Source of the DNA: Daucus carota subsp. sativus
Taxonomy: Eukaryota; Streptophyta; Magnoliopsida; Apiales; Apiaceae
Direction of reading: 5' to 3'
DNA length: 64,000 nt
Assembly (NCBI RefSeq): GCF_001625215.2
Contig: NC_030387.2
Location: forward strand, 32,945,606-33,009,605
Part shown: piece after piece, positions 1-64,000 of the stretch
Layout of the letters: each line of letters begins with the position of its first letter
Position numbering within the stretch: the first letter of the stretch is position 1
Notes under the pieces: model-generated
The model's database searches: none
Told to the model about the DNA's origin: nothing
The model's input: the letters and a program-made list of their open reading frames with translations, nothing else
Program-made: the position numbers and the translations under genes

Positions 1-1014
1 TATACTGTCCGTAACATTATCAATGAAAAAGCGAGAAATCACATAATAAACTATGGCATCCTCCAGCAATATTGCAGGCATAGATGTGAACACAGCCCTG
101 TTTTACAATTCCAATAGTCTAACTCTATCCTAATAATGCATAATCTTGCCTCTAGCAAAGAAATGATAACACTGTCCTCATTTCAAAATTGATACATGCT
201 CACAAGAATATGCTCTACTAAAAACATTATACAAGCACCACCTCAATGATAAACACTAGAAAAATATATTGAACATGTTGAATCATTAAATACACTAAAA
301 GTAGCACTAATGTTCAATATATTGAGTATTTTGGATAACTAATTGAATACACCCAATGACAAACCCCTCAAGAAAGATATGACATTAACTGAGTAAACAA
401 AATTCTGAGAACATTTAGAGCCCTGGAAGAGAATTCTTACGGTTCTTAAAGTGAAAAAATTAACATGTCTAGTCGATAAAACAGAGAAATTTTCATTTAA
501 AAAGAGCCTATACAATTAATATCACTATTTTGTTGCGGCATTGGATTAACACTCTGGTTAACAATCCCAATCATTTAAGCTTCTTATCTACAAATTTTCT
601 GACTATTCAGTCGCGGCATTGGATTAACACTCTGGGTTAACACTCTCAATCATATAAGCTTCTTATCTACAAATTTTCTAACAAACGTTAAAGTTTTGAA
701 CATTGACTTTACATAGACCCACAGGTGCAAAATCATTTTAACCAAATAACACACTAACAAAAATTACAATTCCCTGAAAACTACAAAATAACAAAAATTA
801 TCACAAAAGCAGTAGCTCGAAACAATAATGAAAACATCAAAATTAGAGCAATAATCAGCATAAAAGATAAGTACAATTTTACAACGCATTACATCTACAA
901 CGAAAACCCCAAGATCTTAATAAACACAGAGTAAACAATATTAATGAAAAAATGAAAAGAATTATAGTGTAAAATTCAAGCTAGGGTTTTAGTTAAAGAA
1001 GAGAGAAATCGTAC
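1..1014. other. AT-rich stretch without coding sequence; a tandem duplication at 532-685
   Basis: I see no credible exon here. A unit of about 77 bases containing GCGGCATTGGATTAACACTC is repeated in tandem (about 532-608 and 609-685) with few differences. The stretch could be the first intron of the gene whose leader is suggested at 1015. Confidence 0.5.
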
Positions 1015-1140
1015 CTTTTTAGTGTACTGTATAGGTTAATTTCTACAAACACGAAACGATGTAATTGTATGTATTTATAAGTGCATACAAGGGCACGTGC
1101 AAAGCGCGTGTTTTCCGAATTGGGCTTTCCATTGATGCTT
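1015..1140 (-). promoter_or_regulatory. Possible promoter and 5' leader exon of a minus-strand gene off the left edge
   Basis: Read on the minus strand, a TATA-like TTATAAATAC lies at 1071-1080 and a G-box CACGTG at 1094-1099. About 55-65 bases past the TATA is an AAAAAG/GTAC splice donor (exon end near 1015), followed by an intron-like start containing a telo-box-like AAACCCTAGC. This is the usual layout of a plant promoter with a non-coding first exon. No coding exon was found in 1-1014, so the gene body would lie outside the window. This is an inference from motifs only. Confidence 0.35.
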
Positions 1141-1611
1141 ATCGACTATCGTCTTATCAAATTTATTCCAATATTTTTGTTCTTGAGATAATATAATTAT
1201 GATCATGTAGAATTACGTCCAGAAGCATCTTAACTGACAGTCTGACAGTAATAATTTTATTTTATTGATTATTTAAAAATAATTTATTTTATTGATCATA
1301 TATATTGAATTAGATCTAGCTGGTCTGGTCAATGGTCAATTTGATTTAAGTGATATTAAGGTTATAGTGCACTCTACTAAACTATAAATCAATTTTTAAT
1401 TTTTTGCACGTTTAGATTTAATAGTAGAAATTATTATAAATTAGACTATATCATTTTTCTTTAAAAAAGTTACATAATCCGTCATTATAATCAAGTATTG
1501 TTTATTTCTTTTGCTAAGTGATTAGAAGAGTTGTTTTAGATGTTCTCCAAAATTGCATATGAATTACTCATTTAAGAGAAAATTTGCATGACTTGTCTGA
1601 AATAAAAATTA

Positions 1612-1879
1612 CTCCCTCCGTCCCACCCATTTCTTATCAAATGGATTGGGCACGGAGTTTAAGAAATATATATAAAGTAGTGGAAAAGAGGAAGAAAAGT
1701 GGGTAAAGTGGTGGGACCCATTGATTTTTAATATATAAAAAGAAGATAGTGGAGTAAAAGTAGTGTGAAAAGGAAAGAAAAGTGGAGCTCATTGACTATT
1801 TTTGGTAAGTTTTGAAATGTAAAGAATTGGGTGGGACACCCCAAAAAAAAAGGTAAAGAAATGGGTGGGACGGAGGAAG
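1612..1879. mobile_element. Stowaway-type MITE
   Basis: The terminal inverted repeats begin CTCCCTCCGTCCCACCC and end with the matching GGGTGGGACGGAG. The element is flanked by TA on both sides (1610-1611 and 1880-1881), the target duplication of Tc1/mariner MITEs. It is about 268 bp and has no coding capacity. Confidence 0.85.
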
Positions 1880-2756
1880 TATTATTTTTATCTAAAAAGT
1901 TTGAGCCAACCATAGGATAGGAGTCCTCCCAAAACAAAACAGCTTTTGAAGAAGTCTTCAACATGGAAGCAGAAGGAAAACTAACAGGTGGTTTAGTCTT
2001 GTCCACGAATACCGTTACAAAACTAATCTTAAGAAATTAGTCATGTACTAGAAGCACCTCCACGACACAGTCTCCATGTACTAATCCTGAAGAAGAACGT
2101 TTTGATATAAAAATCTAAAGAAGATGGGCGCCATTTGAGTGAACTTATAATAAGTGTTTTTTGCTTAAAATAAAAAAGTGAAGTAGAAGTCAGAAGCAAA
2201 TTAAAACTTATAAGTGATTAAAATGTTTGTTAAAGAAGTAAAAACCGTGAAACAAAGCTAACAATCCTAACTTTTTTTATAAATGCTTCTTGACTTATTA
2301 TACAAACGGTACAGACAAATGCTTCGGACTTATAAAGACAGAAGTCCAACTTATAAGCTTTGGCCAAACACCACCTGGTCTGATTGATACACCAGACAAC
2401 TCAAGCAACAAGCACCCCAAATAAGAGTAATAAGAGTCAAACAGCTAGGCCACTCGTTAAAACAATAGCCACGCAAACCATAAGAAGCATCCCACACAAC
2501 TCAGCAGTCTTTAGCTTAGATCAACTTGAGCCTCGGGCCGGGTTAAACACACTGGTAAGATGAAAAAATTGTGACAAATTTATATATTACAAAGATTTGC
2601 TGTAAATGCCAGCCAAATAAATCTTATTATAATTCTACTTACCATAAGTTATACAGAAGAAAGATCTTACAGATCTACAGTACTATAAATACTTTTAAGC
2701 AAAATGCAAAAAAAAAATATTACAAGATAAATTAAATCCATCAATTTGCTTTGAGA
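1880..2756. other. Intergenic; possible degenerate hAT-like MITE near 2124-2371 and EXO70 3' region
   Basis: From 2124 to about 2371 the left end (GGCGCCATTTGAGTGAACTTATAA) and right end (in reverse, GGTGTTTGGCCAAAGCTTAT) share the CTTATAAGT-rich pattern of common plant hAT-like MITEs, but no clean target duplication is seen. The rest up to 2756 is probably the 3' UTR and downstream region of the EXO70 gene. Confidence 0.35.
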
Positions 2757-4724
2757 TCACTTCCTGTGGAAACTGTGTTGTAGTGACCTCGGGGAACCTT
2801 CAAACAGATCCATGAGGTGATTTTCGAGATCATCGGCACTGTACTTAATGTGCTTGTCACTTATGTGGTTCGTGTGTCTGCCTACAAAAGTTCGGTAAGC
2901 CTGAATCACCTTGAGAGATGTTGAGATTCGAAGATCGTCCCGTAACTGGATATCAGGGATTGTCCATCCAGTTTGACTCTTGTAAACATCTTCAAATGCA
3001 AGATAAAAGCTCTGCAGCCTTTCCTTCAGAAGAGTTTTCGAAATGGAATTTGAACCAGAATTATAGAGACCCTCGTCCCTGAGTAAAGAGAGGATAGAAC
3101 TCCATGTCGCTCGCTCACAATCCATTGCATGGTGTTGGAACTTCCAGTTATGCTTACGTATCCAATCATCCCCTAAGATTGTTCTTAGCTCGGAATTCTT
3201 AGCCTTTTCAGACATGTAATGTATATTGTTCATCAAGAAAAGGCACCCAAGAGAACTGTCCTTGTATAATTTGGATTTTTCAATGAGATTGTGTTCCAAG
3301 ATTGAAGTAAGCGATCGGAAGTGTATGGAAATTGGAGAAAGATAGTGAGGGGAGTTTACGCCGTTATCCTCTTCAGTGGCTGCATTTGAGTCTGGGGAAG
3401 ATGACGCCGGGTCGTTTGTATCATTGTCCTTGAGGAGAGAACTGAGGGAATTGCTATAATCTGTCAGCGTCCTTAGGTAATTCATCACATATCTAGTGAG
3501 GTGATGGATTCCACCACCAGCAAAGGCGCTAGTTGACACATTTGATGCCACAGCATTCTTGAAATCAAGAAAAGTGGCTTTTGCACAATCACCCAACCTC
3601 TTAAGAACGTCCTGGCACTCACTTTTAATATTTGATCCAGTTTCATCACTGTATAAAGTATCAATGTCTGGAATAAGGTCTGCTAGGACTTCATACATGT
3701 CAAGAATCCTATGCAACTTTTCTGGTTGGTGAGGACCTACAGCAATAGCTTCAGCAAAATTAAGAAGCTGCAACATAGAGGCTTTCGATGACTCTGCAAA
3801 ACATAGCGCGCTAACTGATTCAAGTTCCCCAAACACCTGATCCACTAACCATTTTTCACTAGCAAGGTAGACCCTCACAAATATCTTTATAGCTCGAATC
3901 CATCTCCTAATTTTGGAGTTCAAAGTGCCCCATTCCATCCTCAAGACATCATCAATGCTCGATCTCTCTACTTCAAGAATGAAGAGGCAGTCATCCAAAG
4001 CATCTTTCCGGACACTTATAAATGCCTGTGAGCACTCCCGACCATATTTTGCATCAAACATTAAATTTACAATGCATTTAAGATCAGGAATAACATCACG
4101 ATGGATCAAGTCAATAGTGTATTCTTCTGCACCTCTACTAACACTGTCTCTCTGAAGCCCATCATCAACAGAATCATCTTCAAATGAGATAATTGAGCCA
4201 TCATCCAAAGTATCTTCTTCGCTTGAACGAAATGACATGTGCTCAGGCTCAAAAGGCTGCCTATTCTGAACAAGTATGTGCTTAAGTTCCTCCTCAAGTC
4301 TAGTCATAGCCGTCTGAAGAACATCATGAGCCTTCCTTGCAAGTGCATCCTCTTCACTATCTTTGTTCAAACTCAAACTATCCAAACTTTCAGCCAATCT
4401 ACGGGCTTCATCCACAGCCTTCACATAATCATTAGTTTCATCAGGCCCACAATCCCATATCATCAGCTGTTCTCCATCTACCTCCCAACTCATAACTTTG
4501 TCATGAACTAAATTAAGCCGCTTCTCTATATCACTTAATTCTTCTTCTTTGTCTTCCGGAGCTCTTGAGATGGTAGACAATTGGGTTCCAAGCTCCACCA
4601 AGAGCTTCCTAGCATCATTCGTCAAGTTCTTATTCGTCTCCAAGGCCTTCACAATATGTTGCGCCGCAGCAATTAAATTCTCATCTCCTTCTAGAGATGG
4701 AACTACAGATCTATTCTCCTCCAT
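2757..4724 (-). CDS. Exocyst complex subunit EXO70 family protein
   Basis: A 655-residue, single-exon reading frame. EXO70 proteins are subunits of the octameric exocyst, which tethers secretory vesicles to the plasma membrane; plant paralogues also act in autophagy and immunity. The N-terminal third (about 1-130) is helical with a heptad-like pattern. An acidic serine-rich linker follows (about 165-200). The C-terminal two thirds is the EXO70 domain, with family motifs such as DVLRMEWGTLNSKIRRWIRA, VRVYLASEKWL, GPHQPEKLHRILDMYEVLADL and FLMNNIHYM, and the end segment TGWTIPDIQLRDDLRIS. Length and the lack of introns match most plant EXO70 genes. The start is the first ATG in a frame open to the end. 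Plants have many paralogues (subgroups A to I); I could not settle the subgroup by eye. Confidence 0.94.
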   Translation of the reverse strand: MEENRSVVPSLEGDENLIAAAQHIVKALETNKNLTNDARKLLVELGTQLSTISRAPEDKEEELSDIEKRLNLVHDKVMSWEVDGEQLMIWDCGPDETNDYVKAVDEARRLAESLDSLSLNKDSEEDALARKAHDVLQTAMTRLEEELKHILVQNRQPFEPEHMSFRSSEEDTLDDGSIISFEDDSVDDGLQRDSVSRGAEEYTIDLIHRDVIPDLKCIVNLMFDAKYGRECSQAFISVRKDALDDCLFILEVERSSIDDVLRMEWGTLNSKIRRWIRAIKIFVRVYLASEKWLVDQVFGELESVSALCFAESSKASMLQLLNFAEAIAVGPHQPEKLHRILDMYEVLADLIPDIDTLYSDETGSNIKSECQDVLKRLGDCAKATFLDFKNAVASNVSTSAFAGGGIHHLTRYVMNYLRTLTDYSNSLSSLLKDNDTNDPASSSPDSNAATEEDNGVNSPHYLSPISIHFRSLTSILEHNLIEKSKLYKDSSLGCLFLMNNIHYMSEKAKNSELRTILGDDWIRKHNWKFQHHAMDCERATWSSILSLLRDEGLYNSGSNSISKTLLKERLQSFYLAFEDVYKSQTGWTIPDIQLRDDLRISTSLKVIQAYRTFVGRHTNHISDKHIKYSADDLENHLMDLFEGSPRSLQHSFHRK

Positions 4725-5918
4725 ATCTTAAAATTTCACCCAAAACCACAAATAGGTTTAAATCACACCCAAGCCAAGAACCAAAGAACCTCACCACAAA
4801 TTTCAAACCCTAGAATAGATTCTTAAACATGACCCAAAGTCCCAAATTAACCAAAAAATATTGAACTTCCCCAAGACAAAATCACTAATCAAGCAATAAA
4901 GAACCAAATTCTATCTCAGAAAAAAGTCCAACAAAATAAGAAATAAAAAAATTAGGTTTATGTCACACAACCCCAAGATATTTGGAGGGTGTTCCAGTAA
5001 AACACCCAATAGTGAACAAGGAGTATTGAATGACCAAATTACAAAACTAGCACACCATCTGACATAAGGATATGGAAACCAAGCTGAATAGAAGCAGATT
5101 TCTAAACAAAAGATTGATAAACACAGAAATACCCACTAAAGGTAAGATCTTTAAAGGTAAAATCACACAAGAACAAGAAAGAGAAGAAGAAACTTGAAAA
5201 ACAAACTGACCCTTTTGAAGTTTATGATCTAGGAGAGGATTTGACCATTCTCAGCTTGGAGTTTTCTCACAGACCTGATTTCTGCAACTTTTTGGAGTCT
5301 TGTTGAAATTTATTACACACCCAAATATAAAATTATGTTACTACTGTTGCTCTTAGTTTATGATAATACTACTCCTGTAATAATATTATAATAACTATCT
5401 GTAATGGCACTTGGGTTTTAATTGACCATTGAAGAGTCTTGTTTGTGGAAAGACAACATCGAAGCAAGAAAAATTGGACACTTGTGTAAAACAAGAAATG
5501 AATATAAAATTAAATAAATGGTGACACTGCACTTAAATATGGGGAATTATAGGGTGACTTCATGTGTTGTATGTATGGTGCACCCTACCCGTAGGTGCCG
5601 CCACTGTGTAGAAATCCTGGTCATTTATTTGACTAGGTGTTCTGTCTGACTTTGACAAGTTCTAGATATTCTCTTGACCTCTACCTCTGTTGATTGTTTG
5701 TTATGCTTATTATTACAGTTAATTAATCAACCCAAATTTGTGAATAGAACAGCGGGAAATACAGACAACTGGACAATGCTAGTTCAGTTGAATTGGTTTG
5801 CGTTCGCAAAATATAAATAAACTTGAGTTAAGAAAATCAGCCCTCATGTTCAAAAGTGTCTCTGTCCACCAAAATGCTACCTGTCTCTGTTTAAATCAGT
5901 GGTCACCTTTTAATTTAA
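4725..5918. other. EXO70 upstream region and intergenic DNA
   Basis: The sequence 4725 to about 5290 is purine/pyrimidine-biased (AAG and GAA runs on the plus strand) and probably holds the EXO70 5' UTR, perhaps with a leader intron, and its promoter. I see no other gene or clear repeat up to 5918. Confidence 0.4.
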
Positions 5919-7371
5919 CTAGTTAACAAGCCGCGCGTTGCGGCGGAATATAAAAATCATATTGATGATTTAATATTAATATTTATAAATAAATTAAATT
6001 TATGATAACTTATAAAAATTATATTAATGGTTTAAAATTAATATTTATAGAATAAAATAAATTTTATTTTATAAATATCTCGATGCAATACTGATATTAG
6101 TAAGCAAAATTGGACTATAGTTCATGAGTGAAGATATGAAAATAAAAATCTGCATGTAATTAACGATTCAAAACACGACAAATCTTAATCTTAGTTGTGT
6201 TTAGCATAGATGCGTTAAAGTTTATATTCTGATGCAACTCCGAAACCATCCCTAATTTTAATTGGGATAAACGTTATGTTCGAGTTGTATAAACATTAAT
6301 CATCTCGGGACGTATGAGCTCCAATCTATTCATGGTTTTATTAGTGATTCCTTCCTTTTTTGAATTGGTTGTCCGCAAAAATATCAATTTAAATTCATGA
6401 GATCGCGGTCTATAATTACTCTTGCTTGCAAGTTGCAACTACTTGTATTTTTTTGATACTGCATAAACAGCCTTCACTTAAAAGGTGCTTGAACCGAACA
6501 AACAGATATTGTGGAAGTGTTACATGAATAATCTTTTCTTGTATACAAAGTAAATCATATAAAAATTAACAACAAACATGTCCGATAAACAAAACAAATA
6601 TTATAAAATAACAACGAACAAACATATATCCCTGACGGTTAATTTATTGACTTTTTCATTCATCAAGACTATATTGTTTATTTGGATTTGGATTTGTCGA
6701 CTGCCACATCCGACGAACTCTTACTCTTATTAGCCAATCATCTCTATCGCCACATTCAAATCATCTAGCATAGTGTAACTCATTATTGTATTAGAAGCCA
6801 ATCATCTCTATCGCCATTCAAAGCATCTAGCATAGTATAACTCATCATTGTATTAGATGGAGAAGACAAATAAGCTCTAAAAAAAATTGTGTATGTTAAT
6901 ATTATAATGTCTGACCTCAATTTATAAAGGTTGATTTGAGAAAAAACTGCTTCTCAAAAATACTTTCTGTTTCTGATATACACCTTTTCCAAAAATATGA
7001 TGGTACTTTCAAATTCTGATTTGATTTTGATATTTTGAAAAAGGTAGTTCTGAAACTTTGTTCTAATATATCCGGAACTAAAAAAGACAGTTTTTATTTT
7101 TGATATTTTTCATCCAAAAATTCCTGAAAAATAGAACGGAATTCTCTAAGAGACGCCACCTAAACGCCCCATGTTTCTCCTTTATATAAGTATATTGATT
7201 GAAAAAGGTAGTTCTGAAACTTTGTTCTAATATATCCGAAACTAAAAAAGACAGTTTTTATTTTTGATTTTTTTTCATCCAAAAATTCCAGGAAATTAGA
7301 AAAATAGAACGGAACTCTCTAAGAGACGCCACCTAAACGCCTCATGCTTCTCCTTCATATAAGTATATTGA
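5919..7371 (-). mobile_element. Non-autonomous Helitron, minus orientation, with a doubled 5' end
   Basis: On the minus strand the element starts TCAATATACTTATATGAAGG (7371 downward) and ends in a GC hairpin (GCCGCAACGCGCGG) followed shortly by CTAG at 5919-5922. The flanking bases are A before and T after, the Helitron insertion signature. A second copy of the 5' end (TCAATATACTTATATAAAGG) starts at 7198, so the 5' terminal 173 bp or so is duplicated in tandem. A 66-bp tandem duplication lies inside at about 6730-6860. There is no RepHel coding sequence. Confidence 0.75.
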
Positions 7372-7398
7372 TTATAGACTTAGATTTTAAAAATAATA

Positions 7399-7647
7399 CT
7401 CCCTCCATTTCAAATTACATGCCCACTTTGAAAGAAAAATTTTGTTTCAAATTAGTTGTCCACTTCAACTTTCAATGCAAATTCATATTTCCAAAGTCAA
7501 TTCTACTCCACATACTCCTTATTTATATTCCTACATCAACCTCATTCCACGTATTTTCATCATCTAATGCAATAGATTTGTGAACATTCACTTTTCTTAA
7601 ATTGTGTGATTTTTTTAAAGTGGACATGTAATTTGAAACGGAGGGAG
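7399..7647. mobile_element. Stowaway-type MITE
   Basis: The left end CTCCCTCCATTTCAAATTAC is mirrored at the right end by GTAATTTGAAACGGAGGGAG. TA dinucleotides flank both ends (7397-7398 and 7648-7649). About 249 bp, non-coding. It sits 27 bp from the 5' end of the minus-strand Helitron. Confidence 0.85.
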
Positions 7648-9601
7648 TATTTACTACTCTTAACTTTATATAGATTAGTGATCAAATACAAATTATATCC
7701 AAAATATAAACTAAAAACATGTTCACAATCACAATTTACAATTGCAAGAATCACTAATTTATACTACACTAATCACTGTTTTATATAATAAAATTTGCAA
7801 TACTTATGTTTCATATTTGAGATGATTATTAATGATTAATTATGATAATAGGATGTCCATGATGGTAGTAAGTGATGAGGAGAGACGTTTGATTGTGGTA
7901 AGTAGCCACTGATTGTGATAAGTTATAATGTCAAGTGGCGTTGGCTATTAGTGATGGTAACCAGTCGTGCGCATGCATAAAAAGTGTTGGTAATGGTGGC
8001 AGGAGGTCCCGTATTGTAGTACGGGTAGTACGGGTGACGATGATGATTGTATACATTGTATATATGTGTATGTATATATTTATATTCGCCATATATATTT
8101 TATACAAATTAAAGATCTGTGATGTAGAAATTAGTGATTTTTATAGTTAAAATTGTGATAAAAATTTGACCAAAGACTGATTTTTAGTTTGTAGGCTAAT
8201 GTAATTTGTATTGGAGTAAGAGTAAAGACTCTATATATATTATTAAAATATTAAAGATTTAAGATTGATATTTTATTGTTATGGTTGAATATCAACCCCG
8301 CTGATGATTGCGTAGATCTCGCCCTACGAACAAGAAAAGTCATCTTTTGGTGTAAACCTCGCCTCATGTGGGGTCCTCGCCCTTGACGGGTGCCGAACCC
8401 ATAGGCCCAGTATCTGGCAGCTCTGCTCGTCAACAGGGTCCTCGCCCAAAGTCGATCTTAGCCCAAAGTGAGTCATCGCCCTTAGCAATTCTGGGGATGT
8501 CCATACAACTGATTCTGGGGAGTCCACATGGTCTAGAGCTGGTCAGCCCATCTAGTACCATGCTTATTGGAGGAGGCTGGGCTTTGGAAGCCCATATCTG
8601 TCCAATCTAAGGCGGTGGCTCATTACTGGATTCAAGAAATGAGAAATTTATTCTGATTAGATTACTTGTTCTCCAAGAACTTGATCCCCGTCCGTAAGCA
8701 CATAGTTTGGGAATAAGACAAAACCCTTGCAAGAGCGAATACTCCTTCGATCCTGTTAATAATTCTGATTCCGAACGTTCTCAGCCAAATTCAAAATCAC
8801 CGTCTATATTCCGTCGTCCACCATCAGCAACTGTCAATAATTTCAGCAACTCTCCTTGTATCTTGTTATCACCATATTCCTCTGTTAACATTTATTATAA
8901 TATATATAAACTATATCGGTGATTAATTGAGTCATAATTATTCGGTCGCGGCCACTGACCCCTGCAGAAACACACTCGCCACGAGTACATATTTGAGCAA
9001 CGCAACTCAATGCCTCTCGTCACAGTGACGCATAAAGATGTCAGCATATAGAAAACAAAAGTCACTTGATTTAATTGATGCGTTTGAGTTAGTTTAAAAT
9101 ATGTGATTTATGATTTAGAATAACGGAGTGGATTAAAAGTGAACTTGACTTATAAGTTTTTAATAATGTTTAGGTAAATTTTATTTATAAGTCAATTAAG
9201 TGTATGATAATTTAAGTTTATAAATTAAAAAAAATTTCAAATTATTAAAATAAGTTTCTTAATAAATAAAGTTTATAACATATTAAAATTTTAAAAACTT
9301 CATAATAAAATGCAAATCACTAAAAAATCCAAAAAAAAACTAGTATTTCTGACTCTAACGTGCATCTTTTAAAAAAAACACTTGTGCTTTTTCCGCCGTA
9401 AAAATTAGAAGAAGTTTAAAGTATTAAAATAAACTGGAAGTACTAATTTTAAACTTGATCAAATAGCCCAGCCATCACATTCAGAGTCTTATTTTCGATG
9501 ATTTTTGATATTTGATGCAGACGTGTAATTAACACATTCCGTAGTAAAATTGAGTAGCAAAGTCAATTTCCAATTGAGAAAGTCAACAGATACCAAATCA
9601 A
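7648..9601. other. Intergenic DNA between two Helitrons
   Basis: Apart from the GC-richer block at 8277-8990, this stretch is AT-rich and holds no exon I can support. Open frames here are short and unrelated to any family I know. Confidence 0.5.
8277..8990. repeat. Possible LTR-retrotransposon remnant (solo-LTR-like)
   Basis: This block begins TGTTATGGTTGAATATC and is much richer in GC than its surroundings. Short motifs such as CTCGCCC recur in it, as in many plant Gypsy LTRs, followed by a non-coding stretch up to about 8990. I found no matching target duplication, primer-binding site or gag/pol sequence. The identification rests on composition and texture only. Confidence 0.3.
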
Positions 9602-10944
9602 TCAATATACTTATATAAAGGAGAAGCGAGGGGCGTGTAGGTGGCGCCTCTCACATCGCTCCGTTCTATTTTTCTAATTTTCTGAAATTTTTGGATGAAA
9701 AATACCAAAAATTAGAACTACCTTTTTTAGTTTCGGATATATTAGAAGCAAGTTTCAGAATCTGATTTTGTTTCAGATTATTTATGGAATATAGTAGCTT
9801 GAAAATTTTAATTTGATTTTGTTTCTATATAATCTGATTTTGTTTCATATTATTTATAGAATATAGTAGTTTGGAAGTTTTAATTTGATTTTGTTTTTAT
9901 ATAAAGGAGGAGCGTGGGGCGATATATTAGAAGGAAGTTTCAGAATCTGATTTTGTTTCAGATTATTTATGGAATATAGCAGCTTTAAAGTTTTAATCTG
10001 ATTTTGTTTCAGATTATTTAATTATGGGAAATAGTAGCACACAAGTCTCTCGGCACCTATAAATACCCCTATAGGTTGTAGGGTTTTGGATCATCTTAAC
10101 ACAACCTTCTCTCTCAGTATCACAACCCTAGCTCTCTCTGGTGATAGTTCTATTGCTCGATTTCTAATTCGGTGTTGTCGTTCTTCTGGTGAAGGCTGTT
10201 TATACAATATTAAAAAAATAAAAAAGTTGTTGTAAGCAAAGGTAATTATAGATCGCTATGTGGGAGTCGACAAATCCAAACACGGGAGAAGAATATAGTC
10301 TTGACAGGATATTGATGGATGATATCAATAAATTAACTATTTGTGATGTATGTTTGTTGGTTATTCTTTTATAAAATTTGTTTTGTTTATCGGACATGTT
10401 TGTTGTTGTTAATTTTTATATGATTTACTTTGCACACAAGAAAATATTATTCACACATTATTTGTTTGCTCCGTTCAAACAACTTTTAAGTGAAGACTGA
10501 TCATACAGTATTAAAAAATAAAAGGTTGTTGCAAATAATGGTAGTTCTAGACCGTTATCGCACGAATTTAAGTTAGATGTGTTTGTGCACAATCAATCCA
10601 AAAAAATTGGAAGAAGGTGACAATGTAAGAACATGATTACTTTTCAAAAAAAAACACATATAAAATTAAGCTTTGTCGTGCTTTAAATTGTTAATTACGT
10701 GTAGAAATTTATTTTCATATTTTTCAACATGAATTATAGTCTAATTTTGCAATTTTATATATTAGTATTGACATTACATCAAGATTTTTATAATATAAAA
10801 TTAAATTTATCCTACAAATATTAATTTTTAATCATTAATATATATTTTATATACAGCCACAAAATTATTGCATTCTACAAATATTAATATTAGATCGTTA
10901 ATATAATTTTTATAGGCCGCCGCAACGCGCGGCTTCTCAACTAG
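9602..10944 (+). mobile_element. Non-autonomous Helitron, plus orientation
   Basis: It starts TCAATATACTTATATAAAGG (9602) and ends GCCGCCGCAACGCGCGGC, a hairpin, then TTCTCAA and CTAG (10941-10944). The host bases are A before and T after. Ends and parts of the interior match the minus-strand element at 5919-7371, so both belong to one family. A segment with GAATCTGATTTTGTTTCAG and its flanks is repeated several times between about 9750 and 10020. No helicase coding sequence is visible, so the element would need transposition functions from elsewhere. Confidence 0.8.
10050..10200 (+). promoter_or_regulatory. Promoter and 5'-leader-like segment carried inside a Helitron
   Basis: CTATAAATACCCC (about 10058-10070) looks like a plant TATA box. 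It is followed by a pyrimidine-rich, leader-like run with AGGGTTTTGG, CTTCTCTCTCAG and CACAACCCTAG. This differs from the AT-rich interior around it and resembles the start of a housekeeping gene. It may be a captured host fragment or the element's own promoter. No open reading frame of note follows. Confidence 0.4.
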
Positions 10945-12636
10945 TTGAATAAGATTGAGAAATTTAATGGAACGGGAAAAGAAGTTTAGAATTAGATACA
11001 GTACCAGTTATGAAGAAATTTCTCGCTTGTTAAATACTGGGAATTTGTGTAGAAGAACTGAAGAAGTATAACCCTACAATCTCTTGTCCCCGCAGAAATT
11101 TGTTATTCTTGTATAAATTTATCAGCATTTGGGCCATTATTAGGTGCTTTACCATAATCAAAATTCATACACAATTTTCAACTTTTTATTATCGAAAATA
11201 CGGTGCAACTCTTGCAACGTGAAAATAGCTTGCTATCTCATACACAATTTTAACCGTATTTTTGTAAATAAATTTAAAGATATAAATATTTATGAAAATT
11301 TATCTAAATTTAATACATTATATTATGATCTTTACAACTTCACTTTTGATGTATGGTTTATAAATTTTTCTTTAAAGAATTTATATTCCGGAGTAAAGAG
11401 CTAATACCATTAACATGTTTGTTTGGCCATTTTTGATAAAAATATAAATTTATTTTAATTTTTTTTCTTTCACATTTATATAATAAACTTTAATATAACA
11501 TATTTAATAAGTGTTCTGCATTATTTATATGCATAGCTAAGTCACTTATTTCATAAAAGAGCATATATTAATGAAATTTTTTCAACAATAAATGATTCAT
11601 TTCTGAAAAATAAAATAAGTCAAATGAACCGATATACATCTAAGAATTGAAAGATAATAACATAGAAAAATCTATATTAGATATGATATATTATAAGTAA
11701 ATTCAATCCAAAAAATTATTTAATTTAGGGTGTTTATAATGTATGTCATAATCATAATACACATATTTTTTACTTAGACGACGGATTGTTAGGTTGTATT
11801 CAATTGATCATAATATAAAAAAATATAATTACATATTAAAAAAATTTTCACTCTTCTAAATCCACCTCCCATCTTTTGAGAGGTCGTCTAAGTCTTGATA
11901 ATACGGCCTAAAGCCTTTTGAGAGGTCCCATCTTTGGTTCCTCTCTTTTTGTAAGATTGGTTGAGATTAATACATATTTCTGGCTTTTCAAAAAAAAAAG
12001 TTTACTGAATCGATTTTCCCATGTGGTTTGTATGTGATCATGTGCACATACTAAACACTAAATTTATAAATTTAATTTATTTTAATTAGTTTCTAATTCT
12101 TGATAATGATAAAATTTTATATAAAAATTACATCAATCAAAATAATCTAATACACAGAACGCTTAACATGTGTCCATAAATATATAATAGACAAACCCTG
12201 CACACATACATGCTTACACAATATTATTTCTTAATTTTTTTTCTTTTTTTTATAATAAAATTTAACATTTTATTTTTATCCAGAAAAACAATTTAAAAGA
12301 TAATATATAAAAATATGTTTTTTTACGTCCTAAGTTACATAAAAATAAAATAAAAGAGACATTCATTTTGGGAGACGATCAAACCCACATATGCTTACAC
12401 TTTGATGCTTTTTTTAATCAAGCACTCATCAGCTGTCCACAATTGACCGTTAGTTTCTCATATTTTTTGGCGTCACTCAAACGGCCACCTTCGCTTTTTC
12501 TCGCTCCTTTCCAAACGATAATTGATACATCTACTCCCACTCTTAAGTTTCCTATCAACTCCACAACTTATTCATTCTATATTTCTTCCACAACTCTCTG
12601 TTCTCTGCTCTTAGTTCACAGCTAAACACTAATCAA
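10945..12636. other. AT-rich intergenic DNA leading into the promoter of the next gene
   Basis: No gene is supported between the Helitron and 12636. The last 270 bases are the promoter and leader of the gene starting at 12637 and become richer in C and T. Confidence 0.5.
12447..12484 (+). promoter_or_regulatory. Two MSA-type (MYB3R) core motifs upstream of the small protein gene
   Basis: A CCGTT (12447-12451) and an AACGG (12480-12484), the core of the M-phase-specific activator element in the two orientations, lie about 155-190 bp before the start codon. TTTTTGGCG between them resembles an E2F site but does not match it fully. Known biology: MSA elements are bound by MYB3R factors and drive G2/M expression. 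Cores this short also occur by chance. Confidence 0.35.
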
Positions 12637-13045
12637 ATGGACAAAATGGTCACCGAGACGCTTTCACAATCCACGTTTACTCCCAATCAGAGCCATGAAA
12701 CAGAGCATGATCGATACCAAGAAGCTGATACAAATTCCCCAAGTTCTGGTAGTGTGATTCGCAAAATCAGCACCCCGGATCGTCTAAAGGTGCCTAAGCC
12801 ATTTAAATACCCTGAAAGGTAACATCTATGTCCTAATATATCCGTATTATGCTCGATTCTTGCTTCAGGTCGAGTCAGGTGTGCGTGAATATTTAAATTT
12901 ACGATATTTTAATTTGATTGGCAGGTATACAAGCCCGACCGATCTCATGGTGTCGCCTGTTTCAAAAGGTGTTATTGCGAGAACCAGAAAGACGGGTCCA
13001 CTTTTACCACCCAGTAATAGTCAAAACGAAGTGTGTCGGAATTAA
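12637..13045 (+). CDS. Small conserved plant protein of unknown function, two exons
   Basis: Exon 1 is 12637-12818 and exon 2 is 12925-13045 (intron GT at 12819, AG at 12923-12924). The joined frame gives 100 residues. The centre reads KVPKPFKYPERYTSPTDLM followed by VSPVSKGVIARTRK, a segment I recognise from short uncharacterised plant proteins; the splice falls inside the arginine codon of PER. The N-terminal half is polar, rich in Ser, Thr and Glu, and probably disordered. No signal peptide or membrane segment is visible. The proline-directed TSP and VSP sites could be phosphorylated, which would suit a cell-cycle role together with the MSA-like promoter motifs, but that is inference. The exact splice-frame match supports a real gene. 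Confidence 0.82.
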
Positions 13046-13382
13046 GTCAACTTAAGTGTATGAATTTTCTAATCCAAAGCTGGATCCTTGTGCAGACTGG
13101 TTGTACAAGTAGTTATAAACTTCTTGGTCAAATCTAGTGTAATGGAATAATATTTAAGCTCTTCAGATTTACTAGTAGCATTGTCGAAATGTGTTACAGT
13201 ATGTGTCATGTTACTGGCTCTGTCAAGCTTCATTTATAATGTAATATTTTGTGGTCAAGATCAAGACTGCATTTCTACTACAAATCTTTAAGAATGTGCA
13301 GTGTTCTGTCTTGTTTCAGTATGTAGTCGTTGCCTTGCAGTGGCCACCTTAGTGAAACTTCAGATTTGACATTATATATGCA

Positions 13383-13588
13383 GGGGTGTTTGGATCGTGA
13401 GTTGGAATGGTAATTGAAAATGAAATTAAAGGGTATGAAAATGAGGAGTATGAGAATATATGGGTGGAGCGTAAGTGGGCTCGAGTTCCCATTCCATGTC
13501 ATAAAATTGTCAATCCAAATACCAACATGAGTTTGAGATTCTGATTCCCGTTAACCGAACTCATTAACCATGAACCAAACGTCTCCTT
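13383..13588. mobile_element. Possible MITE downstream of the small protein gene
   Basis: The left end GGGGTGTTTGGATCGTGAG and the right end (read in reverse, GGAGACGTTTGGTTCATGG) share the GTTTGG-type terminus common in plant MITEs. The repeats are imperfect and I cannot fix a target duplication. Confidence 0.4.
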
Positions 13589-13822
13589 AAACTTTCTCTT
13601 GGATTCGTGTTAAGGGATCTTGTAAACATGCTTTGTTATCTGAAAACTATTCCGCAATTCTCAAAAAATGAAGGTATAGTCTCGCCTTCTGCTAATGCAT
13701 GGCTGCATGTTTTCATTAGAAGTGTGAATAAAATGGAAGTTCCAAGCCCAAAATACGTCTCCATATTGATTTCACTGCTAATGGTTTCTGCCTTTCTGCT
13801 TTATAAAGCAGAGAGGCTACTA

Positions 13823-14080
13823 CTCCCTCCGTCCCAAATTAACTGTCCAGTTTGACTTTTTGATGGTCAATTTGACCCAACTTTGACTGAAAATTAAAAA
13901 TTATTCTTTTACAATTTTACAAAACTGAAAAATATATTCTAAAATAGATTTGATAATCTTTTCAATGATATATATTTCATAATTTTATTCAATTATTTAA
14001 TATACATATTTTTCAGTCAAAGTTGGATCAAATTGACTATCAAAAAGTCAAACTGGACAGTTAATTTGGGACGGAGGGAG
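13823..14080. mobile_element. Stowaway-type MITE with long inverted repeats
   Basis: About 75 bases at each end form a near-perfect inverted repeat, starting CTCCCTCCGTCCCAAATTAA and ending with its complement. TA flanks both ends (13821-13822 and 14081-14082). The AT-rich centre has no coding capacity. The RNA would fold into a long hairpin, and the element lies about 300 bp downstream of CRR7's stop codon. Confidence 0.92.
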
Positions 14081-14384
14081 TATATTTTACTAAAAGTTTT
14101 TATGAGTGGAAATATTAATAATTGTATAAGAGAATAAGGAATCTGAGACACCCCTCGGACAACTTTTCTCAGATAACCAATGAACTGACTGTGTTTTGAT
14201 AAATGATAGGGACAATATTTTGATATTCACAATCTTTTAAGATATCAGAAGTTATCTCGGACGATCAATGAAATGACTGAGTATAAATGACTATGAAGTG
14301 ATTTTATTCACTATCTGAAGCAAGTTATTTGAAATTCCTTGTTCTCATTCTATAATTAAGGCAAACAAAAACTGATTCTTGAAA

Positions 14385-15139
14385 TTATTCTAAACGAACT
14401 TCATACCATTGAACAGAACCAACATCGCCAGCTATTTCTAGTTCACAAACAGAAGAGACGAGGAAAGACACAGCATCATCAATATCTTCAAATCTTGCAA
14501 GGTCAGGGGGGAGGGATTTTGCTGGCCAGTTTTCTAGCCAGTTCTTCAACTTGGCCCTCAATTCTTCCTCTGATACAAATACCTCAGTCTCTCCTGGTTC
14601 CATTAAAACATAGGTATCTGAAGAGAGATTGGCCCTGCTCCTCCTTGATGCACATATCTTTTCCAGCAAAAGAGAGTAAAAATGATTAGACATAGGTCTT
14701 AGAGCCAAAACTGGCCAAGTTTTTTGACTTAAAAGAGTCCGAAAAAGCAGTTAAAAGGTCCTTCCAGCATCGAATTCGGACTAAAATGTTTAACTAAACA
14801 AGCCTTCAATGGACTGATAGTTTAATGCTATTACTATTACCTTCCCTGAATTCCTTTTCTGGTTAGCATTTCCCAGATGAACATGTGAGGGGCATAAAGG
14901 ATGAGTAACAGCTCGAGTCCTTAGTGTAACATTGATAGCTTCACTTTGATGAGTTACTGCGTTATTACCTAGATGATTGATTAAATTAGAGCTTATTTAA
15001 CATGCATCCATCCACAATATATGTATTTGAGATGAACAGAGATTAACACAATTTAGAACTTACAGTTGAGGTTTTGAATGAATCTGTTGTAGCAAAAAGC
15101 TTTGTTCACTGTTGTGGCATTGCCTGCAGCTCTAATCAT
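14385..15139 (-). CDS. CRR7: CHLORORESPIRATORY REDUCTION 7, assembly factor of the chloroplast NDH complex
   Basis: Three exons on the minus strand: 15064-15139, 14841-14968 and 14385-14657. All junctions have GT/AG and keep frame (76, 128 and 273 nt), giving 158 residues, close to the length I recall for Arabidopsis CRR7. Residues 1 to about 70 are rich in Asn, Thr, Arg and Ser and poor in acidic residues, as expected of a chloroplast transit peptide. The mature part has the CRR7 domain, with [47 protein letters not shown] and the end [19 protein letters not shown]. Known role: CRR7 is needed to build the stromal subcomplex A of the NAD(P)H dehydrogenase-like complex used in cyclic electron flow. 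A simple open frame from 14708 would give a wrong N-terminus because it runs into intron 2. Confidence 0.9.
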
Positions 15140-16658
15140 TGTTTTTTAAAAGGAAATAAAGGAATAGCCAGAGGCTGCAGATCAAAATGAGTAGCCTGAA
15201 GCAGCCATTGTTTTTATTGAGTGGATATTTGATGTTAAAGATGAGGCTTTATTATCCTTATGTTTCTTACCCACTATGCCCTTTTATATCATTTTTCAGA
15301 CCAAAGCATAATATTTTTCTATGAGTTCTTAGAGGCATCAGCAATGCAAGAGCCCACACGTGTACCAAGTAAAAACCGGATTTGGACTGAAGCACTACAC
15401 ATGTGTACCGACTAAGCAAAAACCGGACTTGGACTAAAGCGCTCCAACGCACAAGCAATGTAAAACATTTTACGCCCTCCTGTTATATATACCGCTCCTC
15501 CTTTTTACTGAACTGGGTCAAGGAAAATAAAAAATAAGAATAAAAATAATACAAATAGCAGAAGTGGGTTCATTTCTTTTACAACTTTAATGTTCAAAGA
15601 GATTTAATGTTTTTACATATTTACATCCCTTCTATGAAAAACACTATAGGTGTTCAATAAATGTTAATATATCAAGAGAATTAGATTAAAATGATGAAAA
15701 TCATATCACAAGATGCTGTTTAAGAATAAGAAACAGCCGCAAGATTTCAGAACCAGCTATAAGAAACGCTCGATCAACTATATTCTGACCTTTTAGAGGT
15801 AAATTATCATGATGATTACTTAACATGACTGATTTGAACTAGATTTGGGAAATGATACATAATTGACTGTCCAGTCTATTGTCAAAGAAGGTTTCGGCTT
15901 TCAGAACAGAAACGTTAGTAGAACTAGAACAAAATAAGAAAATACTCAAAATAACAGGCTGAATTATAGGCTCAGCAATATTTGGATTATTTTACACAAA
16001 ACATTACTCTATATTAAGAGAAGCTCTGTCATATTTGGATCATTTATGCAAAACATTACTCTATATTAAGTTTGGATCATTTATGCAAAACATTACCCTA
16101 TATTAAGAGAAGCTATGCAATATTTGGATCATTTATGCAAAACATTACTCTATATTAAGATAAGCTCTGCAATATTTGGATTATTTATACAAAACATAAC
16201 TCTATATTAAGAGAAATCTTTATATAGATCACCTATAGTTTCTAAAAAAAACAAAATATGCATAAATTTAGAATGCAAACATTACGGTGTGTTACAACTG
16301 TTAGACTATCTCTAGTAAATTTTGTTGCATCTTGCCAGACACATGACAGTTAAGATTTGCTCAGCGTCCCAAAATTGGCGCCTGGCCTTTCTTTTAAATC
16401 AAATTTTCTTGTAACAACGTTAAACCTTTCGTAAGGTCTAATAAATCCTCCTCTCTCTTAAAGCCTCCAAGTTTTGCTGGGGTTCAGAATATAATCAAAT
16501 TGTCGTTCTAGCATTAACCTGCGAATTTATAATTCCACTTCCATTTTTGCAGTCCGTCCCTTGTACATCTCTTATCAGGCTCAATACCTGTGCATTGTTG
16601 TACGCGTTTGACCTGAGATAAGGATCGCAAGGGCTAATTTTAGTCAAGATCGACTAAA
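15140..16658. other. Intergenic DNA between divergent genes, with a tandem repeat
   Basis: The genes on both sides point away from each other, so this stretch contains both promoters. No further exon is supported. The repeat at 15977-16217 is listed separately. The leader of the right gene probably begins after about 16440, where CCTCCTCTCTCTT-like runs appear. Confidence 0.5.
15977..16217 (+). repeat. Tandem repeat, about four copies of a 50-60 bp unit
   Basis: The unit contains TTTGGATCATTTATGCAAAA followed by CATTACTCTATATTAAGAGA and AGCTCTGCAATA. Copies start near 15977, 16031, 16070, 16119 and 16174. One copy lacks the AGAAGCTCTGCAATA part, so units vary in length. The repeat lies about 440 bp upstream of the next start codon and could influence its promoter. 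Confidence 0.85.
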
Positions 16659-17752
16659 ATGGAGTCCGAAAATGGAAGTGGAATTAACAAGCACCAAACA
16701 AAGGATGATGGTGATCAAAATACCCAGGACAGAAGTTTTAACCATTCTAATTCTTCAGCATCCTCATTTTCCGCATCATCATCCATATCTAATCCGTTAG
16801 AGACAGATAATTTGAACGATTCTGACCCCCAGACAAAATCTGAACACTATGATCTTAAGTCAACACCAGGAGATTGGAGCATGATGAGTTTATCGCCACG
16901 GTCAACATATTCACAAACTGACTTTAGTGCCTACAATTCATCACCATCATTGCCACCGCAACCTCAAGGGGCAGGAAAACCTCCAGAATACCCAGGGTTT
17001 GACCCCAACCGGATTCCATCGTCTGTTTTTGCAACTAGTAAGCCCGCGTCAGGTGTTGAATGGAGCGTGGCTTCAAACGATTCCTTGTTCAGTATTCAGA
17101 TGGGCAATATGAGTTTTACAAGAGATCATTTAAATTGGATGAAGTCCGGAGAGCTCAAAAGCCCTGATTCTGAGTTCACAAACAATCCATCCAATCTACC
17201 TCCTATTACTGAAAATTCATCTTATAACTTTCATAACCTTGAGGTTGTGAATGAACATGAATTAGATGATGGCAGAAATAGTACTTCTAGTACACAAGCA
17301 AATGAAACCAACAAGGAAACACACACATCTGCTGAGAGGACTCGTATATCTGATCGCGCATCTAATGCTTCTGATGGTCATGGAATGCATCCAGCCCTCG
17401 AACCTCCTACACCTGCCAGGGTCTCCCAACAATCAGATAATAGCAGAATAAGCAACAGTTCTTTTGCATTTCCAGTGTAAGTTATTACTCGCTTTCATTT
17501 CCACATATTATAAGTTCTAGCATGTAAATTTGTGCTGATGCGTTCAACATGGCACTGAATTGACTCTGATTCAATTACAGATTGGGAGGCGAAACACCTG
17601 CAAAGAATCCGACTCAGAACCCAGAGCCGCAGAAAAAACCAGAGGCCCCTGAAGTAGTAGCCGAAAAACCCGCTGAGACCGGATGGTTCAGCTGCGCAGG
17701 TTTCACTTGCTCATGTTGTGCGTGGCCTTTTCCTTTAGGTTTCTGCAAGTGA
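16659..17752 (+). CDS. Ser/Asn-rich plant protein with a cysteine-rich C-terminus, function unknown
   Basis: Exon 1 is 16659-17476 and exon 2 is 17581-17752, with GTAAGT donor and TTACAG acceptor, in frame for 329 residues. Most of it is low complexity: Ser/Asn/Thr-rich at 20-60 and again at about 200-270, Pro-rich near 95-115, then a PEPQKKPEAPEVV segment. The middle has a more ordered patch, GVEWSVASNDSLFSIQMGNM followed by SFTRDHLNWM, likely the conserved core. The last residues are GWFSCAGFTCSCCAWPFPLG then FCK, with five cysteines in about 22 residues. Such a tail could be palmitoylated or bind metal; this is inference. There is no signal peptide. I know similar uncharacterised plant proteins but no defined function. 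Confidence 0.8.
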
Positions 17753-17797
17753 TACAACGAGAATGTTCAATCTACAGGCGTCGTATGTTGTCATAGT

Positions 17798-17958
17798 CTA
17801 TGTTACTCGAATCGGCCAAAAATGTCCAACATGAATATGTGTCGGATTGTCGGCAATAATCAAAAAATTTACATATTTTTGACTTAAAAATGTACATACT
17901 CATGTCCGAGTGTCGAGTATCCGACCCGGATACTCGATGAAGAATCCGAGTAACATAG
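17798..17958. mobile_element. Short MITE in the 3' region of the preceding gene
   Basis: CTATGTTACTCGAAT at the left matches, in reverse, ATCCGAGTAACATAG at the right (one mismatch in 15). A second inner pair, GTGTCGAGTATCCG and CGGATACTCG, folds within the right half. The element is about 161 bp and begins only 46 bases after the stop codon, so it is probably part of the mRNA's 3' UTR. Confidence 0.65.
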
Positions 17959-18728
17959 GTCAGGCTGCTATAGCTATCATCATCAAATACATTTTGTAAC
18001 CTTCAATCTTCTATGAAATATACAGAACATAATAAAAAAATTCTTTTGGCTAACAGATTGCTTTTAACAGTTTCATCATCTATTCCGCAGATTGCACTAC
18101 ACATGTTCATTTTCAGATTAATTTGCTTAAAAAATTGAATGCTGGCACAAACAAAATATGTAATCTGCAGAATTATTAGAAAGCTCCAGTTACACATGGA
18201 CAAAAACTATCCATTAAGTAAGAATCTTTTGACATAAAGGTGCGCATTAAAATAAGTAAGCTGCTAGCTGCTAAATAATTTGTGTACGCTCTCTTTGGCA
18301 CTAGAATAATAATGTGGGAAACGAGTGTTTACTTAATTATCATGGATTATATTTGTTCGTCTAATTCGAATCGATCATGTACAGATTAACCGAATTGAAT
18401 TATATCGAATATTTTTAAATATTTCGATACAGATTAATACTCTTACACAAGGTATGATATCCAAAAATAAATTTTTACAGAGTGTGTGTATTAAATATTA
18501 ATTCAGGCTGAGTTGATGAAGCAGTCAAGTTTGATCAAACAAAAGGAGGGAAGACGTTGATAAGTTTCACCCAGTAGAGAGGGAACAAAACAAACTGTCA
18601 TTTCATGGGGACAAAACCTAGTAAAATCCGCTGAGTAAGAGCCAAAGCCACCATTTCAATGTAACGTATTCTACAAGTGCCAAAGTGCTGCCTTAGCTAA
18701 CTTTTTTGGTGCCCACACAGCCCACTTA

Positions 18729-19477
18729 GAGCAAGTCTAAGAGTAGCATGTCCTAAGTTAAAATTTGGGGCATTTTAAAATTTAGGGCATTTGATAAAAA
18801 GATTGCTTCAACAATATCTTAGTGATGCCTTATATCACTAGGACAATTCCTTCGAGCCCTATTTTTGAAGCACTCTCTCTTGATTTATCTCATATTTTAT
18901 AATAAATTCCTACCAACACTCTCCTCTCTCTACTTTATATTATGTTTTAATGATGAAAGTGAACCTTTAATAATAAAATATTAAACATATAGTGAAAATA
19001 AGGCACATTGTTAGAGTTGAATTTAACAGGATATGTCCTAAACTACTTAGAGCAAGTCCAACAGCTGCCCTATTTAGTGTCTTAAGTCATAATATAAGGC
19101 ATTTGAGGAAAAAACTTGATTCAACAATGTCCTAGTGATGCCCTATATCCTAGGACAACCCATTCAAGCCCTATTTTTGAGGCACTTTCTGCTCTATCCC
19201 ATATTTTATAATAAATTTTTACCAATACTCTCTTTCTCTCTATTTTATATTATGTTTTAATAATGAAAGTGAACTTTTAATAATAAAATATTAAACATAT
19301 AGTGAAAATAAAGCACATTGTTGGAGTTGAAGTTAGTAAAATATGTCCTAAACTACTAGGACATAATTTTTTATATTATATTTAGGACTCCAACTAAGAC
19401 ACTGTTGGACTTGCTCTTAGGACATAATTTTTTATATTATATTTAGGGTTTCACCTAGGACACTATTGGATTTGCTC
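18729..19477. mobile_element. PIF/Harbinger-type MITE (outer copy) interrupted by a second copy
   Basis: The outer element begins GAGCAAGTCTAAGAG and ends CTATTGGATTTGCTC, flanked by TTA on both sides (18726-18728 and 19478-19480). A TTA/TWA target duplication and these ends fit PIF/Harbinger MITEs. Its sequence is split by the inner element at 19050-19416; without it and one TTA the outer copy is about 380 bp. The two copies are clearly the same family, sharing AGTGATGCC, CTAGGACA and ATATTAAACATATAGTG segments. Confidence 0.82.
19050..19416. mobile_element. PIF/Harbinger-type MITE (inner copy) inserted in the outer one
   Basis: It begins GAGCAAGTCCAACAG and ends CTGTTGGACTTGCTC, a perfect 15-bp inverted repeat, flanked by TTA at 19047-19049 and 19417-19419. 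The flanks of the outer copy join as AAACTAC-TTA-GGACATAATT, which matches the same uninterrupted spot inside this inner copy. It is therefore the younger insertion. Confidence 0.88.
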
Positions 19478-20224
19478 TTAACAAATATACTACTGCATTT
19501 TTGCTTAATCTCAGTTATTTTTAATCTTCTTTGTTAATTTCCTCTTCCTTTCAGTTCCAAATTTCAAATCAAGAGAGCCGGCTTAGATTTAAAATTATGA
19601 TTTATGATTTATAATTATTTAATGTAATAACTGTTGACTTAAATTATTATTATTTTTCGATAAAGCTAGCTTAAATTATTTGTTTGAATGAATTTATATT
19701 ATAGCGACTTATGAGTTATTAGAATAACAACAGAATTATTTTTAATAAATTATCTATTTTAGTGTTGAAATTGATTTTTATTAAAAAATCGTATAAATAA
19801 TATAAGTTGATTAAAAGCACATGATATTTTAACTTCTGATTTTAATCAGTTTCAGACTTGTTTTTAATTTTAAATCAATTTTTAATTTGTTATATAAATA
19901 TATATTTTTCAGATTAAAGTGAAAAATGGCGAAAACATGGACATATAATCCGAGAGTCCGGGACAAACACATTCACGGTGATGTATTGGACTGAGATTTT
20001 AAAAGATTTTTTTTCATTCATGAAATCTAGCGTATTCAATTGGGCTTGTTTAAAATCCACTAAAATCTAAAGATATTCAATTGTGATTTAAATAATGCTA
20101 CAAAATCTGGTAGTATTTAATTAGGATTTTAAATTATGGTTAAAATATGATGGTATTTAGGTGAGATTGTTTAAAATTCATTAAAATATGATGTATTCAT
20201 ATACTAATGAATTTTTTTGAAATT

Positions 20225-20402
20225 AATAAAATGATGGATTGAGCACGGTTGGATAGCTAAGTGGTTAAGAGTTTATCCTCTGTCGTCCCATGTCCTGGAT
20301 TCGACCCTGACTCACCTCGAGAATATCTTAGAACAGATACTCATTTGTAAGGCTATAAGCCATACTTGTCCAAAAATAAATAAATAAATAAAATGATGGA
20401 TT
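20225..20402 (+). mobile_element. tRNA-derived SINE with target-site duplication
   Basis: The body (20241-20386) starts GAGCACGGTTGG and carries an A-box-like TAGCTAAGTGG and, 30-40 bases on, a B-box-like GGATTCGACCC. These are the internal RNA polymerase III promoter boxes of tRNA-type SINEs. It ends in an AAATAAATAAATA tail. AATAAAATGATGGATT occurs on both sides (20225-20240 and 20387-20402) as a target-site duplication, though its first bases merge with the A/T tail. About 146 bp without coding capacity. Confidence 0.85.
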
Positions 20403-20619
20403 TAGTAGCATTTCTCAGTATATTTTAAGTTTTTTGAAATCCCACCAAAATTCATGAGATTTTGACGTATTACTTAAATCCTAGATAATTCATATCAATT
20501 TTACGACATTTTATCAAGAATCCGCACAAAATCAAAATCATAGTAATTCATTAAAATTTATAGATAAAAAACAATACATTAAAATCTCAACACAGCCGGT
20601 GCGACTCGACTCTCTTTCA

Positions 20620-21123
20620 TCTATACTATACTATAATAAGCCAACATGGGTATAATTTGTAGTCCAAGATTTTAGTTATATTTTTTGGTTTGGTACTCTC
20701 CTTTTGGTACTACAAGTCTACAAGTATGGAGTCTATTGGTATTATAAACAGTTTCAAATACTAAAAACAATACATTATCATATAATATTTCATTAAAAAA
20801 ATTATAATGATGTTATAAATAAAATTATAAATATACAATTTTGAATATCTTTTTTTAACAAAAACCTTCATATAACTCTTTTTTAACTTTAACGTGTTCT
20901 ATTTCAATATAACCATTACATAACCCTTTCTAACTCTGATCTTAAAAGTTATTCTTGTCAAAAAAATCAAGATTAAAAAATTACGTTGAAATTCGATTGA
21001 TTAGATTACTGAATCTTTCAAAGGTATTACACGATCGGCTATGTTTGAAGAAAATTAGAATTTTATAATTTTTTTTATTTTTAAATCTACATATACTAAA
21101 TTCGGATTAAATGTACTAAAATC

Positions 21124-21163
<40 letters not shown>

Positions 21164-21305
21164 GTTTTGTCCATTTTTAAATAATCGGGAGAAATTATAG
21201 TCGGTTGAATACTAAAATCCTAATAAAATGATGTTAAAATTTAAATTATAAATAATAAATTACGAACTATATACCCGTCCGTGCTTCGCACGGGTTAAAG
21301 GCTAG
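20620..21305 (+). mobile_element. Short non-autonomous Helitron
   Basis: It begins TCTATACTATACTATAATAA and ends with a hairpin CCGTGCTTCGCACGG (21279-21293) followed by GTTAAAGG and CTAG (21302-21305). Host A precedes and T follows. These are the classic plant Helitron ends. The interior is AT-rich, with a 32-base (AT)n run at about 21129-21160, and non-coding. Confidence 0.88.
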
Positions 21306-21946
21306 TACTTGAAATAATATAAACCCAGTTTATTATTAAAATAATAAATGAGCGGATGAATAACAACTGTCAGTGCCGTACAAATATGGATTTAAAATGG
21401 TTCATGCCCGGAATATTCAAACTAATTTCTAAATTTGCAAAATCTTAAAATATCAGATAATAATAATAAAAAACAGTCCCCCAAACCAAACCAGACAATT
21501 TCAACAAAATTAGTGGGGCCCACTGAGGCAATGAGCGTTTATGAAGGACAAGTCACGTGGGTTCCCCACCACCACGGCGAAGATGAGACCCTAAAAACCA
21601 GACCGGTTGAACCGGTGACGGCAGGGGTCCAGTCCTTGTGGAAGACCAGCTCAGGCTGTTAAGCCAAAGACTTTGTTGCATTCGTATTAGACGGGGACAT
21701 TGACCGGGTTTAACATTAATAAACCGGCATTGCCCGGACCCATACCTTCTTTTCACATTAATCTATCGGCAAAACGGGCCCCATACCTTTTATCAAGAAA
21801 AGATGTTTACGTTCGTAATCGTGGAGGTGGCCTATCCCTTTTCCGGAAAATAGCATTGGTTGTAATAATAGTATAACTTTAAAGTTTGGTTTTTGCGAAG
21901 TTAGCGGAATCTAATTTCCGGAGTTAAGTAATATTCTGAAAAACTC

Positions 21947-22835
21947 GGGAAAATAGATTTTTTCGTCACCCAACTTATTGTATATTTAGAAACTTGCCAC
22001 TGAACTATAAAACTTTTTCTTTTTTGTCACTAGTGTTAGGTTAGGATTTTTTTATCACTAAATTTAGGTTCAGATTTGATTATTAACACTATGTTATTCT
22101 TTTTAGCATTATTAAAATATAGTGGTAGTCTGCAATATTATGATTATCTGATATGTGTTTATATCTTTATATGTAGTCCTCCACATGTGTCCTACGTAGT
22201 TTACGTTGGAGGATGAGAGTTTGACACACACTTTACGGTTCCTAAAAGATTTAGTTTCATAAATTATTTTAATTTTTTTTCTGAATAAAAATTTAACACT
22301 TGAATTTTTGCACACAAAAAGAAAATCTCAAATTTAAGTTATGGAACTATGTTTTATAAGAAGTGAGACCTTAAAATACATGCCAATTAATAATTACATA
22401 AATGAGTGGTAAAATCGAGAAAAATTATAATTAGAATTCTAAAAATTCATTAAACTATCAATCTGAAATCAATAACTTCAAATAATTTATCATTTACAAT
22501 CAATTCTCAAGCAAAATTAAGTTAAGTGATACTGTATTTTTATGGAGTCGTAATATAATTTATAAAGCTAAATTTTTCAGGAGTCTTAAAATGCGTGTCA
22601 AACTCCCTTCGTCCAACGTAAACTACCCAGGAGACATATATATAGAAAACTATATATAATTGACATATAGCGTATCATCATAATATTACAAACTATTACT
22701 ATGTTTTAATAATGCTAACGTTAGTGACAAAAAAAATCCGAACCTGACATTAGTGACAAAAAGAAAAAAAATTATAGTTCAATGGTAAGTTTCTAAATAC
22801 ATAATAAGTTGAGTGGCGAAAAAATCTATTTTCCC
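21947..22835. mobile_element. Long-TIR foldback element, probably Mutator-like
   Basis: The ends form an inverted repeat of some 350-400 bp with moderate divergence. The left starts GGGAAAATAGATTTTTTCG and the right ends CTATTTTCCC. Inside the arms, TTTACGTTGGA and TTTGACACAC-type segments also mirror each other. A possible 9-bp duplication (TGAAAAAC core) lies near 21937-21944 and 22839-22847, two or three bases outside these ends. Long TIRs and a 9-bp duplication suit Mutator-like elements. There is no transposase. Confidence 0.72.
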
Positions 22836-24631
22836 ATTTGAAAAACCTAAAAGTTTATATATTTTGCGATTCCATAATCATACATTTTCGGGTGATAAGT
22901 TGCATAGTGTATTAAGAGTTAATTTCATATAAGAGAATAAGTCAACATTTCCTACAAATAATATAAATTGAGCAGATAAAAACCTCTTTTAATCAAAATT
23001 TAGAAAAACATTATCATTATCCACGTATTCTTTTTATATAAACTTGTCTGTCAAATATGCCCTCTCTATTTTAAAATATAGGTTATTTGAGTTTTTTTAA
23101 CACTGGTTCGTTTAGTTAAAATTATTATTTTCTACTTTTTAAAATAAAATATCATGATTAATAATATGATCGATTTTTTTCAAAAAATAATAAGCTTTAC
23201 TAGACAATCAAAATATTTTAAAGTATGTGTTAAAAAATAAATGAACTATCATGGAGCAGCAGTTAATTATTATGATTATGATACTTAACATATTCGAAGA
23301 AGTCGATAGTCTTCAAAACATTCTTATATTCAGTGTCGTAAAAAAGCGAAAATCAGAGTTAATTAGTTTAGCCACGGAATTAGAATGAATCAAAAATTTA
23401 TTGAATTAATTAAAAATTAATCAGGTTAATCAAAAATTAATCAAGAGTTTTATCAATTCAAAAATTAATTACCATTTTCGGAACACAACCATGCTATTCC
23501 AAAATGATATTATCCAGCCGAGCTTTCTCATTTCAAAGTACACAGGCATCAAAGATACAATGCCATGCCAGGGCCTTTTAAAGGGTATTGTCATCTTATA
23601 AAAACTAAATTGATATTTCTACTTTTATTTATTTTAGTGAAAGACTGAACAAAAAAGTTATATTTACTTATTTGTTATTTATTTCCCATTTCAAAGATAA
23701 TGATAGAGGTTTAGAATATTAGAAGTAAAACAAAAGAACTTGACTAAAATTATGCATAGTTCTGGCAACTGTGGAATACAAACCTCATTTGTGGCCTATG
23801 TAATTTTTCAAGTCACTTTCTGAGAGTGACTCTTTAGATATATAAATATAAATCAAATTCTTTCGAAAGAAGCACACTATGTAATATTTTTACATATTAA
23901 TATTCATAGAAATGGAAGATGCGTTTTTTTTTTTCCGTCTTTGGAATTAGTAGTGTGGAAAAATGTGACCAATTTTTAGGATTTGAATGTCTTTTTCAAA
24001 TATTAAATAAACAAACACATATTAAAATCAATAACAAAATATTAGAAAATTTTAAAATTATCCCAAAATCTTATTATATGTCGTGTATGTATAATTAAAA
24101 AAATTTCTAATTATATGACGGATACATTCATAATATATTAGCACAAAATTCAAATATAAAATTTTCGGGATAAATTTGTGAAAATATTTATGGATTTCCT
24201 GACTCATTGTAGCATAAAAATATAATACGGAGCAATAAATAATACTATTATCAAAATCAAAATGGAGAATATTCAAATTCTGATTTTTTTCCATATTTCA
24301 TAATTAATTCATATTTTTAAGTTGAAGGAAGGAAAAAAAATAGAATATGGTTGTAGAAAACTAGAAGAGAGAGAGAAGAAAACGAAATGCAAGAAACAAA
24401 GAACAAGAACGCGTTTTCACAAAGAACAATCACTGTTGAGTCTTCATAGTCTCTCTCCTCACAAAACTCTCTCTCTCTCTCTACCCATCTTTACAATCAC
24501 CACAAAAATTAGGGCTTGGGTTTGGGGGTTTTGAGCAAACCAAGCTCTATAAGACTGATTCAAACACTCAAAAAACTTGCAAAGATTCAATCTTTTTTTA
24601 AATTTTCTTGGACCCTTTAAGGGTTTCAATA

Positions 24632-27600
24632 ATGGGTCGTTACAAATGTTACAGTTCTCACAAGCCCTTCAAGTTCTTGATTTTCTTTTGGGTTTTTGCC
24701 TCTGTTTATGGGTCGGACCTTTTTGGACCCGATTCGGATAAATCGGCTTTGTTGGAGATGAAAGCCTCTGTTTCTGACCCTACTGGAATGCTCTCCAGCT
24801 GGAAATCTACAAGTGCTAATCACTGTTCTTGGTATGGTGTCAGCTGTGATGCAAATTCCAGGGTTTTGGCTCTCAATGTTAGTGGCGGTGGAGGTAATTC
24901 TGGTTCTTTTTCTTGTGCTAAATATGCTCATTTTTCTATATATGGTTTTGGAATTAGAAGGGTTTGTAGCGGTAGTGGTGTTGTGTTAAGTGGTAAGATT
25001 TCACCTGCTGTTGCTAAGTTGAGCGAGCTTAAGGTTTTGTCATTGCCTTTTAATGGGTTAAGTGGTGAAATTCCTGTGGAAATTTGGGGGATGGAGAAGC
25101 TTGAAGTTCTTGATCTCGAGGGGAATTCTGTTGGCGGTTTGTTGCCTAGCGAGTTTAAAGGGTTGAGGAATTTAAGGGTTCTTAATTTGGCGTTTAATGA
25201 GATTGGAGGGGGAATTCCAAGTTCTTTGTCGGATTGTGGGGGCTTACAAGTGTTGAATTTGGCAGGGAATCAGATGAATGGGACAATTCCGGTGTTTTTG
25301 GGGAAATTTGGGGATTTAAGGGGGGTTTATTTGTCCTTTAATGGACTTAATGGGAAGATTCCTCAAGAGATTGGGGATAATTGTCGTAAGCTTGAGCATT
25401 TGGAGCTTGCGGGTAATTATCTTGTCGGAGGAATACCTAGCAGTTTAGGTAATTGTAGCATGCTGCAGTCACTTTTGTTATATTCGAATATTCTAGAAGA
25501 GGTAATTCCTATGGAACTTGGACAGCTAAATAAGCTTCAAGTATTGGATGTTTCAAGGAACAGTTTGAGTGGAATGATACCCTCTGAACTTGGTAAGTGT
25601 TCAGAGTTATCGATTGTAGTATTTTCAAACTGGTGGGATCCTCTTAGTGGCGGTGTCGAGTCAGATTCTGATCTTTTGTCGACTTCTGGTCATGAAGAAT
25701 TTAACTTTTTTCAAGGCACGATTCCGACAGAAATCATTACTCTTCCAAAGCTCAGGGTATTATGGGCACCAAGGGCCACTTTGGAAGGAAAACTTCCGAC
25801 TAATTGGGGTAATTGCGACAGCCTGGAAATGGTGAATTTGGCTGAAAATTATTTCATGGGAGAAATTCCCATGGGTCTATCCAGATGCAAGAGCTTGTAC
25901 TTTCTTGATTTGAGTTCAAATAGGCTGACAGGGGGCCTTGTCGAGAGTCTTCAAGTTCCTTGTATGACCCTGTTTGATGTCAGCAGTAATTTTCTGTCTG
26001 GTTCTATGCCCTTGTTTAATTCTAGTGCTTGTCCTCTTGTTCCTTCATTAAGCCATAAGCCTTTTGAACCCTACACCCCTTCAAGCGCATACGTGTCATT
26101 TTTCGATTATGGAGCTCGGAATGCAACTTCATTGCCATTATTTGGAGATGTTGGTAATCTTGCAATCATGCACAACTTCGGTGGCAACAACTTTACTGGG
26201 GGATTCTCTTCGGTACCAATTTCACAAGAGAGATTAGGTTCACATACTGTTTATGCATTTCTTGCTGGCCAAAACAAGATGAGTGGACCATTTCCTGGTG
26301 GATTATTTGGGAAGTGTGATATGCTAAAGGGTTTTATTGTTAATGTCAGTGGAAATGGATTATCTGGTCAACTACCGCTAGGAATTGGTGCAATGTGCAG
26401 GTCTCTCATACATTTGGATACATCTAGAAATCAGATTGCTGGAGCAATACCTAGTTTTGGAGGTTTGGTTTCTCTTGTTGCTCTTAATTTGAGCTGGAAT
26501 CATTTCCAAGGTGCTATTCCTGCCAGTCTTGGTCAGATAAGTAACCTCAAATCTATTTCTTTAGCCAGCAATAACCTTACTGGCTCAGTACCTCCGAGCT
26601 TATGGCAGCTGCAGTCTTTAGAAGTGCTAGATGTTTCTTCAAACTCTCTCTCTGGGGAGATTCCAGACAGTGTTGTGCATTTGACCAACCTCACCACTCT
26701 GCTGCTGAACAACAATAAATTCTCTGGTCAGCTCCCTACTGGTTTGGCAAATGTGGCCAGACTTTCAGTGTTCAACGTGTCCTTCAATAACCTCTCTGGG
26801 CCAGTCCCCGTAAATAGTAAGGTAATTAAATGTAATGATCTCCTTGGGAACCCATTCTTGCAGCCCTGCCGAGTGTACTCTTTATCAGGATCATCTTCAG
26901 ATCAACAAGGAGGGGATTCGCAAAATTATGCTGCTTCCCCATCTGTGAGTGAAAGCAGCAAAAAGAGTGGCAATAATGGTTTTAACTCGATCGAGATTGC
27001 ATCCATAACATCTGCATCAGCCATTGTGTCAGTTCTGCTTGCTCTCATTGTCCTGTTCTTTTACACCCGAAAGTGGCATCCGAAGTCCAGGGTGGGCGGG
27101 TCTGTCAGAAAGGAAGTTACTGTATTTACTGATATAGGGGTTCCTTTGTCATTTGAGAATGTAGTGCGGGCCACAGGAAGTTTTAATGCTAGTAATTGCA
27201 TCGGGAATGGAGGCTTTGGAGCAACCTACAAGGCTGAAATTTCCCCAGGCGTCTTGGTGGCTATAAAACGGCTTTCAGTTGGACGGTTTCAAGGAGTACA
27301 ACAGTTTGACGCAGAAATCAAAACACTTGGCAGATTGCGCCATCCCAATCTTGTTACTCTAATTGGATATCATGCAAGTGAGACGGAGATGTTTCTTATA
27401 TATAATTACTTACCTGGCGGTAATTTGGAGAAATTTATTCAGGAAAGATCCACAAGAGCGGTAGATTGGAGGATACTTCACAAGATTGCTTTGGACATAG
27501 CACGTGCGCTAGCATATCTGCATGATCAATGCGTGCCACGTGTTCTTCATCGTGATGTCAAGCCTAGTAATATATTGTTGGACGATGACTTCAATGCTTA

Positions 27601-28024
27601 TTTGTCTGACTTTGGATTAGCTAGACTCCTTGGAACATCAGAAACCCATGCTACTACTGGCGTTGCTGGAACTTTCGGATATGTTGCTCCCGAGTATGCA
27701 ATGACTTGTCGTGTGTCTGACAAGGCTGATGTCTATAGTTATGGGGTCGTGCTCCTTGAGTTAATTTCAGACAAAAAAGCGTTAGATCCCTCATTTTCTT
27801 CATATGGCAACGGTTTCAATATTGTTGCTTGGGCATGTATGCTTTTGCGGCAAGGGCGAGCCAAAGAATTCTTCACAGCAGGATTATGGGATGCAGGTCC
27901 ACATGATGATCTGGTTGAAGTGTTACACCTAGCAGTGGTATGCACTGTTGAAACTCTATCCACAAGGCCAACTATGAAGCAAGTTGTTCGGCGGCTGAAG
28001 CAACTACAACCGGCATCATGTTAG
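24632..28024 (+). CDS. RPK2: Leucine-rich-repeat receptor-like kinase RPK2 (TOAD2)
   Basis: One uninterrupted exon of 1130 residues starting at the ATG at 24632; the open frame extends slightly upstream but only from a TTG. The order is: signal peptide (about 1-28, hydrophobic [13 protein letters not shown]); LRRNT cap ([20 protein letters not shown]); about 20 leucine-rich repeats with an irregular island mid-way; a transmembrane helix near 790-812 ([14 protein letters not shown]); and a kinase domain from about 847. Visible kinase motifs are GNGGFG, VAIKR (about 876-880), HRDVKPSN (about 973), DFGLA (about 993) and the [20 protein letters not shown] region, so catalytic residues are intact. 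Length and the very conserved kinase tail ([15 protein letters not shown]) identify RPK2. Known role: plasma-membrane receptor in anther development, embryo patterning and CLE-peptide signalling in the shoot meristem. Confidence 0.97.
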
Positions 28025-28979
28025 CAGGATAGGAGCAACCAGGTGATGACATAGTGATTAGTAGGATCTAAGCACAGCCAGCAACTGTATGTTTTATATA
28101 TTAATATAATCAGCTGATGGGCATATGTGAAGCAATTGTGTAGGCTTTTTATTAATTTATTTTTTTGGTTAAATGAATGTTTGAAATGTTGAAATAATTA
28201 TGTAGAGTTTTATTGTTTTATAATATCAAATTTAACTTGATCTACAGTTATAGATGGTCAGCATAAATTTTGCTTGTCCTTTCTTAATTTTTTAGTGCTT
28301 CGATAGTTTTGTCGGGTGATTAGCTTGGATTAGTCCTGATTATTTCTTGGCTTGATTCGCTTCCAAATCAGTGCTACTAGTTTTTGTGCGTGTCGGGCAT
28401 CTCACTGAAGCGGAATCAATCTGATCTGGCTTCAAATTACACTACCGATTAGAAGAGGAAACAGTTGGTGATTCTCTGTTTTTGGTATAATCTGATTACT
28501 TGGTAATATTACATACCTTATTATTATAGATCAATTTGTCTTGGTTTCGGTTCGATACGTGAAACATCAAACAGATCAGGAATCCAGCAAATTCAGTTCT
28601 GTTATGTGGTTATAGTTTCAAAATTTTACAATTTCTGATATGATGCTGTTGTAGTTTTTGTTGTTTGTGCTTACAGTTTTAAATTTCTGACTATTTAATG
28701 TTCCCTCTATTCCGGTCGTATAACTTTAGAGCTAAGTTCTTACCGGTTATTTGGATGGTCTCAGTAATTCATTTATGTTGGAGAAGCCCAATCAAGCTTA
28801 TATGCTCCACATTGGTATGTGTTGGCAATATTGCTGTTCCATGGTTGAGGATATTGTTTGATTCTCAGAAGCTGGCTGCTTTAAGCAGTATGAGTGAGGA
28901 CCAACTATTCAGAATAGTAATATTCTTTTGAAGGAAACACACCTAAACAAAGTTACACTAATTGCTAAGAACATCATCA
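28025..28979. other. RPK2 3' region and intergenic DNA
   Basis: T-rich sequence up to about 28230 is probably the RPK2 3' UTR. The remainder has no exon I can support. A short inverted pair, TTGATTCGCTTCC (about 28354) and GAAGCGGAATCAA (about 28408), could pair, but matches no microRNA I know. Confidence 0.45.
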
Positions 28980-29255
28980 AATAACAAGGATGTGGAGCTA
29001 TCCCCTTTGTTCATTGTGAATGGCATGAATCACTTTTAATTCATCACACTCCAGAATCAAGTTTCTCTCGGCAATTTCACTCTGCTGCACCAGCCTCTGC
29101 CATATCAGGAACCCATTATACTTCAAGTCTCTTCACTGCAGCCACCGAAAGCCATATCAGGTACCCATTCTCACCCCTTATAACAGCTCCAAAGCTAACA
29201 CGGCTTCCTGGAGTGATATGTGCATCCACGTACACAATTTGGAGGTGGGGATGAG
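28980..29255 (-). pseudogene. Relic of an RNase H-like (retroelement type) domain
   Basis: On the minus strand, from about 29255 down, a frame reads PPPNCVYVDAHITPGS then RVSFGAVIRGENGYLIWLSV, ending at a TAA. The overlapping frame then reads AERNLILECDELKVIHAIHN before a stop. The spaced VDA, FGAVIRGENG and ECD patterns are those of the RNase H domain in plant non-LTR retroelements and related ribonuclease-H-like proteins (first and third catalytic Asp visible). A frameshift and stop codons make it non-functional. It lies about 1 kb downstream of RPK2. Confidence 0.6.
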
Positions 29256-30486
29256 CACCCAGCAGCAGAAGGTTCGTAATAATTTAAGATAGGAGGAACA
29301 GATTATATAGTGCGATGGAACATAGCTACATGATCCAGATTGGATCTTGTAAATACCATCTGAAGAAGGCCACTGTAATCTTTAACACAAGGCCATGAAT
29401 AAGAGAGTGAAAAAAAACGAAATAAGACCAACAGAGCGTAGTAGCGTACCATACAAAATTTGTACAGTTTTCCTTTAAGAATACGGTAATGGAAAAGGTT
29501 GTATTTCTGGCTAAATATCATGACAAAGTATAGAAATGGTCGAAACATATAGTATGCCGTGAACTAAACATTTTAGATTAATATTAAAGGAGTACTTGTG
29601 AAGAAATCTTCGATCTCTCGGCCTTGTATTATGGCATATGTACTAACCTTCCTCACCAGGTATTGATATATTATCCACCACAGTTTCGATAAATTTATCT
29701 TTGTTTTTCATCAGTTGAACACCCAATGTTTTGCAGCAAATCCTCGGCCAGCGTATGTGTTCCTGTAGACATGGATGGAAGATAAATGTCTCCAGAAGTC
29801 CAGATAGAAGAATGCACCACAACTGAACCGGAGTTTGATTTTTTCAACGGATAGTGGTTTGTAGTTCATAGTTAGTCAACTGTATTAAACAAATCTACTT
29901 CCTCTCTTCCTTTTTACAAATATATTTCTATCTACACTCAATTAACTTATTCGGCAGATTCTACTGAATCACAATTCATAATATAATATAAGGGTGCTGG
30001 TCCCAGAGATGATGCATCAAACATTCAGGATTATAACAAAATTCTGTCACATCCTGATAATCGCAGAAAGGAAGAAGTCCGATCCGCGGAAAATTATAGG
30101 GGATGACAAAAAAAAAACGCTTGAATCTGCACCCTTGAAATTCAGATTTAACGATTTTGAAGCTGTGTGTTGGTTAAGAGTTATATGACATAGGGGGCTG
30201 TGGAACAAAACCCATAAAACATAGCCAAAGTAAGATTTAAGAACAACATATCATACTAGCTATCAAACAGAATTATAGATGTAAAGTGAAGTTCCTGCAA
30301 ATTAATATATTTTCTGCAGAATTAATATCAAGCAGTAATAGTCACTGGTCATAACACAACACTGAACAATATCCCGAATTTAAAAACATTCCATACACTT
30401 GAGTCGATATAACTTATAAACTGATGCCCAAATACATGATAAAACATCTGTCTAAAGGAAGATTTAAAAACAACATATCATACGAG
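29256..30486. other. Left outer part of the palindrome, 3' of the minus-strand Ninja gene
   Basis: It contains two partial copies of the Ninja 3' end and UTR (near 30230-30290 and 30455-30505), the same tandem duplication that follows the other gene at 35391-35520 and 35628-35745. Part of it (about 29940-30220) has no clear partner in the right arm. No other gene is supported. Confidence 0.5.
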
Positions 30487-31674
30487 CTAAACAGAATTAT
30501 AGATGCTTCGCTTAACCATTTTGATGTCCCTTAAGGGATAGGCTACATCACCGCCACCTGCATGTTTGATGAACTCGGAGGGAGTCATTGAATCACCATG
30601 ACAGGCACAGATGATAATTACGTCATCTTCATCGTTGTACCTGGAGAGAAACCCTTCTATCTTTTGGCCATGTACAGTTGTAAACACACATGGCATGCCT
30701 GTATTATTGAACACTATCCCATTAAGTTTGCCTCTTGCTGCAGGTATGGCTTTCGGTGGTGTATTTCCTGCCACATTTCGGACACCATTTGAAGACCCGA
30801 TGTTTGCAGGATATCTCTGGCCTGGGTATTTGTTTGGTCATGTTACTCATGTAGATACAAATAAGAAAATCAATTACTAAAGAAAAGACTCAATCAAGTA
30901 TCAACCACCAAAGTATATATAGGCTGCATAACATATTTGAGTGTAATATCTTTAAATTTGCAGGTTTCTTCTAAATGAAACGCAAATGATGCTTTCAATG
31001 TCAATAGAACTGACAAATATCAAACATATATGTAAATATTGTAAGGTATACAGATTATTTTGAACAAACTAACCTCTCTATATGTTTTGGCAAATATTTA
31101 TAATAAATTTCTGCCGAATCTATCAGAACTTAATTCAGAGCACTAATCATTTTCATGAATTATACATATTAAAACAAAAATATGCAACATGCTGCCCACT
31201 TTATATTTCACTCACAAAATATCAAAATCACAAATGACATGTGTAATTGGATAAAATTGCCAAGAGAAAAGTATCGTTACCTTCCATGGTCTGACACTGA
31301 AAATAAGAGGAGTTACTACCCTGTGAATCAGGTGCCTGCTTCATCTTTAATTCACCTCCATTTTCATCAGAAATCGGCGAGCTCCATTGGTTCGGAGTGA
31401 TCAAGACCTCCGGATGAGTATTTGTTCTCTGATTTCTTTGTGGATCAACACCAAATTTCCCATTCAACGAAAGACTTAGACTTAGATCAATGTCTTCTTC
31501 TTCTTCTGTTTCTTTAACAACTTTCTCCTCATGTGGTCGCATACTTGAAACAAGAAAACACCAAAATGATGAAATTTTGATTAAAAATAATTGATATAAA
31601 AATGAGTATAACAAAAACAATAAAAGCTTAGCATACCTTGGTGGGGATACAAAGGAATTGAGTGAATAAACCAT
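30487..31674 (-). CDS. Ninja/AFP-family transcriptional co-repressor, short form (left copy)
   Basis: Three exons on the minus strand: 31637-31674, 31281-31543 and 30487-30821 (38, 263 and 335 nt, all GT/AG, in frame), giving 211 residues. An acidic run (ETEEEED) leads into an EAR motif, DLSLSLSLNGKFGVDP (about 32-47), which in this family recruits TOPLESS co-repressors. The last 69 residues are the family C domain: PCVFTTVHGQKIEGFLSRY, then IIICACHGDSMTPSEFIKHA and GGGDVAYPLRDI. In known members this domain binds JAZ proteins (NINJA, jasmonate signalling) or ABI5 (AFPs, abscisic acid signalling). Typical members have roughly 250-425 residues; this one lacks the middle domain. The start at 31674 is the ATG in the leader exon; an ATG at the start of exon 2 is an alternative. 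Confidence 0.88.
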
Positions 31675-33932
31675 AGTCAAGTAGAAGTAGTTCTTGTATT
31701 GGATCTGTGCACTCTGCTAGACAGGACTCTGCTATACTCCACGGATTTGCATGAACCTCAGTTTAAGGTGGACAGCAGAGCTTGTGTTTCGTCAGCATAC
31801 TAGGCACGTGTCGGTTTATAAATATTACAAGTGACTGTGACATGTGATACATAGTGAGTTGACAGATACGTTAAAATAAATACAGTTATCTTTAACACGT
31901 TCAACCCATATACGTTAATATAAATACAGTATAGAGTTTACGTTTTGAATATATATATTTCCAATACCGTAATTAATTTTGAGACAGATACTGTTAAAAG
32001 ATACAGTAAAGAAGTTTTAACTTATCTACCACCTACCCACCCAACAACGGCCTATAATTAATTAAATTTAGAAATTAATTAGATCTGAGACTTGTGCTTT
32101 AGAAAATATATACAAAAAGCACACGTTTTGAACTTATCTCCAACGAGGTCACAATTTATTTAAATTTACAACATTTACATGTCATTATTATATTATTTTA
32201 TTATTTGTTATAATATCTAATTATATTTATGCTCTTCTATATCTGTTTTCTTAAAAGAAATAGTTTTGTTTCTTTCAAAAAATAATTAATATTATATTTT
32301 AATTTTATTCTTAATAAAATATAAATACATTATTTAAAATAATTTGACCATCCATTGTGTTCTTGTAGAGAGAAAGTTGATTATACTAATATTTAGGATG
32401 ATAAATGAGATATTATTCTAAGTGCAACAACCTAAAAATGTAAATACTCAATTTCTTAAATTTTTGCAAAAATACTTAAAGAAATTAAAAATATACTTTA
32501 TTTTGAATTTGCAATAATCATAATCGATATGACCAAAATCAATCCAATTCAATCGTGAGAAACTAGAAATTTTTTCTCTAAAATATTCCTTTAATGGCAT
32601 ATTGTATTATTAATTGTTACATCTACAATCTTTTCATGAATATTTTTGAAATATAGTAATATTGTGAGATATCAAAAACATAAAAATTTTCTAATAAATT
32701 TATGTTGACATAATTACTAAATAATTTGTTATCTAACATCACTCTAGCTTGACATAAATATTTACAGAAGATTTAAAAATTAGACAAATAATCTAAAATT
32801 AATATATATTTCTAATAATTACACATAAATTCATTAGAACATTTATCAAAATACTATGTTTACTTCATTTTTCACAATTTTACTATATCTTAAAAGTATT
32901 TGTGAAAATACTGTAGATGCAACAAATTTTTTCCGAGAAAGTTTTTATTTTCTGACAATTGGATGGATGCTGATTTTTGTTATATTGACAACAATTGTTG
33001 TAACACAGTAAATTTGCAAAAACATTTAAAGTATAGTATATTTGCAATTTTTAAAAAAATTATATGTGATTTTGCAAGAACTTAAAAAATTGAGTATTTT
33101 TTTTTTAAAACCTCTGCTCCTTCGGGAGTCCAAGGGTGACCAAGAGGATACATATCTCTTTTTTAAAGAGCTGAACCAACACTGTATTTTTGCTCCTATG
33201 TTTTGAAGTATTTACTTGTAGGTTTTTGCACCTAGAATAATATCTCATTTATCATCATAAATATCAACATAATCAACTTTTTCTTTACAAGAACACAATG
33301 GAGGGTCAAATATTTTAAATAAAATATTGATGTTATTATAGGAATATAATTAAAATATAATACTAATTTAATTATTTTTCGGAAGAAACAAAACTATTTC
33401 TTTTAAGAAAATAGAGGCTTATAAATATTATTGTATATTATAATAAATAAAACAAATATAAAAAATATATGTGAATGTTGTAAACTGAAATAAGTTATGA
33501 CTTGATTTGGTATAAGTTGAAAATTAAATTTTTTCATATATAATTTTTTAAAGCACATATCTCAAATTTAATTAGTTATAGGCCGTTTAGTGAGTAGGTG
33601 GAAGATAAGTTCAAAACGTAAACTCTTTACTGTAACGTATCTGTCTCAAATTTAAGTAATTATGTCAGTCATATTAGAAATATATTCAAAACATAAATTC
33701 TGTATTTATATTAACGTATGTGGGTGGGTGTTGAATACTCACTAGGTATCAGGATTCACGGGTCAGGTGTCACTTGTAAAATTTATAAACCGACACGTGC
33801 CTAGTATGCTGACAAAACACAAGCTCTGCTGTCCACCTTAAACTGAAGTTCATGCAAATCCGCTGAGTATAGCAGAGTCCTGCTGTCTAGCAGAGTGCAC
33901 CGATCCAATATAAGAACTACTTCCACTTGACT
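31675..33932. promoter_or_regulatory. Divergent promoter region and palindrome centre between the two Ninja genes
   Basis: Both start codons face away from this 2.26-kb stretch. Mirror-image promoter blocks lie at about 31680-31860 and 33750-33930. Each carries a CACGTG-containing GGCACGTGTCGG, a G-box/ABRE-like core that suits jasmonate or abscisic acid control (inference). The inner 1.9 kb is extremely AT-rich and continues the inverted repeat nearly to the centre. About 85 bases near 33103-33190, in the right arm only, look like a later insertion. Confidence 0.6.
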
Positions 33933-35408
33933 ATGGTTTATCCAGTCAATTCCTTTGTATCTCCACCAAGGTATGCTTAGCTTTTTTAATTGTTTATGTT
34001 ATACTCATTTTTGTATCAACTATTTTTAATCAAAATTTCATCATTTTGGTGTTTCAAGTATGAGACCACATGAGGAGAAAGTTGTTAAAGAAAGAGAAGA
34101 AGAAGAAAACATTGATCTAAGTCTAAGTCTTTCGTTGAATGGGAAATTTGGTGTTGATCCACAAAGAAATCAGAGGACAAATTCTTGTCCGGAGGTCTTG
34201 ATCACTCCGAACCAAAGGAGCTCGCCGATTTCTGATGACAATGGAGGTGAATCAAAGATGAGGCAGCCACCTGATTCACAGGGTAGTAACTCTTCTTATT
34301 TTCAGTGTCAGACCATAAAAGGTGATGATACTATATATTCTTTTGGCAATTTTATCCAATTACACGTGTCCTTTGTGATGTGATATATATTTTTGTGAGT
34401 GAATTATGAAAAGGGCAGCATGTTGCGTATTTTTGTTCTAATATGTATAAATTATAATAGATGAAAATATTAGTGCTCTAAGTTAAGTTGTGATAGATTC
34501 TGCAGAAATTTATTATAAATTACTAAAACATATTGAGAGGCTAGTTTGTTCAAACCGATCCGTATACCTTACAATTTTTACAAATATGCTTGATATTTGT
34601 CAGTTCTATTGACATTGAAAGCATCGTTTGCGTTTCATTCAGAAGAAACCTGCAAATTTAAACTTGATAGAGGGAAGGAACCAGAAATTTGGGTTGGGGT
34701 GGGCTTGACAAGTGAATAACGAAGAAAAATCTATGTTCATTCATGCTAGGAACTGAAGAAAGTGAGAACTCCACCTTGTTAATCAGCATTCTCTATTCTA
34801 TTTTCTGAATCTACTTGATTATATTGATGCCGGACTTAGTTGATAGTGAGCTTGGGCTTACTTAACACATAAATTATATAATATATATAACTACTAAACT
34901 TTTTTTTAAAAAAAATTACCCTGGGCTTAAGCCCAGGTAAGTCCTTCTATACTTCCGTCTCTGGATATTACACTCAAATATATTATGCAGCCTATATATA
35001 CTTTGGTGGTTGATTGAGTCTTTTCTTTAGTAATTGATTTTCTTACAAGTAACATGACCAAACAAATACGCAGGCCAGGGATATCCTGCAAACATCAGGT
35101 CTTCAAATGGTGTCCGAAATGTGGCAGGAAATACACCACCGAAAGCCATACCTGCAGCAAGAGGCAAAGTTAACGGGATAGTGTTCAATAATACAGGCAT
35201 GCCATGTGTGTTTACAACTGTACATGGCCAAAAGATAGAAGGGTTTCTCTCCAGGTACAACGATGAAGATGACGTAATTATCATCTGTGCCTGTCATGGT
35301 GATTCAATGACTCCCTCCGAGTTCATCAAACATGCAGGTGGCGGTGATGTGGCCTATCCCTTAAGAGACATCAAGATGATTAAGCGAAGTATCTATAATT
35401 CTGTTTAG
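33933..35408 (+). CDS. Ninja/AFP-family transcriptional co-repressor, short form (right copy)
   Basis: Exons 33933-33970, 34059-34321 and 35074-35408 have the same lengths as in the left copy and again give 211 residues. The EAR motif (LSLSLSLNGKFGVDP) and the C domain (PCVFTTVHGQKIEGF, CACHGDSMTPSEF, HAGGGDVAYPL) are intact. I count about 17 amino-acid differences from the left copy. About 13 are in the first 100 residues and only one is in the last 69, which suggests selection on the C domain. Intron 2 is longer than in the left copy because of an insertion near 34665-34962. Its donor is GTGATG rather than GTAACG, a weaker match to consensus, so splicing may differ. Likely a nuclear co-repressor in hormone signalling by family membership. 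Confidence 0.87.
34665..34962. mobile_element. Insertion in intron 2 of the right Ninja copy, MITE-like
   Basis: Compared with the left arm, about 300 extra bases lie between CTGCAAATTTAAA and GATATTACACTCAAATAT. The insert begins AGAGGGAAGGAACCAGAAAT and ends TACTTCCGTCTCTG. Its ends resemble a widespread plant MITE type (CAGAGGCGGA..CCAGAAATTT). Because it is absent from the other arm, it arrived after the duplication. Exact borders and target duplication are uncertain. Confidence 0.6.
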
Positions 35409-36748
35409 CTCGTATTGATATGTTGTTTTTAAATCTTCCTTTGGACATATGTTTTATTATGTGTTTGGCCATCAGTTTATATTTCATATTGACTCAAGTG
35501 TATGGTATGTTACTATGTTGCTTAAATTCGGGACATTGTTCAGTGTTGTGTTATGACCAGTGACTATAACTGCTTGATATTAATTCTGCAGAAAATATAT
35601 AAAATTTGCAGGAACTTCATTTAACATCTATAATTCTGTTTAATAGCTCGTATGATATGTTGTTCTTAAATCTTCCTTTGGATATGTTTTATTATGAAGT
35701 ATTTGGCCATCAGTTTATATTTTATATTGACTCAAGTGTACGGTATGTATCAAGGCTTCTCTTTCCAGCTTGGTATTAGTAACAGTAGAAAAGTATATAA
35801 AATTTGCAGGAACTGCACTTTACATTTTAATTAGCAGCATACATGTTTATTTCATAAAGAAGTTTAGGACGTCTACATAAAAGTTCTGAAATTTTTATTG
35901 CAGAGTCTGACACTCGGACATGTATTTATGGTGGACACTTTTAGCCATGTTCGAGTAATATTATATATAATTTATTATGTTATTGCCGCTGGATAACAGA
36001 ATTTTTAAAGAAAAATTGCTTATGTTCGGCGCTTTTTTTAGCTGGACAACTGAAATCGGAGTTGCTGCAAACATTGGGTGTTCCTTTGATGAAAACAAAG
36101 GTAATTTTATCGAAACTGTGGTAGATAATATGTCAATTCCAGGAGAGGAAGGTTGATACATATGCCATAATACAAGGCCGAGAGATCGAAGATTCATCCA
36201 CAAGTACTACCATATAATTCCCTTTTTTTATTATCATTTCCAGCATGTTGCTGGCCTTCTAACATTGCGTTCACTTGGATGGATTTGAACGAAGAGAGAA
36301 CAGAATGAAAAATTATAAAGAAAGAAAAGAGTGACAAATTTGTGAGCGAATCTAAATTTTCTATGTTAAAGATTGCAGGGAAACATGATGTTAGAAGTGA
36401 AATGTGTATACGACTTTGATTAGATTTCTAGTTCAAATAGTAAAAAATTAAGTACACAGAAACATAAATCATCTGATGCTACAAACTGCAAACTCCTCAC
36501 AGTAAGGAAGTGAGCAAAAGTAAAAAAGAAATTCTCCCTTGGGCTCACTAGTCGCCTAAACTAACGGGCCTTCCTTCCGGTCCTAGTAAATACCCGTTAA
36601 TAACGGAGACGAGATGTCGATCTTGCATTTTGTTCGTTTATAACACAATTTTTGTGTATCAAACATTTTCTTTTATAAATTTTGTAAAAATTTGGGAGAA
36701 GATTAACGAACATTCAAACAAATCTCAGGTAATTCTGAGGCCATATAT
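35409..36748. other. Right outer part of the palindrome and promoter of the next gene
   Basis: It includes a tandem copy of the Ninja gene end and 3' UTR (35628-35745 repeats 35391-35520) and the outer palindrome edge near 36207. A MITE-end-like segment GCGTTCACTTGGATGGA (about 36264) resembles the element at 49298-49607 but has no partner. The last 150 bases are the leader of the gene starting at 36749. Confidence 0.5.
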
Positions 36749-37141
36749 ATGGCATCCACCATGAAATCAATGTTTAAAGCTCTAAGAAAATACATTCTTA
36801 AAACGCCATGGGAAATTACTGGACCATGCGCAAGCCCCGAATACAAAAATGCCATTCCTACTCTCAACGATGTTCGAGTTTTCTCACCTGCAACACCGCC
36901 TACAAAGGTCGTTGTCCCCACCTCCGATCCCCAAACTGTCTTTGACATTCAGTATTATTCCAGGGATCAGCGGCGCAACAGGCCGCCCATTCGTCGGACT
37001 GTCCTGAAGAAAGCTGATGCTGTCAAAATGATGAAAGAGAAAAAAAGTTTCGGTGTGGCTGATTTTCCTCCTGTTTATCTCACCAAAACGGTGGAAGAGG
37101 ATTATAGTGCTCGTGGTGGAGGTTATGTGCAAGAAAAATAA
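36749..37141 (+). CDS. Small conserved plant protein of unknown function, single exon
   Basis: 130 residues from the ATG at 36749. It has a basic N-terminus (MASTMKSMFKALRKYILKTP) that could be an organelle-targeting or amphipathic helix, then WEITGPCASPEYKNAIP, a central PATPPTKVVVPTSDP segment, and a strongly basic YYSRDQRRNRPPIRRTVLKK stretch. The end reads FPPVYLTKTVEEDYSARGGG. This pattern looks like a small conserved plant protein family that I remember only as uncharacterised; I do not assign a function. No membrane helix is seen. The composition (regular codon use, few rare runs) and the lack of a competing frame support a real gene. It lies 540 bp outside the palindrome. Confidence 0.78.
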   Translation: MASTMKSMFKALRKYILKTPWEITGPCASPEYKNAIPTLNDVRVFSPATPPTKVVVPTSDPQTVFDIQYYSRDQRRNRPPIRRTVLKKADAVKMMKEKKSFGVADFPPVYLTKTVEEDYSARGGGYVQEK

Positions 37142-38506
37142 GGCCTGCAGCTACGTAATTCCTTCTGAAATCTTCTTGATCCATTTCAGTTCCATAAGAA
37201 GTTCTGAATGTTGTGTGTTACCTGCATTTAATCGTCTGGGATTATCTCATTTGCCGTAAAATTGAAAACATGCACGGTGATAAATGAATAATGCTTGGTG
37301 CACAATAAGATGAGCAAGAATATGTACAGAATTTTAGTAACAATCTGTTCTTAACATTGAGAATTATTGTTTTATTTATGTTTCTTTTCGAAATATGAGA
37401 TGCTCACAACACGAAAGGACTACTGATGCGGAGAGAACATATTTGAAATAAAACAGGATAAGCTCTGGATTAGGTCTTGGTCTTATTAGCATTGGGCTAA
37501 GATCACAGCAAGATTCAACCAAAGATTGAGAAGTTGCCCTCATAGGTTTGTTACTTGGTTATGGGTTATAAATGTATGAGAGTATGAGTTATGGCCTAGT
37601 TGGTTTATGGGCTCCTGTCCCCAATGAGGAGATGATCAATTGCACCATGATATAACCAAACCAAAATGATTTTGCCAATATATTAAAATTCCTGGCTCTT
37701 ATATACCTTATGAGATAGCTAGTATAAATATAGACATAGAGTAATTGTCTAATTGACTCCTGTACTAATTAATTTCATAACAGTTGTTGAAGAAAACCCA
37801 AATAAATAAATAAATTCTGAGTCCACTTCATACTCGGTTGGTGAATTATGGAATGGCTCACCAAAAGGGGTCACCATCGCCCGTGAAAGGTGACAAGGCC
37901 TTTGTGAAAAAGCCAAACCAATGCCGGACCTTACACCACAGAAAAGTGAATGGAACAAAAAGAGTGCAACAGCACTGCAAAAGCTTCCTGCAAAAAGGGA
38001 GCCAAAAAAATAAGAGGGGAAGAAATATAAAAATCACTTCCCTACTTGCCTTCGTCTGTACTCTTGTTACTGTCAACTTTTATACAACGGCATCAAGCTT
38101 TGTCTCATTACAATTATATCTCCCGTAACTTCAACGCTATTAGTAAGCCAACCTATCAATTAAGTGAAGAGATATGTACATATTGTTCTGGTGTTGTGGA
38201 AAAAAAAAGGTCCTGCAGTACAATTAAGTGACGAAAAGTCATATACTTAAGACTTCTGCTGTATATGCATAGTTGCAGAAATTGGAAATTGAAACTGATC
38301 GGTTAACCTGCCAATTCAAGATTTATTAAGAATTTATCGAAGATTTTTTTGATAAATTAGTTATTTTCATCAAATCAGGTGTAATCTCGGTAAAAAAAAA
38401 TTAAAATTAATCGAGGATTTTTAAATAAATTAGGGATTTTTAGAACACCATAATAAGCATGAACCGAGTGTGTTGTATATTCCCATATTTAAACATTTTT
38501 AATTAC

Positions 38507-38617
38507 TCCCTCCATTCTTGAAATATCTGCCTTTTGACTTTTCAGCACACATTTTAAGGTGCTTTGACCAATCAAAACACTTTAAGATGCTTGCCAAAAA
38601 GTCAAGAGACACATATA
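38507..38617. mobile_element. Truncated Stowaway-like MITE fragment
   Basis: CTCCCTCCATTCTTGAAAT after a TA is a Stowaway left end, but no matching right end is found. The sequence runs directly into the complete element starting at 38618. Confidence 0.55.
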
Positions 38618-38875
38618 CTCCCTCCGTCCCTTTTTACATGTCCATTTTGCTTTTCGAGAAGTCAAATTAACCAATTTTTGACTAAACATTACGAGTTATC
38701 TACCCAATATTTTTAAAATCTGAAAGTTGCGTATTAAAATAGACTCAATATACTTTCTAATGATATAATTTTTATTATTTTTGTCAATTATCTGATATAC
38801 GTAAAGTCCAGTCAAAATAAAGTCAATTTGACTGGTCAAAAGTCAAAATAGACATGTAAAAAGAGACGGAGGGAG
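38618..38875. mobile_element. Stowaway-type MITE
   Basis: It begins CTCCCTCCGTCCCTTTTTAC and ends with the complementary GTAAAAAGAGACGGAGGGAG. TA lies on both sides (38616-38617 and 38876-38877). At 258 bp it is the same size as the element at 13823-14080. Confidence 0.9.
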
Positions 38876-41584
38876 TAATGTTCTTCACCTACACTTAATT
38901 CCTGAGTCTGCCCCGGCTTCTATCTCACTAAACAGTGAATACATCTGTTAACACAAAAAGGAGTACGACGAACAACTCTGCAGTCTTTTGTTGGCTTTGG
39001 ATGATATTGTCCAAGAACATTTGTAATTTTCTACCTACCGGTCTCCTCTTTAGAGCACCCAATTTCAATATTTAGCTAAGTGCAAACATGTGAATGTATG
39101 TCAATATTATCATGTAAGTGAACAGTATTTTAAAATATGTTCTTTAATCAGTACGTTTTGCATGCGCATGTGCATGCAAGAAACAATACTAGTACTTCTG
39201 AATTCTTATGTCACTTGAATGAAGCTCATAAGAGTTTTGTTTGTGGTTGGTGTGTCAATTATGCAGCTATGAGAAGCTCAAGAGAGACAGACACTCAGAC
39301 AGAAGGTGGTTGAATAAGAGAACCGACTCCGGTACAGAAATTTAATTAGAAAATGCCAAAATGTCAGTAACTCTTATAAAAGCTTGTTATGTAATCTTAA
39401 AAGGTTCGGCATAGTATTTATTATCATTAATGATTTTTCAAGTTCAGTCGGGTCACGCAGCTCGAGAGATATAAAGAAGAGTCAAAAAGAAAGGAGGGCG
39501 AAGGAGTCATAAAAGTGAAGATGGATAGATAGATAGCAGTGAGCATCAGAAATAATGCAGCAGAGAAATGCAGAGAAAGTGAACAAGTGTATAACGGCCT
39601 TCCTGGCCTTTCCCTGCAATAAAAATTAAATGTTTTAAACAGACGTAACAGCTACAGCTTTTCCTCTACTCCTTTGTGTTTCTTTTCTTCTTCTACCCCA
39701 TGTCCCCATTCCATGTGACTCGCCCTTCACTTACCATAAAGCTGAGCATGCATGCGTGAGAGAGAAGATCCCAGTCACTTGTGAATTGTGATTCTAAATT
39801 TTTAATACTACTGTGTCAGCTGTAATTAAAGCATATAAAATTAATGCTAATTTTACTTAATCCTTATCAGATATACAGGATTTTGCTCTAAATCAGAATT
39901 GTTTTTATTTCTTCAATTTGATCGAATTGATTTAAAAACTTGTTGGCTATTCGCAGAGCTAGCTAGCTCATAGCTAAAATTCGACCAGAAATCAGTATGC
40001 GTTTATTTTCGCGTCTAATGTTAAAACTCAGGTGTTTCGTACTGTCTTTGTTTTAATATAAACATCCTTATGCTTCTGATTATTTGATGACCTATACTGT
40101 GATTTTATTTCAATATACAAGGCTCAAACAGGTATTTGAAAGAGAAATTAAACAACACACTGTCTTGCAGTACTGCTGCAGCATGCAATCAGAAGTGTAA
40201 CAGCACTGTGCTATAAATTAGCTTCATACAAACTACAAAGGCATGGTCCTTACATATAAAAAGTGAGTGGTACGTTGTACGTGATAATTAACTTATATAT
40301 AACAGATACTTTCTCCCAAGTTTCATACCTTTGATTAGACAGATTGCATATTTAAGCCAATCTCGAGTATGCGTACTTTGTATATATCCGAAGTAATTGA
40401 TTGCTATATACCTTACGCACACAAATTCTGGTAATCTGGTTTTGATTTATTTCAGTCGGAGGAATCCTAAGCCAAGATTTAGGAGAACCGTTCAAGCTCT
40501 CCAAAGATGAACGTCCGTGATCCACTAAAATAAATTTTCATGACCAATAACGTTTTTCAAACCGCATATAGGACACAAAATTAGCGTCAATAGTTATCCA
40601 TCACCGCCTCAAATAGTAAGCAATTCACATCGAAGATGCCATTTCAGATATTAAGGGATAGGCTTGGATGATTTGGAAATGTGGACATATTTAGTGGAGA
40701 TAGGAACTTGTTATTTATCACATTTTTAGATGGCGTGAAGCATAAGAATAAAAATAATGCAGGTCAGTAGCCGCTAAGGAGCATCTGTGGTAATTCCATT
40801 GTGGAATTTTGTATGTTGTTTTCAAAAGAGCGTGGCTTGACTTGGTCGGTTGTGGTGTTCGGCAGTGGCGTATGTAACATGTGCGAGTAGTCTGTATATA
40901 CATGTTGTAATGGCTAAGAGCCTCACTCAGACCGCGACAGCTGAGGGGCCATCCCGGGCCTGGGGCGGGCGACTTGATCGATTTTCTCTTCCTTCATTTT
41001 GGCTTTCTGAATCACCTATGTATGACAGCTGATTCCATTTTTTAATTGGTGTTTGGATCAAGTTTATATCCACTTCCAGTTGGAAACAGTATTTGGACTG
41101 GTTCATGGTTTTTTTTTCAAACCAACCTTTGTAATTGGTAGGACTGGCTTATAGTTACCGGTGAGTCGGTGACAGAGTAAATTATGAATTATAATCTATT
41201 TTTCTATATTTTAAAAAAATTAAATCATGCAATATCTACAAAAATAATCGATTGAGGCAAATATAAAATAGATTATATGGCCATTTTTTTTTACTTGAAT
41301 CATATGGCTAATTAGTTTGGTCTTTAAGAGACAATGAAGCAAATTATTGAAATTGATATATATACATTCAATTTTGCTTTACAAAAATTTATCATTTAGG
41401 TCAAATTTCTTAGGTCAAAATCTTGAAAATCCGTTAAATCTAACATCTTATTACATCAAACACACACACAAAATCATATAAACTCTCACAAAAAGAAGAG
41501 AATAAACAAAACTGAAATGAATCAGGAATAAACAGAATTCCTTATCTAAGGGAGTATTATTCAGAAAACAGAATTCCTTTCTTA

Positions 41585-41978
41585 GAGCAACTCCAAAGGA
41601 ACATCTCCCTTACTTATAATGAGCCTACGTGGACAAAAATAGGGATTGAAGTAAAAATTATTCACTCCAACCATCCTCTCCTTACCTAAATTTTTTAGGT
41701 GAGAGAAAACAAAACCCCTTCTTTTGGGGATAGAAAAGTAAGCCCTTATTTCTTCCAACTCATCTCTCTCTCATTTTCTTTCATTTTTTATTTTCCCTCC
41801 TTTTTTTTATCTACCCCACCATAGTAAAAGTTCTAATAAATATTTTTTTTTAAAATATAGAGATGATTATAGGGAATACCATTGGAGTAAAATAAGTTTT
41901 TGCTTACTTATATTTTAGGTGATCATTATTTTATTATATTTTAGGGGTCGAAAATAGGTAACACCATTGGGGTTGCTC
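41585..41978. mobile_element. PIF/Harbinger-type MITE
   Basis: Ends GAGCAACTCCAAAGG and CCATTGGGGTTGCTC form an imperfect inverted repeat with TTA duplications (41582-41584 and 41979-41981). About 394 bp. It landed in the second unit of a short tandem duplication (AGGGAGTATTATTCAGAAAAC near 41549 and AGGGAGTATTATTGAGAAAAC near 41982), so the empty site can be read directly. Confidence 0.85.
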
Positions 41979-43751
41979 TTAAGGGAGTATTATTGAGAAA
42001 ACGAAAATAAATTTAAAAAAATAATTTGTTGAAGGACTTTCACGAGCGAAAATTGATGATGTAAATCCTCGTGGCGCCAATAAGAAGTTTGTTCTTAGGT
42101 TTTTTTTAGCTCTCTTTGTGATTTATATTTTTCTACTTAGATATAGAATTTATTCTCCACTTTAAAAAATGCTTAAATTTGACGGGGAAATTAGGGACGC
42201 GTGCTTCACTAGTTAGCTAGACCAAATTGTCCACTTCCGTTAAAAGTTAAAAAATATAACTTAACTAATTGATGAGAAATGTTAGATTGAAGTTATATAT
42301 ATCCTGTTTAAACTGTTACTAAAAGTCTAAATTTCGAAATACTTATAATAATATTAAAATATTAATATTATAATAAGTACTTATACTTGATTTAGAATAT
42401 CAAAAATTTATATAAATTATATTTGATATTCAAATATTATATATAAATATTTTCTATTATTATGTAATTTTAAATGTTATCAACTAATAAGGTCTAAGTA
42501 TTCGTATTCTATAATAGAACATGTGAAAAATAAAATTCAATTTCAAATTACAAAAACTATTTCTATTCGATTTTACAAAATCTCCTTTTATTTTGTTTCG
42601 AACATAAAAAATTAGCAAACGTATTATATATAAGAAACATACTTCTATTTGATTTAGAAGATCCAAAATATATATAAAATTTATTTTATATTTCAGTATT
42701 ATATATAATTATCTTATTATTATATAATTTTAACGTTTATCAAATAATAATATATAACGTTTCACATTTATTTTGTGGTAATAGGGTAAATAATCAAATT
42801 ATCTGTATAGGCTTATTATATATAAAAATATAACATGACCTGTTGTAATCGTTTCAATTATAATTCTGTGTATATATAAAGATAATGATATAATTACATT
42901 GATATATATTAATTAAGCTAGGTAGGATCGATCTTCTCAAAAGATTACCGATTACGCCTACGCACATCAATTGATCAACCAAGATTTAGCGAATCATTAA
43001 GGTGATCAGATCTAGTTAAAACGATCATGCGTAATGGATATTGTCATATTGAACCCAAAACCAAAATCCTTTTCGATAATAACTGACAGCTGAGATATAG
43101 AGAAAGATAATTGAGCACGACTATATTCGATTTTCCAAGGCAGCAAATTATAATACCCTCACATAATACTATATATGTGTATGGGGCTCGCATTTGGTAT
43201 TATCTAAATATGTGCGTCAAGTGTGAGATAAAATGAAGCTGAGCAATGCAGTTGAAGTTTCCCTCCCCTGCAAATCTCTCTGCAAGAAAAACTGGCTAGG
43301 CTGTATCATCATGTGGTCCTGTTTCAATTCATCTCAGTGGGTGATATAAAGAGAAGACAGGGATAGCTAGATAGAGATGTGTGAGTTGGTCCCTCACCTA
43401 ATAACTCAGAGGCAATAGGCATACCCCTTATATGTTTTCTCTCTCACACGCAGCAAAGCAAAGCACATATTGTACAATTTCAGTCTTTCAATCAAAGTAA
43501 CCATAACATCAACTTGACTCATTAACACCAACAAAATTCTAGCCAGTGAAGTCAATCTAAACCACAACTTACCTTACGACTAGACTTGCAATCTATGTGT
43601 GTGACTGGAACCGAATCATATTCATTTTCAATCATGGCATCATCAGTTTTGATAGAGTGGAGGTGATTAAGAACACAATCAGATAACTGGCATATATGCA
43701 TGGAGCTCAAACCAAGTTCTCCGCAATACTATCATTACAATACCGTTAATC

Positions 43752-43972
43752 GGTGGCAATTTCGGGTAACATGTCGTTTAGCAATCGGGTCGAGCTAAAA
43801 TCACTTAAAATTAAATAAAAATGAAAATTGAAGATTTTAGAGAAATGAAATTATAATTAATTTCAGTTCCATTTTGGGTCAATCGGGTGATTTTCGGGTC
43901 ACTTTCGGGTTTTGTCTCAATAAATCAGGTTGCGAATTGGGTCGGGTTCGGGTCGTGACTGATATTGTCACC
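43752..43972. mobile_element. Possible MITE with TCGGGT-rich ends
   Basis: GGTGGCAATTTCGGG at the left and, in reverse, GGTGACAATATCAG at the right form a weak inverted repeat. Short TCGGGT motifs recur at both ends. I see no target duplication. Confidence 0.4.
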
Positions 43973-44814
43973 TTCCGTATGATCCCTGTAAGTTCTATTC
44001 CTGTTCTGTCCCAAAACATTGAGGTATTGCTCTCACTGAGATTTTAGGAGGACTGTTAGGTTAACAAATATTTTAAACTCTTGCTGTTTAGCCCTGATGT
44101 TACACTGTTGTCATTTTTTTTTTACTCCATACAGTTTAAATTTTAGACCTATTATTTATTATACTATCATCAAAGGGCATCAGTAATTGTGGAAGTAGAA
44201 TTGTACATTTAAACATGCATATAGTTTGTCTGCTTTCTGCTAAGGCGTGCATCTGTTGCACCCATGTGATCAAAAATTCACAAGGGCTTGCTTTTCTGGT
44301 GCCGTTAAAGTTTTTCATTGTGCAGTCGCTGGTCCCAAAAATTAAAATGACTTTTTGTCGTATTTAACATCACCTTCTTATTTTACATGCTTTTTATTAT
44401 TTTATATCTGTCTCAATGCAATTTAATTCATAGAGTTGCTCGAAACTAAATCAAAAAATATTTATACACACATAATTTATCAAATTAGTATAATCCAGTT
44501 CTGAGGTCCAGCATTTCATGTTATATTACACTCAGAGCATCTAATTACCTAGACACCAAGGCATCAGCGGCTGATGATCAGCCATCGAATGATAGGTATA
44601 ACATGCTAAAACAATGCATTGCGATAATAAATTTTGGTGTTCTACTGAAGCGAATTAGTATAAGTAGTAGAAACAGCTGCTATATCAGGAGTCAGCTGAA
44701 ACAACCCGGAATTTTGAAATATGAATTGCTTGTAAATTCATTTTATTATTTTGGTGAAAATACGTATTACAGGACATCCTAGTCTGTCTAGAATTCTATC
44801 TAGGAACCTGACAA

Positions 44815-44935
44815 CTAGCTCCATAGCTAACACGGACATGTAAATCGGACTAACTCCATAGTCAACAGAGACATGTAAATTGGACTAGCTAGCTCCATAG
44901 TCAACACAAGCATGTAAATCGAACTAATAGAGTGA
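44815..44935 (+). repeat. Tandem repeat, three copies of a 37-44 bp unit
   Basis: The unit is close to CTCCATAGTCAACACAGACA followed by TGTAAATCGGACTAA, and it occurs at about 44819, 44855 and 44895 with small differences. It ends at the SINE-like block that follows. Confidence 0.75.
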
Positions 44936-45110
44936 TATGAGACCTCCCTACGATACGCACGGTTTGGGACCCGATCCTCTGAAATATTTTCACTGTCTCT
45001 TAAACTCGGCTAAACGCTCGGAAGTGGGTGAGGTTCGAACCTGTGACTCTTTGGATCAACACAAAACACCACTGGAAGAGCTCTCACACGAAATAGTTGT
45101 CGAAATTTGA
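44936..45110 (-). mobile_element. Possible SINE-like sequence
   Basis: It contains GGTTCGAACC (about 45029-45038), a perfect polymerase III B-box core, with tRNA-like neighbours (GAGTCACAGGTTCGAACCTC on the minus strand). An A-box-like GAGCTCTTCCAGTGG lies about 45 bases upstream on that strand. I found no A-rich tail or target duplication, so this is tentative. Confidence 0.35.
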
Positions 45111-45339
45111 ACTTTTCTCTAACCTCAAATAAAATATTATTATTACTATTCCTTTAATATATAATGTAATTAATATGAATCACTAACATATTCCACACAA
45201 TTGAAGTGTAAATAATTAGAATAACAGTACGTATCAATCACGCAATATCATAAACTTATCATAGCTCCAAAGGCAAGCCGCAAGGCGTGACAAGAAGCTG
45301 ATAGAATTTTGACTATTACAATCATCTAACAAGATGCTT

Positions 45340-46329
45340 GGGCGTGCGACGTGGCAGTCCATATGCCATTGCTTTATTCCTCTCTTTTACAATGGTCGGT
45401 TGTATTCCGGCATCTCATATTTCTCATCAATCCCACCATTTCCTCATTAAGTATATATTTTTCTCTCTTTGCTAGCTGCTGCTGCAACCGAAGCATAGTC
45501 ATTTCCATCTCACCCACAGAACTTGTCAGATTTCCATAACTGATTTTAGTTAACAGATTTCAATGAATACAGTCGCTAGAATCTGCGCTGTACGTCTACT
45601 TGAAGCATAGACTCTACATATTCATTGCCAAGTAAGTTTTTGCTCATGCTAGTTTATATCTCTTCTAATTAGGTAGGGTTTTGTATTTATGTGCTGCTTT
45701 GCCTTCTTCTTTCCCTCTTTTCTTCTTCTCGACGTCACTTAATTAGTCCGTCAGTATTTAAATTTCTGCAGTCGACTCTGAATTATTAATAATATCACAG
45801 TTAGGAATTAAAACTCCCTTAATTATTTAGAGTTTCATTTTTTGACATTCTAATCTGGACGGTACGAAGATAATTAACTGTGTGATAGCAGAAATTAGCT
45901 CGCGCTTTCTGGATAAAAACTCTAGTAAGCAGGTTAATCTGCTTATATATAGGGATGTAGCGCTGGATCTATCAAGTGTTATTGTATAAGAAACAAACGG
46001 TGATATCTCAGAGAAGTACTATGATTTGATATATATTCAAGTAAACGAAGATTTTTAAATAATCTTCATTTACTTGACTAAATTTTTGCAGAATTCTTGC
46101 AGAATTGGCCCGAGAAGCACTTGACTAAATTCTTGTACTTTGTTTATATATCTTCATCCATCATATATATATAATCTTGTGAATTTGCTATAATGAATTG
46201 CATAAGTTATTGTATATAGGTTTAAAGTTTTCGGATTGGTAATTGTGAAGAAGATAAGAGATGAATGGAAGGAATTGAGCTACATTTGCAGTTAGTACGT
46301 CGTCGTGGTGTTTCGAGAGAGATACAATT
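45340..46329 (+). promoter_or_regulatory. Leader region of the TCP gene with possible 5' UTR intron and uORFs
   Basis: A donor-like CCAA/GTAAGT near 45632 and an acceptor-like TATATAG near 46219 could bound a 5' UTR intron, common in this TCP clade. In the last leader part a tiny upstream reading frame, ATG AAT GGA AGG AAT TGA (46261-46278), ends 51 bases before the main start. Another of 15 codons starts at 45563. Such uORFs often reduce translation of the main frame. All of this depends on the true transcription start. Confidence 0.4.
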
Positions 46330-47274
46330 ATGAATTCAAGTTCAAAAGAAGCAGACTATACACCAAAGCAAGAAGACAAATCAAGTGAAAGCAAGATATT
46401 ATCCAAGGCCTCATCCAGTTCAACTTCATGGTCAAGATTGAAGGATCCCCGAATTGTACGAGTTTCGCGTGCTTTTGGAGGGAAAGACAGACATAGCAAA
46501 GTGTGCACAGTTAGAGGGTTGAGAGACAGACGTGTGAGATTATCAGTTCCTACCGCCATTCAACTCTACGATCTTCAAGACAGATTAGGCCTTAATCAAC
46601 CTAGTAAGGTTGTTGATTGGTTGCTTAATGCGGCTAAGAATGATATCGATGAACTTCCTCCGCTTCAAGTGCCACCAGGAACCTTCTCACAATTTCATCA
46701 AGCCATGTTAAGTGCTTCTCATGGAGTTAATGCTGCTCAATCAGTTGAGAAATCGGGACAAGTTAACTGGAATGATCACTTGGAACTATCAACGTCGAAT
46801 TATTGGAGCAATTCAGATGGGAATTTGAGGGATCAGATGAAATCAAAGGAAATTGTCGAAGAAACAAAAAGGAAACAAGATGGAGATCTTGATCAAGGCT
46901 CTAATGATGCGTATACAGCTTCAAGCAATTTCTTCGAAAGAGGTAATCAATCCAATCCCCCAGCAGGTATGCTAATTAACAATATGATCCCTATATCAAA
47001 TCCTTCATATTTAAGATGGGATCCTTCCAACTTATCGCGGTCACATACAGAAGATATTCCAATATCACAATCAAGTTCTTTGTCCATGCCATCTGGATCT
47101 CAGTTTGTTGTTTATCCGCATGCGCGAGAATTTGATCCTAAACAGATGTTCAACTTTCAGATGTTAGGCTCGAATATTGCTTCACAAAATTCTCCCTTTT
47201 CGAATCCACCTTTTACTCCATTCCACTTGAGCAGGGATTCTTATAGTGGAAGTGCACCAAACAAAGATGAATGA
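46330..47274 (+). CDS. Class II TCP transcription factor, CIN type (TCP5/13/17 group)
   Basis: Single exon, 314 residues. The TCP domain is at about 48-108: a basic region [20 protein letters not shown] followed by helix-loop-helix [18 protein letters not shown] and [12 protein letters not shown]. The preceding [18 protein letters not shown] and the following [10 protein letters not shown] are typical of the TCP5/13/17 branch of CIN-type class II factors, which lacks the miR319 target site; I saw none here. The rest is polar and Ser/Asn-rich with a C-terminal MFNFQMLGS patch. Known role of the group: nuclear DNA-binding factors (GGNCCC-type sites) that limit cell proliferation in leaves and petals and act in shade and light growth responses. 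TCP genes usually lack introns in the coding region, as here. Which of TCP5, 13 or 17 is closest is not resolved. Confidence 0.95.
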
Positions 47275-49297
47275 AGACTTTAAGTTTTCTGATCTTACCT
47301 GATTTATACATATTGATTGTAGAGATTACACCCCTTTTTTGTTCTGCTGAATCAAGAACAGCAAGTTTAAGGGACATCAAAGATAAGATATATGAAGATT
47401 GACAGGTTCGATTTTTCGAGTTCATCAGAATTTTTAGCAACTATATGTAATAGTTGTTGCATGGGGATGATCTTGGTTTCTATTAATCTGGTGGCCATTG
47501 TATCGAAGAAAAATTAAGATGTAGCATATATACATCTGATTGATTGGCATAATTCTGAGGACAGGAACAGCTGGTAAGTTTATGCTTTGATTGCTGCTTG
47601 TAGCATTTTATGTTCTTACCTTGCTGGAGGACATTTGTATCTAGGCCAGGATTTATATGTGTGTATATTGGATGAAGTATGTCGTTGCTGGACTGATAAA
47701 TTTATTACACCTTATTAATGTAATTCTCCGCTCCATCCATCCCAAATTAACCTGGAATTGTTTGATTTTTGTTGATGATCAAATTTTGACTGATAATTAA
47801 AATTTGTTATGCACTATTTTGTTAAGCCACTGAAAATTGTATCTTCAAGTAAAATTGATACACTCTCCAGTGTTGTGTTTTCTTATAATTATTTCGACTA
47901 TATAATTTACGTAATTTGATGTTATAGATCAGTTGCTCCATAACAAATAATGAAATAAGACCGAAAAATTGATGCGAAGTTTGTGCTTTGTTTAAGTAAA
48001 AACTTAACAGGGTACGCATATATATGGTAGGATGAACTTTAAATTCTGAACACGTACACATGAACACTATAACATTAAAGTGAACCAATGTGTTAACAGA
48101 ACTAGAAACTGCTGGTAGATGTGGAGTTGAACGATTTGCATATATAGGGCAAGGAAAGCACATCTGCATATATAATAACGGAGCAAAGACATGCCTCATA
48201 AATACCCTACAACATTCTGAATGTGATAGCAGTTAAGCGTGGGGCTCGAATGCAAAGTAAAGCTAGTGGTGAACAGTAAATTTACAGATTCGTAGTCGCT
48301 GCAATAAATTGCGACGAACTCAATTGTACAAAACCGTCTGATTATTAAAAATGAAATGTAAAATTGACCTCGGCCACGTGATTGTCTGATCGAATAATAA
48401 AAATGAAATTTAAAACTGATTTAAGTCACACGATTGTCCGGTGTGACAAGATACTAGAAGACCGATTTTTAACTGATTGATAAAGAATATTAACGCTGAT
48501 TATTTAAGTGATTAGTTATTTAGATACGGCTTGTCAAAGATGGATCTAAAACGAATCACTTATGTACATTGATTTTCTATGATCGATCATTTTAACAAAT
48601 AACCTATCAACTTTAATTTATGATATATCGATCTATTAATTTAGTGCTAATTCTTTCTTTCTCCGGTTAGTTTGGTACATTGCAACTTCTTCACGTTTCA
48701 CTTATTTTGAATCACAATCAAAATGAAAAGAAGTGAGTGATGTATTGTAAACAAAAAAAAAATACCATGAGAGATATTTCAAGTTAAAAAATTTATGGTG
48801 CTTGAAAACTGCAAGTAATATGCATCTCACTGAGACATAAGCAGTCATTTTTAAAAGAAACAGACCAAATTAAATGGTACGCCTTCGAATTTAATCTGGC
48901 TAGTGACGGTGGCAGATGGCAATAGATGTCATTGGAATTTAGTCTGTGAATTTTCAGTTTTGTATCGAGGAGAAAGGATAACAAATTAAAAGGATTGAGG
49001 GATATATGTGGTCCCATTTTTTTTTATTTTTTTGCTACCCTGCCTCTGCAGGTTCTATATTATGTAAGAAATAACATAAATCCTAGTATTATAATCGGTC
49101 ATTTCACTTCAAATATACTTTCAGATTCGTAAGCGGCGAATGGAAAAATTTACAACCAAAACTTACTCGCCCTCCCCCTCAATTGTTTATATGGGGATAG
49201 GAGCTGAACGCATTCTAAATCTCTCATAAAATGTAATTTGATAAATTATTTTGATTTTTTTCCTTCTGAATAAATATTTACTATCTAAACTTTTAGA

Positions 49298-49607
49298 TTG
49301 TGTTCACGTGGGTAGAATGGAATGAAAAATTATATAGAATTTTTATAAAGAAAAAAAAAGTATGAGATAATAGTGACCAAATATGAATGGGTTCGAAATG
49401 CTTGTGATAAAGATGGTAGGGAAACATGATTAGAACTGGAATGAGCATTCATTTCAAAATATGTGGGTTAGAATTTCAGCTAGAATAGTAGTAATGGAAT
49501 GATTGAAGAAATGAAAATTATAGATATTTTCTCTGACCAACACCATGTTAAAATATAAAATTCATTCTATTATTCCTTCATATTCTATTCCATCCAAGTG
49601 AATACAA
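49298..49607. mobile_element. MITE with TTGTGTTCAC-type inverted ends
   Basis: Left end TTGTGTTCACGTGGGTAGAA and right end (reverse) TTGTATTCACTTGGATGGAA form an imperfect inverted repeat that continues as GGAATGAAAA-like against GGAATATGAA-like. The interior is non-coding. About 310 bp; the target duplication is not certain. Confidence 0.6.
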
Positions 49608-50613
49608 TTTTATATAAAAAAGAAAATTCTCAAAAAAAGCTAGGAAACTATGTTTTATATACGTCTTAAAATATATGTGGAGTAATGCACAAAAATGTGT
49701 AAAAAAATGATAGTTAGAGAGGGTATTAATCTTTCTATTCAAATTCATTTTATATATCTTTCTTAGATGAATATCGGGGAATGCATAGAAAATATAAATA
49801 AATAGATATTGGGGAAACATGGCCCCTGAAAATGTGAATAAGAGTTTCTTTTTTCCTTTCAAATTCTTTAATTTGGTCGACGAAATTATAAGGAAATGAA
49901 GTGTGGATTATATGGACGAAAGAAATAAGTTAAAATATGAACTCAAAGTCACTTATTAGTTTAACATATGTCATTTCAGTGTTAATGAAGATTTTTAATC
50001 ACGATTGATTTAGCTCAGCAATCCTAATTCTAAACGATCCAATTAAAGAGATGCTTTTTAGCAGGCTAGAAAAATATATCTAGCTAGGGTTTGAGCAGGA
50101 CCGCTTACTTTCTTCCACCTTGCATTGAGAGATTTTGACTATACAAAGCTTTCATAATGATGATATATTGATACGATAGGTCCCCTCAATATTTTGGCGG
50201 ATCGAAATAATTATTCGCGTACATATAATTGCCTTAATAAGCTGCGATGCCTTTCTAAATATGTTGCACCTCTTTCTCGCAAGTATTTATTGTGCACTTA
50301 TTCTAGGGTTCCGAGCATGTGACTCGTGACGAACCCAAATATTTTCGCAAATGTAGGTATCGCAGAATGTGGAAGCGTGAGACGTGAGCATAATGGATGA
50401 TTTGCATGAGCTGGTGCGAGGCTTGGTGGGAGAAGTGCTTGGTCAAATGATTACAAGGAGACAATTTAATCCAACAATTACAAGTACAAATTGATAATCC
50501 TATAATATGTCCCAATTCAAAATTAATTCGTCCTTTTAGCTTGAATGAATTTTTTTTATCATAAAAAGGTATGGTGTTTTACGTATTTGGGCTCCGTTTG
50601 GAATTTATATCAT

Positions 50614-50720
50614 GGGTTTGTTTAGTGTGTGTCCATGGGCACATGCTAAGCGCGGAATTTGATGTGTTTGGGAGGTTTTGATTAATGCTTAGCGTGTGCC
50701 CATGGGCACACACTATAAAA
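50614..50720. repeat. Short inverted repeat with CCATGGG cores
   Basis: AGTGTGTGTCCATGGGCACA then TGCTAAGC (about 50619-50646) is mirrored by GCTTAGCG then TGTGCCCATGGGCACACACT (about 50688-50713), separated by about 40 bases. Both arms themselves contain the palindrome GCCCATGGGC or a near copy. It may be a very small MITE or a stable hairpin. A related AACATGTGCCC..CCACACTAAC / ACACACACTAAAAAATT pair occurs at about 53815-53935. Confidence 0.6.
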
Positions 50721-51264
50721 ACCGTTATATCATAAATAATTGCAGTAGTCTTGATATTTTTTTAGAAATATATCTTATTATCACATATTTCATAATCAAA
50801 ACTTATGAAAAATATAATTATTTTTATCTTTTATTAAAATAAGCAAATATCAAAAGGAATACCAAAAGAGCTGAGATAGATCTGTTTTCTCTACGGCTAT
50901 CTTACTTACTGTTGATATAATTGTGACGATATTCTTTAAGTTACTTTCATTTATTATTTTTATTCAAATTGAAACTTCAACTATAAAGAAGAGGAAGTAA
51001 ATAAATATGTATTAATATAACATAGTAAAACATATATTTTTTATATTTTCGATTGTTATATTTAATATAGGAGTGTGTTTAGTATTGATATTTCTAAGAC
51101 TCTGTTTTCTATTATTGTTATATTAGTAAAAAAAAAATATTGAAAATGAAGCAAACTATTGTTTGAAAAATTAAAAGCTATACATATTTTAAAGAGTAAT
51201 ATGTTTTTAAAAAAAGTTGTTTTCCTACTTTTAGGAAAATTTCTCACGAATTTCAATGTCAAAT

Positions 51265-51311
<47 letters not shown>

Positions 51312-52095
51312 TAATATATACAAATAAATCAAAATATTATTAAGTAATTATCTGATTTTTATAACAATTTTTTTAGCAATACAATAATTTTGAACCGCGT
51401 TTCCAACAAACTGAAATTTTCAGCTCTGCGCATGAACTAAAATTCTTCAAGCTCAAGGGACACTCTTTTTGTTTTCAAAATTATATTTAAAATGAAATTT
51501 TACGATCTCATTCATATAGTTTTTGCATTTTTCATGTATAAAACATAAAAGGTCCTTAATCATTAAAAATCTGCGTGCAAGTCTTGCGAAAGTCATGGCC
51601 ACGGGAAAGCCTTGTAAAGGTAGCAAGGCAGTAAAAACTTATGAAAGATTTTTGATTTTTGGGATCTAAACTATAAATAATGATATATTATTTTGGTTTT
51701 AAGGAGGATATAATCATTCTTGTAAAATAACAGTTATGCATATAATTAGAAAAAAACACATATAAGTTAAGGAATTTTTAGCTATTCAGAAAAAAAGAAG
51801 GAATTCTTCGCTCTCCTACTTCTGTTTTTCTTTTTGTCATGTCCTATACTCCTATATGTAATTTATATGGTCCGTGTTGTCTACTTGTATTATCGAAAAA
51901 ACATTTTGGGTTTGTCATTTTTGGCAAAGAAGAAAATGTTCAGAGTGCTTGAAACGGAGAAGCGGGCCAGATCAAAGCCCATGACAGTTGGCAACAGAAC
52001 ACTGAAATCATATTTTAGACTTCCTTATTGGGCCTTAAATTAACCGGCCGCTTGGTTGAGCTTTAGTTGAGCTTAAAACAAAAGTAGCATTTTAC

Positions 52096-53211
52096 AAGGG
52101 TTAAAAATGGGGCGAGAAAATGGGGGTGAAATAATTTTCTGCCCCATCAAAATATGAGGCAAGTATGGTATTTGTTGAATCCCGGCGAGGATTCCTCGCC
52201 CCGTCCCGCATATATTTAATATAAATAAATAATTATATTTAATATAATATATTTATTATATTTAATATTATTATTTTATAATACACAAAATTATAATTTT
52301 ACAATGTATAACATGTTTCTTTGATTTCTATTATATTTAGTTTTTTGCTTTTAATATACATGTCTCGTATATTTTTATTAAATTCTGAAAAAAAAATTAC
52401 TAAATTTTAAAGTAATTATGTAAAGTGTAATATTATAGCGGCGGAGCGGGGCGAAATTATATTAAGTCCCCGGGTGGGGCGGGGATGGGGATTTAAAATA
52501 AATCCCCGCGGGGAATGGGACGGGACGTGTAGGGTTAAAAATGGGGTGGGGAAAATGGGGAACCCGCCCCAACCCGCCCCGAATGGGGCAGATCCGCCCC
52601 GCTAATATGGGGAATGGGGTAGTGACGAGGAATGATTTTCTGCCCCGCCAAAATATGGGGTAAGTATGGTATTTGTTGAATCACCGCGGGGATTACCCGC
52701 CCCGCCCCGCATATATTTAATATAAATAAATAATTATATTTAGTATAATATATTTATTATATTTAATATAATATATTTATTATATTTAATATTATTATTT
52801 TATAATACACATAACTATAAGTTTACAATGTATAATATGTCTTTTTGATTTCTATTATATTTAGTTTTTTACTTTTAATATACATCTCTTGTATATTTTT
52901 ATCAAATTATGAAGAAAAAATTACTAAATTTTAAAGTAATTATTTAAAGTGTAATGTTATAGCAGCGGGGTGGGGCGGGACGAAATTATATTAAATCTCC
53001 GATGGGACGGGGATGTGGATTAAAAATAAATCCCCGCGGGGAATGGGGCGGGGATGGGGCAGGAAAAAATATATGGGGCGGGGATGGGAAATGAAGTCCC
53101 CGCCCCGAACCCGCCTCATTTTTAACCCTAGGGACGGGGCAGGAAAAATATATACGGGGCGGGGCTGGGAAATAAAATCCCTGCTCCCAACCCGTCTCAT
53201 TTTTAACCCTA
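52096..53211. mobile_element. hAT-like MITE (outer copy) interrupted by a second copy
   Basis: It starts AAGGGTTAAAAATGGGG and ends CATTTTTAACCCTA. An exact 8-bp duplication CATTTTAC flanks it (52088-52095 and 53212-53219), as for hAT elements. The ends are GC-rich with repeated GGGGCGGGG. Without the inner element (52530-53130) and one 8-bp duplication the outer copy is about 507 bp. Confidence 0.87.
52530..53130. mobile_element. hAT-like MITE (inner copy) inserted in the outer one
   Basis: Perfect terminal repeats TAGGGTTAAAAATG and CATTTTTAACCCTA bound 601 bp. The 8-bp flanks GGGACGTG (52522-52529) and GGGACGGG (53131-53138) match at seven of eight positions. The interior aligns with the outer copy (TGGTATTTGTTGAATC, TAATATAAATAAATAATTAT) and has a small tandem expansion of a TATTTAATATAATATATTTA-like motif near 52736-52790. 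Confidence 0.87.
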
Positions 53212-53219
53212 CATTTTAC

Positions 53220-54698
53220 CCCTACCACCCACAGAATTGTTATTATTTTAAATAAGAATAATCTTATTAATATATAATTTCCAGTATAAATTATATTTAC
53301 ATCATTTATATAATTTGTTACATTTATATAGGTATAAATTTTCTAAAAAATAATATAATTTAAATATTCTGTGATTTTTTTATAATGCGGACTTATAAAT
53401 TCTGTGAATTTAATTAACTATAAATACTATACATACAATATTAAATTAAATATATAATAAATCATATTTCTTTTCAATCAAATATTATATAAGGATCGAC
53501 TGTTTCGAGCATCACTCAAAGCAATTCACGCTCCCAATTCTGGACAAAAAATGTGAACAATTGGAATCCAGTTTCATCTTGAATCAATATTTAATTATGA
53601 TAAAACGTATTTATATATATATCTTAAAAATCTATTTAAAATTTAGGCTCTACAGCAAAAATAATATCAATGGTTCTAAGATTTATTTTAAGGATTATTT
53701 CTCTCTAAGAGCGCAAACCAAATAATAAGTTATATATAATGTGTAATAATTAAAATCAGATGCAAAAAATTAAAACAATACTAAATATTTTATATTTTAA
53801 ATGACGGATTTTTTAACATGTGCCCTTGACCCACACTAACAATTTACGAATTTTATTATTAATGATGACCTATGCATAATAAAAAATAATTATTAATTTG
53901 TGACTTGACAGTTGACACACACTAAAAAATTCTTTAAACTACTTAAAATTAGCAAAACTAATTTTGATGGATATATATAACAAAAAGATAAATAATAAAA
54001 ATAATCCCGGCTCTAAAACTAGCAAATCATAAATAGCTCAGAATCAACATTTATATGATAAAAATTTCTTCCCATGGAGAGAGCGCCCAATTAGAAAATG
54101 AACAAGTGGAGGACAGAGCCAGGTGTTGACACAAAAACGACATCGTATAGGCTTTGTTAGTCAGTTCACTAGCTTCGGGCAAAGTCTTTAAATAGCAATT
54201 ACCCCCCTCACTCCGACGCATCTCGATCTCTCTCGCACTTTCTCGTCGAGATTTAGTATCCTCCCTGGCCACCCCGCTCTTCTTTCTTTCCGAATAGGGC
54301 TGGGTGTCTCTCTCTCACACACACACACAAAAAAACAACAAATTTGTGGGTTTTTCTAGGGTTTAATCGAATTATTCACGAATTAAACCCTCCGAACCTC
54401 AAATTTGACTAGTTTTTTCTTATTTGGGGCTTCACTATGTTGCTTCTCTCTTCGTACTGAGCTTAATTGAAACCCTAATTTTCTATAACTCATCAAGGTA
54501 AGAGCTTTTTGGATCTCCAACCTTCTTTTCAGTTTCAATTGAGTTAATTACATCAGATTTGATTGAATTAGATCAAGATACATTATATTATGTTTCTATT
54601 TATATCAAGGTTTGATTTTTAAGGAGTAATTTACTGTTGGAAGCTGAATATGTTGAGTTTATAATGTAATTGATGTTATGAAGTGTTGAATATGAGCA
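53220..54698. promoter_or_regulatory. AT-rich spacer, then TAF8 promoter and 5' leader
   Basis: Sequence to about 54050 is AT-rich with no feature. From about 54180 the composition changes to a leader-like C/T-rich run with TCTCTCTCTCACACACACACA near 54308-54329 and a telo-box AAACCCTAA near 54471, typical of plant housekeeping promoters. CATCAAG/GTAAGAGC at 54497 is a good 5' UTR splice donor. A short frame ATGAGCAATGGTGGTGGCTGA (52 codons absent; six residues plus stop) begins at 54692 and overlaps the main start out of frame, if it stays in the mRNA. Confidence 0.45.
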
Positions 54699-55811
54699 AT
54701 GGTGGTGGCTGAGAATGGAAAAGAGGTAGAACGGAGTAATCGACCGAAAAGGATTTTGAAAAATGAGGACTTTGTACAGGCTATTTCTAAGATGGCTGTA
54801 GCTCAGGTTTGTGAGAGTTCTGGGTTTCAGGGGTTCCAACAGTCGGCATTAGATACCCTTTCGGATATTACTGTTAGGTATATTAATCAGATAGGAAAGA
54901 TTGCGGTCTCTAATGCAAATTTGGCTGGGAGGACAGAGTGTAATGTGTATGATGTATTGCAAGGGTTGGAAGATTTGGGTATGTCCCAGGGTTTTTCTGG
55001 TGCTTCAGAAATTGATCGCAGTCTTGCAGGTTCGGGGATAGTTAGGGAGATTTCTGAGTATGTTGAATTTTCTGAGCAGGTCCCTTTTGCCTATGCGATT
55101 CCTAGTTTTCCGGTTGTCAAAGAGAGGAAGTTGACAGATAGTTTTCTTAAAAGTGAAGGATGCCCTCCAGGTGAGCACATACCCGTGTGGTTGCCTGTGT
55201 TTCCTGATCCGGAAACCTATACGTCCTTGCCTGTGGAGAGTAAACGAATAGGGAATGAAGATATGGATAAATCTGGCATTGAAGATCCGAAAAAGGTTGA
55301 AGGTTCCTTGTCGTATATGCATCGGCTATTCGATTGTAATGGGTCTGAGATGCCAGTATATGTAGACAAGGGGAATGCTTCTTGTTCGAAACGAGCAGCA
55401 AATAGTAATCCTTTCCTTGCAGCTCCTTTACGTCCTGGTGAGAAAGAAGTCTCAAAAGTCATTCTTCCAGCAAAATTTGCAGAGGAAGATGCGGCACTAA
55501 ATCACCCAGATGCAGCAAACCATGTAACTGTACTTGACTCAGTTGCTCCAGCTATTGATTCTGTTAAAAGCTGCGCATTTGACTCAGAAGAGACAGGAAA
55601 AAAGGCTCTACTTGATAATAGACCTGCTGTGCAATTCAAGCTGCGGCCTAGCAAGAACCCTGTTGGGACATCGATAAAAGTACACAGTGAACGAGTTGCA
55701 AATATACCCTCTTCCATTAAAACTGATGACATAAAGGATGACAGGAAAAGAAGAGCAGAGCAAATCCTGAAAGATTCTTTAGAGAATCAGCATGAGCTGG
55801 CTCATTTGTAA
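54699..55811 (+). CDS. TAF8: TFIID subunit 8 (TAF8), histone-fold protein
   Basis: Single coding exon of 370 residues. Residues about 20-95 form the histone-fold (bromodomain-associated) domain, with AISKMAVAQVCESSGFQGF, ALDTLSDITVRYINQIGK and RTECNVYDVLQGLEDLG. Residues about 125-175 hold the TAF8 C-terminal domain, FAYAIPSFPVVKERKLTDSF and GEHIPVWLPVFPDPETY, where the PVWLPxFPDPxTY segment is the family hallmark. The remainder is polar and probably disordered. Known role: TAF8 pairs with TAF10 in the TFIID complex that starts RNA polymerase II transcription in the nucleus. Length agrees with plant TAF8. The gene is complete and has no visible defect. Confidence 0.95.
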   Translation: MVVAENGKEVERSNRPKRILKNEDFVQAISKMAVAQVCESSGFQGFQQSALDTLSDITVRYINQIGKIAVSNANLAGRTECNVYDVLQGLEDLGMSQGFSGASEIDRSLAGSGIVREISEYVEFSEQVPFAYAIPSFPVVKERKLTDSFLKSEGCPPGEHIPVWLPVFPDPETYTSLPVESKRIGNEDMDKSGIEDPKKVEGSLSYMHRLFDCNGSEMPVYVDKGNASCSKRAANSNPFLAAPLRPGEKEVSKVILPAKFAEEDAALNHPDAANHVTVLDSVAPAIDSVKSCAFDSEETGKKALLDNRPAVQFKLRPSKNPVGTSIKVHSERVANIPSSIKTDDIKDDRKRRAEQILKDSLENQHELAHL

Positions 55812-58800
55812 ACTAGGTTTGTTTAATTAGAGTTTGTACTATACATGGTTGGGAAATGACAGCTGATGCTGTTTTCAGGATAGTGAAAGTCATTGGCCAT
55901 AAAGATGTCTGTATATGGAAGTTAGATATTTTAGACGGGTATGTTCCTGCTATTAACAAGTTTTGCAGTATGTCACTATTAGTAATGGAACCATGTTGAC
56001 AATCTTTCTAATTTAACATCTTTTGTTTTCTTCTATGTTTTGTTATGGGGCATCACTCGGTAAAATGCCATGATGGGTGTTGAGGATAGCTCTTAAGTTC
56101 ATGTTTTTGCTAAGTAATACCATGTGTAGTAAATCTCAACTGGATAATCTTGTAAGTTGTCATCCTGCTTGCTCGGTTGTGTAAGACGTTAACCATACTG
56201 TTTGGTTGACCGACCTGCGATTGTAAAAATAGCTTGTCTTTTTACTCAGCATAGCTTCCTTAAATTTTCAATTGGAAGTTTGTAGTAATTTGATATGTGG
56301 CATTTTCATCTTTTGAGACGTAATCAATGTCTAATATAGTAAATGTGACTCTAGTCATTTTGGTCTCTCTTCTTAATAAAACTTGGATAAATAGACTAAG
56401 AAATCATTATAATATAGCTCGTTACATTTTAAGTTTAAATGATAACAAATAGGTTGTTTTTGTGCAAGAACTTGGCAAATCTTTTTGAAAATGGAGGAAG
56501 TAAAACTTTTAAAGCTTAATATAAAATGTAAGTTACTTGCAAGCCATTAGATATACCTAGGGTCAGACAAACATGCTAATCAAGACTCCATAAATTACAA
56601 AGATAATCCATGATTTAGTGGAGAAGTATGGTGCTATTTTTATCACTGAGGATGTCATGTCTGTACATTAATTAACAGCATTATATAACCAAGCCTTGTT
56701 TTGTTGTATATTTCTTTACTGTTGTGTTCAATAGTCAAGCATTTTGACATAAAATCATTTTAGATGATCACAGTTCAGGTTTATCCTAGCTAGAGTGAAA
56801 GTAAACTTTAAAAGTGTTTTAAGCAGTGGAGATGAGAGAACTGGAGATTGGCACAACCGGACACTATATGCACAGCTCTTTCTGGGTTTATCATCTGGAC
56901 TGTCTCTTGTGTTATTCCTCAAGTCTCCAAAACCTTTGATTCTTTGAGTAAAGCAGCAGGGTAAATAGGGGCTTTTGAATTTCAGTTCTGATGAAACCAA
57001 GATAGAAGTTTAAACCCCAACCAGGTTAGTCCAATTTCACTTATATTACATGGTTAAATGCTTGAACAATGTTAATACTTGGTATTATTGTGGTCAATTT
57101 ATGTTATTCATTCAATATTTTGAACATTGTTAAAGCTTATATGTATGTTTACAAATATGTACTCTCTGAAGACCTTTATGCAAAAAAATTGATGATATAG
57201 ACATATAGTGAAATGGTTATAGAGGGACTGGAAAATTCGGATTTGGATAATATATCTAGTATCATAACTGGCAATCCATTTTAACACTCCGCACTGAGGA
57301 GGAGTTGGAATATTAGAGATTCTTTTATTTGTCTTTAATAAGCAGTCGTTGCTATTTCTTCTTATAAAAAGAAAGCCAGTTACAGTCTAAAATGGGCTCA
57401 GCTATATTAAAAATGAGAGCATGTTTGGGAAGATGGAAAGAATAGGAAGCTTGCCAATATGATTGGACCTCCAGATAGTAATGCATATAATGAGTTCTAA
57501 TTGTACTTATGATAAAAGAGTTAGATCGTCATAATAGATAGTGCAAGTTTTTGTTAAGGAGTGGTAATTAGACACCAGGAGTTAGTTCACCACTGTTTTT
57601 TATATAGTTCAGGCAGTTAGAACCAAAGATTTAACTTTTTATTTTCTAGTAAACTTGACAAAACTGTAAAGTGAACCTAATTCATACAGAACTTGATCAG
57701 CAATGGAGTACTGTTATCTACATTATTTACAGAAGGAGAGAGATGCTAGATTATAATTGTGTATTGTCATATCTCTATCTATCTGGCTATATATTATATA
57801 TACACAACATTTACTATTAGTGTTAGTTATAACAGAATATTCCAACTGGAGCATGAAGACGTTACAGTGCGAGCTGGATGAAGTGAAGATGCAGTGCAAG
57901 GCTTTGACTGTGGTTTTTCTCCTAATTAGAATATCTTTTGTTTCTGTTTGTTTTTTGAGTTAATATAACAATATATTATATATGTGTGTGGGATGGTAGG
58001 GTTATGAACTTATGTATTTGATGTCTTTTATTTGCTAAAACTTGATGTAATTATCTATTTGGTTTAATTTGAATGCTAGTTTTTTCTTATACTATGTAAA
58101 TATATATATAATAATATATTTTAGAAATTTTATATTTGCCGTATCCCTTCGCACCCGTATCCCCTTTTTTTTTGAATTTGTCATATTCCCTCATCCACGC
58201 ACTGGCGCACCAGTGCTTCCTAGATCACCGTTAATTATCAATAAAGTTACATCTTGATAAATTTTTGCGAAATTAGGTCAAAATAAACGTTTTTTTGTTA
58301 AATCATATGACATGAAATTGATTGGGACTTGACCTGAACTTGTACACATGACAACTTGATGATAAAATAATAAAAGATCATAGAGTAGGTTAGAGAAATT
58401 TACAATAATAGACGTTGAATTCTATTGAAAAAGGATGATGAGTACATTTTTAGTTTGAAAAGCTGAAGTATTTAGAAAGATAGGTGTTTGCTTCTTCAGA
58501 AAAACTTCAATAGTCAACTTTGTTTATTTATATAAATTTGCATTAATAGAAATCTAACTTTATTTTAAATAAGTAATCCAAATGAGACCGAAATTTTTTT
58601 GATGACTTACTCCCCCCCCCCACACACACATATACATATGTATATATAGGTATGTATGTAAGTATGTATAAAATTCTGAATATAAATTGCTTAATTCAGT
58701 GAGCTTTTGTCAGATCAAAGTATGCTTTTACATGCATAATGATGTATGCGTAATGATTTAGGACAAATCTGACAAGGTTAGAGAAAACCATTACTAAGAA

Positions 58801-59519
58801 TTGGCAGAAAGACTATAAATCTACACAGAAATATAAAAAAGATATGCAAAAAATTATAGTTGAAATCTTTAGAATATAGAAAAATGCTCAATAATTTATA
58901 ATTCAAATATTTGGTATAATGAATCATATCTTTACATAGTCATCTCAAAACTTGTGCATCAATTAAATTGTAAGTAAGAGAAAACGAGTGTCAAAATAAA
59001 ATCATTTTGTTTATATACATTTATATAACAAAATACATAAATAATTTCTTGATTCCGCATTCAACATCACTCGGCTTATCATACGTTTTTGACTTTGAGT
59101 TCCTAATTAAGCAAGCAATGCCATCTTGATCTTTACTCAAAACTTTGTAATCCCGTACGAATGCACATAATTTTTTTTTAAGTTTTCTTTATCCTTATAT
59201 TTATATAAATTTCAATGTGTTAGTCATGTTACTTCTTTAATATTTGTTGAAATATATGTTTACTTAAATAATATTATTTGTATATTAGTCAATTAATATT
59301 ATGTAGTCGTTTGTAGGTGTTGAGTATCAATTATCAAACCTTAGGCCTGTCATAGATTATTCTTGGCATTACTTGATACATATTGCTTTATTTTTTGTAA
59401 TTGCCAAGCTTTGGATATTGGGTCTTGCTAGCACAGCATGAAGTAGTAAATATTATGCTTTACTTTGTTGTTGCCAAGTATTGGATCATTTTGGATGTAA
59501 TTTTTTGAAATATTGAAGT
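55812..59519. other. TAF8 3' region and gene-poor DNA
   Basis: The TAF8 3' UTR probably reaches about 56040 or beyond. A short frame at 57840-57960 reads WSMKTLQCELDEVKMQCKAL, which looks coiled-coil-like and less random than its neighbours, but I find no exons to join it to; it may be an exon relic. A C run (about 58611-58621) followed by (CA)n and TATG-type simple sequence lies near 58611-58670. Confidence 0.4.
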
Positions 59520-59590
59520 AGGCGGTCCATTCCGTGGTGTATGCTTTTTTTGCTGATGACATCGCGCTAGTGTCAGACAAAAGAAAATGT
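59520..59590 (+). pseudogene. Relic of a LINE-type reverse transcriptase (catalytic FADD motif)
   Basis: ATTCCGTGGTGTATGCTT encodes IPWCML in one frame and TTTGCTGATGACATCGCGCT with what follows encodes FADDIALVSDK in another. In intact plant LINEs these join as PWCMLFADDIVLV, the reverse transcriptase catalytic site. Here seven T's replace the expected five, a two-base frameshift. Flanking sequence shows no more of the protein. A short decayed fragment. Confidence 0.65.
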
Positions 59591-61981
59591 GGAAAGGTAC
59601 CCCGAATGATAGTATTAAATATTTGGATCCGTTAATTACAAAGAAGGGGATATTGAAAGAAAAGAAAAGAAAGGGAAAATTTTGATTTCCTTAACTTGTT
59701 CCTGAATCTTTTTTCTAGAAAGGCATAAAAATATTTTCTTCCCAAATTTCTAAAGAGGATAGAAAAGAAGAGAATCTATTTTCCATTCTTTTACTTTTTT
59801 ACTCGGTTCAGGAAGACAGTGTTATGGTAGGAGGTAAGGTTTGCTTACATCGCACCCTCTCGACCAAACAGGATTTCACTAGGTATTTTTGGGATCTCTG
59901 GAAACAAACTCGAGGAAAAGTTTGGCGTTTTTTTCCCCATGCATTTTTAGCTTGATTTGATAAATTTGCCTCATTTTCTCTACAATTTGAGCCATCTCAG
60001 TTTGAAGTATGTTTTAAGGGAGTTTTTATGAAACAAAGAATAGTGACATTCGTGGACATAACTTCTTCTTCCTATAATCTGGGATCAATCTTTATGCAGT
60101 TTTTGTTTGATCTGATGAATTTTGCCTCATTTTCTCTACAATACGGGCTAGTTCTTAGCTTGGAGTTCTTTTAAAGAATTCTGGTGAAACAAAGCATGAT
60201 GGAGTGCCATTCCTGGAGATTTATTCCTACAGTTCTTCAGAAAATTCCTTCACTACTGTATTGGCCTCTTTTATAATGCTTGGTTATGATTATAACTACC
60301 TTATTAAATGCTATATGTTTTTAATCATTTCTATGTACAGAAATAACAGACATTAGTTGCATGTTTTTGAAAGTCACATCAAGATATATAAGTATGAACA
60401 TGCATGCCATTCTATGTAATGCCTGAATGTTTATATCCACCATTTTCTTGTTTATAATTTGTAACATTAATCTTTTTACCCCCCCCCCCCCCCCCCCCCC
60501 CACCCAAATTTCATATTTTTATCCTTATAGAAGAAGGTATATTTGATGATCAAATCATAATCCCAATCATGTTTAATTATTGTGCAGGCCACAGGCATTT
60601 TATTGTGAAACCATATCTAACAAAAAGAATTTCATGAAACTATGTTGGTGCCAGCAACCAAAACAAATCAGAGTTGGGTAAATTTTATTCTCATTTTACT
60701 TTTTTTTATGTTAATAACAGATGCAATTATGGCAGAATGTCTTTTTCTAGTTATAATTACGGTTCTTCAATTTTCAATATTTCAGTGATCTCATGCTATA
60801 TTTGAATGTATATGGATTACAAAAATAGTGCTATATTTCTAGTTGCAATGCACGTGCTTTTCTTTTGATTGCAGCTGGTTCCAACTACCCAAAGATATAT
60901 GCAAAATCTGATCTGGTTCTTTAAATATAACTCTGATGTTTAAAATGTTTACTTGCTTCTAATTAAAATAATATGTGTTGTTAACATTAATTTGGGAAGT
61001 TATTGTGTATTTTTAAAATGAATGTGCTATCTCTGTGGTATGTTTCTAGGCCGCTTTGACTCTACAGCTTCGATGAGAGAAGTATGTGGCAGGGATATAG
61101 TTTTGTATATCATTATGACTCTTTACTACCTTTCCAACATTGTTTTCCTGTCCTGTGTGATTTTATGCAAAAACGGGACTCTATTATATAGATATCGATT
61201 TACAGTGGAATTTTTATAGTGGACAAATGAGAATTACCTCAACTTGTTTCTGAATTAATATAGTGCACCTTATTTAAGAAGTTTTTGGTACACTTTTCAA
61301 ATCTTTCGCATGTTTTCGTGCTTGCATCTTTTGGCAGAAGGCAATGGAAACATATTACATTGTTTATCATGACAAATAAATCTTTGTGCATTAATTAATT
61401 TCTTAGCAGTTAATTTGCTCGTCTAAATATATTTTGCATCTTTTGTAATCCCCAGACATAATTAGTTTAATATAGACAATACTTGTATTTTAAATAGAGC
61501 CTCTAGTGATGCTACGACATTGGCTGCCAACATGATATTACTATTGTAAAGAAGTGGCTTTGTTGTCTGTGGTGAAGATCTAGAACTATAGTGTTTTGTA
61601 AAATGTGATTTTTGATATCGTATCATTGGCTGAGATGCTGAGTGCAATGAAAAGGTAACAGTTAGCCAAATAGATTATTGAACGTAAACATAAATAAATA
61701 AATAAAAATTGATATAAAAATTAGAAGATTATAAAATTTTTTAATGCATCAATATATAACTATCCTTCTTATGACGTTAAGCCTATAAACCAAATTTAAT
61801 AATTATCCACAATCATACAAGCAAGTTATCTTTAAGTAGTTAATGTAGATTCAGCAAGGTTTTTCATCTGATGGATCTTCTCTAGTTTTTCCCATTTCTG
61901 CTATAATCAGAATGGTTCAGAATTGCAGATTTCTCGCTTTCTGTATACACATGACAAGAGAGAAACATAATTTGTTCTATA

Positions 61982-62019
<38 letters not shown>

Positions 62020-62203
62020 CATGTATATTAAGCGTATGAAATCATGTCATCGACAGTATAAAAGGTCCTATATTTAGCTAGAGAAGCTGTGACATCACAT
62101 ACAGGTCTCTGTGCTACTGAACTAAACAGGTTGAAATGCTTGAAAGATAGAGAAGGTAGGAGCAATAGTTGATTATGAGGAAAACTGAGCAGATCGTGTA
62201 TTG
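59591..62203. other. Gene-poor DNA with simple repeats
   Basis: Contains a run of 23 C's (60479-60501) and a (TA)n run at about 61980-62016. Near 59870-60240 a roughly 180-base segment (GATTTGATAAATTTGCCTCA, TTTTCTCTACAAT, GGAGTTTTTATGAAACAAAG) is repeated in diverged form about 180 bases later. No exon is supported. The last few hundred bases are probably the 3' UTR of the LONGIFOLIA-type gene. Confidence 0.45.
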
Positions 62204-64000
62204 CTACTTGGGAAATAGTTTCCTACAATGTGTTCCTGACTGCAGTCGCAGTCTCAGACCAGTTGTCCCGCCACATAAAACCTCACCAATCAAGTCTTTG
62301 AAGATCATACGCTCTATATCTAATACTATTTCTGGGAGCTCAAAATTGTAAGCTGCCCAACCGGATTCATTTATCATGTCTGCACTTAAGACTGTTGTGA
62401 TGCTGTCATAATCACCAACTACGCTGGAGTCTGTAGCAGATTGTTTATGAGTAATTTTAGAGCACAGTTCTTTGAAAAGTTTATCTCCTCTCATGCTATT
62501 TTCTGCTCTCAAATTTTGGTGAATCCATGGTTTGACTGAACCTGTCAAAGTTGATTTGAGAGCAAGAATCTCATTCACAACATCAAACAGTAGCTTCCTC
62601 TGAATTGCTTTATTGAATTTCGATTGTCTCTCTTTTTCATGGTTTTCTTCTACAAGCTTGGTGTTACACATCACTTTCTCTAGCACACAAAACAATTTGG
62701 GACTCAGGGGTAGTTCTGATGGATGCAGCTGAATGGCTGTCAAGTTGGATCCACGATCCATAAGTATTCCCGCTGCTACTAAAATCTGAGCAATATATCT
62801 GTGTTCGGAATTGTTATCGTCACAAACAGATTCAATGCAACTTTTGGTAGCTTCATCTTGACTGTTCACTAGTCGAAGTTTGTGAATCAAGTGATCGATG
62901 TTTTCAAGTTTTCCTTGCTCAAACCTGTAGCTGCAACTAGATTTTTTTTTGTTCTTTATGTGATCTATATACACTGCACCCCGTTCTGCTTCGCCACTAT
63001 TTTCAGTATCATAATCTGAGCGCAGATAAAATCAGTGTCAGAAATTTTACCCTTTTAGGTAAATGCTCATATTTAAAATTATATTAGAACAAATTATTAG
63101 GTTCTTGATTATTAGCAATTTAGCATGCATGGACATCATTTAGAGGACTGAACAAACTTTGCAATATGCACATAAACAAGCTGGTCCTGTGGTGTGGTAT
63201 TGGTTGACCTACATTTAGGTTAGAAGTTTTAGCTGAAAATTTTGTCTGTTGAATGGATGAAGATACAAATAGTTGCAGCTTTAGTTGAAGCTCTTTTCAC
63301 TGTAGATTTATACCTACCTATTCATGCATCATGAAGTCTGTCCTTTTAGTTGTATTCTAGATCATGATCACTCTATTTATTGTTGCTCTAATAGCAAATA
63401 ATTCATTGTGCAGTAGTTATTGTCATTATTGTAAGTCGAATGTGGAGATGCACAGGAGTTGAGTTAAATAGGAAACTAACCTTGAAAAGCACTTGGTATC
63501 TTCTTGACAGGAGATGGGAAGTCTTCTTCATAGAATGTAATATCGAGAACTGAGACAGGACTTGGTTGTTCCAGTGTGACTGCCGCAAGTTCAGCATTTA
63601 ACACATCTTCAGCCAATCTAGTTGTGAAATTCTGGACAGGAAATAAAAAACCTATTAGTATGTTGTATAGTATAAAGTATGTAGTATATAACATATGACA
63701 AAGTAGATAGAATCACTCACTTCTTTATTAGGGTCCTTGGGTCGGAAAAGGTCTGTAATCTGCTCAAGATGATTTTGTCCTGGTTTTTCTGTCCCAATTT
63801 GTGAATCCGGGCTACTGCTACTTTCTGATTGCATAGAAACTGTATCACCTTGGTGACTCGAGTTTCTTGATTCATTACTTGACCTGTTCAATTGGTCAAT
63901 ATCTTGCTGCGGATAGGTTGGTTTTGCTCGAAAGTTTCTTGTTGGCAAGCTTGATTGCACCGGGTGCATAAATGATTCCTTTCTGGACATTCCAGGATCT
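62204..64000 (-). CDS. LONGIFOLIA/TRM-family protein, C-terminal part (runs off the right edge)
   Basis: Three exons on the minus strand: 63721 to beyond 64000, 63481-63631 and 62204-63015, joined in frame by GT/AG sites (frames 0 and +1), giving about 413 C-terminal residues. The first exon seen is polar and Ser-rich. The second carries LEQPSPVSVLDITFYEEDFP followed by SPVKKIPSAF, a motif typical of LONGIFOLIA/TON1-recruiting-motif proteins. The last exon holds the DUF4378 domain, with LFDVVNEILALK, PWIHQNLRA and DIERMIFKDLIGEVL, and ends CRKLFPK. Known role: LONGIFOLIA1/2 (TRM1/TRM2) associate with microtubules and promote lengthwise cell growth in leaves; TRM proteins recruit TON1 and PP2A. 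The N-terminal half, including the usual microtubule-binding motifs, lies outside the window, so the paralogue is not settled. Confidence 0.9.

Follow-up and report, generated by a model that had tools for sequence, protein, structure and literature searches.

The closest described system is the VIM4-VIM2 pair of Arabidopsis thaliana Cvi-0, a head-to-head palindrome of about 6.4 kb with a 50-bp centre, which is a source of siRNAs and brings about trans silencing of VIM1 (PMC13213937). The small RNAs are specific to the Cvi allele, in which the start codons lie about 96 bp apart; the corresponding figure for the Col allele is about 2.8 kb (PMC13213937). The locus described here, in Daucus carota, likewise consists of head-to-head paralogues in a palindrome of similar size with a tiny non-palindromic centre (about 83 nt). 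It differs in gene identity (99.86% for VIM4-VIM2, against 92% for protein and 96% for coding sequence here) and in the spacing of its start codons (2,258 bp); siRNAs have been demonstrated for VIM4-VIM2. Arabidopsis PAI4-PAI1 is also an inverted gene duplication in a plant, but is arranged tail to tail, methylated, and small-RNA-producing (PMC13213937). Willow sex-chromosome palindromes offer a further likeness, in arms that are partly homogenised, apparently by gene conversion; those arms are about 14-73 kb long and 96% to >99% identical, with conversion tested by means of a sister species (PMC7023750), whereas here the arms are about 3.1-3.4 kb and were compared with each other alone. A literature search for inverted duplicates of AFP/Ninja genes returned no matching paper, which does not prove their absence from print.

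Extent of the palindrome

Self-comparison, local alignment, and BLAST confirmed a real palindrome in the window, the whole 64,000-nucleotide stretch of DNA that was analysed. Inverted similarity spans 29591 and 36208 inward to 32723 and 32807, bearing out the location given in an earlier sequence-only reading.

29591-32723, minus strand: left arm of the palindrome (self-comparison and shuffles)
32724-32806, no strand: centre of about 83 nt that does not align (the local alignment between halves stops at 32723 and 32807)
32807-36208, plus strand: right arm of the palindrome (self-comparison and shuffles)
29591-29739, minus strand: edge segment of the left arm, matching 36062-36208 of the right arm at 89%, beyond an unshared stretch

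For each compared pair of segments, 300 dinucleotide shuffles served as control. None of the 300 scored as high as the real sequence in the core (101, shuffle maximum 41), the innermost core (90, maximum 41), the inner arm (344, maximum 53), or the distal promoter (153, maximum 33). Exons, introns, promoters, and 3' flanks all lie inside the inverted similarity and are collinear. This inverted collinearity supports the earlier proposal of an inverted duplication reaching far past the exons; similarity confined to exons is rejected, since introns, promoters, and 3' flanks also match in inverted order. Outside the arms, 28800-29588 shows no similarity to 36211-37000 (47 of 300 shuffles reach the score). 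Nor does the internal stretch 29732-30214 resemble 35692-36068 (172 of 300), so about 0.47 kb on the left and 0.23-0.37 kb on the right, near the outer ends, are unshared. Similarity near the centre is weak, at 60-80% depending on the aligner, and a weak 67% BLAST alignment crosses the centre uninterrupted at 32614-32925. The statement that similarity extends almost to the centre and out to both edges must be qualified for the weak centre and the one unshared internal stretch. Similarly, "near-spacerless" describes the palindrome, with its centre of about 83 nt, but not the gene pair, whose start codons are separated by 2,258 bp.

The two genes and their promoters

Each arm carries one AFP/NINJA-type gene, the two lying head to head and each encoding a protein of 211 aa.

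31637-31674, minus strand: left gene exon 1, 38 nt (frame-keeping splice model)
31281-31543, minus strand: left gene exon 2, 263 nt, EAR motif (splice model and domain search)
30487-30821, minus strand: left gene exon 3, 335 nt with stop, TDBD (C) domain (splice model and domain search)
33933-33970, plus strand: right gene exon 1, 38 nt (matched to left gene)
34059-34321, plus strand: right gene exon 2, 263 nt, EAR motif (matched to left gene, and domain search)
35074-35408, plus strand: right gene exon 3, 335 nt with stop, TDBD (C) domain (matched to left gene, and domain search)
31675-31835, minus strand: left proximal promoter, 95% like the right; CACGTG at 31805-31810 beside CCGAC and TATAAA
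33769-33932, plus strand: right proximal promoter; CACGTG at 33794-33799 beside CCGAC and TATAAA

The left gene model is the single frame-keeping splice combination, from a narrower range of donor sites than was used on the right; six such combinations exist for the right gene, and the one agreeing with the left gene was chosen. So modeled, both genes fit the identical exon lengths (38/263/335 nt) noted earlier, and the figure of about 92% protein identity is reproduced (194/211 residues, 91.9%). The pair thus consists of adjacent paralogues in opposite orientation with a common exon structure, as in an inverted tandem gene duplicate.

Both proteins score above the Pfam cut-offs for the EAR motif (PF07897) and for TDBD (PF16135), the latter match covering only profile positions 8-31 of 52. 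The C domain matches "AFP homolog 2", PDB 8t2i chain N, with E-values of 2.2e-7 (left) and 1e-6 (right). This N-terminal EAR and C-terminal TDBD/C domain architecture is that of AFP (ABI5-binding protein)/NINJA adaptors as their literature describes them (PMC12857203, PMC7584889). Unlike those adaptors, the palindrome proteins have no detected B domain, the one that carries a nuclear localisation signal, and they are 211 aa long against 425 aa for the 8t2i chain. Beyond EAR and TDBD there was no Pfam match at E up to 0.01 (left) or 10 (right), in a HMMER search whose filters drop weak matches; for intron 2, the look for B-domain remnants consisted of a listing of short frames. We file the proteins as a putative short variant of the AFP/NINJA family. 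They would serve as small adaptors of the EAR type: the motif is predicted to recruit TOPLESS-type co-repressors, and the C domain to bind ABI5/ABF-type or JAZ-type partners. Searching the window with the left protein, at E up to 1, matched only the two palindrome genes.

Both reading frames are intact, and no indel separates the two coding sequences over 636 nt. Genic non-coding DNA has 17 indel events in 926 aligned positions, for an expectation of 11.7 in the coding sequence (Poisson P 8.5e-6, a count resting on one of two aligners). Paired dN and dS values are 0.016 and 0.070 for exon 3, 0.061 and 0.068 for exons 1 and 2, and 0.037 and 0.068 for the whole coding sequence. The ratio near 0.9 in exons 1 and 2 implies that the N-terminal half is little constrained, reading frame aside. 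Both copies look like functional genes and appear to have been retained as protein-coding; we infer that they are expressed.

The proximal promoters differ at 8 of 161 positions. A motif scan, made with no chance control, finds TATAAA, CCGAC, and CACGTG arranged alike in both promoters, in one order and 136-149 nt ahead of the ATG. The suggestion of a single shared divergent promoter finds no support here, since each gene has its own proximal promoter copy and 2.26 kb lie between the start codons.

Mosaic divergence between the arms

About 200 substitutions and numerous indels separate the arms, with mismatches at 182 of 1686 well-aligned non-coding positions and 27 of 636 coding positions. 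Such counts vary with the alignment, but two aligners agree on the broad pattern. Identity is 96% in coding sequence, 93% in genic non-coding DNA, and 82% in the inner arm plus core. The pattern is a mosaic: divergence stands at 15-18% along the inner arms and in the first (5') half of intron 2, and at 3-8% from the second (3') half of that intron through exon 3 into the 3' flank.

31958-32480, minus strand: strongly diverged left inner arm, with differences in 87 of 486 aligned columns
30214-31024, minus strand: candidate gene-conversion tract of low divergence, taking in the 3' half of intron 2 together with exon 3 and 3' flank, its outer end approximate; partner 34589-35692
34663-34963, plus strand: 301-nt insert in right intron 2, missing on the left (arm comparison)

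Within intron 2, divergence steps at 31024 on the left and 34589 on the right, from 37/254 in the 5' half to 6/183 in the 3' half, a step reached in 3 of 2000 permutations. A second step, from proximal promoter to inner arm (8/161 vs 99/570), is reached in 2 of 2000. The 3' flank shows no internal step (562 of 2000 permutations), nor does 31675-31957 taken by itself (431 of 2000). A 176-nt perfect run in exon 3 is only mildly unusual (P 0.012), and synonymous divergence is equal in exon 3 (0.070) and exons 1 and 2 (0.068), so exon 3 is not singled out. The divergence of the arms, together with right-arm inserts of 301 nt and, in the inner arm, about 117 nt, agrees with the earlier view that the palindrome is old enough to have diverged and taken up insertions.

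The genic parts were probably homogenised later by arm-to-arm gene conversion. A conversion tract, local constraint, and mutation-rate differences would be indistinguishable in two arms compared without an outgroup.

Origin and alternative explanations

We consider it probable that the locus is an old inverted, head-to-head local gene duplication in which both genes were kept and the genic parts are lower in divergence through conversion or constraint. A single ancestral AFP/NINJA-like gene would have been copied in mirror image, almost without a spacer, together with about 1.1 kb of DNA upstream of it and 0.8-0.9 kb downstream. Both copies would have stayed protein-coding, each under its own promoter, and divergence would have built up to about 15-18% in the inner arms and in the 5' part (half) of intron 2. 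The genic parts would have been held at 3-8% by arm-to-arm conversion or, for promoter and exons, by constraint. The locus is a clean natural example, in a plant, of a palindrome whose centre is tiny and whose arms have persisted until they diverged, with a sharp shift in divergence partway through an intron. Set beside a single related genome, it would test whether palindromic genes in plants are kept alike by conversion between arms, and also whether genes lying about 1.1 kb from the centre are far enough out to escape hairpin silencing of the VIM4-VIM2 type.

The earlier suggestion of hairpin small RNAs, from a transcript spanning both genes, has some features in its favour but is weakened by others. 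Folding of a plus-strand transcript that covers 30487-35408 is predicted to give 2080 pairs, 1907 of them between the arms, and the arms share 25 perfect stretches of at least 21 nt, totalling 931 nt, the longest being the 176-nt run in exon 3. A receptor-kinase gene at 24608-28024 faces the left arm, so read-through would yield antisense-left and sense-right RNA. That the locus is a natural hairpin, whose centre-crossing transcripts give dsRNA and DCL-made siRNAs damping the gene pair and its family, nevertheless seems unlikely, even with the VIM4-VIM2 palindrome, its siRNAs, and its silencing of VIM1 in trans as precedent (PMC13213937). The long inverted repeat over genes and, from sequence and predicted fold, the short loop of siRNA-producing repeats are present, but near-perfect arms are not (93% in genic non-coding DNA, 82% in the inner arm plus core, 96% in coding sequence); the first exons and introns of VIM4-VIM2 are given as 100% identical (PMC13213937). 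The 2,258 bp between start codons also contrasts with the roughly 96 bp of the siRNA-making Cvi allele, the Col allele having roughly 2.8 kb (PMC13213937), and neither reading frame carries an indel relative to the other. CpG observed/expected ratios (0.60 and 0.56 in the arms, 0.64 in the window) show no depletion, and transitions are not in excess (51/91 in the inner arms, 36/63 in genic non-coding DNA); on these two weak tests a long-term methylation scar was rejected. We hold out still less hope for a combined reading, in which the old palindrome would be both gene pair and small-RNA source tuning the ABA/JA co-repressor family, with conversion keeping exon 3, and its 176-nt duplex, diceable.

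It is similarly improbable that a bidirectional promoter at the centre co-regulates both genes. The layout is head to head and the intergenic DNA mirror-symmetric, but 2,258 bp separate the start codons, and upstream of the genes divergence is lowest in the 160-bp proximal promoter, of which each gene has its own copy. Divergence is highest at the centre, where the three innermost windows show 24-40 mismatches per 100 columns, and duplicated promoters alone could account for co-expression.

An equally slim chance attaches to the inner arms being an older fold-back transposon, lying upstream, whose hairpin seeded a younger inverted gene duplication and left an older centre. The inner arm plus core is indeed more diverged than genic non-coding DNA (91/513 vs 63/926 mismatches, P 4e-10), and the window contains other inverted-repeat elements. 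However, divergence in the 5' half of intron 2 matches that of the inner arm (34/230 vs 87/486, P 0.34), so the centre need not be older, and the window holds no further inner-arm copies beyond two 40-nt matches (E 5e-4). The whole 6.6 kb was also considered as a fold-back transposon and rejected: the arms end AGTACTTGT/ACAAGTACT, no target-site duplication is seen by eye, and two spliced genes lie inside.

Small-spacer palindromes are typical among assembly artefact shapes, but a folded-back read or haplotype join is very improbable here, because a fold-back artefact would be nearly identical, not separated by some 200 substitutions (182/1686 non-coding, 27/636 coding), many indels, and arm-specific inserts, while a mirror-image misjoin of two diverged haplotypes needs a very unlikely break at a symmetric point.

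Inserts and repeats within the arms

No second copy of the 301-nt insert occurs in the window, and inspection by eye for a MITE signature showed no clear site duplication. The 3' flank contains a tandem repeat.

35391-35832, plus strand: 3'-flank tandem repeat with a spacing of about 237 nt, partly common to left arm 30214-30505

The repeat probably predates the palindrome, since the left arm also carries part of it.

Extent of the palindrome

Repeat finding, global alignment, shuffles and self-BLAST delimit a long palindrome with one head-to-head AFP/NINJA-type gene in each arm. Its features are as follows.

29591-36208, long palindrome, inverted arms
31674-31637, 31543-31281, 30821-30487, minus strand, left gene exons (splice search over a narrower donor range than for the right gene)
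33933-33970, 34059-34321, 35074-35408, plus strand, right gene exons (splice model matching the left gene)
TATAAA -146, CCGAC -141, CACGTG -136, left promoter motif starts (motif scan without chance control)
TATAAA -149, CCGAC -144, CACGTG -139, right promoter motif starts (motif scan without chance control)

Inverted pairs in the palindrome have a single common axis, which recurs in BLAST of the window against itself (coordinate sums 65.5-65.9 kb, tandem-repeat cross matches excepted). The sequence-only reading had held that inverted similarity reaches beyond the exons, and the alignment bears this out, with blocks taking in the outer edge, 3' flank, all exons, introns, promoters and inner intergenic DNA. 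The observed scores for the core, innermost core, inner arm and distal promoter were each equalled by 0/300 shuffles; shuffle comparison found no similarity between left and right flanks outside the arms, nor between the two sides in one internal stretch of the arms. The alignment ends nearest the centre at bases 32723 and 32807, and the centre is weak (40 mismatches in MAFFT columns 1-100, then 49 in the following 200). Pfam matches in the window, to EXO70, an LRR receptor kinase, TCP and a TAF8-like protein, suggest plant nuclear DNA.

According to PMC2547482, which cites another paper, about 80% of tandem arrays in Arabidopsis and about 88% in rice are parallel; inverted neighbour genes are therefore a minority, not rare. 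Inverted duplications are a proposed source of plant MIRNA genes (PMC3237417). Nine of the 23 inverted pairs of at least 60 nt in the window lie outside the palindrome, including a second large inverted repeat at 5913-10950. The palindrome is less ordinary in having so small a centre, in its symmetric extent and in a sharp divergence step.

Mosaic divergence, probable gene conversion and age

Mismatches per 100 columns run, from the centre outward, 40, 25, 24, 9, 15, 23, 19 and 17, fall to 8, 8 and 5 over the promoter, exon 1 and intron 1, and lie at 3-10 around exon 2. Intron 2 is divided: its 5' half has 16 and 14, its 3' half 5 and 3; exon 3 has 2-3, the 3' flank 6-9, and the outer edge of the arms 16/142. 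Over all non-coding columns the best single change point is L31958/R33671 on the left and right arms (166/738 vs 87/1041; 0/500 permutations). A step is also found inside intron 2 alone (37/254 vs 6/183; 3/2000 permutations) and in promoter plus inner arm (99/570 vs 8/161; 2/2000). No internal step is supported in the 3' flank (562/2000) or in 31675-31957 (431/2000), and 31958-32480 has a marginal short patch of 20 columns at one end (59/2000). Divergence in the 5' half of intron 2 is similar to that of the inner arm (P 0.34).

Because a drop inside one intron is hard to ascribe to constraint, we favour, from the alignment, arm-to-arm gene conversion as having homogenised the 3' half of the gene. 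Synonymous divergence in exon 3 that is not lower than in exons 1+2, however, counts against conversion, and in the promoter and exons 1-2 conversion and constraint are equally plausible. At plant substitution rates of roughly 6e-9 to 1.5e-8 per site per year, the dS of 0.068 corresponds to about 2-6 million years, whereas the 87/486 mismatches of the inner arm correspond to about 7-17 million years. If conversion is right, the larger estimate is closer to the age of the palindrome.

Proteins and selection

The right gene model was selected from six frame-keeping splice models as the match to the left gene. Each product has 211 aa, with 17 residues differing between the two, and both contain EAR and TDBD by Pfam. 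The closest solved relative, over the C domain, is 'AFP homolog 2' (8t2i chain N; E 2.2e-7 and 1e-6 for the two proteins), which we take to be NINJA; the sole other structure match listed, an antibody chain (E 0.24, 0.65), was dismissed as chance. PMC12857203 describes AFPs as having an EAR domain (A), a nuclear-localisation domain (B) and a C domain. A B domain was not detected in either product, and we therefore call them short AFP/NINJA-like proteins. Since removal of the B domain weakens the effect of truncated AFP2 on germination under ABA (PMC12857203), their function may, by analogy, be altered.

The coding sequences differ at 27/636 positions with no indels, whereas introns, proximal promoter and 3' flank have 17 indel events in 926 aligned positions; at that rate 11.7 would be expected in the coding sequence (P 8.5e-6). 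Exon 3 has dN/dS 0.016/0.070, exons 1+2 0.061/0.068. Four of nine changes in exon 3 alter the protein (binomial P 0.029, assuming 78% non-synonymous sites), and the EAR core (residues 32-47) is identical in both proteins. From the indel-free coding sequence, dN/dS and exon-3 changes, the C domain and reading frames look to be kept and the N-terminal half free to change.

Promoters and possible hairpin silencing

The promoter is present twice, once per gene, and both copies carry TATAAA, CCGAC and CACGTG in the same order (scan without chance control). Motifs of this kind go by names like DRE and ABRE/G-box; an ABA or stress response of both promoters is only suggested by these motifs. With start codons 2,258 bp apart and a promoter copy each, two independent, similarly regulated mRNAs, one per gene, would be expected. 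Folded as one transcript, the arms give a predicted hairpin, as any palindrome would. Silencing by such an RNA would have a precedent in Arabidopsis VIM4-VIM2, where PMC13213937 describes siRNAs from a head-to-head palindrome. There, however, the small RNAs are specific to Cvi, whose start codons are separated by about 96 bp (2,258 bp in carrot), and the Col allele has a spacing of about 2.8 kb; silencing at the carrot palindrome is accordingly possible but unlikely.

Neighbouring sequences and other repeats

Both arms carry a tandem repeat beginning around each stop codon (30214-30505 and 35391-35832), spaced about 237 nt in the right arm. Its copies are 91% alike within an arm and 93% between arms, so by this narrow margin the repeat is probably older than the palindrome. 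At 28850-29300, minus strand, lies a candidate resembling, by eye, a plant RNase H-like retroelement protein, with stops in the frame examined. An ORF at 36749-37141, starting 0.54 kb past the right arm, matches complex I subunit B14.5a below threshold (E 0.0056, 16.9 bits vs cut-off 25).

The second large inverted repeat, 5913-10950, consists of blocks that are 76-86% similar, the innermost lying about 2.2 kb apart. It has internal tandem copies at 7030-7373 and GC-rich ends adjoining AACTAGTT, and by eye it resembles a DNA transposon with long inverted ends. BLAST found three further repeats: a self-complementary, MITE-like 262-nt element (13821-14082) with diverged relatives (71% and 68%) at 38611-38881 and 47731-47917, an inverted repeat at 21947-22835 whose roughly 0.3-kb arms are 71% similar across 329 columns, and a direct repeat at 52130-53115 (82.5% identical over about 486 columns), its copies separated by about 0.5 kb and with small internal hairpins.
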